Assembly: GCF_964355755.1 (NCBI RefSeq)
Contig: NC_092670.1
Location: 19,157,201 to 19,221,200, forward strand
Length of the DNA: 64,000 bases
Source: Antedon mediterranea
Taxonomy: Eukaryota > Echinodermata > Crinoidea > Comatulida > Antedonidae
Direction of reading: 5' to 3'
The position numbers and the translations under genes were made by a program. Numbering within the stretch: position 1 is the first letter of the stretch; every line of letters begins with the position of its first letter. Shown piece by piece: positions 1-64,000 of this stretch. Below the pieces are notes generated by a model that worked only from the letters and a program-made list of their open reading frames with translations, did no database searches and had not been told where the DNA came from.

Positions 1-14
1 CAGGAGAGAAGAAG
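1..14 (+). CDS. MHC: Possible last bases of the myosin loop-1 exon
   Basis: The first 14 bases end with a phase-0 Gly-Glu-Lys-Lys followed by a GTACAG donor at 15. A lysine-rich loop 1 directly before the Leu-Glu-Glu-Gln segment is what muscle myosins have, and the phase matches both downstream switch-I exons. Only four codons are visible, so this is tentative. Confidence 0.4.
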
Positions 15-3000
15 GTACAGTGTCAAGCGGTGGCTAAACATCTAGCATAACCTGGCAACCTTTCATCCTATAATGCAAATCCTACTTGAACTATTTTCAA
101 AAATCCTAATTGTTTTTTCTTATTTAAAAATAATATTTAAAAAAGAGGGTTTTCTTTTTTAATCTTAGAACTCATTTATTATAAAAATGTTTATTTCTTT
201 CCAATCCACAATTTATCTTTCTTCAATATCAGCGATTTTAATTGATTAAATTTGGTTGTTCCTCATTAATATTTCTAACCTCAAAATTTTAGATATGATT
301 GTGTTTAAATATACCATAATTATATCTTAATATGAAGTACACAACTTAGAAAACATATCTACATTTAAACAAATTTACTCCTCTCCCCCCCCCCCCCCAC
401 CCAACCCTAAAAAAGAAGTTAACGAAATAATTCTAATTGGCTTTGCATATTGGGCTGACCATTGGCAGATTACCAGGTTATGCTGGGGGTCATTCTGAAT
501 GACCACTTGTTTATACCACACATTATGTACAATCTACCTTTTATCTATCAATGTACTTTACTCTGTATTCAAGTTATCTCGCTATAACTTTTGTTTTGTT
601 TTGTTTGTTTCAATGTTGATTTTTAAATAAGAGTTTGGATTTTACTGAATTATAATACAGTAATTTAGGCTTATCGATATCTTCAAAAGTTATATTTTCT
701 TACTCCCCTTAATAATTTATATTACGTTAATTAGTTTTGTTTGTTTTTAAGTGACCCACACCTTTAAATTGATTAAATTACAGTATTCAAGCCTTTTGTT
801 TTATTTTGTTTGTAAACTTTTCATTAATTTTTGTTTGTTTATTTGTTCAAATTGTTCTTTCAAGAAAATTGTTGATATTTAAATATCAATTTCGATTATT
901 CAAATTTTACTGTTATAAAATGTTACCCTACATTTATAATTTTAAAGTATAAAATATAATAATAATAAAATAATTTTAAATATTAATTCTTAGTTTTTTC
1001 TTCCCAATTTGAGATGATAACTTGTTTCGACAGAGTATGCATAGACTGGGGTTTTTTCTTCCTGAAATTCTTCAATGATGATATATATTATGTAGACATA
1101 TATTTTTTAAAACACAATATATAGTAGTAAAGTATATAAAGATAAAATTCCATTAGAACAGAAAGCATGAAATTATAATTCTGCAATGCATGTAGGCATA
1201 AATAAATATACACAATAATTAAAAACAGGGAGTAAATATAGTTATATTAGAAAAATCAATGGATCACGTAAATATTATTTACTACAGTTGCTTCAGTAAA
1301 TTGAATATGGACCTACTGCAACAGCTACTGAAATTAGCTAAGCTCTGTCTACACTATCAAACTAATTTGACAAAAAAAGTATGATGTGCCAAAAAATGGT
1401 AGTGATATGTCATAAATATATATAGGCACATCACATTTTTTTGACACATGAAGTTTGATAGTGTAGACAGAGCTTAAATGCAGAAAGTCTGTAAAAAACG
1501 TTTACCTACTTAGTAGGTACTGAAGCAAATGCTGTAAAATAATTCTTTCATGGTTCCTCAAGTAGTTTGTTGTAGAATTACTCTCTCACACTTTATCATT
1601 TGCATGAATACTACCTTAAATGCATATAGAATGGTCTAATAGCGGCAGTACCTCTTTAAGTAAATTATTGAATGAATTATACTATATTGTTAAAAAATAT
1701 ATTTTTTTCAATTATGGAATTTTATATATACCTATATACCTGTATATTAAATTTAGTACACAGGGTATATGGACCTATATATTTTTTTCGGGTTTATTCT
1801 GGTAAGTATTCATGCATGCAAAAAGAGAGAGAATAATTCTACAATTTAGCTTTTTATTGAAAGATATCATTAGAATTATTTTAGCCAAATGAAAGGCAGA
1901 ACATTACAAAGGAAATTTGATAGAAATGCAACTGGTGTAACTTGCATTTTACAGAGTCTTTGTACATTCTCATGTCCGGCTTTGGCCTGATTGAGACTAG
2001 AATACGTTGGCAAAAGTTATTACACTCGGAGCTAGCTACAGTATCCCCACTAGACTCCCGTAGACAGTAATGTCCGCATGTGTACTCTGTAACATAAAAT
2101 TATGTCATGCTCATAAGAAATGTTCACAGTTACCATATCAACTGTGTCAAAGTGCATGTCAAAAATTCACGCATGTAGTTTTCATAGATGTAAAATTAAA
2201 TTAAAACATTTAAATAAAATGAAAAAAAAAAGAGATTAAGAACATGTTTAATGTAATGTTTAATGTTATGATTTAATCATTTTAATGTTGTACATATTTA
2301 TGCATGTTTGTCTTTAACATCGTTTGTTTGGTTTGTTGATCACAGTTATATAAACGCAATATTGATGATCAAGTTGTCCAGGCTAACCCTGTGATGGAAG
2401 CATTCGGCAATGCGAAAACATGCCGTAATGATAACTCTTCACGTTTTGTAAGTAACCCCCTGGTTTACCACATGTTTTATTTTATGCAATGTTTTATTTC
2501 ACTGTGCAATTTTACACGATAAAAAATCTAGGGTTTAGAAGAACAAGTTATCCAAACCAACCCTCCTCTTGAAGCTTTCGGTAACGCCAAGACCATCCGT
2601 AATGACAACTCCTCCCGATTTGTAAGTAAATGCGTGTTTTGAACACGTATCAAGATTTGCAGTCTCGTTGTTGTGAACTCATCCTGTGGATTTGTTTTGT
2701 GGCCCCCCTGACAGTTAATTTTACCCTCTTCTCGATGTCTATCATCTCCTTTTCATCTGCTGTGCTGTGTTCAAATACATAAAAACTATTATACAAATAT
2801 ATAACATAACATTGATGTTGAATAATTTTTTTTAAACTTTATATATTTTTAATATATCTAAGGTTGATAATGATGCTATTATATACTGTTTATCGATTTA
2901 TTTATTGATGTGAATTTGTTTACATATGTTTAACACGTCTATTTCCAATTAAAGACCATTTTTAAAAACAAATAATTATTAGAGATTGAGGTATAATTCC

Positions 3001-6000
3001 ATGCTCCTAATTTAGGCTAAATTAAGAAGGAAAATACTTGTTATGCATTGTTGAGGAAAGCAGAGTATTATCTCACCCTATAACTATACTCTGTTATATA
3101 CAGTTTATTGTTTATTCAATCTAAACAATCTTATTTGTGTGTTTTCTTTTTTAAACTGGTCTTTAGTTGGAGTGACATTTATATTACATAATTTACATAT
3201 TTAATTTTGTTGTTGATTGTATGTTGCATGTTTTGACATAATAATTAAATTCAAAATCAAAAGTATAGAATTTTCAATCTGTTTATGGAATGCAGTAAAT
3301 AAAAAGTGTTCATCGATTCTACAGTATTATCTAAAAAACAGAAAATGTTAAATCATATTATCAAGGTCCATACTAAAAACATTTTAAAAATTGTAGAAGG
3401 CCTGGAAAATTTGTATTTCATTTAAAAGTAATTGACAAAAATTTAATAAGATGAAGACAATTTTTTTTTCACATTTATACAATTATTTCACTTTACTATG
3501 TTATTTTAAATTATGTGAAACTGTTCAAAAGTCAAGGAATTTTGGCTTGAAAGTCATGAAAATTAACTCTTGAGAAAGTGTATGAACCCTGTTGCATGTA
3601 ATATGATAATTTTCCCGATGACCCTTGAATGCATGAGTTGTTTTTGCATGATTATTACTAAGTGTAATGTTTGAAATTACAGTCAGCTCTTCCAAAACCA
3701 GAAACACTTTGTGGCACTGTGGATTGGTGGTTGACTACTAGTTTACCAATCCAAAGTCCTTGGTTCAAATCTTTTCAGATTTTTTTAAAAGTCGAACACA
3801 GCGAAACTAGGCCTCATATGAGATTCGGTGTTCCCCGATTATGTAATTATTGTGTTGTGTGCTACTGTAGACATGTGAGAACTTTTTACAAAAATCTTTC
3901 CTACTATCAAAATCCAAAATGCTAGTCCAATTGTGTACGGTTTTGCACGAGTTGACTGTATGTATATAGCTATTAATTTTATATTACTAAAAACGTTATT
4001 ATGAATATAAATTTTAAGTTAGCTACAGCTGAAAGTAGAAATCCATTCCAACACTGTAATTTGCATTCACTTAAAGTATTAATTATTACATTACAAAGTA
4101 GACTTCCACAGATTTACAATATGCAAACATTTACTGTATATAAAATATTTTAAACCTTTCATTAAAACAAAAATAAATGCACTATAACAATATCAGACTT
4201 TTAAATAATTAGCAAACAATCTTAAAATTAAAAAATGCATGTTAATTAGATTAAAAATATGCATGCAAAAATACAAGTATAGGCCTAGAACATTCACTAC
4301 TGACGCGAGTATCACTTAGTGCATACAATTACATCTTAGACATTCTCAAAACAGTATTTTAAGTTTGATGTACATATTAAGCGCAATATTAACTTTGTCT
4401 TTCTGATTTTTCTCTAAAATTACAGGGTAAATTCATCCGTATCCACTTTGGTGGCAATGGAAAGTTGGCTGGAGCTGATATTGAAACTTGTAAGTAAAAT
4501 GAATGACACTAGCTTGATGGTTAACATGTTTTATTTCCTTAGGTTATCAGTTTTTCTCATCCTTGAAAATAAAAATTGCTTTCGCATTGGACATTTTGTT
4601 CATTCTGGTTCCTCAACTTGAATATATATAAAACCCTAATGCCTGTGTTTTTAAGTATATTCTTTCTTTAATCAACTTGCATTTTTTTAAACTTTAAGAT
4701 CTGCTTGAAAAATCCAGAGTTGTAACCCAGTTAGGAGGTGAAAGAGCATACCATATTTTCTACCAGATCTTGTCTGGAGGAATTGATGGACTTCTTGGTA
4801 AGATATTAATTAAAACTCATACATATTCATATTCATGACTTACATTAGCACATTAATTCATGAGATAGCTGCTCATAAATATTCATAAATTGATAATTGA
4901 ACTGCTCATCATATTCATTAGATACAATATACAATATTATTATTACTCTATATAGTACTCTACATATGCATAGAGTATAATTGATTTTTGTTTCTTTTCA
5001 GAAAAACTTGCCCTCACTGGAAAGCCTGAGGATTACAACTTCACATCTCAGGGTGTCACTACCATCGACAACGTAGATGACAAGCAAGAGATGTGCGACA
5101 CTGACGTAAGATTTCTTACCAACATCACTACAACAATCATAATTCTTATCAATACCAATTTGTCCCTGGGTGTGTTCAGGCACAAAAAATAGCTGTGATG
5201 GTCCCATCATGGACCTAAAGTGGGGTCCATAGTCCCATAGGTTATTCCAAGAGCAGGTGAACAACCATGTGTTGATCTGGGCCTCCGTGATCAAATAAAG
5301 TTGAATTGGATTGAAAAAATCATTTTGACCACTATCGACCTCGACCATCTTCATTAAAAGGCATAGTTTACATTTAATACTATTTACATTGTCATTGTTG
5401 CCTCACGATCTTATATTGTTATAATGTCATAATGATCACACATCATCGCCATTATTCTACTTTTTATGGCCTTAATTTGTTACATTCAACAGAAAGCCTT
5501 GGATGTATTGGGCTTCATCCCTGAAGACAAACTGTCCATGTGGAAACTCTGTGCTGCTATCCTTCACTTTGGTAATGCCAAGTGGAAGCAGAGACCAAGA
5601 GAGGAGCAGGCTGAATCTGATGGCACTGAACGTAAGTATTTTTGAAAAACAACAATGAATTGTTGAATGAAAAGTCAATGTTGTGCACTACATTGTAGGA
5701 TATTTGTAGAAACCAAGTCAGCCAAAGATAAATCTCCGTAGCTCAGCATCCTGTTGTTAGATACCCTTGGTCCAATTGGTTATAATGGTATATTTCTTTA
5801 AATATAATTAATTTGTTATGTAATAAAAATAGTCTCTAGTATAAGTAATTCAAGAAAACAGTAGATTTCCAACAATACATTTCTATTTTTGTTGATTTAC
5901 AGAAATTGATGCTGTGTCCTACCTGCTTGGCCTGAATGCTCAGGACTTGATGAAGAACTTGCTTAAGCCTAGGATCAAAGTCGGCACAGAATATGTACAA

Positions 6001-9000
6001 CAAGGACGTACCAAGGAGCAGGTCAGTGCGTCAGTTCTGTCCATAATCAATTGTATTTTTATTGGCTATCGATTGCATACAACTGTAACTTGGTGGTTAA
6101 CATGCTTGTTTACCAATCGTAATGTCCCAAAGTCTGCTACTTTAACAAATGCAGGTCCTCTTACTGGTATGTTTAATGCTCCTCCAACAAGACTTGGCAT
6201 TATGAACGTATTGTAGCCCCAAAATATATACATAATATGCACAAGCCTAAAAAAACTCCAACAAGCCATAAAACTAAAAGATATTGTCAAATGTACATCC
6301 TATATTTTTTCGTTGATTTTTTATAAGAAATCATTGATATTATTCTTTTAGGTTGCCTATTCTGTCAATGCTCTCTCCAAAGCCATTTACAACAAGCTTT
6401 TCGGTTGGTTGGTCAGCCGTGTCAACACAACACTAGACACTAAATCTACCAAGGCTTTCTTCATTGGTGTCCTGGATATTGCTGGGTTTGAGATCTTTGA
6501 TGTAAGTATGATGCAGAGTGTAATTCATGTAAAAATTAGGTGTATTGTTACACAACAATGTGTTCCGTAATTGGGTTGTCCCCTAATTATGTCGTGGACA
6601 GATGAGAGAGTGGCACTTACATGACGTCTCTTAGAGGAGAAACATTTAGGTGAAAAGTGTAACATCTGAGTCCACAGCGCCATGAGCAATGAAATATTTA
6701 TTGAAACGCTATACAAGAACTCGTATATAATATTATTATTATTAGCCATAGTGTTATAATATATATTGCCCTCATTCATTTTATGGGACAGTGTCCCTTG
6801 AATAGTGGTGTCCCAACAGAACGGTTCTACTGTAGTTACATAAATCACAGATCAATTTAATTTTTAACAATGTATTTAAACAAATTATACAGTATACCGG
6901 TATTGATAGTTTTTATCTCTAATACACATCAGATATACAAATTTACACTCTTCTTTTCCCCTAGTTCAACACATTTGAACAGCTTTGCATCAACTTGACT
7001 AATGAGAAATTGCAACAGTTTTTCAACCATCACATGTTTGTGCTAGAGCAAGAAGAATACAAACGTGAAGGAATTGACTGGGAATTCATTGATTTTGGTA
7101 TGGATCTTGAGAACACCATCCAGCTTATTGAGGGTGTAAGTACATTTAATGGAATAGATAACAGGCCAAACAAGTTATAATGTAATGTTTTTAGCAATAC
7201 ATTTAATGGTATTACCCTATATCTAAGTACTTGTGAACATTTATTTCTCCAACAAAAAAAATTATGCAGATCTACACAGTGAAGTTTTACTCTCTTCATG
7301 TAGTACAAAACATTCTTATAAGCCTAGTGACTGACATACATCTGTATCAATATTGTTTTGATTTTAGTGGGTGGCCCTGTCACTCAAGTGTGGCTCTGAA
7401 GTATGCTATCAAATTTTGGTCTTGTTCTTATATTCTAAAGTTTAATAATTTAATTCAAATTTGTTCTCCAGAAAATGAGTGTATTTGACATCCTTGAGGA
7501 AGAGTGCATGATGCCAAAGGCCTCTGACAAGACCTTCACTGACAAATTGGTTAAGCAACACAAGGGAAAACATCCTAACTTTGGAACTCCAAGCCTTGGA
7601 AAGAAGAAGGGTGTATCCACATCTGAATATCACTTTGAAGTTCACCACTATGCTGGAACAGTGAGTATTATTTGGCACTTCATCTCTACCCCTACCTAGA
7701 GATCCTTTGTCTACACTATCAAACTTTATATGACAAAAAAATGTGATGTGCGGCCCATATATGGAAATAATTTAATTACATCATATCACTACCATATTTT
7801 GGCACATCACATTTTTTTGTCAAACTAGTTTGATAGTGTGGACAGAGTTTTAGACACATGCAGCATGATTTAGCACCATAGACAATTTCAAGACTCCAAT
7901 TTAAACATGGCTGTCTTGGACTAAATGACCTATAAATTTACCAATCCGTAGTATTACATATTTACTGGAAAATCAAACATGACTTAATTTGTATTCATTA
8001 TTTCAGGTTGGTTACAATACTGACTTCTGGTTGGACAAGAACAAAGATCCATTGAATGAAGCTGTAGTTGACCTCTTCAGGAAGGGCACAGAACATCTGC
8101 TGCCAAAACTTTTCTCTGACATCCCAACTGGTGGTAAGTTTCTTCAATAATCTCTTATATATATCTTATAATAATAATGAAACTTCAAGAATTCATCTCT
8201 TAGTGAGGGTTTTTCTTTAATGCTCTGTCTACACTATCAAATTATTTTGACAAAAAAAGTGATATGACACCATCTTGTCCATATATGGGTACATCACATT
8301 GTTTGTTAGTGTAGACAGAGCTTTAATCTATACAATTAACTCTCCCAAACGTTGTCGACCATGACTCCGTTCAAAATGTTTTTTTATGACACTTGGGTGG
8401 GTTGGGAATCCCCATTCATTTCATACATTAGTGTCACAATTTTGTTAAATTATGATGTAGTCTTGTTTAGTTGTACTGTATTGTTTTATGAATTCTATTG
8501 ATCTTTTCTATCTACATAGTTAACTGATAATATGTTGTAATTGTTTTTTTTCTACCTGATACTGTATACAGTATATTACTAGTCATTGAAGAATAATTTG
8601 TTTTCTATTTTTCAATTCAATTTTACCATTGAAATTCTTTTCTTTTTAATTACATTAGTTATATAGTCACTTTTATCTATCCGTAAACAAATTAATAAAC
8701 GTATGTTTTAAATGGATTAGCTAAGGTTGCGAAGTATTGCTTTATGGGAACTGTTCCATCCATGCAGGCCGAAGGAACTCAAGGTAGTATTGAGCACCAA
8801 AGGGACTGCATCCAACACACTGGCTTGTTAGTGTGCTATAAATTGCTATCACTTCTACTTCACAAACCCCCTTCCCTTATGTACATGTGAGTTATGTACT
8901 TGTGGGAGTTAAATAACAGAGTACCTGTTCTTTTATGTATTGTACTGGCAGTCACTTTTACCTCACTTCCTCCCTCTGTACAACCTTCCTAGGTGTTCTA

Positions 9001-12000
9001 ACCTACAATATAGATTTTATAATGTAGACAATTATTTAACTTTTGTGTAACACAGTCAACCGAGTTGCAAAGTACAATTTCCAGGGCAATCAATCAGCAG
9101 CTGTAACGACAGGTAGTTTATATCAGATCCTTTGAAATACTAGTTGCAGCTGTATCAAACTATGAAATACGAATGTAGAGGATTCAACTATAGGATTCAG
9201 ATATAGAACTAGTGCATATAGATTAAATACCATTAAATCATGAAACACTAAGATCTTGTTCTTTAGTCCATCTTGCTACTTGCTTTCTGAATACAGCAAA
9301 CGTTTGCTAGTAGAATTAAAAGTTCTGCTAAGTTCTGCCAATTCTATGCAGCTGCATGTATAAAAAGGTGACAGTAGTTTATGCCACAAATATCTTTTCT
9401 TCACTTTTACAATAGAAGTTTCTTTTCTTTAAAACTTTACTCACAAGAATAAGCATTTTTAATGATGGGTTTGGGTTTTGAAAGAGGAGTATGGGTATTA
9501 TATGAACAGAAAGGTTTGAGAGGAAGGGATATGTTTGAGGTCAATGGGACAGGTTTAAGTGAGTGTGAGGTGTAGGTTAATAGGGTGGGAGGTTGGGATG
9601 TCACTAAAAGGCAAGTGCTTATTCATGTTAGTAGGGTATTACTATAATCTTAAGCTTGGTTGTTACTAGGATGCAATGCAAGTACATAAACGCAACGTAA
9701 GTAATCACATCACAAGCGATGGATTATTCAAACTGTCGCTTGCCATTGATCAACTCGCTTGCGTTGCGTTTACCTCATTGTGTTGCGTCCTGGTGGGACC
9801 CAAGTTTTCAAAGTAGGATCTACAGCTACTGTATATACTTTTCTGCATACAAACACTGGTCTTTACTGTAATATATTGCTACACCTATTCAAATTTAATG
9901 CACTTATCTCTCGCTGTTAGTGTTATATAGTTCAATCTACAATACTTCAGATAGTATTTATAGGAGTAAATAAAATTAAGTCTTTTTAGTGTAGTATCAT
10001 AGTTTATGTACATAGATAGATAATCTATTTCTCTTTTACTTTTTTTTAAATAGAAAAAATAGCTTTGCAGGGTAGATTTTCAAATATTTCTTTATTTAAA
10101 AAATGTAGTTTGCAATTTTATGCTAACTGCTTTGGCTGTCTAAGAAACAAAGTTGCTTTTACTAAAATTTTGCAAATACTAACATCTAAACTATATGTCT
10201 GTGTCTGTATTTATGGTAACTAACCATTTGCTAGCTTGCTTAAAATCAAGAAAGCCTAACAGAGTATTGCACAATGTATGTAATAAAACCCAGTAGGGCC
10301 TACTTAAGTATAAAACGCAGTAGAGCCTACATCAATATATCTAATAAAACCCAGTAGGGCCTATTTAAATATAAAACCCAGTAGGGTCTACTTAATTATA
10401 AAATCCAGTAGGGCCTAATATCATATCTTATAAAGCCCAGTAGGGCCTAGCATCATATCTTATAAAGCCCAGTAGGGCCTACATCAATTCCATGATATAT
10501 CATATAAAGCCCAGTAGGGCCTACTTTATTGATATAGCTCAAGTGCAACATTTTGTATTTTCATTCATAACTGCAATTGATACTCCAAAACGAATTAATT
10601 CTCATCTTCCAACAGATCAATTGGTCGAGTAAAGTAGTAGGATCAAACTACCACTTGATATTATTCATTCTACCCATATGGCCTTTAATTGGGAGGTTCC
10701 TTAATAGACCTGTTGATTATCTATACTTGATTGCATGAAAACTGTTTAAAAATTATGTTTTGAAGTGATTTGCTAATGCTTTTTTTATTTCTTTGCTTCA
10801 ACAGGAAAACAAAGTAAGTTTATTTTATTTGTTGTTTAAACATGATTATTACAATTTATGTTGGTCTGTTTTCCAAACAGACCAACACTTTTATTGAAAA
10901 CAATTCATTTGGAGGCTATTGTGATAAGAATATAATTTTTTTTGGTTTGGCAGACAAAACAAATTTTAGACAAATTTTACTGGAAGTATGATTTACTATT
11001 TAATTTTTTGAAAACACCAGATTTTGACCCTGCTAATATTCAAAAACATTTCCCAAAATATTCTTTGTGTAATATTTGAAAAATAGTAGTATCATAATAA
11101 AGTACCCATGTATTATTATGTAACATAAACAAAATTAATCTAAACAGTTTTTAACAATATGTTTTGTCATTTGCTATGTTTAACATTGGCATTTGCAGTT
11201 TGAAGTGTGCCTTGCATATTATTTGTTACAATAATTACCGTTTTAAATCAATTTTTATTTAACTGTAAGCTATATAAGAACAGGACAGACATTTGAAATG
11301 TTATGTAGCACAATTTTGTATGTTACATGTACTGTAGATAAGGTATAGTAGGGTTCTTGGAATATGTAACATTTTGTAATGTTATGGAAATTTATATACT
11401 TGGTACAGAATGTGCATTAATGTTTATGACATGTTTAAGGCAGTTTTATTGCTATTGTCTTTTAGGATTTTATAAAATTTTGTTTTTAATGTTGCAAGAA
11501 ATTTTGTTTTGTGTACATCTGTGTTATAGGGTCCTACTGTCACGATTTTTTTTTGGTTTCGACGCCATCAATATGTAGGCCTACCGAGTGAACACATTCT
11601 AACTTATCTTGAATCTTGCACATAGGTGGTGGAGCCCGAAAGAAAGGCGGTTCCTTCCAAACAGTATCCGCCAAACATAGGGTACGGTGACTATTTGTTC
11701 TTATTGTTAAATGCGCATCTTCCCCCATTTGCGCACATTCATAATTTGCTATGTTATATTGCATGTTTTGACATTTTTTTATAATCGTGTTTGTTCACAG
11801 GAGGAGGAAAGCGTGAGAAGGCTATCAAGACTATAAGCGCGGGTCACAGGGTTCGCATGAATTTCATTGCTGCGTGATGAGTGCTCTTTTCTGACTGACA
11901 AACAATACTCAAAATCTCTTTAATCAGATATATCTACCATGGAATTTTCATTTTTTTTAATTGTTTTACCTGACACAATTTCTGTCTCAGGTTTTACCAA

Positions 12001-15000
12001 TAAGTCATTTCTACATCTGATCATAGAGACACTATAAGATCTCTATGATCTGATAAAAAATTGGGGTTTTCAATGTTTGATTTTGGCTCCGTTTGATTTT
12101 CAAATTCTTCCTTTCAATAATGATTGGTTCGAAAAATGTCTGATTGTTCTTTGGAATGAAGGGTATTGTTTGTGAATCTTTGTAATCATCACCACAATCC
12201 CACAATGCATGCTCGTTGGAATTTAAATACAAATCTTTATCTGTTGCATGAGTGCACAACATACAAATAAAAAAAGTTACACATTATATTTTGAACGAAA
12301 TCCTGATTTTATTTATTAAATTATTATATTTTTTAATTAACCATAAGACTATTGAAAACATGTAGGTATTTCTTAAAGTAAGATCAACATTTTTCTCAAT
12401 ACCAATACAAATATATTCCTTATTTAAAAATGAATAAATCTACTTTTTTTAAAAATGATGGAAAACAAGAACCTTCCATAATTAGACAAAATAAAAGTAA
12501 ATACAGACAAATATTCTGACCTTGCTATACTCAACTGTAACAATCATTAAAGAATAGCTTAATACTCTTATACCATCACCATACCATTTTTCCTATAAAT
12601 AGATATGAATAAATACATTTTTAAAAATGACAACATTTTTAATAGTATGGTGCATTCATGTTAAAGAAAAGATGTTTTATTGCTGTAACTAACAAGCTCC
12701 TGTTATATGTTGACATTCTGTAAACATTTGTGTTTTTTTTTAATGTTGCAAGATAAAACAACAAACTAGCGCATAAATTACAAACTAATTATTATACCCA
12801 ATTTTTTAAATTACGCATGATGCATTTTTTGTCCTGCACAGTAGAAGAATAAATTACTTTAAATTAACTTGAAAGAATTTTACAACTTATTTAAGAGAAT
12901 AACTTTTGCATGTAGAGATGAAATTTGGATTAATTTGTCTCTCATCTATTCTCAAATTTCAATTATTTATAGATATACTGGTGGCTGTTTAGCATTAGTC
13001 TTATCTTTGCATTAATATGGCTGAAAAAATTAAAACAAAAATAGCATAGATCCAAATCCCATGCAAAGAAGCTTACGACCAATTTTACAAAATGTTGACA
13101 CCGAGTTTTTAGTAATTGTTAATTTCACAGTATTTATGTTTTATATTATATGTATTTATCTATTTATGATAATTGTATATAAATGTGAATTGTATTTATG
13201 TACTTGTTATCGCTATATTTAAATTCACATGCTCTTCTGTCATCTTGCTTTTAAAAACAAACATCAAATTATTTACTAAAAGCAACACACTAAAACAAGG
13301 TATGTGAAATTTACAATGACTAAATAAAGAATTTAATCAAAAATATCTTTCTCTATCAGCAATAAGATTCTAATGATATTCAAAATACGTTTCTGTATCT
13401 AAATAAAATAAATATATTTTTTTATTGTTCAATTGCTATTCAAATTTGCGCCTTTGTTATTTTACTTTATTTTGGTGTTAAATTATTATTTCTGTATTTT
13501 CATTTAATGTTTGATTGATTTTCAATGATTTTAATTTGTTTTTGTAAATGCAAGGTGATAGAAGAAACCATATACAAGATACTAACGTCAATTCCCTAAA
13601 TTCTGGACACCCTTGCAACGGTCAAAGATGTGCAGGTTTTTGAAAGAAGTTTCAAAATTTGATTTAAAAATATGTTCAGTTTAACAAAAATTCAAAATAT
13701 TGTAAAAAGAAAAATGTTCAGTTTTTCAAAAGAAATTTCAACATTTGAATTTCAAAATTATAATTATTATCAAAGATTCTAAATTTGTGAAAAGCTACAA
13801 AACTAAATACAATGATTTGTTAAAAATCATTGTTAAATATATTTAGTGTCTTGTATATGTTTATTCACTTGTTACATTTTTCTTACATTGCTGTGTGCTT
13901 ATACAGTGGTTTATTAAATTGTTGATGAAAATAAAAAGTTAAAATTAAATAATAAATAAATAATAATAAATATATATAACCTATAAAATAAGGACGGAAT
14001 ATATATAAAAGCAAAAGCTATTAACTAAATGTTTAAAATAATTTTCACATTGCTGTTTACTGCTGTGTTTTTTCCTCAAATATTCAATAAAAAAATTTTA
14101 TTTTAAATAATAATTCAATTTTTATTTTCGAAAAAAAATTTGATTGGATGCAGTGACATTTTATGGATGTTTCAATGACACTACTGTATCTAGACTAAAA
14201 AACAATTGTGTGCCAAAAGCAGTATTTTATTCTGCCCTTTTGGGGTTGGTTAGATTCAATGTAGTGTACTGAAACATCTCTATAATACATCACATAATGT
14301 ATTCAACTAGATTTTGGGCTGATTATGATAAAATAATAATATAAAGTAATATTAAAATTAATAACCTTGGTATTAATAAAAAATAATACATACTATAATC
14401 TTCTGCAGTAATACATAATTCTATTTGAAAGCCGCTTTTAATATTTTAAAAAACTAACTATCTGGGTACTGTTGCTATAGGAACAACTGAACCGTCTGCT
14501 GTCCACACTGTTCAAGACTTCTCCTCACTTTGTCCGCTGTATCATTCCCAATGAGTTCAAGAAACCCGGTCTCATGGACGCCCATCTTGTACTTCATCAG
14601 CTCTCCTGTAATGGTGTGCTTGAGGGTATCCGTATTTGCCGAAAGGGATTCCCCAACAGAATGTCCTTTGCTGACTTTAAACAAAGGTACAGCACCAATC
14701 ATAATTCAGAATGCATCATATTTATAATTTCTTAAATCAGAGAACAAAACACTATCCAACTCAGGCAAAACCTTTTTAAATAAAATAAGGTTTTTCTTTA
14801 CAGAAAAAATGGCCTATCTTCATTGTTCATTTTTTTGGGGGACAATACATCTTTAACTACATTTTTGTTTTGTTTTTTTAAACAGATACACAGTTTTGGC
14901 ACCAACTGCTGTTCCCGGTGGATTCATGGATAGCCGCAAAGCCTCTGATGCCCTTTTGAAAGCCATCCAACTGGACACAAATGAGTACCGCATGGGATAC

Positions 15001-18000
15001 ACAAAGGTTAGTGTTTTTCAAATTGTCCTCGCCTTTTGTTCACCCTGTCTCACTGAAAACATATTTGTGTCTGTATCTGTGTATGTAGTATCATAGTTGT
15101 ATGATCTCAAACAATACAACTGGTTCAGCAGACCATGTTGTAGATTTTCTAACAGTGAATTTGTTTTTTAAAGGTGTTCTTCCGTGCTGGATGCCTTGGT
15201 GAACTTGAAGATATGCGTGACGAACGTCTTTCTAAGATTGTGTCCATGTTGCAATCTCAGTGCCGTGGATTCATCATGCGCAAAGAGTACAAAAAGATGC
15301 TGGATCAGAGGTATGAATGAAAATAGTTATTATGAACATCATTATTAGAACCATATCTCTATGTTCCTTATGCAATATCAAAATTGTCACTACTTACTCT
15401 TCTCATTCACATAATTATCTTTGCTGCTGTTATCATTCTTATCAGTTAGTATAAATGCCATCATCTATGTTATATTAGTGTTATTAACATCAATCAAACA
15501 ATCACATGTTAACAATCTATTTTCAATTATTGACAGAATTGGCCTTAGCACACTTCAGCGTAACATCCGTAAATACTTGATCCTGAGAAACTGGCACTGG
15601 TGGAGATTGTACACAAAGGTAAGGAACGATGCCATTGAAGGAACCATTGTCATGTTGAAGAGCACGTAATAAATAACTAGGATATCTTGTGAAAGCTTAT
15701 TACACTTTCTGTACAACTTTATACATCTCCACTGTATTGCAATTATGAGATATACAATACAACAATTTGTTAATTTTAGGTCAAGCCTCTGCTCAACGTT
15801 GCCCGTGCTGAGGATGAAATGAAGGCCAAAGAGGAAGAGTTACAGAAGTTTAAAGAAAAAGCAGAGAAAGAGGAGAAAGAAAGAATCGTTCTTGAAGAAA
15901 AGAACTCGCAACTGTTGAAAGAGAAGAACGAAATGATGCTCCGACTCCAAAATGTAAGATGCACTCATCAATTTTCTCTCTTTTAAAAAAAAAGATACTG
16001 ACACTCAAACTGCAAGCATGGGCTTTCCTCAGGATATTTCCATTTTATGTTGGTTCGTACTGACTTAAGTGTTTTGGTTTTATGTTGGGATAGGAACAAG
16101 AACAAGGAGGTGATTATGAAGAAACTATCAACAAGTTGAATGCTGTCAAGACTGCTCTAGAAACCAGAATGCAGGTAATTTTTATGGTCATTTTTAAATT
16201 GCAACATTGGTTGCAATCATGCTCATATTTATAATTTATAGGTTAGATTTTTAGTTTGTACGCTGACCATTCATATAGACACTCACACTTATGTTTTGTC
16301 TGTCAATTTACAAGAATTCTTAAGCAAGTTGAAACTAGTTATTGATAATCAATATTCAGATATTCAATTAAAACCATGTTTTTTTAGTTTGTGGCTGATG
16401 CTGAGCTGGTACTTCAAATCTTTTGCATTGTTGTAACACTCCATACTATTTCCATCAATGAGAGTTAGCGTTAAATTGTTTTTACCATGAATAATACAAC
16501 TCGTATTTCTCATTATTTCTTTTTAGGAAATGCAAGAGCGCATTGAAGAAGAAGAGGACAACAACGCAGACATCAGCGCCACCAAGCACAAGCTAGAGAA
16601 GGAATGCTCTGAGCTCAAGAAAGACATTGATGATCTTGAGATCACTTTGGCTAAGGTACTAATGAACTAATCCGCACTTGGTTCCTACCAACATGGGTAG
16701 CTCAGATGTAAAGCTCTGTCTACACTATCAAACTTTGTGACAAACAAATGTGCTCATTTATGGACATGATGATGTCATATCACTACCATATTTGGGCACA
16801 TAACACTTTTTTTGTCAAATTAGTTTGATAGTGTAGACAGAGCATAAGACGTTGAACATGTCACCAGTGAGCTGTCAGAGCTGTTTGTGTTAATTATCAA
16901 ACAGCTCTGAACTTCTCACTGATGTTTGTTCAGAGCTATTTGATTTGCTATCAAACGTTTGTGGTAGTTACAATACAATGATATAAACATAGTCAATTAC
17001 TAAATGTTTAAAACCATTGTATTGCAATCTACGTCAGAGTTTGTTGTTAGGAAACTTGGTGCTGCATGATTGTTTTGAGGTGCTTGGCAACTGCTTTTAA
17101 TAATGTCTACACAAAAAATATAAGTATTTGATTAATTTGGTTTTCAACAAGAAGAAATACTAAACTTCAAAGCATATACACAACTTAATGCTTTGTTTTA
17201 ACCAATGGCATTCAACCAATTAATATCATTACACATTTTGATGGAAATTTAATCACAATTTTTTCAAAGCTACAAGTATTTGAACGTTTTGTTTTACTAA
17301 GTGTGTAGTGTTTTTCTGCTTCTAACTATCTATCTGTCACTTGTTTCATCCTATTCTTTTATTTATTTATCTATCACTTTTTCTCTTGTATTCTAGTCTG
17401 TTATCTCCTCTAATTTCTGCTGCACTTACTCATTACCTCTTGCCTCAATTCTATCTGTGATTTTGTTATACTCTGCATAACAATATAAAACATTTTTTTA
17501 AATGTAAAAAAAAAATACACATTCAATCGAATTAGGACAGTACCTGGTTCTTCAAAATTTACAATTCTACAGAAAAAATTAAATCAAATAAAACTTCAAA
17601 GACATTTATAATTACAGTAAGCTTCAACAAAATTAGTTTTCATAAAATGAAGCTTGGAAGGGAACAGGTGTGTTATAAAGTATTTTGTAAAGCATCTTAT
17701 TTCAATTGGATTAGATTATTAGTATCACAGCAGAGTTTTCGCAGGACATTTGATTGATATGATTGCAGGGTATATAATTAAACACAACAGCAAATTAATA
17801 ACACTACTAAAGGACCTCCAATAAAATATAGAATTCTATATTTTGTTGATACCTTTTGTAATCAGCTTTTATTAATTTACACTTTTGTTGTTGTTGTTTT
17901 AGTAAAATGTATGATATCAATTTAATATAGATGACTACCACTTAATATTAAGAAAGTGGTCTATGTTATTATGTGTTATCTGTAAATCATTTACCTTAAA

Positions 18001-21000
18001 TTTTATATATTGTGATATAATACAGTAATAATGTTATCATGTCATTATACTCTATGTGGCACATTAAATGCATGTTTGTGATTGGTTGCTAATAAGGGTC
18101 AGTGAGCATGCTCGCTGAGGTTTTGAGACTTTGGTTTTAAGGTCGAGGATGAGAAGAAGGCCAGAGAGGCTCAAATCAAGACTTTGAATGAAGACTTAGC
18201 CGCTCAGGATGAGAGCATTGCTAAGCTGACCAAGGAGAAGCAAGGTCTCGATGAAAAGAACAAGGTAGGTTTGATTCATGAAATTTAAGATTTTTCCGGT
18301 AAAGAACAAGTTATAAGCATTATATTAGGACTTATGGTAAAATCTCATTGTCTGAACATTTTCTTTATTTTAATATCTTATTTATAAACCTATCTTTCCT
18401 TATGTAGAGAACCGAAGAAGCTCTCCAGGCTGAAGAAGACAAATGCAACCATCTTAACCACCTCAAAGCCAAATTGGAATCAAGCATTGATGAGGTACCT
18501 ACATATAATTTGTTGAAACTGTAACTACTGTAGGTAGTAAATCTTTGGCCTATATCCTATATGTTTATATTTTTATTCTAACCACACCAGGAAATACTGA
18601 ACATGTTATTGGTAACATGGAGGTTGACTGTCCTGAATAAGTTCTGCAAATACTAAGTTACATGCACAGTCGATCATGCTCATAGAAACCTTTGAATTAC
18701 TAGCTCAGTTACTTGGCCAATAGCCTTTTCCATTCTGTAGTGGATGAAGTATAAATTGAACATTTTGGGTAAAATAGAAAAATGAGTATATTTATCATGC
18801 TCTTCCTTTCTGATCACATGTCATCAATCCATTAAGCTCTGTCTACACTGTCAAACTAGTTTGACAAAAAAAAATGTGATGTGCCGTAATATATGGTAGT
18901 AAAATTCTTAAATAAAGAAGTGATATGGCCACATCACATTTTTTCACATAAAATTGGTTAGTGTAGACAGAGCTTTAGATAATATTTGTTGTACTGCTAC
19001 TAATACAAACTTTAATAACAACATTTTAAAATTTCTCTTTTTTTCAAATAGCTTGAGGATAATCTTGAGCATGAGAAGAAGGCCCGCGGTGATGTAGAGA
19101 AGGTTAAGCGTAAGCTTGAAGGAGACCTCAAGATGACTCAGGAAACAGTTGAAGAGCTTGAACGTGCAAAGTCTGGTCTTCAAGAAAACCTCAAAAAGTA
19201 AGTATTGCAGAAAATTTGAATTTTGTACAAAGAAAATAAAGTATACTTTTTAGTCTATGCGTATATTTAATTTTCTACATTTGGTGATGTATCTTCCTGC
19301 TCCTTTTAAGAGCCAGTTTACGACTTTATTTGTTGCACTTTGTGCATGTGCTTTCAATTAGTATGTATCATGTTATAGGTATTTATGTGTTACTAAGCAA
19401 TTGTACTATTTTTTATAAATAGGAGAGAATATGAGATCACACAATTGAACAGCCGACTTGAAGATGAGCAAGGTCTAGTTGCCCAACTCCAAAAGAAGAT
19501 CAAAGAGCTTCAGGTAGGATCATATTTACTGTTTTTGTTTTTGAAGATGTCAGTCAGAGCTACTCCATTCCTTTTTTGTATGTCTTTAGTCATCTGGTTT
19601 GGCTCTTGTTGCCTCAATATGCTGGTTATACTTTTAACACTTATAGGAGCTTTTTGCAGTGTCAATGAAAACTTGTTGTTGCTTGGATAAATTTATATGT
19701 CCATATATGGTCATAATTTGACATATATAGTATTAAAGATTCCATAATTGGTCGTTAATAGCTGTAAATCAAGAGTGTTTTCAGTTTATTGTATGGTAAT
19801 TTATGATACGTATGATTCCATTAGTGCTGTACTTCAAAAACATGTTCGTTATTGTACATATAACAAGGAATATAAAATACTTTAGAATAATTTATACTAC
19901 TTTATAGTTTAAGTGTAATTGTTGTATAGGTGTGTCAAGGTTGTTGAATATTTTCTCAATTTTTGAAATCAATGGTAGGAAAGGCCATGATATTTTGTAG
20001 ACATATGATTTATACTTTAACCATCTGCTGTAAAATGTGTAGACAAATACTTACATGTACAACCTGACAGTTGATTAGTTTAGTTATAAATAAATTAATT
20101 AAAAACTCAAATATGGAAAAATATTGCTTAACCTAATTTATCCATTATATATTATCAACATAATTATTATAATGTTGAACAATTTACCCCATGGCTGTTT
20201 TAATTCCTCCATACTTGCAATATGTCAATGAGATTGCCAGTTGCTAGCAAGCCTATATAAGGAAAACCAACACAGACCTTAGAGAGGTCTCACATCCCTA
20301 TGTCATCCAAGGAATTCCACTGACAAACAGTCAGTCCATCCCAGGGCATTCAGCAGAATTTTGTTTAATCATTAATTATTTTTAGATTATTAGGTAAACA
20401 GTTTGATTTATATCTGACATTGAAACTAAAATTATTTTTCAAGTATGAAACTTTAAATGTCAGTTGATTAACGCTGTAATGAATTATCCTGAACTGATTA
20501 AAATATAGCATATTAATTATTGAAAGCAATTTTTTATTTCAAAATTTGCTTGACTTTGTTTACTTATAATTATAAATATTAGGCATATTTTTAATTATTG
20601 ACATTTCTAAAATTAACTATAACTTAGAAACAAACTGGAAAAATCTTAAATCCGTCAGCACATTCTATTATATCTGTAATTAATTATTAATGTTATAAAT
20701 AATACATATTATTTTATTTTACAATTTTATTTTAATTTCAAAATTTGCTTGACTTTATTTACTTATAATAATAAATATTGGGCATATTTTTAAATATTGA
20801 AATTTCTAAAATTAAGAAAAACTTTAGAAACAAACTTGAAAAATTTAAATCTGTCAGCACATGCCTTTATATCTGTAATTAAAGAAAATTATCTAATTTG
20901 GGACCGACCACAAATATTCCCACTAACCACATTCCTTATCAATATCACCATACACTTGTCCATAGCAATTATCAATAGGTACCGTAAGTTATGCTTGTAT

Positions 21001-24000
21001 AAACCAATTAGTGGAATTGAATAACAGCATAACGGTATCACAGAAGTTATGACATCACAACTTCAGACTTCTCAAGTTACTCAATAACATAGTATTTCTA
21101 AATTTATCGTGCTAAGCATTGAAACGATAAGACCATTTTTGGATAGCTATTATGCCAGAATGGTTTACTTTGAGGCTCTATATTTACAAAAAGACATGTG
21201 TTGACGTGTAACTTAACGCTTGTGATTTGGGCGGACTATTAAAAATCTGGCATAAAATATTTGACAGTCTTGATTTGGTTTGTGGTGCTGATAGCGTCGA
21301 CATCGGTAGTGGTTAACTCACTGCTTGCATTTTTACAAACTCTTGCAACTATTTTATTTACTTTGGATTTCCTATTTGAAATTACTAATTGATTCAATTG
21401 AGGAATTACATTTTTAAAACTGGCTCACTCACGGATTAAAATGTATAGCGGTGGGGATGACTACTTTCTTAGGAGGCGACTGGTATAAGTAATATTTTTA
21501 TCTAACTTTCTTTTTATATAGTACTACTGTACTTAGATTTTGTATTACTAAAATTATTTTTGCATGAATTATGAAAATTTTACAAATTCGTCATCTCTTT
21601 CTGCTTTTGTTTACAAAATTAAATTTTGTAGATAATTGGTAATTAATTAGTGACTTATTAGTCTAATAATTAGTTATTCATTTATTTGTTATTCATCTAT
21701 TTACTCAATCATCACGTTAATATAATCAAACAGCTTTAAATTTAAGACACAATCTTAAAAACAAATTGAAACTGTTATTCCAATGAATTATTGTATTTAA
21801 TGCTAGGTTCTGTGTCATCAATGTGTTTAATTAAGAGAATCAAGCATAATATATTTAATCTATGACTACTTATTATCTTATGACATAATTTTATCACCGA
21901 CATTCTTGTCATGTTTGTGACTGCATTTCCTCAATTTAGGATGTTTTTAAAGGCGACAGTTATGTTTATTTCTCAATGTCTTGTCTCATACAGACATTCC
22001 TTTCTCAGCTGTCTAACAGTACTGAAATATTTTTAGGTGTTTTTTCTTAACCATCTCCCATCCAACAAATTAGGTTTGTCATTAGAGTTTATTAGCTAAA
22101 AATAAATATGGTACTATACTATTCTATTTAGTTTGTGATTGATAAACAATAATTTTTTATTTACTAGCTAAACTACCCTATTTACCATACTGTACACAGT
22201 ACAATACCTTTATTTCCATCAGTTCACTCAAGCATGATAAACTAGCCAATCAGATTAGTGATTACTTAATATTGCCAAATAACCAATCAGAGAACAGGGA
22301 AGTTACAAACTTTCTGACCAATCAAAGATTGATATACTATATAGATATTTTGTATAGGTTGTTACATTTTTTAATCAGCTGATCATGAAAAGGTTAATGG
22401 CCCAATTGATATAGATGCCAACTTAATTTATGAATGGGTTATAGAATGGAATGGTTGACACACATTTTACTACTATTTGGAAATCAGTTGTGTGGTTGTC
22501 AAAGTCTGTTCTTTGGCATACAACCAGAATGTAGGCTTACTAGCTCTAAATGTATTCTTTGGCAAAACATCAATTGTCTGCCTTAGTAGTCCTAATTGTA
22601 TTCATTAAAAAACTTTAAAAGCATGAGATAACTAGATTTAAAAATTGGAAAATTATATAGCAAAGTTGAGCAGAGAAAAGTTTATGAACAAATTTTATTT
22701 ACTTTAGCCATTTACTGTAGAAAGGTAAATTAATAGAATCATCCCCTACATTAATACCATAAGTAAAATGAAAATAGTTACTTAAATTACATGTCAGATA
22801 TCAGCACCATGTCTATTAAGTGTTTATGTTATTTGAAGAATGTTGAAATATATTTTTGTTTAATAAGCAAATATGAGCCCAATATTTCTGACTCATCTGG
22901 AAGATGCTAGATTAACTCAAACCAACTCCATTTATGAACCCTACAACGCATACTGACCACATTGGGCAATCCTTGAGATATGCATACAGCCATTATTTTT
23001 ACCTGCATGAGATATGCAACAAATCTTTAAACTATTTGTGACCGGTTTTTTTTTCTTACTGTAGACACCAGTTATAGAAATAAGTACATTTTCTATAGGC
23101 CTTTAGTTTATCTTTAAATGTGTCCAGTCAAGCATTCCAATGGTGTTTAGTAACATATTATAAATTAAATCAATTAAGTATCTTAATTAGTTGACTATTA
23201 AGTGTCAAGTGTAAATACCTGAGAATTAGTAAAGTATAACTGTTATAGTTTGAGTGTAGGCCTAAGTTATTTTTAGATATTAACGATAGTTATACATAGT
23301 TTGAATGGTAACTATAATTAAGATTTTCTATGGTAGACAGATGTATAGAAAAAAGAATGGCCTGTAATTTGTTAGGTAACATTACTGTCAAATAAAGTTC
23401 AAGTCAGGGGTAAAATTCAATTGGAATGATTAACAACATATCTGTCTGTGCTACCATCTTTAGAATAATAAGGCAGTCAGCGACGAGTTCAACCTATGCA
23501 TGCCAGGATAGGGTCAGTCCTAGCCATCTTAGGTACATGCATTCCAATACCAAATAAGCATTGCATAGATGACACCATCAGTTTCAGTCAATCAACCAAA
23601 TAGATACAGAATTAACACGATTGGCCGATTGCCTTGATGACATCATCATCACCACACTTTTAGCCTATCAATCAATTATCCAGAATTGGTGGAGTGTGTG
23701 GTAGAAGTCCATTAATACAGTTGGAGATTTACGACAGGGGGCGGGCCAGCATGTGACCAGACTTAATGAATGCTTATACAGCATAGTCTCTTCAGTCAGT
23801 TAGCTCAGTGCAATCTCCTGAAGTGGTACGTACCACTGTCTCTTCTAAGTGCAATATTATTGGATAGAGGGTGGCACCAGTCTTTTCTGATACGCTCTTC
23901 AGCTTAGACCAAATATTCTCCTGGACTATTACTCTTGGACTACAAAGCTAGGCCCTGTTCTACTTGGAATACTCACTGTGAATTTAAATACCCAAAATGG

Positions 24001-27000
24001 AAAGTAGCAGTATGATAAAATCATCTAAAACAACAAAGAAGATGGTGTCCTCAACTTCAGGGACACAATCCTTGGATTATTCTAAAAATCTGGACACGCA
24101 TGTCAACTACCAAAAACTAAGTGCCAAGTCAAGGAAGCTCATTCGTCGTAGCTATGAGATGGGCGATTGTTTTGTTGGAGCAAAGGAACTATACCAAGTA
24201 GGCAACTATATTGATTCCGCATGCATTTACTACTGATGTTGTAAGTAGAAGTAAGAAAGACTAGGCTAGGCCCAAGCTTGTTCTGATAGATCTGAGTGCA
24301 CTAGGGTAAAAATCAAGTTGTGGGTCTACAAAATAGAACCAGGTATAGATCGTAATGAATATATTTCATAACGACTAAAATGCAGGTTATCCAGAATAGG
24401 ACAGGTTTATCTAAAATGCTAGTTTGAAAATCCAGATAGAAAAGAAATTTTTTTTTTTTTGATCCAATAGATCTAAAGTACTAAAAATGGTACAACAACA
24501 TTTCGCAAACTTTCAGTCAGTTTGCTTTCTCATGTAGACTGTTTAATCCAGATAATTATCATCTAATCATCAAGAAATGTCCTGTTAAATATTCAGCAAC
24601 TGTTCAAGCTTCCATATCAAAACTATGATTTTAATTAAATAATATCTTGTACTGGTTGCATGTATATCTTTATATTGAATATTCTATACCAACAGTTATA
24701 GAAACTATTAGATACAAAGGGATGAACTTGTGTGACCTATTTCATTACCCCCCTTTCTGTTGACCTTCTTGTCTCCCTGCCACTGTCTCAACCAGTAGTT
24801 CTATTTTGATATTGACCTGAAGGTCAGAATAATTAATGTATAATTTGATTGATATGTGATACTCCCTTCAACACCTGCTCTGAGAATTTCTACTTGCCAA
24901 TGATACAAATTCTTCTCCTATTATGGATGGTTGGGAGACATCACAATGGTCACATAGCAATACATTTTCATTTAGAATGTGCTGTATCTATATCTTTGGT
25001 GTGTTAGCTGTAGGGTATATCTAATACATAGATATTGGGCTAAAGAAAGTAGCCTGAAGGTAAAAGAAGCTAGGATAAATAAAGCTGAGAACACTCATGG
25101 GAAAAAATGTTTAGATGAATATCAGATCAGTTAACCAGTCGAAAATTCAATTAATATAAATACAAACATTCTATTAGCAAACTTATTCATCCTCTACCTG
25201 GAAATCTGAATAATTTCACACAGTGTTAGGATAATTAAGCTTAAGTGAACTAATTGTCACAAAATGTCATTATTATGAATGACTTACTTACACATTTGTT
25301 TTTGTAAATAAATATTGTTATTATTTTTTTGTTTTTTTTTGCTTGGGTTTTTAATCAATTAAATACCACATTTAATGTTACTATTAAATTTGTCAGAATT
25401 GCAAATAATTCTTTTACATCCTATTTTTATTTATTTTTTTTTGGTATTAAATGTACTGTAAGTTTAATTGTTGAGATTCTTTAAATTATGTATTGTTTTA
25501 TTTATGTAGTGTTTTATTATTATTTAGATTAAATTTAGAAGTAAAAAATTATCAATTTAAACTTAGTTTTGAAGTAAGTTTCATGTACGATTAATATTTC
25601 AAATGAAAGTTTATTGTACTAATGTAATCTAATCATTTTACTTTAGTAACTAATTACTCTGTGTCTAGAAAAAAAATTAAGGATTTTATCAATCAATTAC
25701 AATAATAGTTGCTGCAGCAAATTGTAAATACATACACACAAACCGGGACACAAACTGTATATTCAAGTATTTAATCATTGTAATTATTATATATAATTAA
25801 TCACATTAGTTGATTATTACATTGTAACTAAAGTTTTGTTTATTTTTTAGGCTCGCATTGAAGAATTAGAAGAAGAGTTGGATGCAGAAAGACAAGCTCG
25901 TACCAAGGTATGTTATCAAAAATCTTTTTAGAAAAAGTTGTATTAAAATACATTATGTCAAAGTGGAAAAAAGGTATATTCCTTCAAAGTCAAATAATAA
26001 CTAATTGGTAATAAAGAATGTTATGTTCTAATTACATCTGACTCTTCTGTCAATTGGACTTTCTGGAACTGCTATTAGACTGTCAAATCAATTTATTTTC
26101 ATTACTAATAAATCCTATCCAGGAATGCCTGCCCTCTCCAGGGATCTATTTACTTATTGGACTCTACTCTGGTATACTATAAAGAATGTTCGCATTCCAA
26201 CCATACTATTCATTTTTCTATTACACTGTAGTATGCAGTGTATTGTAGTTTGTATTGAATATTATATACTAGGTAATTACTTCATTATATTACAGAGCAA
26301 TAGTACAATTTATTTGTAATATACTTATATATAATAAAATGAAAATAATATACTGTAATATATTTATACACTGTTATATTATAAATAGGTCGAGAAACAG
26401 CGAACAGAGCTGAGCCATGAATTGGAAGACCTCAGTGAGCGTCTTGAAGAGCAGGGAGGTGCCACCGCTGTCCAAATTGACTTGAACAAGAAGCGTGAGT
26501 CCGAGATCTCCAAGATGAAGCGTGAACTTGAGGATGCACACATGCAAAGTGAAGCCACATCCCAGGCTCTGCGCAAGAAACATCAAGATGCAGTAGCCGA
26601 GCTGAGTGAGCAGGTAGATGCCCTCAACCGTACTAAATCCAAGTAAGTAACTTTGCGAAAAATATATAAATTATGGTTTATTATATGCATTGTACCCGAA
26701 AAAATAAAGATGAATAAAATGAAACTTTTAAAAAACAATTTTTTAGTTTTAATAAAGTTATTCACTTTTAGGAACAAGTTTAAAACAAAATTCTCACAAG
26801 AATCAGACAGAATAAATGGTTAAATTTAACCAAAAGCCCAGATAATGGGCTTTAAAATTCACAATTGTTCTTTAAATTACTAAATTAAATAAAGTTTAGA
26901 GTGTTGACTTATCAAGAACCGTGCACATGTTTGTTCTATACACATCATGAATGAGTTTCTTCTATTTACCATTCAGGATTGACAAAGAGCGCCAGAATCT

Positions 27001-30000
27001 TAAGATGGATATTGATGACCTCGTCACAACCGTAGAAGGCCTCCAGAAATCCAAGAACAACGCAGAGAAATTATCTCACCAACTTGAGAGCCAGTTGAAC
27101 GAGGCTAATGGCCGCGCTGATGATCTCTCCCGTTCCATTGCTGAGCTGAATAACCACAAGCAGCGAATGACAAACGAAAACGCTGATCTTCTCCGTCAAC
27201 TTGAAGAGAGCGAGAACGGCCTTAGCCACATGGGTAAACAAAAGAGCCAGTTGGGATCACAAATTGATGAGCTTAGACGACAACTTGATGAAGAGTCAAG
27301 AGTAAGTTTTCTTTTTGGAGTTGACAATTAATACCATATACAACAATTGTAATATATAAATTTAAGTATATTCAAAGCATGCTCGTTGAGCTTGTGCACT
27401 CTTTGTGTTCATAATCAGTGTACCATGTCCCGCATACCTGGCTCAGCCTATATATTGTGCCAGTTCTGCGGTACATTTCATTTCGAAACCTGAGCTGCAC
27501 TGACGAGATCTAATAAAATCGAAACAGTACTGTCTGCAGATTGGATAAATTTAAGTATATATTTTTATTAAGAATTACTTTTGTAAGGCAATAATATGAA
27601 TAATTTTTTGTTTTGCAGGCTAAGTCACAATGCATGTCCCAAATCAAGAATCTCAATGCTGAATGCGATCAGCTCCGTGACCAGGCTGAAGAGGAAGCAG
27701 AGGGCCGTGCAGAGGTTCAACGTCTTCTTGGAAAAGCCAACGCTGAGATCCAAGCCATGCGTGCTAAATATGAAGGAGATCACATTGCTCGCGCTGAGGA
27801 ACTTGAAGAAGCCAGAAGGAGATTGCAGATCAAACTGACTGAACTTGAAGACCAGCTTCAAAATGCTCTTTCCAAGAACTCCACACTTGAGAAAACTAAA
27901 CAACGTCTCTCTGCTGAGATTGAGGATCTTCTCTTGGAAGTTGAGAGAGTATGTAACTTTTTATATACTATATAAATCTTATCTTTATCACTATCTTTTT
28001 CAAAATTGAAAATTGTATTAATTAAATATATTTATTTTAGGCCAACAGCATGGTCAGTGCTCTTGAGAAGAAGCAGAAGAAATTCGACCAATTCCAGGCC
28101 GAATGGAAGGCAAAGGTAGATGAAGTAACTGTCGAGCTTGAGATTTCTCAGAAGGAGGCTCGCTCATACTCTGCAGAACTCTTTAAATTCAAAGGATTCT
28201 ATGAGGAAACACTTGAAAGCATTGAAACACTCAAGCGCGAGAACAAGAACTTGTCGGGTAAGCTTCTAGCTTTCAACTGGTTTGCATGGGCATTACTAAG
28301 GGGTTCTTTTAAAAATTTGCGTAAAACTCTTACCAATCCTTTGTATTCAAGTTAAGTTCAATACATTCGACTAATAAATGCAATGCATTTGACTTAAGTT
28401 AAAATTTATTGCACAAAATAAAAGCATAATGAAATAATTATTTATCTGCAGATGAAATCCACGACCTTACTGATCAGCTCGGAGAAGGTGGAAAGAGCAT
28501 TCATGAGCTTGACAAAATCCGCCGCCGACTTGAGATGGAAAAGGAAGAACTCCAAACCACCATCGATGAGGTTGAATCTCAACTTGAACAAGAAGAGAGC
28601 AAGGTTGTCCGCTACCAACTTGAGATCACCCAAGTCAAAGCTGACATTGAGCGCCGTTTGTCAGAAAAGGATGAAGAGTTTGAAGTTGTCAGGTTAGCAA
28701 TTCATTTTACTTGAAAACTCTTACTTTAAAATTTGTTAAATTATTTTCTTTAGTTTAAAACTATTTTATTTTATATATCTACAATTCAATACTATTATGT
28801 TGAAACAGGAAGAGCCATGCCCGTGAGATCGAATCATTGACTGCAACTCTTGAATCTGAGACTCGTCAACGCAATGAGGCCATGAAACTGAAGAAGAAAC
28901 TTGAATCAGAGGTTAATGAATTAGAGATCCAACTTGACCACACTAACAAGAACCTTGCTGAAGCACTTAAGAACAACAAGAGACTCCAAGGATCACTCAA
29001 GGTATCTATTTATGCTGATAATCTAATCTTTTCCTAAGCTATATGTACGTAGCCATGTGATTCTAACATACTATCCATAGTAAGTCAGTCATAGTCAAAG
29101 AAGATGGACAACTATGATGATGATGATGATTCATTTATACATACTTGGTTACATGATATAAGAGAGAACAGCGGGTTATCAATTATTGTTATTTCTCACT
29201 TTTATTTAATTTATGTTTTGTTTTATGTAAAAGGGTCCTGCAAAAACAGACTTGTAAACTTCTTTATGCAGGATCATTGCCATCAATTATATACTGAATA
29301 TACTGTAATTATAAACGATGACTAAATAAATCTGAATTGAATTGTTATTTTTAGGATCTCCAAGCCCAATTAGATGATGAGATTCGTGCACGCGACGAGC
29401 TCCGTGATCAATACCAACTGACTGAGCGCAGATGCAACATGCTCTCCACTGAACTGGAAGAGCTCCGCAGTCAATTGGAGCAATCTGAGAGAATGCGCCG
29501 ATCTGCAGAGGGCGAGCTATCTGATGCTAACGACCGCAACGGAGAGCTTGGAGCTCAGAACCACTCCCTCGCTGGCCAAAAGAGACGGTTGGAGCAAGAA
29601 TTGCTTAGTGCACGTGCAGAGGCTGATGAGGCTTCTGCTGAGGCTAGAGCCAATGATGATAGAGCCAAGAAAGCAGTTAGTGATGTAAGTAGTGTATCGA
29701 TTACTCTAATAATTCCATCGTTTCTTACTGCAAATTTCCCTGTACTCTCCTAATTAAAATTGTACAATAGAAATAAGGTGTTTAATCCTCATCTTTTTTT
29801 ATTGGTTACACACTGCTTACTGTCTGGTGTGGAAATCATTGTTGTTAAACAGTTACATTAGCCCTGACATAATGCTCTTTAAAAACATTATTTTAACAAT
29901 CGTTTTTATAGGCCACACGCCTTGCAGAAGAGCTCCGCCATGAACAAGATCAATATGCAGTTAGTGAGAAGAACCGCAAGGTGTTGGAGGTAACTGTTAA

Positions 30001-33000
30001 GGAGTTGCAAGTCCGTATTGAGGAAGCCGAAGCCCTTGGAATCAAGGCTGCTAGACGCCAAATGCAGAAACTTGAAGTCAGGGTATGTTACCTAGAAATA
30101 TATTTTTTATGAATAAATCTTTTACAGGTTAAACAATAGACTATTATTTCTCATTGTAACGATTGTTTAAATGTTTAAATACTCACTTGTTCTTTTACAG
30201 ATACGTGAATTGGAGCAAGAACTTGATGGAGAACAACGCCGCCGTTGTGATATTGACAAAAACATGCGCAAGGGAGAACGCCGCATCAAGGAATTGAACA
30301 TGATCATTGAAGATGAACACAAAGTCCAACAACACATGCAAGAGACTGTTGAAAAATGGACAATGAAGTGTAAGACACTGAAGAAGCAAACTGAGGAACT
30401 TGTAAGTTTAACATCATTAAGCTCTGTCTACACTATCACACTAATGTGATGTGTCAAAATATGGTAGTGATATACCAAAATATGTTAGTGATATGACATC
30501 ATCATATCCATATATGGGCACATCACATTAAATTTTGATAGTGTAGGCAGAGCCTTAAGTTGTTTAGACTTGGGAACTCTAGAGTAACATGTACGCTGGG
30601 GGTGAAAAGAACGTCTACGTCTGTGTCTGCCAGCTCCATATATTGATATATTTCTTTCCTCAACCATGATAGGATATTGCAATATTCCTTCAAATAATAT
30701 TACTGTAATTTCAAAGGACAATCTTCTGTACACCAAAGAAGTTATTTACTAATGTTGTTTTTTTCTTATATTCTTGCAGGAAGAGCATGCCAACGGCAAC
30801 TTGTCTAAATTCAAGCGTGCCCAGACTGAGCTGGAAGAAGCTGAAGAACGTGCTGACATCGCCGAAAGTGCCCTTCAGAAGCTCCGTGCAAGACATCGCA
30901 GTGCCATGACACAGCGCACCACTACCACGGTAGAGTCAGACGCTGATTCTGAATCTGAAACCGAAGATTTCGATTTTGAATCAGAATATCACCTCATAAC
31001 CACCTCTGTTTCACGTGACCGCCGCTTGCAACGCATGGCTGTAAACACTCGCGATAATCTCAGTTTGTCGACCAAAGGCATTTTATCACGATTAGACTTA
31101 AAAGTCGATAATGATCTTCTTAGTAGTATCGAATCTAAATTAGCAGCAAGCCCCACAAGGCCTGTTATAAATACTTTAAAAAGTCTTTCATTAGACGACC
31201 GAGCAGGAAAATTGGACACTAGTATATCAGTGACTAAGTCATCAGAAACTGATGACGTATCAACAGCTACTGATGAAGCTCCAAAATTGCCCCCTACGGA
31301 AAGCATTCCACAAGTAGAAACATCTGAAGTTAAACAAGAGGCAGTTGCCTCATCCACTGAACAGTCTGAAAAAACATCAGATGTTTTACCGTCAGAATCT
31401 TCTGACCCTGCCAAATAAATGTCAATTTCATTTATTTATACAAAATTTTCCAACCTTTAAATCAATGAACATTTTATGTATTTTGTTTCTAAATTTTGGT
31501 TTGAATTGAAATTTTTTACAATTCGATGTATAAATTGAGATTGTCTGTTTTCAGTTCGACATGCGCGCACAACCTTTGCGTTATCACTGCTTTTTTATTT
31601 CTCTTACACCAACAAAATAGTGCATGATTAACAATTTAGGCCCAGTTATATCATTTTCATATCTTAATATATTAATTTTCATTATTCATTACTAACTTCA
31701 GCTTAAAAAGAGCACCTTTTTTTCACTATTCTAACATTCCCATCTCTTTGTGTGATTAATATTATTTTAGTTTCAACCTTTTTAAAAATTACCTTTTTAC
31801 CACCAAAAACATATTTATACCTCTTTTTATACATTTATACAAAAATATTAGCACTCACTTATATCAACAGAAAAGAACAGTTGAGACAATTTTATTGGGA
31901 GAAAATTATGAATGGTTACCAGGCCAAATCTTTAATTAAAGTTATTTCTTTTTTTTTACAAAAACGAATCAATTAATCAATCAATCATTTCTGTAGATTT
32001 TTCTGTAATGTAAAAAAAACCCAAAAAATCAAATCTATCTGTAAGATAGTCTGCTATTTATTTGTGCATTAGTTAGCTTGGTCTGGTATTGGCATGGTGT
32101 GGAAACTCATTGATTTGCGGTGATCGCTCCAGCGCACGATCCCCTTACACAATCCCCTTCAATGCAAAATGATTGAGGTATATTATGACGTGAGATTCTG
32201 TACATAAAAGAATTTAAGCTGTTGTAGTCAAAAGAAAAGAGAAACAAATTTGAACAAATATTGGTCTCTTTTCAGTTGATATTAGTTTTTTAAAAAACCA
32301 TTTGCCGTGGTTACATATATTCTTTGCCCGTCCTTATCCTCCAACTCGCTATGATTTTGAAGTTATGGATCTAATTTTGTACGCACTTTTTAACACATAA
32401 CTTTAACATCCTACGATGTTGGCAGATCTTGATGGCCATGTTTGTGGTGTCTTGGCAGTTATAGTAAGTAGAAAAAAAATCCATTGTGACAATGTCACAT
32501 GAACTGCCTTAAGTGTTCATGCAAATTTATGTAAATTAGTTTATTCTGCAACTGGTTGCATATGTTCTCAAATTCATCCTTTTTGTTCTGTTCTTATCTT
32601 TGTATACAGAAATAGGTTACGTCCTGGCTTTAGAAATTTCAAGCGTCCTCCCTACAACTATCTCTTTTTAAAAATAGGCTCTAGTGGTCTTTCTAATTCT
32701 CCTCACTCTAATACCTCTGATGTGTAATATCAAAGTGGCTCTAATTTAAAGTTGCAATACTTCTTTAAATATTAAAATCCAAATTCTTAGGAATAATAAG
32801 AATTAATGAATTAATGTAAAAGATTATTCATTTTAAAATAGAAAAGCAACATTAGTCATTTTAAACATTAGTCTTTCTAAACTCTTTGGCTTTTTTTGGT
32901 TTGCCAAATCTTTTGTTGTCAATTAATTTACTTAATGTTGTTTTTTCCGTTGCTCACTTTCTACCATTCTGAAAGTCATAAATGAATAATCTCCTAGTCT

Positions 33001-35441
33001 CTATTGTACAGACTTCCAATAGTTTCTCCTAGTCTCTAGTGTACAGACTTCCAACAGTTTTAGGTCATTGGATGAGAGATAAAGCTGGATTTTATCCTCA
33101 AATAGATTAAGAGACTCTTTGGAGTAATAAGACAAGATTTTCAAGCGACAAGATTTTCAAACTAAAAATTTATCTATCTTGCCTGCAAAATGCATTTATT
33201 AATTTAGGTGATTGGTAAAAGTTTGAAATTAAAATGACTAAAAACTGTTATTTTAGAAAATTGGACATAAACTTAGGAAGTAGATAATAGACATTTTTCC
33301 AATTTAAACGTCCATTTATAATGGTGGTCTCATAGCCGCATTATGGTGCTCTTTATTATTCAAATTGTTAATGTTTGTTGTGCCCAGTTAAAACTGTAAA
33401 TAAAATTGATTTGATGTGCTTGGAAGTTCTGTCTGTTTGTGCTCATTTTTTGTCGGCCAATCAAAGCAGAGGATGACAGAAACAGACAAGAATCCGGCCA
33501 TCTTGTCTTCAACAACTGCAATTCCAAAATTTTACAAAAAGCTGTTACAGGAAAGAAAGCGATAAAGTATAATGTTGCGTTATATGCATATGTTTATTTA
33601 AGCTTTTTTAAGGATTACCTGTTAGGAAGTGGAACTTATTCAATCCGGTATTCCTCTGTATATTTTTAGAAAAAAATTGCCAAATAATCTTTTATAATAT
33701 ATCAATTTTAAACAATTTATAATTTTTCTAATTTGAGACTATCAACAAATTAATTTAAAGAAAGATAATATATTTGTCCCATCTTACAAGTGAATCTAGT
33801 AACTTGTCTAAACTAAACGTAAAATATAACTTCTCTAACTGCTTACTATGAATAACATTTTAAATATCAGATGAGAATAAGCCACTATATTAGTATTCCT
33901 AAATAGTTTAACATAAATAATTATATCAGTAGAAAAACGAGCTGATAATGTTAGACACGATGATGTTACATTTTGAGATGTGGTGAGAACTACTAAAATA
34001 CTAGATAATTGCAGTGAACAAAATGAAAACAATTTGGATTGACAATTAAGTTTCTAAATAGACCTTTTCTGTTCCTACATCATATAATAAAAAAGCCCTG
34101 CTATAATATTGCTTAGTGGAAAGGAGACTTCAACTTGAGCAAAAATTATTATCTTATTATTACCTACCTTTTCTATTTTAACCTCTTTTCAAAGAGGTCA
34201 TTTTCAAAGAATGATGGGATAGTCAACAACTGACACAATGACATTGTTGGGTAGATGCTCAAGCAATGTTTATGATTAAATTACTCCCATCTCTTTAGTG
34301 CCTCACTTTTTTCAAAATCTTGAATCCACCACACCTATTTTGTTATTTTTCTCTTTTACCGAAGAAGTAGATCGATAATTGCATGGTGTCAAAAGTGGCC
34401 TGTTCCATCATTTCATTGCTTATTCATACCCTCTATCATTAACCAATCAAATCTTGTGTTGTAAACTGGTAAGCTATTCTACTGTCTGCATCCATTTTGT
34501 TACTGTTTTCCTTCTACAGAAAACTGGTAATACCACCATCACCACCACCACCAAATCCAGCAAAAAGTGAACTCCTGAAAAATGATCCGACTTCATTTTA
34601 GTTTTTTTCTGGTAAATGTTTACCCATTTCTTCTTAGCATGCTGCTTGTTCTATCTTTCTGTATGTTTTTGTTTGTATCTGTTCATTCTGTCTTCATTTA
34701 ATATGGTTCTTGTACCAAGAGGTCTGCTGATTGCATTCCAAACTTTACTTTCATTTTTGCAATATATATCTTCTACTTTAAAAAAAATCTAATAGACTGT
34801 AGATACAACTTTTTAAATGTAAACTTTTTGTAATTCTCAAAATTTTAACTTTTTTTAAAGTAATGCATTTTTTTTAAATTAAATTTTTACTCATTTAAAA
34901 GTATTTCTTTCCAATATAGTTACCGTACGACAAGAGTTTTAAAAACTTTATTTCAATTTTTCTAAACCTAAATTATTTATTTATTATCTTTGATACAATG
35001 ATCCAAAAGAAATATTTTAAAAACTATTTTTCTAAATGTGTTTGCAGTGATTAGTTTAGTATAGTATTAGCATTTAGTTACATAGGGAAAAATTAAGAAA
35101 ATTTATGACCTAAAATGAAACAAAAAAGTTAATATAGTTTACTATTTCCACAATAAAGACAATAACTTATTTAAGTACAGCAATTCGCTTAATACTGTTT
35201 ACTGATTAAATCCAACCGCATGTTTTCAAGCACATAAATTACTGGAAATAAATTTCAAATTGAACCCTGACACCATGTCAAAGGTTGCAACACTTTTGAG
35301 TGTTAATTATAATTATGTTTTTGGTTACAGATTAGTCCAAGCTATTCGTCATTTAGATCTTATTCAACAAGTAGTAGTGATCCTCACGATCAAATATCAA
35401 ACGGAAACGATTACAAACATGATGAATTCGAAGAAGAATAG
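1..35441 (+). CDS. MHC: Muscle (sarcomeric-type) myosin heavy chain, 5' partial, alternatively spliced
   Basis: Actin-based motor of the thick filament. Translated exons give, in order: switch I ([16 protein letters not shown]), switch II (LDIAGFE, 6352-6501), relay helix (6965-7135), actin-binding loop 2, SH1/SH2 region ([17 protein letters not shown], 14481-14686), converter (14886-15006), two IQ motifs (15174-15618), the lever-to-rod junction (YTKVKPLL) and a long heptad coiled-coil rod to 30929. The P-loop and N-terminal domain lie upstream of the window. The short-tail product from the window is about 1,734 aa; with ~200 missing residues it matches the ~1,940 aa usual for muscle myosin II. 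Constitutive motor exons: 4426-4489, 4699-4797, 5002-5105, 5493-5631, 5903-6021, 6352-6501, 6965-7135, 7472-7660, 8007-8133, 14481-14686, 14886-15006, 15174-15310, 15537-15618. Alternative exons and tails are listed separately. Family assignment is certain; exact isoform structure is inference without RNA data. Confidence 0.97.
15..2345 (+). other. Intron upstream of the switch-I exons
   Basis: Very AT-rich. It contains a poly-C run near 383-398 and one foldback MITE copy (1341-1474). I see no exon-like segment and no further switch-I copy. Confidence 0.6.
1341..1474. mobile_element. Foldback MITE, copy 1
   Basis: Ends AGCTCTGTCTACACTATC and its reverse complement, with an inner GATGTGCC/GGCACATC pair. 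About 134 bp, in a myosin intron. Reference copy for the family. Confidence 0.92.
2346..2447 (+). CDS. MHC: Myosin alternative switch-I exon A (34 codons)
   Basis: AG acceptor at 2344-2345 and GTAAGT donor at 2448. It encodes the end of loop 1 and the helix before switch I, ending [12 protein letters not shown], then joins phase 0 to GKFIRIHF (4426). It starts [15 protein letters not shown], four residues longer than its neighbour. The tandem exon B encodes the same protein segment in the same phase, so only one of the two can be used per mRNA. Confidence 0.85.
2532..2621 (+). CDS. MHC: Myosin alternative switch-I exon B (30 codons)
   Basis: AG acceptor at 2530-2531 and GTAAGT donor at 2622. 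It encodes [16 protein letters not shown] and ends [12 protein letters not shown], close to the textbook muscle-myosin sequence. It is a diverged duplicate of exon A, only 84 bp downstream. Both are open and both have consensus donors, so neither looks like a pseudo-exon. Confidence 0.87.
2622..4425 (+). other. Intron after the switch-I exons
   Basis: AT-rich, no exon recognised. Around 3724-3775 lies a decayed tRNA-like segment ending in a B-box-like GGTTCAAATCT, probably a SINE relic. A similar relic (GGTGGTTAAC...TTACCAATC) lies at 6090-6120 in a later myosin intron. Confidence 0.45.
7705..7850. mobile_element. Foldback MITE, copy 2
   Basis: Both terminal arms and the inner GATGTGC...GGCACATCAC pair are present; centre contains CCATATATGG. 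Myosin intron. Confidence 0.9.
8222..8322. mobile_element. Foldback MITE, copy 3 (short)
   Basis: Both outer arms with a shortened centre, ~100 bp, between myosin exon 8007-8133 and the loop-2 cassettes. Confidence 0.88.
8721..8783 (+). CDS. MHC: Candidate myosin loop-2 cassette exon L1 (63 nt)
   Basis: Bounded by AG (8719-8720) and GTAGTA (8784). It is phase 1 in and phase 1 out, open, and a multiple of three. The product contains [15 protein letters not shown] and would insert between PTG (exon 8007-8133) and the Gly-rich loop-2 exons. It is homologous in protein and bases to segment 9056-9112, which argues for an exon duplication rather than chance. The acceptor has a poor pyrimidine tract. 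Usage is unproven. Confidence 0.55.
9056..9112 (+). CDS. MHC: Candidate myosin loop-2 cassette exon L2 (57 nt)
   Basis: Bounded by CACAG (ending 9055) and GTAGTT (9113). It is phase 1 in and phase 1 out, and open. It encodes [16 protein letters not shown], sharing the KVAKYxFxG-like core with the cassette at 8721-8783. Insertion here would enlarge the actin-binding surface loop. Confidence 0.6.
9653..9805. mobile_element. Foldback element, second family
   Basis: The left part (GATGCAATGCAAGTACATAA, continuing into AACGCAACGTAAG) reads as an imperfect inverted copy of the right part, which contains CGCTTGCGTTGCGTTTACC and GTGTTGCGTCC. This gives a ~150-bp palindromic, MITE-like unit inside a myosin intron. 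It is distinct from the abundant AGCTCTGTC family. Confidence 0.5.
10282..10525. repeat. Interspersed tandem repeat, about 8 units
   Basis: About eight copies of a core similar to ATAAAACCCAGTAGGGCCTA, separated by short variable AT spacers. It lies in the myosin loop-2 intron just upstream of the 9-nt microexon candidate. No coding potential was seen. Confidence 0.8.
10805..10813 (+). CDS. MHC: Candidate 9-nt microexon in myosin loop 2
   Basis: A long T-rich tract and CAACAG acceptor, then GAAAACAAA, then a perfect GTAAGT donor. The 9 nt fit the phase-1 joint of loop 2: with neighbours they add Gly-Lys-Gln-Ser (before exon 11626) or Gly-Lys-Gln-Arg (before exon 11801). Lysine-bearing inserts are typical of loop 2. 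The splice sites are the main evidence; usage is unproven. Confidence 0.5.
11626..11681 (+). CDS. MHC: Myosin alternative loop-2 exon A
   Basis: CATAG acceptor and GTACGG donor, entering in phase 1 and leaving in phase 0. It encodes [18 protein letters not shown], the canonical loop-2 end and strut before [11 protein letters not shown] (14481). It pairs with the next exon as a mutually exclusive choice. Confidence 0.88.
11801..11850 (+). CDS. MHC: Myosin alternative loop-2 exon B
   Basis: TTCACAG acceptor and a weaker GTTCGC donor, with phases identical to exon A. It encodes [16 protein letters not shown], a diverged copy of the same segment. If the donor is not used, in-frame stops follow after about eight codons, so it must be spliced to be functional. 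The G-S-F-Q-T-V stretch is replaced by A-I-K-T-I, so the strut differs as well as the loop charge. Confidence 0.78.
11851..14480 (+). other. Long intron between loop 2 and the SH1 exon
   Basis: AT-rich, with many A/T homopolymers. One open 81-bp segment near 13556-13636 was examined and rejected. No other coding or repeat structure was recognised. Confidence 0.5.
15780..30929 (+). CDS. MHC: Myosin rod (S2 and LMM) exons
   Basis: Coiled-coil rod exons, all in continuous frame: 15780-15953, 16094-16174, 16527-16655, 18142-18264, 18408-18494, 19052-19197, 19423-19513, 25851-25907, 26389-26642, 26977-27301, 27619-27948, 28041-28257, 28452-28692, 28809-29001, 29355-29684, 29912-30082, 30201-30401 and 30780-30929. 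The encoded sequence shows uninterrupted heptads rich in E/K/L/Q typical of striated myosin tails. Intron 16656-18141 holds a MITE and AT-rich filler. The intron 19514-25850 is exceptional in length and content. Confidence 0.95.
16712..16843. mobile_element. Foldback MITE, copy 4
   Basis: Complete arms; inner GATGATGTCATATCACTACC shared with copies in ZZEF1. Myosin rod intron. Confidence 0.9.
18835..18974. mobile_element. Foldback MITE, copy 5
   Basis: Complete arms (AGCTCTGTCTACACTGTC), flanked by TTA at both sides. Myosin rod intron, just before exon 19052. Confidence 0.9.
20537..20885. repeat. Tandem duplication, two ~200-bp units
   Basis: Two diverged copies start TTCAAAATTTGCTTGACTTT near 20537 and 20737 and run through TCTGTAATTAA. 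The segment is intronic and AT-rich, with no coding content. Confidence 0.75.
23730..23996 (+). promoter_or_regulatory. Candidate internal promoter and 5' leader of a headless rod transcript
   Basis: Relatively GC-rich island in an AT-rich intron: a GC box (GGGGGCGGGCC, 23737-23747), an E-box CATGTG (about 23751), a TATA-like CTTATACA (about 23772) and an initiator-like TCAGTCAG (about 23793), about 200 bp before the ATG at 23997. These are consensus resemblances only. Confidence 0.4.
23997..24197 (+). CDS. Candidate unique first exon of a headless myosin-rod protein
   Basis: Opens with AAAATGG (good Kozak context) and encodes 67 residues beginning [15 protein letters not shown], rich in Ser/Thr and Lys/Arg, ending AKELYQ. 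A GTAGGC donor at 24198 resembles the GTAGGA donor of the previous rod exon (19513), and both leave phase 0. The next exon (25851) starts phase 0 with [10 protein letters not shown], so splicing gives a continuous [14 protein letters not shown] coiled coil. If unspliced, the frame stops at 24236. The product would be about 906 aa with the short tail. Drosophila myosin rod protein and molluscan catchin/myorod arise the same way, from an internal promoter or alternative first exon of the myosin gene. No homology to their unique domains is claimed. Confidence 0.6.
30420..30554. mobile_element. Foldback MITE, copy 6
   Basis: Arms present, inner TGGTAGTGATAT duplicated. In the last rod intron, 18 bp after a donor site. 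Confidence 0.9.
30930..31418 (+). CDS. MHC: Long read-through C-terminal tail of myosin
   Basis: Exon 30780 stays open past an internal GTAGAG donor (after Arg-Thr-Thr-Thr-Thr) for 162 more codons to TAA at 31416-31418. The tail begins [20 protein letters not shown] and is acidic and Ser/Thr-rich, with no heptads; it looks disordered. It would take the heavy chain well beyond the usual ~1,940 aa. Codon use and the lack of stops over 489 nt argue that it is coding. Whether it is the main form or a retained-intron isoform cannot be told from DNA. Confidence 0.7.
31419..33420 (+). other. Probable 3' UTR of the long-tail transcript
   Basis: AT-rich, no genes. It has a 35-bp tandem duplication (CTCCTAGTCTCTA-type, 32991-33060). 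It ends in a good AATAAA followed by GT-rich sequence. Confidence 0.5.
33399..33404 (+). terminator. Poly(A) signal candidate, long-tail form
   Basis: AATAAA followed within 15-50 bases by a T/G-rich stretch (TTGATTTGATGTGCTTGG), the classical cleavage-site arrangement. Confidence 0.45.
34520..34570 (+). CDS. MHC: Alternative terminal myosin exon, short tail 2
   Basis: Strong TTCTACAG acceptor, phase 0 from the donor at 30930. It encodes [16 protein letters not shown] then TGA. Joined to the preceding RTTTT it gives a short basic/Thr-rich non-helical tailpiece, the usual form in muscle myosins. It brings total length to the family norm. An AATAAA follows at 35152-35157. Confidence 0.65.
   Translation, partial: KTGNTTITTTTKSSKK
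35331..35441 (+). CDS. MHC: Alternative terminal myosin exon, short tail 3
   Basis: TTGGTTACAG acceptor, phase 0. It encodes 36 residues beginning [20 protein letters not shown] and ending DEFEEE then TAG. Ser-rich then acidic, unlike tail 2. An AATAAA lies 14 bases beyond the stop (35455-35460). Support comes from phase, acceptor and the poly(A) signal; there is no homology support. Confidence 0.5.
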   Translation: MSPSYSSFRSYSTSSSDPHDQISNGNDYKHDEFEEE

Positions 35442-37733
35442 GAAGAGGAAAGAGAAATAAATAATTTAAAACAAATAATTATAATAATAAACAATGCAGA
35501 TCCCACAAAAAATTAAAAAAAAAATATCCTTTAATAATAATTCGGAATATTTCTGCAGTCCCCGACAGCAGGATATGAACTCTGACCTCCGTACCTTCTC
35601 TGACTAACTGTAGAAGGTGGACAAGAGTGTCTTAACTGTTAATAACAATTATATAATAAATAAGTGTAAATTAATCCAAATAGTTTATTTAAAATTATAT
35701 AGTTTATAGAATATTTATAGCACAATATTTAAGCAATATGACATTTTTTTTTTGAGTGATTGGTATTTAAGCAATAACCTGGTGATTGATTGCATGATTG
35801 CCAGGATATTTTTTTTATTGCATTCATCCGTCCAGTGCCTTACCAGAAAAAAGAAAAGAAAACTTTCTTGTAATTCTGAAGAAAGCCGTGTTTTAGTTAT
35901 ATAACGGCGCATGTATTACGTCCTATGCAACATTTTGGTCACTTATGACAAAAGTAAATAAGTTAAAACTTGTAAAGTAAATTTTTATTATAATAACCGA
36001 ATGCTGGCTAACACGACACGGTCCACCTTATAGCATAGTGAGACCATTATGGAGGAGAGATAGAGGGAAGAATATCTATCACTTGTTCTACGAACAAGAT
36101 GACATTTGATATCAAAAAATATATTAGATGCTTGACTGCTATTATTTTAATTTTTGTCTATTGTAACTTTTGTGTTGATTGGTAAATAGATAAATTTCCT
36201 TGATGGAATTTTTCCTGTAGTATGGGTTTTTCTTTTAGTTAGGGGCGACCACCAGTATATGGTAAAGTGGAGATTGCCCTCTATAGGACTGAACCTGCTG
36301 TTATGTCTAACCATGTAAACGCTATTGGTTTATGCATCACAATAAATTTAGAATATAGAAAGCACCAGATAAAAAAAGCTGTTTTGTCTCCAACATTGTT
36401 TTATTCATGGTCTGTATTCGACTGAAAAAATATAATTGTGAGAAAAACAGTAAAGAAAATCAAGGTTTGGTGGTTGGTTGGTGATGGAAGACCTCTACTG
36501 TACATTAGTAGTGATTCAATAAAATTAGATTCAAAGTTACAATCTGTTTTTGTCTCTTGCAACAAACATGAATACACAATTAAAGTATGCAAATTTATGT
36601 TTTATGAATGATGCCATGAACTGGAATTTTGGAAAAAATCTACCATTTCACGGTATTGAAAACAAATTAAATACACACTTGTACCACTTGTGTGGAAAAT
36701 ATATAAATTAATTTTCAAACAACCCAGTAATGTCATTCCTGATAAAGACTCCATGTCAGGTAGACGACCATTTTGAATTTAAATAATAGAAGTATGGATT
36801 TATCTTAAAATTAACTACCGACTACTTCAAGATTAATTCTATTAATGTCTGAATTTGATTCTAAACCAAGTATGGATTTACCTTGGAACAACAATACAAA
36901 AATACAAAATTTTATTTATCATTATGTTTTTCCGAGACAAATTAAGTTTGCATAAGATTACAAAACAAATATGCATAGTTTGCAATTGTGTTTATATTCT
37001 GTGTGTTTGCATGCAAACATTATCTATTATTTATCTTTTATTTTGGTTTAATTTTTGGATGAAAATAGAACTAGTGTACAGTAGAACAAATTGGATGTAC
37101 AGAGTAGAGTTAGTAATGATTGTATGCTGAAGAACTTCTCGGATTTGAATGAAGAAAATAGAATCAACAATTGGCATATCTGCAACTTCTTTTGGTTAGA
37201 CAGCGATACACCTTAATTGTTATTTGTAAAAAGAAATACATTTTGGCACACATGGAATGTCATACCTGAACTTAAGCTGCTGGAATATCGAAATTCCTGC
37301 TGGTGGTGCTCGTAAAGGAATTACAACATAAAAAAAAATTAAGTAAAACAACATCATAAACCAATATACTAATATTAACATTTTATTATACACCATTAAC
37401 TTTATATTACAGTACTTTATCATTTTACAGAAATTCCAACAAGTCTCAAAAAGAAGGCATTTAGAATGAGAATACCATAAATAAATTGGTAACCAACTTA
37501 AAGAAGGCCTGATAAAAATCCTGTTTATTCATTTCATTACCAAAACATGCAATTCCAGTTAAAATTATTGGAAGATCTTAATACTTCCAACTGAGAATAG
37601 TTTGATAGCAATAGTTTCACTGGTGGGCAAAATAGACAGACATGTTTGAATGCTTACACCATGACTGTACCCATCTAACATCATTACAACGAGTTTTTTT
37701 ATATTTTCCACTGCATAGAATTCTCATTCATCC
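35442..37733. other. Intergenic region between myosin and CHMP6 3' ends
   Basis: AT-rich. At 35560-35645 a minus-strand tRNA-like SINE relic is possible (reverse strand reads GTTAAGACACT...GTTCATATCC). Nothing else recognised. Confidence 0.45.
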
Positions 37734-40070
37734 TCATGAAGCTGGCACCATTTCTGCCTGCCTGTTTTTCTCTCTTTTCTTCTCCCTTTCGATTTCTGAA
37801 AAATACATCATTCATTTTTTATACATCTCACAGATTTCCTTGTCCTCTTCATTGTTTATAGATTGATTAATTTAAAGCCCCATTCCCTACGTTTTTTAGA
37901 TCTAATTTAAGATCACAAACTATATTTAATGTAAAAATAATACTATATGGTCCTATTGCGATAACTTTTTTCGTCTTTAAACGGTTAAAAATGTGAAAAA
38001 TAAATCGATTTTAATAATTATAGCGGCCCGCTATAAATCCCAAAATGCATTGCGCGCGGATTGATATTGTTGTTTTTCACCTGTAATTCGCCCACTTTTC
38101 GATTGATCGTGAAGCCAAAACAAATGGAAGACTCCTAACTTTTCAGCAAAAATACTGGGTTTTCCCCAATTTGTATCAACGGAGTCTGGCAAAAATAGAA
38201 AGACAATTAATGCAGCAACTATACAACGTCAGACTAGGTATATAGCTAGCGTACGATGTTCGTACGTTACCGATGTTTACCAGCTAGGCCTACAAAACTA
38301 AGCCTAGCTAGGCTAGGCCTGAGACCGTCCACGAGAGGTCGATCGCCGCGAGCTACTTAGGTAGTGCATTGTTTCTCACTTTTTATCATAATTTACCATA
38401 AAACGTACATTTAAGACAAGGAATGACATGGTTTAATGTTTTTAAAGTGATATATATGTATTATTTTCCAAAAAACGTCCAAAATTGCAGGGAAGGGGTC
38501 TTTAAAGTACATCACTGAATCGGTTAGAGTTTATCAGCAAAGTCACTGACAAGTTAGTACTCATGAGGTATGGAATGGTCTATGTTACACTGTCTCCAGG
38601 AATTCATTTCATTGTACACAATTTAATTTCATAATGTTTGAATTTGATTCTAAATCAAGTATAAATTTACCTCAAAATTATACTTTACTTGGAACAACAA
38701 TAACAGATAAATGCCATTATGTTTCTCCAAGGTCACTGTTAATAATGATAGTCAGTACCGTAATTGCAGTTCACTCATGGAGTATGAAATGTTCTACCAT
38801 GTCTACAAGGGAATTCATTTATACAAAAAATTGTTATGACTGAAAGAATGTTGCACTGTACCTGGTAGTTCATCTGTGGGTACTTTTGGTAGGACAGGAA
38901 CACTGGCAGCTTCTTCTGCTGCTGTAATCTCATTGAGTTCTTCCAATATGGCTTCCTCATCTTCATCCGTTAAACCACCACTAAGTAGACTATCAATTTC
39001 CTAAATAAAATATTTCAGAGTTGATCTTTAATGTACATAATCAATACCTTAGTAAATAAAATTACGGACTGATAAAATAACTTACGTTTTGATATTCAAT
39101 TCCTTCCCTTGTTTCATCCATTATCTTTTCTACATCTTCCAACGACATGATCTATAAAATATTATTAACACATTTTGTTTCACTTGACTTATTCACACAT
39201 TTTTAAAATTAAAAAATAGTTTTCTCATGTATGGTAGCACACCCAGAAGGTATCTAATCCAGGGTACTGTATCCAGGGTACTGTATCCAGGGTACTGTAT
39301 CCAGGGTAGTATCTACTACTGTACTTCATTATGTTTCATCCAGGGTAGCATATCCAGGGTTTACCACTTCATTTATGTTTCATCCAGGGTAGTATATACA
39401 GCCTCATTTATGCACCCAATCAAGGGTAGCACATCCAGGGCAATTTAACCATGATAAATCATCAAGGGTATTAACCAAGTCACTATTAGTATTCCTTACC
39501 TCGTGCATTTTTTTAAGACTTTCATTACCGACTTTCAGTCCCTCTACAACCTTCATCTCAATCTGAGCAAACTCAATTTCATCAACCATCTTCTCCAAGT
39601 TTTCCAACTGTCCATCTGTATTCTTCAACAATTGTTCTTGATACCGTTTCTTTTTCAGAAGCACAATTGCTTTACTGTAAAAAAAAATTAAATTCCAATA
39701 CAATCATACTTGAAAACATTGTTTTTCTGCTGATGTTGTACAATTATGCTACATGAAACTTACTCTTTTTTTCCATTTTTTAATAGCTGTTTTGCTACAG
39801 ATCTTTCTTTCTCCAGATTTTGTTCAATCTTCCGTTGATATTGTTTTAATTTATCTCTTTGTTGTTTTAATTGCTAAAAGAAAAAATGAAAATGTATAAA
39901 AACGTGTAGTCCTACAACAATTATTTATTATACTACTAAGATATTTTTTTAAGAATGTTTAATTTCGTATAGTAATGATAAATAAGCTTTTTTAAACTTA
40001 CAAGAACTGCTTTATCCTGTTCAGTTATCCTCGTTGCAGGCTGCTTTTTTCTACCAAACAGATTGCCCAT
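37734..40070 (-). CDS. CHMP6: Charged multivesicular body protein 6 (ESCRT-III)
   Basis: Complete, 206 aa (human ~201). Coding exons on the minus strand: 40002-40070, 39764-39873, 39500-39674, 39086-39151, 38862-39000, 37734-37795; all phases agree. CHMP6/Vps20 nucleates ESCRT-III on endosomes downstream of ESCRT-II. The N-terminus MGNLFGRKK carries the Gly2 myristoylation signal known for this family. The middle shows the conserved KKKRYQEQLL and VDEIEFAQIEMKVVEGLKVGN core helices. The last exon was located from its phase and its family-like end, RQAEMVPAS. Intron 3 has a minisatellite and the last intron a transposon-like insertion. It lies head-to-head with GFER. Confidence 0.95.
37871..38506. 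mobile_element. TIR-flanked non-autonomous DNA element in the last CHMP6 intron
   Basis: The left end (TTTAAAGCCCCATTCCCT, then ACGTTTTTT) is an inverted match to the right end (ACGTCCAAAATTGCAGGG, then AAGGGGTCTTTAAA). The interior is CpG-richer than its surroundings and includes CTAGGCCTA motifs. No transposase frame seen. Confidence 0.6.
39240..39470. repeat. Degenerate minisatellite (CATCCAGGGTA) in CHMP6 intron
   Basis: About ten copies of ATCCAGGGTA-like units, three of them a near-perfect TGTATCCAGGGTAC tandem, the rest spaced 15-40 bp apart. Confidence 0.75.
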
Positions 40071-40623
40071 GATGTATTGGTGGTAGGTGGTCCAAAGTTA
40101 GTAGTTCTGCATACAACGTTTAATATTACATTATTTATAATAGCAAAACAATGAATTTGTAAACTATTTTATCAAAGAATAATTATTGAATTCAGTAAAT
40201 CTTATTGAGTAGGCTTAGTGACGAATAAATAACGAAAAGGGATTCTTTATGTAACCGAGATACAATTTTTGGAGTAAGTAGTTTTCTAGGCCTAGAATGC
40301 ATAGAGGCAGTCCTGCCAAGAGTCCAGCACCACGGCGACCTAGAGCTTATGCATGGAATTAGGCAAGGTGGCCTAGCCTAAAAATATATGAATATTTAAT
40401 CAATAAAATGTACCTAAATATTAATTCGTTATGTAAAAATATATCTAGAACATTTCAGTCATATAATATTAAAATTCAAAGCAATACAAACCACAAAATA
40501 GACAAACAAGTAAACACTCACTGACTGAATGAAGAAATGTTGACACCACCCAAATATTGGTGGCGCTGTCTTAATTACACTCGGGGTTTCCCCTTTTACA
40601 TTACGTCATTCTGACGCAACAAG
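40071..40623. promoter_or_regulatory. Shared divergent promoter region of CHMP6 and GFER
   Basis: The two start codons face away from each other across 553 bp. A CRE/ATF-like TTACGTCA sits at 40601-40608, 16 bp before the GFER ATG, followed by TGACGCAA. CTAGGCCTAG-type motifs occur near 40287 and 40370. There is no clear TATA box in either direction. Confidence 0.5.
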
Positions 40624-43108
40624 ATGGCTGCTTCTAGTAAAAGGAACACGTTTGATTTCGGCTCACGATATGAAACAAATGAATCACCTAAAGACGGACA
40701 TAATACTAAGAAACAGAAGCCATGCAGAGCATGTACAGATTTTAAATCATTTGCTAAATCTCGAGGCATGGCTTTTTCAACAGCGCCTGGAAGTAAAGAC
40801 GTAAGTTGGTTGAAAAGGCTAGGCATAGCTAGGCCTCCTCTCTAGGCATAAAATTAAAACTTAATTTTAGACAGACCGCCCCAACCACCACCAGCACCGC
40901 GCAGGAGAGAGGCTGCCTAGCCAAACCTGGAATCTAGGCCTAGAATTTTGTTTTTATTATCGGGTTAATCAGGGTTAATATAGGCCTAGGCCTAATTAAT
41001 TGTTTTATATAGCATTTACCATTTTTAGGGATTTGTAGGAGATAAGGTTTAGCCTTAGTTTTAGGTTAAGATTTTATTTAAATTATTTTAAGATATTTTT
41101 TAACAAATAATTCTGTGTCCATTAATTAATATTATTATGCATTATTCCTTTTCCACATATACAGTAGTGTAGTGTACAGTACTGTAGTGTAGTGTAGTGT
41201 ACAGTACGGTAGTGTAGTGTAGTGTACTGTAGTGTAGTGTAGTGTAGAGTACTGTAGTGTACTGTAGTGTAGTGTAGTGTACAGTAGTGTAGTGTACAGT
41301 AGTGTAGTGTACAGTACTGTAGTGTAGTGTACAGTACTGTAGTGTAGTGTACAGTACTGTAGTGTAGTGTACAGTACTGTAGTGTAGTGTACTGTAGTGT
41401 AGTGTACAGTACTGTAGTGTAGTGTACAGTACTGTAGTGTAGTATAGTGTACAGTAGTGTACAGTACAGTACTGTAGTGTAGTGTACAGTACTGTAGTGT
41501 AGTGTACAGTACTGTAGTGTAGTGTAGTGTACTGTAGTGTAGTGTACAGTACTGTAGTGTAGTGTAGTGTACAGTACTGTAGTGTAGTGTACTGTAGTGT
41601 AGTGTACAGTACTGTAGTGTAGTGTACTGTAGTGTAGTGTAGTGTACAGTACTGTAGTGTAGTGTACAGTACTGTAGTGTAGTGTACTGTAGTGTAGTGT
41701 AGTGTACAGTACTGTAGTGTAGTGTACAGTACTGTAGTGTAGTGTACAGTACTGTAGTGTAGTGTACAGTACTGTAGTGTAGTGTACAGTACTGTAGTGT
41801 AGTGTACAGTACTGTAGTGTACAGTACTGTAGTGTAGTGTACAGTACTGTAGTGTAGTGTACAGTACTGTAGTGTAGTGTACAGTACTGTAGTGTAGTGT
41901 AGTGTACAGTACTGTAGTGTAGTGTAGTGTACAGTACTGTAGTGTAGTGTACAGTACTGTAGTGTAGTGTACAGTACTGTAGTGTACAGTACTGTAGTGT
42001 AGTGTACAGTACTGTAGTGTAGTGTACAGTACTGTAGTGTACAGTACTATAGTGTAGTGTACAGTAGTGTAGTGTAGTGCAGTGTACAGTACTGTAGTGT
42101 AGTGTAGTGTAGTACAGTAGTGTACAGTACACCATATTAATAATAATTTAATATACAGGATTTATTAAGATACTGCATTTCAAGGCAATAAAATATTTTA
42201 CAAATTATAAACTATAGACATGGAAGCAAATAGGCACTAGCCTGAAAAAAAGTGTAAGTGTAATAATAATTAGGTTTATAGGTATTTAATTCCTTGAAAA
42301 TACAGTTACTAATATATAACTATCTATTTTTTAATTCAGACACTCACGGAAAACACCCCAGCAGAAGACCCAGAGTGTCCATTAGACCGATCAGAACTTG
42401 GGTCAAACACCTGGTCATTTTTACACACAATGGCTGCATACTATCCTGAAAAGCCCACTACGACGGAACAAGGAGAAATGAAGCAGTTTATTCACCTATT
42501 TTCAAAGTTTTTCCCCTGTCATGAGTGCGCTGAAGATTTGAGAGAAAAGTATGCAAAAATGAAATCATTGCAATAATTTGTTTCAATTTCTTAAATTTAT
42601 AATAAAGTTATTTATTGGTTATATATATTTTTAAGGCTTCCAATACAGCCTTATCTGAAGAAGTTCTGGTGGTGGAACCAGTCTTCTCGGATAAGGACTA
42701 TAAATCGAAGGTCCAGTGTACACAGTTATAACCTGTGTGCACTTTAAGAACCCAGTTCATTGATCGACGAGTAGGGGGTTACCCCGATGAACTAGTTCAC
42801 AAAATAGCCCCTGTATCAGGGGGGATTACCACCTATCTAATAGGACAGTGATTCATTTACTATTGGTAATCCTTGGCCACATTATAGTGCCTAAAGACAT
42901 AAAAAAAATAAAGAATTCAAATTAATTTTGTTTTATTTGTTATAGCCTAAAAAACAATGAACCAGATACCACCAATCAACACAGACTATCACAATGGTTT
43001 TGTAGGTTACACAATGATGTGAACAGACGTATAGGAAAACCAAAGTTTGACTGTTCTAAAGTCAATGAGCGGTGGCTGGATGGTTGGAAGGACGGATCTT
43101 GTGATTGA
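40624..43108 (+). CDS. GFER: FAD-linked sulfhydryl oxidase ALR (Erv1 family)
   Basis: Complete, 182 aa, three coding exons: 40624-40800, 42340-42548 and 42946-43108. It reoxidises Mia40 in the mitochondrial intermembrane space and passes electrons to cytochrome c or oxygen. The shuttle CxxC is CRAC (34-37) and the FAD-proximal redox pair is CHEC (119-122), inside [18 protein letters not shown]. The structural pair Cys148-Cys165 (WFC...FDC) and the intersubunit pair Cys72/Cys181 are kept, while two non-essential cysteines of human ALR are absent. [18 protein letters not shown] is the FAD-binding helix region. The start ATG lies in AAGATGG. Intron 1 contains a large satellite and intron 2 a SINE. 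Confidence 0.96.
41162..42130. repeat. Satellite with palindromic 20-bp unit in GFER intron 1
   Basis: About 970 bp built from ACAGTACTGTAGTGTAGTGT and variants with one to three AGTGT pentamers. ACAGTACTGT is a perfect palindrome. The 337-codon minus-strand reading frame through it (Tyr/Thr/His/Ser/Leu repeats) is a by-product of the repeat lacking stops. Confidence 0.97.
42640..42915 (+). mobile_element. SINE, body-only copy in GFER intron 2
   Basis: Contains the conserved body GGTGGAACCAGTCTTCTCGG followed by ATAAGGACTATAAATCGAAG and GGTCCAGTGTACACA, then GACGAGTAGGGGGTTACCCC and an A-rich end. The same body is at 57029-57160, where a tRNA-like head is intact. The tRNA head is missing here. 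Confidence 0.75.
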
Positions 43109-43996
43109 AAATTAGTAGTATTGTAGGAGAGAATTTATCTTAGAACAATTAATTTATATTACAGGCATTAGTATTGCTAAAGAAATCAATCAATTCATTT
43201 TATGCAAAGAATTTGCTGTTGGAGTTAATATACTGTAATAACAGCTGATCAAAATCCCAGGCACTAGTATTGCTACAAAAATCAAGCAATGCATTTTATA
43301 CAAAGAATTGGCCTTTGGAGTTAATAAATTAACAGCTGAACAAAATTATAGGATTGCTACAGAAATCAAGCAGTGCATTTTATGCAAAGAATTTGCCTTT
43401 GGAGTTAATATATTAACAGCTGAAAGAAATTGTGGCCATATGGGTGTCAACTTACTCATTTGCCACATAGGAAATGGCTAAGCGTCAAAGCGGACAGGAG
43501 ACAGAGGCGGTGGATTAGATGTAAGATGTCCACTCTGGGTGTCTATGTAACTATGACTGTAATCTTAGCAAATAGTAGATTATAGGATATATTCAGATGA
43601 GGTTCTTGTAATAGACTTTTATTATTTTAACAATTGTTTAATTATATAAAATTTGTATATAAGATTAATTTATAGATTAATGTTGGTCATTTGTATTTTT
43701 TTTTACTTCAACTTTACCACTTTCATATAAATACCTAATATGGTATTTGGGATTTTTATGGCATCTATATTGATGATAATAAATATATTGTGAAAAACAT
43801 ATATTGTATTGTGAATTTCTGCAATTTTATTGTAGAAAAGACATGAAGTCAGACTTTGAAACATAATTAAATTAAAATTTTTTTTTAAATAACCTACTAA
43901 ATGACATGTATAGTAATTACAGTATCAACATGCTACTTGATATTTTATCTAGACAACTTTTGTTTGTTATGAAATGTCTGAACAAGTATCCGTAGG
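43109..43996. other. Convergent intergenic space between GFER and PMS2
   Basis: 888 bp between the two stop codons. It holds three ~80-96-bp tandem units (43163-43430) and an AATAAA near 43779 that could end GFER. No gene seen. Confidence 0.6.
43163..43430. repeat. Three tandem ~90-bp units after GFER
   Basis: Units begin near 43163, 43259 and 43350, each running from AGTATTGCTA or GGATTGCTAC through GCAAAGAATT and GGAGTTAATA to AACAGCTGA. They probably lie in the GFER 3' UTR. Confidence 0.8.
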
Positions 43997-46900
43997 TTAA
44001 TCTGGTAACATCTTCAGGTTGATCAAATGACGCATAGTTGGTCGGCCATGAGGACAGTTCTGAAATCATAAAACAAAACTTTCATAACTGCTATTGAAAT
44101 TAGCTGATTGTTTCTTTATGATTAATATGGATAATAATTGGATGATATGCCATTGTTCTTGTTCACCTGCTGGATATGCAAATAAGTTGGACATTGCTTA
44201 GGCTGTTCTAGTATAGTAGACCAGTGTGTGTTGCTGTGAAAGCAGCAGTGGCTGGGTATTAAACTCCTCCTGTATGGCTATGTTTCTCTCAGGTAAGATT
44301 GTAGTCTTTTACTTGGTTTTAATATTAGTTAATATACTTCTAGTGTTATATTGGCTGTAAATTTATAGGATAGGCTGTAAATCAGGCTGTTTAGTCAATG
44401 TAGGCTGTGAAGTTATTTTACAGTAAGCTTACCCATGGCTGGTCAATTTCTCCCATGTGGTGCAAAAGCTGTAAATGAAGCAAAGTTTTAAATATAGCTA
44501 TTTCAATGGAGTTATCAGAGGCTAATAACCAAGGTTTTTCTTTCACAGATATTTGGTAGGGTCATCTCTCCCTGTTAATTTTTACAACACAACATTGAAT
44601 TATGTAGGCCTACAATTAGTACAGTACAAGTTTTTATTTACCTTCTTCATATCCGATTGGTTCAGTGACGTTCCTATCATTACCGACCTTCGACATGCTC
44701 TTGAAGCAAACATCTGTCGAACACGTGAGGGACGACACATTACTCCCTTAAGATTAGAGACCATTATTGATTACATTTAACAACATATAGAGTTATAGGA
44801 TTAAGAGTAATCTGCCTACAGTAGAGTGAATTACTATTTTAATTGCCACCTATTGGTGTTTTTCCTATATAGGTACCAATTAACATAACTCCATGTTGTA
44901 ATATATTTCCCCTCACTTGTTTGATAATAATATAAGAAAGTGTCCCCTTAATTAGAGTAGGAATGTTCCAAAGGAAGTTAGATATTAATTTGTGTTTTTA
45001 CCGGTGCATCCATTAACATAAAAATCAATTCATTGATATCTTCAGTACCAAATGTCCAATTCTTGCTGATTGGTAGTGACACCAGTTTGACTTTCTGTGT
45101 TGGTAATGCTATATTATTAAATTTAATAAAAATTAAAAAGTAATTAAACATGTCATATAATATTGACAATCAGTTGAGATTGAAATTAATAAATATATTC
45201 ACTCACCATCTTCATTTATTTCAAATTCAAACCCATTCTTTTGAAAAATGTGAACATTGTCAATCAGTATACTCTCATCTACAGCTGTTAATTCAAGACT
45301 CTTGGGCCTGTATTAAAAACAATAAATATTTGAATTTTATATTTGTGCATATTTTTAGTTGAATCCCTAATATGGAATACCTCTAACGAAAGATATATAT
45401 ATATATATGTTTAAATACAGTGGAAAACCACTGTTAAGGGAATAGTTTGGGATCCGAAGGTGTCACATTAATAGGGGTGTTAATGTATGAAGTTTCCTTA
45501 CTGAATGAGCTTTTGGTTTTGAAGTGTGGTCGTTCGTTGGAAAGTCTCGAAGTTGTACTTTTCATCTGTCGCATGCTGAAAAACAATTATCAATATTTTT
45601 ATATTCATACAATATTCTATTATTTAACAGTGCCATTTTCCGTAAAAAGTGTAAATTTAGCATAACTTGTTTCCTAGTAGATAAAGTTACCAAAAATCTG
45701 TTTCAAACTCACCTGGTCAATAATAAAAAGATCGCTCTTCAGTTTAGCGATAATGAACCCCAGATTAAACTGACCAAGAATATCCATCTTGCTAAACATG
45801 TCTTTACTGTATGCAATAATAAAATGCAAGATTAGACAGTTGGTCTTAACTGCAGTAACTCAACATATTTCCATCAATTGTGCTGCAGTACTACGGTAAT
45901 AATATATATTCATGACATGGTTATGTTACCTAATGTTACGAACAAGTTCACTTTCCGCATTGCTGTTGTCGGCAGGTGTGATTGAAGCATAGAATGATCC
46001 AACATTGCCATCGCTTTTCATATTAACATCTAAAAAGATAGACAGTGACATGAATTGTCATAAGAACATAGATAACAACAGACGAATTGCGCTTATGATT
46101 TTGATTTATTTTGACCTACAGTACCAGAAATTATTTAATCTTAATGGTCAATAAAATAGGTAAACAATATCAATATAATTGTACCTGATTGGTTCCGACA
46201 GCTTTTAAGACTCTTTAAACTAAATGGAATGGTGACTTGTTTTTTCACAACTGTAGAAGCAGTATCAACCTTTGTTTTTAAAAATAAGAATATATTAAGA
46301 AAATAATACTGTATGTTAGATTTAAAAACTAAAATCATAAATACAAAATTAGTAAAATACTAACATTTGAATTATATTTTTTAACTTCTCTGTTTTTTAA
46401 TTTATTTTCGATACTTGTACCATCTTGATGATTCCTATGTGATTCCCTCTTTCGTCCTTCAACATCACCAGTATCATTATTAAGATTAGCAGCCAATACT
46501 GGTGACTCACATATACTATGAACTCTAGAACTCTCTTTTTTCAGTTCTTTAATATAGTTCAAGTTCTCCACTTTGATTGTGATTGGTTGTCTTGAGTTCT
46601 CCACTTTGATTGTGATTGGTTGCCTTGTAGCTGGAGATGACATCTGGTCATTATCATGACCATTGTCAGTGTTTGCTTCAGTGACCGGTTGAGACTTTGA
46701 GTGGCAAAGAGCAGTGCTTTTTTTTACAGTCTCTGTTAATAGATCCTCGTTGGAGTCTGTCTCAGTTGGTGATAGCAGTTTTGTAAAGAAAGAATCAAGT
46801 CTGGGACCTAAAGAGAAAATGTGGCAAGCATTATATTTAAACTGTCTGTCCAAACGATCATATCATGACCTGTTGCCGAAACCTGCTGAGATAGATTAAT

Positions 46901-49900
46901 GGAGAGAAAGTTTGCATCTGTGTTCCCCAATGATAATTGCCTAAATATAGATAACATATTAAAAACTTACATTTAGAGCGTTTTTCTAATGAACCATTAT
47001 CTTTCGCAGCATCTGGATGAGAAAATGACCTTCAATAAAAAGATTTTTTCATAAAGTAAGCTTACACATGAACACATTGAATCTAATTTTACGACCATTA
47101 AATACTGTACCTTTTTAAATTTGATAATGTAGCTTTGGCAAAGTTTGAAACTGGCTGAACATTTCCAGATAAACTGCTTTGTGAAAAACCTGCAAACAAA
47201 TTGAAAAAATGTGTAATCGTAATGCAAAATTTTAGAAGAAAAGACAGTTATAACATAACTTACTAGTTTTCAACATAGGTTGTTTAAGTTGGTAGGTTCC
47301 GGACAGCGACTCAAATAATTTGATTAGGGATGTCTGTAAAAAGAAATCAAAATTTAAATGATAGTATGGACACCAATGAAAGGAAAATAATGGGACGACT
47401 ACATTAAAAAATATTGAAGAAACGGCAACTGGTATCAAAGAATACCATAGTTTGGTCTAGGAATCACCTTTAACAGTGACGTAACACACTGATTTAGCAC
47501 TCTAGGAGCCCTTCAATGCTAGTGGTCAGTTGCATTGGGGCTGCTCAGTTGCATTGGGGCTGCTCAGTTGCATTGGGGCTGCTCAGTTGCATTGGGGCTG
47601 CTCAGTTGCATTGGGGCTGCTCAGTTGCATTGGGGCTGCTCAGTTGCATTGGGGCTGCTCAGTTGCATTGGGGCTGCTCAGTTGCATTGGGGCTGCTCAG
47701 TTGCATTGGGGCTGCTCAGTTGCATTGGGGCTGCTCAGTTGCATTGGGGCTGCTCAGTTGCATTGGGGCTGCTCAGTTGCATTGGGGCTGCTCAGTTGCA
47801 TTGGGGCTGCTCAGTTGCATTGGGGCTGCTCAGTTGCATTGGGGCTGCTCAGTTGCATTGGGGCTGCTCAGTTGCATTGGGGCTGCTCAGTTGCATTGGG
47901 GCTGCTCAGTTGCATTGGGGCTGCTCAGTTGCATTGGGGCTGCTCAGTTGCATTGGGGCTGCTCAGTTGCATTGGGGCTGCTCAGTTGCATTGGGGCTGC
48001 TCAGTTGCATTGGGGCTGCTCAGTTGCATTGGGGCTGCTCAGTTGCATTGGGGCTGCTCAGTTGCATTGGGGCTGCTCAGTTGCATTGGGGCTGCTCAGT
48101 TGCATTGGGGCTGCTCAGTTGCATTGGGGCTGCTCAGTTGCATTGGGGCTGCTCAGTTGCATTGGGGCTGCTCAGTTGCATTGGGGCTGCTCAGTTGCAT
48201 TGGGGCTGCTCAGTTGCATTGGGGCTGCTCATGCTCAGGAGCCACTGGGTTTAGCTCATAGTCGTTATGCCACTGATCTACAAAGTGTAAGGATACCTTA
48301 ATGACTGCAAGCAGAGTCTTTTCTTCTTGTACAAGAATTTTCCTCTTATCAGGTGTTAAATTGACATCCACATAATCTGAAATATAAATACAGTATTATT
48401 TGAATTAATGATGAACAAGGCTATACAGATGGCTGCGGTCGCGTGCTCATTAGTGTTTACCGACCGACCGACCAACCTACCAACTGACCGAAATTACTGA
48501 ACATGTTTAAAAATGTTGAAATGTTTAAAAACATTTATATTTTTTTAATTTACACGTGCGTAGCCTGTCACTTTTGACGTGCTCGTATAACGTAATTTCG
48601 AGTTGAAAAGTAAGTCAAGAAAACAGAAATCGGGCAAAAAGAGTGCGCAATAACATAAATCTGCGCACTCATGGCAATTTTGTAAACGTTTAAAATTGCC
48701 TGAAACGTACTCTTATTTCATCGCAAATAAATTTTGAAAATTGTAAGCGCGCGTACGTATGCGTTACATGCGCTACGCACGTGTATTGCCATATGATGAT
48801 TTATGCCCTGAAATTTATGAGTACCAAATTTTATTTAATTGTGATTCATGGTTGTGAAGATATGATTACAAACGTGATTTTGTTAAATCATGTGTAGACC
48901 GTGTAATTTTTTATTGCGCACCGTGAAAACATAACCACATCGATTCCTGGCCATAAGGAATATACTGTGAAAAATTGACTTAGCTAGATTAAACTGATAT
49001 CAAGATAAGGTCAGAAAGCGATAAAACGCATAGTTATACCAGACCGACCGACCGACATAGTGAACTATAGAGTCGCGTCCACGCGACTAAAAACTAATTG
49101 ATTACATAACAATAACATGATCATGTGCGCTACTTTGAGGTAACAGCATTAAAATAATTCTCGTGTGGCAGTACAACCTGCAGACAACTAGTTGATAGCT
49201 TAAGAACAGGCTTGCACCGATGGCCAAGGTTAGATTCACAGCCATAGAAGCAGCAACATGTGAACCATCATGATTGACATAATCACCTTTATTTAATGTT
49301 ATATTAAATACTACCATTGGATACTGGTGTCTGTTGTACATGTGGTAAACCTCATTTACAATTTTTGAAACCTGAAAGATAAATACAAGAGTTACTGTCT
49401 GTATGTAAAGGAGCAGTTGTAGCAGCAATCATGTTTCGCATAAAATATTCTATTGATAAATCTGACCTTTGGAAAGTCACATGGTCTACTATTAATAAAG
49501 TAGTACTGTCGGTCAGTGCTGCTTCTTCCTGACCCATGCTCACAACTTGATATATAGCCAGAGATACTGGAAATAATAAAAACCAGAAAGTTTCAATTTT
49601 GTTTCAATTCAACAAATTAAAACTACATTATTTAAGCTATAAATTCAAGGAATTCATACCAACCTAAACACACTCCTAACTTGTGGATCTAACTTGACGC
49701 CGAATTCTTCACAGCAATCTACCGATGGCTCACTTTGTTTAAGGTCTAACAGATTCGCCAAAGACTTTGGTCCATAAATGTTGCCAATGTTGTCACGTAT
49801 ACAACTATTTTGATATGTTTGTGCTACAATATTTTTTTTCCTAAAATAGAATAATATATAAATTATGAGTATGCTGTTAATTGAGATGCACAGTGAGCAG

Positions 49901-51083
49901 GTAGTATCAAAATAGTTACCCTGTTCCAACTTGGTTTGTACAGGTGATACGAACACCTGTTGAAATCAGACAGTATGCTTGCAACAGATGGACCATTTTA
50001 CCAAAATCTTTCTTGACGTTTCTTAAAAATTCTTTATGCCGAACTGGGAAAGTTGAGAACAAATTCTGAAGAGTGACAGTTGTTCCTGGCTGCAAAAACA
50101 ATAAGATTAGTATTAATTAGAAATGAAATGATACCTTATTCTCTGTCAGAACCTTTCCATACCACAATCCTACTTTACCTCATAGATTTTGTCATTGAAA
50201 AAATATACCTCTATTGAACTCACCTGTCTAGAGATTGGACTTTGTTTTAAAAGAATTCCATCATGATTATACTCAAGTTTGGTTCCTATGGCAACTGATG
50301 TGTGACATGTAGTAATCATTAAATTGCTATAAAAAGAGACAAATAATTAAATATGTCCAAAACAATTTCCAAATTTCAGAAAACTTTCACCATTATACAG
50401 TACTCATTAACGTTACAGACAAAAAGCTTGAAATTGTCTTGTATACTTACGAAAGAGCACATAAAGAGCTTAGAGCCTCTCCTCGGAATCCAAATGTACT
50501 TACACCAGCAAGATCAGAGAAGTCATTCAGTTTACTTGTGTGATGTTTCAGAGCTAAAATATATGAGAGATATTATAATAAAAATCAAGTCTTACTATCA
50601 AATTTTATGTGACAAAAAAAGTGTGATGTGCCCAAATATGGTAGTAATATGGCATCATTGTGTCCATATATGGGTGCATCACAAAGTTTGATATTGTGAG
50701 CCTTACTCAGTGCTTCAAAGTTTTCTTCTTTGACTCCTGATCCATTGTCGATAACTTCCAACAACTCTGAACCGTGATTCTTCAAACGCACCTCTGTCGT
50801 AAGAAACATAAAAAGGTTGTGAAATATTAAAGAATATGTATAATGGATCAACATAATGGTAATAGTATTTTCTCATTGTAACATTTCCAAGCTTATTAAC
50901 AGAATTACAATATCATACTGCACTATGAAAATGGAAAAAACAACGGTTACCAATGCTGGTGGCTCCTGCATCGAGACTATTCTCTACTAGTTCTTTGACA
51001 GCAGTAGCAAGATTTAAAACGACTTGACCTGAACAAATTTGATGAACCGATTGTCTGTCGATTGCTTTCACCTTTCCTGCCAT
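43997..51083 (-). CDS. PMS2: Mismatch repair endonuclease PMS2 (MutL homologue)
   Basis: Complete, 817 aa, 22 coding exons (minus strand): 50951-51083, 50707-50793, 50451-50553, 50224-50326, 49920-50089, 49664-49840, 49467-49566, 49287-49371, 48297-48376, 47264-47333, 47111-47189, 46971-47029, 46365-46807, 46185-46269, 45930-46029, 45713-45806, 45502-45575, 45207-45307, 45002-45108, 44642-44746, 44433-44468, 43997-44059. With MLH1 it forms MutL-alpha, nicking DNA in mismatch repair. GHKL ATPase motifs: [12 protein letters not shown] (Glu31, Asn35), DNGSGV (60-65), GFRGEAL (95-101). Endonuclease metal motif [12 protein letters not shown] (655-666), ACRRSVMIG (767-775) and CPHGRP (799-804) are intact, so it should be catalytically active. 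QKLIQP resembles the human PCNA-binding QRLIAP. Start chosen at the Met before [11 protein letters not shown]; an in-frame upstream Met exists but is not family-like. Confidence 0.97.
46563..46628 (-). repeat. In-frame 33-bp tandem duplication in the PMS2 linker
   Basis: Two adjacent 33-bp units encode [11 protein letters not shown] and [10 protein letters not shown]. They lie in the large linker exon between the ATPase and endonuclease domains, a region that varies in length in the family. Each copy contains IKVE, a match to the psi-K-x-E SUMO acceptor consensus. Confidence 0.9.
47480..48265. mobile_element. Interspersed repeat copy carrying the minisatellite
   Basis: The flanks of the 19-bp array (GTAACACACTGATTTAGCAC, AGGAGCCCTTCAATGCT on the left; GAGCCACTGGGTTTAGC, GTCGTTATGCCACTG on the right) match the unexpanded repeat at 54399-54535 in the same order. 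The array grew from the repeat's central GTTGCATTGG...TGCTCA. Confidence 0.8.
47527..48229. repeat. Minisatellite, 37 perfect 19-bp units, PMS2 intron
   Basis: Unit CAGTTGCATTGGGGCTGCT repeated from 47527 to 48229, 703 bp, which is exactly 37 units with no variant that I can see. It lies in the intron between PMS2 exons 48297-48376 and 47264-47333. Because 19 is not a multiple of 3 and no frame has a stop, three overlapping plus-strand frames of about 240-260 codons arise with the same 19-residue repeat; they are not genes. Confidence 0.98.
48421..49089. mobile_element. CpG-rich insertion, probable non-autonomous element
   Basis: Differs sharply from its surroundings: many CpGs (GCGCGCGTACGTATGCG). 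ACCG tandem tracts occur near both ends (about 48460 and 49040). The right end is the perfect hairpin AGTCGCGTCCACGCGACT, and GGTCGCGTG sits near the left end. No coding frame. Confidence 0.45.
50590..50704. mobile_element. Foldback MITE, copy 7
   Basis: Arms truncated to ACTATCAAATTTTATGTGAC and its mirror; inner CCATATATGG kept. PMS2 intron; its right end abuts the donor of exon 50707-50793. Confidence 0.82.
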
Positions 51084-51893
51084 CTCATTATTTCTGTGAC
51101 TGCGAATAAAATGAGAGTGTGTATATTCAGTTTGTCCCATAGAAATAAACATATATATATCAGCCATCGATTATAGTGTATGGTAACCAGAACATTAAAA
51201 ATAGAAATGGATACAATCAACACCATCATCTCTACTCATCATACCATCCATGATCATACCCACTTTCCTTAATTAAATCATAAATGGAATGTGGTACACC
51301 TCACTCCTGTCAGTGTCAGTTTATTAATTAATAACCAATAATTATCTATCTCTATAGAATAGATTGATTGTCAATCAATTATTATAATTGCTATGTAATC
51401 TTGTTATAATGTATTTTACATTATAATACATTATTAAAGCCAATTTATCTGCAATTTCCGGAAAATAAACCTTTAGATAAACACATGTGAACCATGAAGA
51501 ATGATGAACAAAAAAATAAACAACCAGGTGAACTTTGACACAACATCCAGGTCTTATAATTCAATGGGTGAGTTCAGGTTATACAAGACATACAATAAAT
51601 TGTAATTCATGTTATATGTTCAGAAATATAATATGATGTAAATTATTAGTTTATTTGCATTGTAGAATGATGGTTAATAATAGTTTGTTTAGTTTACCTT
51701 GTAACTAAAACAGTGTAAAATTGTTTGCTTTCCTTTACTTATAATGGTATAGCCTAACAAAATGTCAGCGCCCTGTGTCGATTTTGCTTCCGCAAAAAAT
51801 AGGTGTTTCAGCGTTTTAACTAGGCTAGGCCTAGAGGCTAGATGTATCTTATAAATGCTCAAATTGTTTGAAGTATTATAATTTGCCTCCATG
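51084..51893. promoter_or_regulatory. Divergent promoter region of PMS2 and ZZEF1
   Basis: 810 bp separate the outward-facing start codons. Near the ZZEF1 side are an ETS-like GCTTCCGCAA (about 51786) and a TAGGCTAGGCCTAG cluster (about 51825). A non-coding first PMS2 exon could lie here, since a splice-acceptor-like TTCGCAG precedes the PMS2 start codon by about 16 bp. Confidence 0.45.
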
Positions 51894-54800
51894 ATGGGCA
51901 GTAACGGAAGCAGCAGCTGGAGTGACAGCGATGAAAGTTCACTAAGTACAAGCGAACTTGTGAGTTTTATGAAAAGAAAAATGAAACCACTTAGGCTAGG
52001 AGGAGCCTAGGCTACCTAAAAGGTCACAGGACATAGGATAGATAGGCCCTCTAGGACTAGCTAGGCTAGTAGTAAGGCTCTAAAGTTTAGGCCTCGCCTT
52101 AATACAGGGCGTACTAGTTGGAAGTAGCCCATGTTCTAATTCCTACCGTATCAAGTTAGGAAATATCTAAGAAAGGTAGGCCAGATGAAATCAGTTGCGT
52201 AAAAAAAAATGTTTTTGATTGTTAAAATGGAATGACCACATACAATTATTTAATTTATTTTATCATATTTAATTTCATTGTAAACCGTTTAATTACCACC
52301 TTTCATACGGACGATAGCAAATACTTATGTATACTAAATTGATTATTATGTTTATTTTACAGTTAGAGGAAAATGAGCAGAATCAGGCCGTGGCTTCTGG
52401 TTCAACTGCTCCAGGTATAACTACTGTTGTCTTCAAAAGAATGATCAATGAACAATATACAGTATTATTTTAATCATCACAGCATCTCATACCAGCCAAC
52501 CCAACAACCATTTTACACAATGTTTGCTTTTCCTTTGCCTATAAATCTTGCCAGCTGTTTATATACTGCTTTAAAATACAAATGAAATAAGAAAAAAAAA
52601 GAAAAACTAGAAAGCCAATCCGAGAGTGCATACCTCCGCCTACTGTAAAATTCTCCTAAATAAGATTTCTCTGGTAAAAAAATATATATATATATTTGTG
52701 TGTGTCTTAATGCTGTTTGTGATTTACGCTAATTTGTTATTTCTATTTTTTGATCTTTATCATAACAAACATCATTATCAATATCATAAAGCTATACAAA
52801 CATAGAAATTACAACATCTCTTTTCTTTTTAGCTTTAGAATCAAATCCCAAGGATTTCACTCTGGGAATGCTTTTCAATCACTCAAGACTAAGAGAAGCA
52901 GCATCTAAAATAAGGTGAGTATAAATATAATGAATGCAGTCACAAGCCCCACATTTTACAAAATTGTAAAACTGCAAAAATATGAATGTGCAATATACCT
53001 CTTTATCGTAAAGGATGGATCCAAATAATGAATGGCATGTTATATGTAATCAACCTAAATTTCAAGGATATAATTAGGTGTGTTATAAAATGTACAATAA
53101 AACAATCTTTTAACATTTATTTTAAGGGATGATGTACCAGAGACTGTTGTTCAGCAGCACCATGGCAACCTTGTACGCTTTCTGAATGATAGAATTCACT
53201 GTGGTGAGGTAAACAATACTATTATTTTAGAATTGAAATAAAATAAACACTTAATATACTGTAGAAGAAAAAACTTCTGTTAAAATAGTAAAAAAATATA
53301 TATGTTTATTTTATATTATTAGTCTCATGTTACTCTGTCTCAATTTTGTGATTTTCTGAATCAGAGGGGTGTCAGCCGTGAAGAATGTGTTCAAGTAAGT
53401 AAATTATTATATCATCTTAAAAATGAAGAGAATAATGGTCACTAATCTACAGTTCAGTAGGTTCTACATTTATTAAAATTTGAAAGTGGGTTTTTTGTGT
53501 GTTTTGCACTCTCTCGTAATCTATTTATGTCTCAATTAGAGACTCCTAATCTAGTCTTATTTTTCTCTGTTCGAGAAAGAAATTATCATTCAATAAAGAC
53601 ATGTTATCTTTTCTAGGCCTTTGATCAGTTTGATGCTGATGATGAGGGACAGGCAGAGTTAAAGACGGTGCTGGATGCTCTGCGAACTTCAAACAGTGCT
53701 TGCCTACAAGGAGATCTCAACTACTCCATTCGAGCACTACAAGCTTGTACTCTCATTCCTAATCTGATAGATATATACTCAAGGGGGAGTAAGAACAGTC
53801 AACAGCATGGCAAAAGGTTATTAAAGGTAACAGTACAAATGCTCTTCCAGATTAGGTGCAGTGGCATGCAACATTAACAATTATGAACTATAAATCAAAA
53901 CTGTTTGTTTGAATAAATTGGTCATTAAGTTAATAATTTATTCATTACAATATAAAAAAACTTTGAAAAATGACCCTTGAGGCCATAATTGACTGCATTT
54001 CTTAAGCACTATCAAATTTTATGTGACAACAAATGTATGGACATGATGATGTCATATCACTACAATATTATACATTTTATATTTGTCATTAATCCGTGGA
54101 TCTTTTGGTTTTCTAATATCTTTTTAGTACGTCCTGAAAAACCGAGCTATTAGTACCAATTTTCCATTCCCATTACTTGAAGGTTTCAACAACACATGCT
54201 CAATGAGGCTATCTGTTTTGAAGGCCCACTTTGATCGTCAAGAAAATAATGGTAATTGCTTGAATACTACTATTATGCTACTGTTATGAATTTTTGCAGG
54301 GAAAATATATCATTTTCTCTAATTATAAACAGTCTACTTTCTCCCAATATCTGTAGTTTTAATAGTGAGAATAACACTACAGGAAGCTAACTGATACTCT
54401 GGCGTAACACACAAAGACCTCTGGTTTAGCACTCCTAAGGGGCCCTCCAATGCTGGGTAGTTGCATTGGATTGCTCATGCCCTGTGGCCCCTGGGTTTAG
54501 CCAGTGAGCACTCGTAGCCATTACGCTACTGCTGATACTGTCAGACAGTATATGTTATTGCATTTAGTTAAATTTTTGCCATCTATACCATATTACCTTA
54601 ACATAATCAATAGAATATCACTTAATTAAATTTGAGTCATCTTTAATTCACTAAAACATAACTGAAGATAACATTTTTATCTGTTTTAGTAGTCAAAGAG
54701 CTGACAGATGCAACGGGGAAAGAAGTAAGACAGATTACACGTTGCTTCAAGACAGTTCATGTGTCAACAAACAACAGAGATGTTGGCAGGTAAGAATAAT

Positions 54801-57800
54801 TCATTTCATAATATTCATTTGCCAACAAACGTCTGGTGCTTCTAAAGAAACAATGAAGCGCTATAGCTCGTAAGCCAGAAGCCCAGCTTAAATTTAAAAC
54901 AGTAATAATTATTAATACAATAGGTTTACTGTTTACAATATAACCTCTGTTAAGGGGACACCTTCAGGAGCTAACAAAATGTCCACGATGTCTCCTGAAT
55001 AACTGTCTGTAGAATGAAAATATAAATTTCTCCATGTTTCATTGGAAAGTGACCCTTAATAGAGGTGTCTCCTGAGGTGGCCGTAGTATTAAAATATAAA
55101 TTTCCCTTTGTTTCATTGGAAATTGACCCCTTATCCCCTGGGTTGGCCCTAGTAGTAAAATATAAATTTCCCTATTGTTTCATTCATTGGAAGTGACCCC
55201 TTAGGGGAGTTCCAAAGGATGGGTTGTACTATATTCAACGTCTGTAGATGCTCACAATAGATCTAAATATTTGCCTCTCTATATACTGGTATTATTTCTT
55301 TTAAGACTCACTGACAATAATGGCTCAACTTATTGGCAATCTGATGGCGCCACTGGCTCGCACTGGATCCGTCTGCGACTCAAGAATGACGTCATCCTCC
55401 AATACCTCTCGATAACTGTAAACAGAGCAGATCAGAGTTACAAGCCCCACCATGTGTCTGTATTGACAGGTCGTACTCCTACCACACTTCAAGAGGTCAA
55501 AGATCTGCGAATACAAGGGTAAAGATCTGTCAAACTTTATGTGATAAAAAAGTGTGATGTGCCTAAATTTGGTAGTGATATAACCAAATATAGTAGTGAT
55601 ATGACATCATCATGTCCATATGTGGGCACATCACAATTTGTTGTCACATAAAGTTTGATAGTGTAGAGAGAACTTTAGTCTACCAAATATTATAAGACAA
55701 GCTCTAACCTTCTGTCATGGATTCTAGTTAATATTACTTTCTTGAAGTTAATTTATAATATATTTTATCTGAAATCAGAAATTGCTCAACAAAATGTGTT
55801 TTTCAGGAATGCTACTGGTGAGGTTATTCTAATACAGAATGCTCGTATTACCGCACCATATGTACAGATCAACATTCTACGATGTAATTCTGATGGTTGT
55901 GATACAAGAATTCATGGATTGAAAGCACTTGGATTCAGGTTGACTCATACTCATATTTAAATTCCTTATACAAAAAAACAAAATTGTTCTCTACTACCGG
56001 GAATGATGGCACCAGGTTGCATGTGTGGTGTCGTTCCTGACAAAGTCTCCCTGATTTACCTCAAAATTAATATTTTTATTAGTTTAATGAAATACGATTA
56101 AATTTATGTTCCTTGTACATAAATTATAAATAGGATAAACAAACAACTGTCTTAAGCTCTGTCTACAATATCAAACTTTATGTGACAAAAAAATGCGATG
56201 TGCCTATATATGGACATGATGATGTCATATCACTACCATATTTGGTCATATCACTACCATATTTGGGCACATCATATTTTGTTTGTCAAACTAGTTTGGT
56301 AGTGTAGAAAGAGCTTTACATGTGATTATGTAATCTAATGGATGAATATAAATGTTATTTTTATATCACAGAGTTGTTCAGACACCAAAAATCAGTGTGA
56401 AGGATGCATCAGCAGTCTGGTATTTCTCTGTTTTAGCCTCCACTGCAACAGCTACAATGCCGATTGCGCCTCATCTTAGAAATAGCATTATTCAGCACAC
56501 AAGGTAAGGGCTTAAAGGAAGTAGATGAGACTACCATCCACCAAAAGGACCTTGTGAAACCCACACTTCCTTCTTTAAATTGTTGTATTCGAAATCTAAT
56601 TTACTGTTGAGTATAGTTTTTCCTTTGAGTACTTAAACGGAGTATTTTGAGCATTGAGCTTATTCTCAACAAAAAGCTTACGTTGTTAACCTTTTTGTAT
56701 TTGAATGATTTTCTGTTGAGCACAATCATTGAATACAAAAAGTACTTAATGAATCTTATGTTGACTACGAAAGTTCCCAATCGAATACAACAATTGTCTT
56801 TGACTTCTGTTCCTGCGCAAGACACTTTGTCTTGCATATTAACCCAGTATTGAATAACCTACCACAAACCATTGGAATTTTACACACAAATGAGGAAGCA
56901 CTAACCACTAGGTTAAAGGAAGATTTGGACAGACACAGTGGCAGTGAGTGAGTGGCCGAGCGGTTAAGACAGTGGAACCGTAATTACGTAGCCATAACAT
57001 CGGCAGGGGTTCGAGGCTCACTCACTCCATGGTTCTGGTGGTAGAACGAGTCTTCTCGGATAAGGACTATAAACCGTAGGTCCAGTGTACACATCTAGCT
57101 CGTGTGCACTTTAAAGAACCTAGTACATCTTTCGAGACGAGTAGGGGGTTACTCCGGTGTAATAGTACATCACAGCCACTGATCACCAACTGGGCCCTCT
57201 GGGAGACCAGTCTTTGACTGAAGAGGTTACCCAGTATAAATAAAAATAAATATAAAATTTCAATCAAAGGATACTTTAATAGGTAAAGATATGCTTTGAT
57301 CAGGATTTTCAGCATTCTCACTCATGAGGACAATCAAATTATATTGATCAAAACATCGAGAAACTCAACAGCTCTTTTCAGAACTATATATATATATGTT
57401 GTGTACCCAAAACTTTATATCAGCATCTTATCAGGATTGTTTCTTTTCTTGTAGGACTGCTCTAAACTTCATGCAACCATTATCATTAAGTGCTGCATCA
57501 ACAGAGCGGCCATCTTACCTGAGTGCCCCAGTTCTAGATCAGCTTGAGACGTTCATTGATACTGTGTCTCGAGACATACAAACTGGTAAAATAGACGATG
57601 ACGGTGTTGTCATTGCTCTGGAACTTGCATTAGCACGAGGAAGCGTTGCTAGAGTACTCCGTGCTCTAGAATATGCTCTTGGTGAGTAGAACGATTGGTT
57701 GTATTTAAACAATTACCTAGTATTCAGTGGCTATGAGTTCTCTGGAGCTTATGGGGGCTTCTGAGCAGAGGAAAAAACTGGAATTAGAGTATGACGAAAG

Positions 57801-60800
57801 AAGGGTAAAACGCCAGAGGCCTCCAGCGTTGTAGGGTTCCTAAATCAGGGGCCTCATAAGTTCTCTACATTACACCACTGCTAATATTTCATACCATGAT
57901 TTTTTCTCTTTTCCATTTGATTCTTAGATAATAACAAAGTGGAATTTCCAGTGGGAAGAATGATGAAGTCACTAACAACAGTACGAGAAACTCTTCTAAA
58001 AAAGAACTGTGAGTGCTTTTTCAGTGGCCATTGTATTTGAGAATAATTATATTTTACTTATATTTCAAAATATCACTATATATTGTGTTTGACCTTTGTT
58101 TGGTAGCTTCTGCAATACAACTGTCTCTGTTGGGATGTGATGGTGGACAAAAAGATGAGACGAGTGCACCTGCCAATGTGCTTACGGATAACTGGAGTAC
58201 GGAAAGTAAGTGTCAACTCGCAATCAAATAGCTTGTTATTACTTTTGCCACATGCTCTTTGGTCTTGTATCTCCTCTTTTTATCACTGAAAGGAATAAAT
58301 ACAATGAAACACTGATTTTAATTGAATTGATGTGAAATCAGAAAAACATGATGATCAATGTCAACTAACAATTTATTTGTTTTCATATTTTACTAGCGTA
58401 TATATCTGAGAAAACACAAGTAAACATGTTCTTTGGTAAGGGAAAGCCTGTTCAGATCACCAAGGTTAGAATTAAGGTAAGAATTATTGGGGCTTTTAAG
58501 CTCTGTCCACACTATTAAACTTTGTGTGAAAAAAAATGTGATGTGCCCATATATGGACATGATGTCATATCACTACCATATTTGGGCACATCACATTTTT
58601 TTTGTCAATCTAGTTTGATAGTGTGGACAGAGATTAAGTTTATGCAAAATTGAGAAATTCAGTTTGTAAAGGTATTTTCAAGAGTTCCAAAGTGTGAAGT
58701 CAATTCCAGTTTTTTCTGGTTTATCATACTTATATAATTTGATAGTGTTGGCTACCAATATAGTTGTGTTACATGTTTCTTCATTTTGTTTTTCCCCCTC
58801 TTTTTAGGCAAGCAAGGGTGACATTGCGCCACGAGCAGGACTTGTATTTGTGTATAATGATAGGTTAGTCATTCTCACATTTATCACCTTATTTGGTTTT
58901 GTCTGTTTCAGTACTTCCAATATTGATGATTTGCCAGTTTATACAGCACTTTTACAGGCCATGATCATATTTACACCTCTATTGAGCATATTCTTGCAAA
59001 CGTTTTTCTTAACCTCAAACTAGTTCAATAAAAAAAGTTTAATGTGCCCAAATATGGTAGTGATATGCCCGAATATGGTAGTGCTATAACATCATCATGT
59101 CCATTGGGTACACATTTTTTTGACACATAAAGTTTGATAGAGTTGGCAGAGCCTTAACTACCTTTTAACTACCATAACACATTTGCATATTGATCTCTTA
59201 ATAATCCTTCAAATTTACTTTTCCTTTCCAGTGAAGGATTTGATCAGCAGCGTCACGTTGATCGATTCTCAGTCTACAACAAATTTACAGATACTGATTA
59301 CAAAATACTGAATGGCATTAGGTATTGATATGGTTTATGTTTATTCTCAAAACATTATACTCAAAGCATGCTTTGAATTATAGACCTGAACTTGTGGTTT
59401 TCCCTAATCACCATTTATTCATTAAAGTATATGTGGTCATAACAAGTAGTAAAACCATCATTGAGTCTAGTGGCCGAGCGGTTAAGACACCATTGTTTTG
59501 GTGGTAGAACAAGTTTTCTTTTTCTTCTTAAAACTGGAGGTCCAGTGTGCACTTTTAAGAACACAGTCCATCTTTCAGAAGAGTAAGGGGTTACCCCAGT
59601 GTACGGGTCATTGTGGACAGCACTTGACACAAAGAGGCCCTTAGTGGAGAAGAAAGCTGAACTATGTGTCGTCCACACCTGTGCGAAATTCAGCCCAGTA
59701 GGCTGTGAGTCAGAGTTTATTCCCCATATTAGTATTTCTCTCCAAAATAATTAAAATTAAATTCTTTCAGATCAGCTTCAATTGGTGGACTACCAGACAA
59801 TCCTGTGGCATACTTCTCTTTTGATGATGACTGGTAAGGGCTTGTTTTGAAAAATTACTTACAAATGTTTTATGACCTTTGCCCTGTACCATTTGCAACT
59901 TTGTTCTTTGCTTATTTTTTACAGGAATGAGATTGAGGTTCCAATGGATGTCTGTCACACCGGTCGTTTCGTTCTGATAAAATTTCTTGGTCCACGTGCT
60001 GAAAACGCTGAGAAACTTGGCATCATTGGTATCAAGTTCAATGGCTACTCTCGAAAAGATTCCAAACTGACAGTTCTCAATCTGGTAAAGCCAAAAACAT
60101 ATTTAGAATAAAACTAATTACATTACTTTTTCCAAGCTATAAGAATTTCAATTTTATTTCTTTTTTATGTAAAAAATATATTCCTTCTATAGTCAGAAAT
60201 TGCTCAATTGAACCCAAATTCAGATGCTCCAGTGAAAACAGAGACAATCTTTGTTCGAATTCTTCACTTTCTTAGCAGTCTTGGACAAGATCTGGTTAGT
60301 AAACATAATCATTGTTTAGTTCCAAACATTTGCACACACCTAAAACTTTATTAAAATATCAATATACAAGACAATGTGTATTAATACAATGTAATATTTC
60401 TTTGAAATTTCAGGAGATAATTCGTCGCAAAGAAGTTGGTAGCAGTGGAAGTCTACTGGAGCTTGAAGGTATAACAACCGAAATGATTTTCAAACATTAT
60501 CAAAAATTAATGAGGTAAGATAATAGTGGATAAATTGCACATAGATGATGTTGAAAATGGCATGTCTAGGAAAAGAGTCCTTGTAGTGCAGAAAACATTT
60601 ATGCCGTAAAACCCTTCTTTGCAACACCCCTAGTAAAGGGACACTCCCCCATGAAATTATTGAGAGGTCATATACGTTTTGTGTTTCTTATCAATTTTTA
60701 CTTTTTTTCTCCAGGGAAGAAAATTGGATTTACAGTCAAATCTTGATTATCCGGATGCTGCACGCGTTCATACCTCATCTGACAAAAGAAATCATGAAAG

Positions 60801-63800
60801 ACGATACCAAAGACAAGGATAAACAAATGAGCTTAGAGAAGGTATTACAGTGGAATTTCTTCTTAGGCTCTGTCTACACTATCAAACTAGTTTCACAAAA
60901 AAGTGTGATATGCCCAATGACATCATGTCCATATATGGGCACATCACATTTTTTTGTCACAAAAGTTTGATAGAGCTTGTAGACAGAGCTTATGGCCACT
61001 TTTGTTATTTTTCTTTTACTTGAGATGGAAAGAAGATCTTTGTTATTCAATCTGTTCACAGGCTTCTGGTACTAAAGATGTGCCTACCAGTGCTGTTGCT
61101 GATGTAGACAATGAAAGTGTGCAGTTATTCTTCAACATGCTCTGTGACATCATAAACAAGACACCAGAAAATGCACCAGGAGCGGATGGACTACTCAGAG
61201 AAGTGATAGTGGAAGCAGTCATAGATGGTAAATTCTTAACAAATCTTATTAATATTGATTGATCGATAGGTGTTTATAGTTATCTGCCAAGTTAACTTTT
61301 GCCTATAGATATTACCATCAAGTTTGTATATTACGAACATGATGAAACAAGTGTGTATGTAAATAGTGTATTAATTAGTGTATGAGAATTTTGGAGTAAG
61401 TTTGTAAATATGAAAACTATGACTTCTGTATGTATGTTTGGCAAAATTCTATTTCATTTCAGGAGCGGCAGTCTTCTTTCCAAATAAGGACACGCGAAAG
61501 AAAAAGCTTTTTGCAATGATGAATTCAGAATGTGTGAGTATAAAATAAATTGTAAAATTAAAGCTAATGAATTAATTTGATCTATTTAGTATTAACATTA
61601 CGATACCAATACATAATTACAATCATTTCTTTCCATGATAGATTGACGATAAACCAGCAACAAGTTTTGTTTTTCAATCGCTCTGTAACTACTTCAGTTC
61701 AGTTGACCCTACAGGACTTTTAGATTTGCCATCTGATCCTCCAAAGGTATTGACACACCAAAATATTTAGAACATTATGACATATTGATATTACTGTAAA
61801 GTATTAATACTTGTAATATTACTATTAAATTTTTACACATTCTATTCCAGGACTTTGATTTTACAACAACACTGAATGTAATGGAAACGCTTCTAAAGGT
61901 GTCGCTCAAAGAGGTTGGTAGAAATTTACTATAGTTTTTGTAGGAAGAAATAGTTAAATACTGCAATCTATTGATAGGTATCTAAATTGTGTTTGGACAT
62001 TTGTTATAATAGTAAGATTCAAAAACTAAATGATAGTGATATATTGCTTGAAGGTTTGCATGGTGAAATCAAATGTTGATAAAGTTTGCAGTACACCAAG
62101 TATATTTAGTTCTGAAAAGAACTGTTGAGTTTCTCCTCTAAATGATAGTGGTAGACAAAATTCTTTCTACATTTTTAGTTTGTAAGAATGACGGAAGAAC
62201 ATAGTGGCACAAGTAGTGCTAAGGAATCGTATGTCAGTGGACTTCTAAACGCTTTGCAAGGAAGTCTGGTGTTGTGGTGCAGAAACAGACAAACTGGAGA
62301 ATGCAATCAGGAAGCTGCCAAGAGTGTACTCTGCAACTGTAAGTTTGATTTGGTTTTCTAAGTACGGTTCCTTCTAAATTCATCAAATTATAACTGGTGA
62401 AGTAAAAGACATTTTTTGGTTTCTGTAGATGTTCATAAACATTGCAAGTACATACAAGAAGCATTGGAGGTCATCGCCAAGGCGAATGACCCTGATATTT
62501 TCAAGAAGGTGGAAGCTTCCTTCTTAGCAACAACATTCCGGCAGCTGGTGAGTTTCCAAATTCATTATTCACATTAAGCTTTTTGAGTTGTCAGTACAAA
62601 AACTTTTACCTGTTTTCTTCCTTTTTTTTTTTTTTATAGATTTTGTGTCTAAAACTTGTTGCCAAGGACATCACTGATCTAAGGATATCACATGATCTGC
62701 TTGACATATCATCAAAGATTAAAGATTTAGAGATTAATTCTCGAAATATTGAGGTAAAGAAAGAAAATAATTTCATTTGGGTTACAAACTATCATATTTG
62801 GAGATTTGTATTTTCTTCGGCCACAACCTAGGTGTGCAAATGGTCATTGCTTGAACCTAAAGACCACCAAAACTGTATTATGGAATAAAGTGAGGAAGCA
62901 CTTTCCAACTTCCCTGCAAGTGAATTCACATGACCTAACTTGTTCCTAGATTGTTGGTCGATAACTCCCTGCTACAGATAGAAGTTGTGTAGTAGTGTAA
63001 AGCTCTGTCTACACTACCAAACTAGTTTGGACACAATGACATCATATCACTGCCATATGTGGCACTGTAGACAGAGCTTAATACACACTATATTTATGTA
63101 AGGTGTAAATTGAAAGAGCATTTTTAATGTTTATACAAATTTTATTCTAAATGTATTATAATAATAATTATACAATCAATGCAATAGAATACCTACTAGA
63201 TATTGATTAAGTTTTGTATGATGTTTTCTTGTTCCACGTTTTTTTATGTTGTATTTGAGACAAAAATAAATGAAATGAAATGGAATTGAGAAGCTACAAC
63301 AATACTATTGTTATCTATCTATTTCTGTTGTTTTTAAAACTTTTATGTTTACTTTTTGCAGGTTGCCAGTGCTTGCAATAAGTCCAACACACCTGTCACA
63401 TTACGTGTATGGAATGTAGAATCTTCACACAATTATGAGAACAATCAGCATACAACTCAAGTGTTCTTCTGCCCTGGTGCTGATGTGTTTGAAGTCACTT
63501 TTGACCCCAGATGTGAAACTGAAAGAAGGTACATAGAAGTATATTTCTTCAGATTATAGATCCTTTGTATTCAGTCAGATAAGTTATTGTCAGAATTATT
63601 AACTTGGAATCATTATGTCTTGTAGATATGACTTCCTCGAATTTACAGATTTTAGAGGAGTTGTGACTCGTTATGATCAAAAAGTGAACTCAGAAAAGTG
63701 GCCACTGAAAGTATCATTTAAAGGAGGCCCTCGCTTGCAATATGTCTTTCACTCAGACAGCAGCCAAAATGAATGGGGCTACAAATTCACTGTAAGTTTC

Positions 63801-64000
63801 TTATGTTTGTCTTGTAAAGTACATGTTGCTCCAGTTCACTTCTACTTTGATTAAAATAATTACAAGGTATGTGAAGTCTCTTGTCCAAAGACAGGAGAAT
63901 CCTTAGGCAGAAAATTGTGCAACCTCTATGGAGCTTATTTTATATTTATAATTTGTTATTTAAGGTTGTAGCAAAAGGCTCTCCAGATCTAACACTATCT
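51894..64000 (+). CDS. ZZEF1: Zinc finger ZZ-type and EF-hand domain protein 1, 3' partial
   Basis: First 32 coding exons, 1,206 codons, frame intact: 51894-51959, 52363-52414, 52833-52914, 53127-53208, 53323-53394, 53617-53826, 54128-54251, 54690-54789, 55306-55518, 55807-55938, 56372-56503, 57455-57681, 57928-58008, 58107-58205, 58397-58476, 58808-58863, 59232-59321, 59771-59833, 59925-60084, 60193-60294, 60414-60514, 60715-60841, 61062-61227, 61463-61533, 61642-61746, 61851-61913, 62179-62338, 62429-62547, 62640-62753, 63362-63528, 63626-63791, 63965-64000 (cut by the window). Seen: MGSNGS start fitting N-myristoylation; a degenerate EF-hand (FDADDEGQAE, ~123-132); DOC/APC10-like region (YWQSDG...DGCDTRIHGLKALGF, ~265-420); CUB domain (RYDFLEFTD...HSDSSQNEWGYKFT, ~1090-1195). 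ZZ fingers lie beyond the window. An ATG one codon upstream is in frame; the second ATG is preferred for the Gly2. Molecular role is poorly known. Confidence 0.96.
54003..54072. mobile_element. Foldback MITE, copy 8 (half element)
   Basis: Only the left half (CACTATCAAATTTTATGTGAC-like) and the centre remain. ZZEF1 intron. Confidence 0.65.
54399..54535 (-). mobile_element. Interspersed repeat, unexpanded copy
   Basis: Reverse strand starts GTAGCGTAATGGCTACGAGT and passes through CCAATGCAACTACCCAGCAT. It matches the flanks of the 19-bp minisatellite at 47480-48265. A tRNA-like head is possible but not clear. A diverged relative in the opposite orientation lies at about 57725-57885 (GCGTTGTAGGGTTCCTAAAT). 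Confidence 0.7.
55010..55205. repeat. Three imperfect ~70-bp tandem units, ZZEF1 intron
   Basis: Each unit contains AAAATATAAATTTC then TTTCATTGGAAA-like sequence then TGACCCC; copies start near 55016, 55092 and 55158. Confidence 0.75.
55526..55674. mobile_element. Foldback MITE, copy 9
   Basis: Left arm lacks the outer part, right arm complete to GTGTAGAGAGAAC. ZZEF1 intron. Confidence 0.85.
56155..56314. mobile_element. Foldback MITE, copy 10 (longest)
   Basis: Both arms complete, centre with a duplicated CATATCACTACCATATTTGG. ZZEF1 intron. Confidence 0.9.
56943..57250 (+). mobile_element. Full-length tRNA-derived SINE, ZZEF1 intron
   Basis: Head resembles a Ser/Leu-type tRNA: A box GAGTGGCCGAGCGGTTAAG and B box GGGGTTCGAGGC, 50 bp apart. 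The body has GAACGAGTCTTCTCGGATAA, GGTCCAGTGTACACA and GACGAGTAGGGGGTTACTCC, with an A/T-rich tail. The same body occurs at 42640-42915 and 59463-59760. It is not a functional tRNA gene because no matching acceptor stem is formed. Confidence 0.85.
58499..58633. mobile_element. Foldback MITE, copy 11
   Basis: Near-consensus copy with CCCATATATGGACATGATG centre. ZZEF1 intron. Confidence 0.92.
59012..59154. mobile_element. Foldback MITE, copy 12 (degraded left arm)
   Basis: Left outer arm eroded; right arm AAAGTTTGATAGAGTTGGCAG recognisable. ZZEF1 intron. Confidence 0.75.
59463..59760 (+). mobile_element. SINE, copy with deleted head, ZZEF1 intron
   Basis: Begins AGTGGCCGAGCGGTTAAGAC (A box) but jumps directly to the body GTTTTGGTGGTAGAACAAG; the B-box part is deleted. 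It keeps GGTCCAGTGTGCAC and AGTAAGGGGTTACCCC and ends in AT-rich sequence. Confidence 0.8.
60867..60990. mobile_element. Foldback MITE, copy 13
   Basis: Both arms present; the right arm carries a short insertion (GAGCTTGTAGACAGAGCT). ZZEF1 intron. Confidence 0.88.
63001..63078. mobile_element. Foldback MITE, copy 14 (internally deleted)
   Basis: Outer arms with most of the centre deleted, ~78 bp. ZZEF1 intron. Confidence 0.85.

Follow-up and report, generated by a model that had tools for sequence, protein, structure and literature searches.

Headless myosin rods of molluscs and insects

Catchin, or myorod, of molluscs was reportedly described by Yamada et al. in 2000, and the myosin rod protein (MRP) of Drosophila is said to have been described by Standiford et al. 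in 1997. In the portions of the literature available for this comparison, the rod part of catchin corresponds to the last 830 residues of molluscan myosin (PMC12040844; PMC5963113), while its head of 156 residues has a phosphorylated Thr141, followed by 15 more residues (PMC12040844), and is described as non-helical (PMC5963113). Fly MRP begins with the first exon past the motor and light-chain domains and carries a head that shows no conservation even when flies are compared with mosquitoes, according to the accessible sections of a survey of myosin heavy chain (Mhc) genes, in which headless rods are also stated to have arisen with different starts (PMC3912159).

Here we describe a candidate crinoid locus of this kind. 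The region from about 23740 to 24197 of the window (the whole 64,000-nucleotide stretch of DNA that was analysed) is in our judgment probably an alternative promoter together with a catchin-like first exon in an echinoderm muscle Mhc. A headless rod made from an internal exon had been proposed in a preliminary description of this DNA, and it is still the reading best supported by the anatomy of the sequence, although the size given for the protein did not hold and the evidence points to the catchin/myorod rather than the MRP type. No description of a headless Mhc rod in echinoderms was found in a literature search that was judged by titles and had most subscription journals outside its scope, and the Mhc survey of three sea urchin genomes and an acorn worm mentions no rod isoform in its accessible part (PMC3912159). 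If our reading is true, headless thick-filament proteins extend to the deuterostomes, two distant phyla employ one and the same intron alike, and a protein of poorly understood role gains a new system.

A candidate first exon in an intron of the muscle Mhc

The muscle Mhc spans the window on the + strand, with motor exons that start before the window and end at about 15600 (borders approximate) and rod exons from 15780 to a stop codon at 31416-31418. One muscle-type copy was seen; outside the exons of the window, a rod query hit only C1:24.77 Mb, with 35% identity. The intron that hosts the candidate (19514 to 25850, + strand) is 6,337 bp long and the largest among the introns that separate the listed coding exons of the window. 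It is preceded by a rod exon specific to full-length myosin (19423 to 19513, + strand; start read by hand), which ends in KIKELQ before the donor GTAGGA, and it is followed, after the acceptor TTAG, by a phase-0 rod exon (25851 to 25907, + strand), the first that would be shared by both products. Nine more shared rod exons lie between 26389 and 30401 on the same strand in the assembled reading frame (26389-26642, 26977-27301, 27619-27948, 28041-28257, 28452-28692, 28809-29001, 29355-29684, 29912-30082, and 30201-30401), and the last shared exon (30780 to 31418, + strand), which includes the stop codon, encodes a long C-terminal tail.

In the motor region of the same gene, two similar tandem exons (2343-2449 and 2532-2622; borders approximate) encode the same motor segment and are probably mutually exclusive. 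A single such alternative-exon cluster, cluster-8, has been reported in sea urchins and an acorn worm, as far as the accessible part of the survey goes (PMC3912159).

The candidate alternative first coding exon (23997 to 24197, + strand) comprises 67 codons, from an ATG at 23997-23999 in the context CCCAAAATGG, with A at -3 and G at +4, to a final CAA at 24195-24197. It is followed by the donor GTAGGC (24198 to 24203, + strand) in phase 0, whose PWM score of 8.6 compares with 7.9-12.5 across 13 donors of the muscle Mhc. Phase 0 at the donor (24198) and at the acceptor in front of 25851 gives an in-frame join, and the claimed ATG with a good Kozak context, 67 codons, and a GTAGGC donor fitting the exon at 25851 are thus borne out; at the level of sequence, an alternative first exon lies inside the muscle Mhc in frame with the rod. 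Because an in-frame TAA (23985-23987) shuts the frame 9 bases 5' of the ATG, the candidate can only be a first exon. The same stop codon, with no AG between it and the ATG, rules out an internal coding exon of the full-length myosin. A repeat or transposon origin was ruled out by a DNA search of the genome, in which the stretch was found to be single-copy.

The main rival reading, which we consider unlikely, is that the frame is open by chance, in a part of this long intron that is richer in G+C and may be an enhancer, and does not serve as an exon at all. The candidate is the longest of the 10 ATG-initiated open reading frames (ORFs) of at least 50 codons in the 23.3 kb of sense-strand intron within the window, and a donor-like GT (score at least 5) after 50 codons occurs in it alone among those 10, which speaks against chance. 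So do simulations: a frame of at least 67 codons with an equally good donor arose in 3 of 400 order-2 simulated introns and in 4 of 2,000 simulations that used the local composition, and in 0 of 400 and 0 of 2,000 when the Kozak context and a 200-base ATG-free leader were added. In the actual sequence ATG is absent from 23773 to 23996 (about 224 bases), where about four would be expected at the intron density of 0.0189 per base. The Ser/Thr/Lys-rich character noted earlier was confirmed, since the summed fraction of these residues in the head (0.40) is above that of all 54 intronic fragments (maximum 0.38); the hydrophobic fraction (0.24) is below their minimum (0.26), so that the composition lies beyond the range of translated intron.

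The codon statistics lean the other way. With 6.3 bits the candidate is weakly coding and is equalled or surpassed by 7 of 71 non-coding ORFs (a set that takes in 31430-42200, possibly with unannotated exons). Per 67 codons, the 11 rod exons score 21-51, and a different frame of this stretch scores higher than the candidate (14.1) despite 5 stops inside; the comparisons with non-coding ORFs and with the other frame would suit a chance frame. Training of the codon model drew on 29 of the 30 kinase loci (L033, which contains stops, was excluded), and the low score of a Ser/Thr/Lys-rich head may well reflect this training, but codon usage lends the exon little support. It also counts for chance that many introns were open to inspection when the candidate was picked, and against it that the candidate appears to sit at the catchin junction, as judged with assumed scallop numbers (see below).

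Upstream of the ATG, a G+C-richer patch (23375 to 23996, + strand) presumably holds the promoter and the 5' leader. The G+C content is 0.38-0.44 over 23375-24374, versus 0.17-0.37 in the remaining 250-base windows of the intron. In a scan of 23400-23996 for 11 motifs, uncorrected for multiple testing, GGGCGG was matched once, at 23739 (0.03 expected), TCAGTY five times (0.8 expected), and CCAAT five times (1.6 expected), with initiator-like TCAGTC and TCAGTT at 23792 and 23796; E-boxes were not in excess (6 versus 7.6 expected), and MEF2, CArG, CASSTG, and TATA motifs were absent from this interval. The patch is promoter-like in its local rise in G+C, its GGGCGG, and its initiator-like sites, but not in TATA, MEF2, or CArG motifs, and promoter function is only suggested. 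The absence of muscle-factor consensus sites from 23400-23996 is also what a chance frame would lead one to expect.

The G+C patch and the initiator-like sites fit any promoter, and they would equally serve some other transcript: the frame without splicing, which extends 12 codons beyond the donor to give 79 codons and a stop at 24234, a first exon that is non-coding, or a nested transcript with a different splice partner. We regard such a transcript as improbable. The nearest AATAAA or ATTAAA past that stop is about 400 bases away, at 24634, and the phase-0 donor and the good start codon would have to be a coincidence.

A second myosin gene offers a control. A myosin-tail family search of the genome gave 27 matches, all of them from two type II myosin genes except a weak one at C5:26.73 Mb. 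The second of these genes, at C1:24.77 Mb, encodes the matching rod segment within a single exon and so lacks an intron there; no ATG-initiated ORF of at least 25 codons was found in its next intron (about 915 bp; borders approximate).

Position of the junction and likeness to catchin

The motif VKPLL is located at residue 836 of human, 837 of tarantula, and 835 of fly muscle myosin, and ARIEEL, at which the shared rod begins, at 1113, 1114, and 1112, respectively (counted from alignments), so that the two are 277 residues apart in all three myosins alike. For scallop myosin, in which we take the proline to be Pro835 and the length to be 1,938 residues, the same count yields a rod of 829 residues from ARIEEL, a value that depends on these assumed numbers, versus the 830 residues of catchin. 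The neighbouring introns, 19 residues later and 30 residues earlier, would yield about 810 and about 859 residues. Judging from these counts, the candidate most likely occupies the intron that carries the catchin exon.

The locus had been likened to both catchin and MRP; its position argues for the catchin/myorod type rather than the fly MRP type. The candidate resembles Drosophila MRP as a motorless rod with an internal start within Mhc and a short unique head, but it starts about 277 rod residues further on, and an MRP-type start was ruled out by the junction lying 277 residues after VKPLL according to the three reference myosins. A third relevant case is Lottia Mhc8, a tail-only myosin that begins exactly at the rod part of catchin according to the accessible part of the survey (PMC3912159). 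Mhc8, however, is a gene of its own and lacks the catchin head exon, whereas in the crinoid one gene would give both products.

Like the catchin/myorod exon, the candidate would serve the muscle Mhc as an alternative first exon spliced to the distal rod, and the junction is apparently the same by a residue count that uses partly assumed numbers. The candidate Ser52 and the catchin Thr141 are both 15 residues before the junction, a correspondence noticed post hoc, and the candidate head is probably outside the coiled coil, as is the head of catchin. The differences are that the exon comes from an echinoderm and not from a mollusc, that the tail is about 160 residues longer than that of human myosin, and that the head has 67 residues and not 156, for which reason we call it catchin-like and do not file it as a member of catchin. 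The likeness is one of position and spacing.

The favoured reading includes the case of a real headless-rod exon that is independent of molluscan catchin, and we hold this to be a serious possibility, if short of an even one. It would agree with the unequal length of the heads, with the different starts of headless rods elsewhere, and with a fly MRP head that is unconserved in mosquitoes, the last two points coming from the accessible sections of one source (PMC3912159); a junction equal by residue count and a basic-flanked Ser/Thr at equal spacing argue against it. About as likely, in our view, is the alternative of common descent, in which a single Mhc intron of the bilaterian ancestor would already have held a promoter and a head exon whose phosphorylatable basic site keeps a fixed spacing from the rod, and echinoderms would have retained them, so that catchin would not be a molluscan invention. 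Should a common origin be true, the muscle myosin gene would have had headless myosin as its second product since ancient times, which would be a striking result.

Predicted product and other elements of the window

The exon at 25851 and the ten later exons encode 985 residues free of stops. Together with the 67 of the head, and once the terminal exon is included, these make a predicted headless protein of 1,052 residues, not the roughly 906 given in the preliminary description. From the same junction human MYH7 has 823 residues as against these 985, the C-terminal tail of the crinoid muscle myosin being longer by about 160; acidic residues, Ser, and Thr are abundant in the long tail encoded by exon 30780-31418.

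The full-length and headless products had been thought to run from KELQ and KELYQ into the same coiled coil. The endings are indeed so (KIKELQ before GTAGGA at 19513), but the shared run is doubtful: KELYQ is one residue longer, which puts Tyr and not Leu on the core heptad position (by hand), and the head probably does not continue the rod coiled coil. With Y and K, then F and G, on the heptad positions preceding the junction (by hand), a coiled coil probably forms only from the rod exon onward. Ser52 (codon 24150 to 24152), within KLIRRSYEM and with 15 residues of the head after it, is the sole one of its 18 Ser/Thr residues with at least two basic residues among the preceding three, and may be phosphorylated, to judge from this context. 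An AlphaFold prediction of the isolated head gave a mean pLDDT of 65, with residues 1-31 free of helix and strand and with helices at 32-35 and 43-54, the latter around Ser52; we give this model no weight because it was built from a single sequence.

No Pfam family was found for the head, and a pilin, the lone PDB row obtained for it, has an E value of 2.4 and was taken as chance. In viral contigs, none of 17 pattern-matching stretches was confirmed as a relative of the head, and none of 12 as a relative of the rod exon at 26389. A head without relatives in Pfam, PDB, and viral contigs would be in keeping with the unlikely case of a chance frame.

For the favoured catchin-like exon, we infer a promoter, a transcript, a protein, and a role as follows. 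Transcription would start near 23794, and the 67-codon exon would be spliced to the rod exon at 25851, as the splice sites and their phase indicate. Behind the head, the 1,052-residue product would retain the distal S2, the light meromyosin part of the rod, and the extended C-terminal tail, and would be without the motor, the light-chain sites, and the first 277 or so residues of the rod. Through its identical rod, the headless protein would co-assemble with myosin and display a short, basic, flexible, and phosphorylatable head on the surface of the thick filament, like molluscan catchin/myorod. By analogy with myorod, as treated in the accessible parts of two sources, the basic head might touch actin or myosin, and phosphorylation might alter this contact and hence the holding tension or the ATPase (PMC4410989; PMC12040844). 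The arm muscle of crinoids is reported to be striated in the available text of one study (PMC5888912), and a role in catch is therefore not implied; the suggested tie to catch-type muscle is speculation.

Seven short MITE-like elements with inverted ends AGTGTAGACAGAGC were seen (1342-1473, 8222-8321, 16713-16843, 18836-18973, 30421-30553, 56156-56314, and 63002-63077), five of them in myosin introns or in the upstream part of the gene. The window contains 16 matches to the AGTGTAGACAGAGC end, including single ends at 58500 and 60867, where 0.02 would be expected. A tandem array with a 19-base unit occupies 47526-48231, with 37 copies and 100% matches. Elsewhere in the genome a Bindin match was obtained at 107 bits, and a bindin core exon at locus L005 (G000:C1:15552879-15553076), read by eye as LRHLRHHSDLLANI, adjoins an acidic stretch. 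The match marks the animal as an echinoderm, whereas a COX1 search gave 0 matches. Of the 354.4 Mb in 18 contigs, about 98% falls in eleven: ten of 22-41 Mb, with 312.6 Mb in total, and C2, which exceeds 36.2 Mb. Crinoids have eleven chromosomes and the other echinoderm classes about 19-23, which makes a crinoid probable. Bindin is an echinoderm gene, and this exon, if in a crinoid, bears on the age of bindin among echinoderms.
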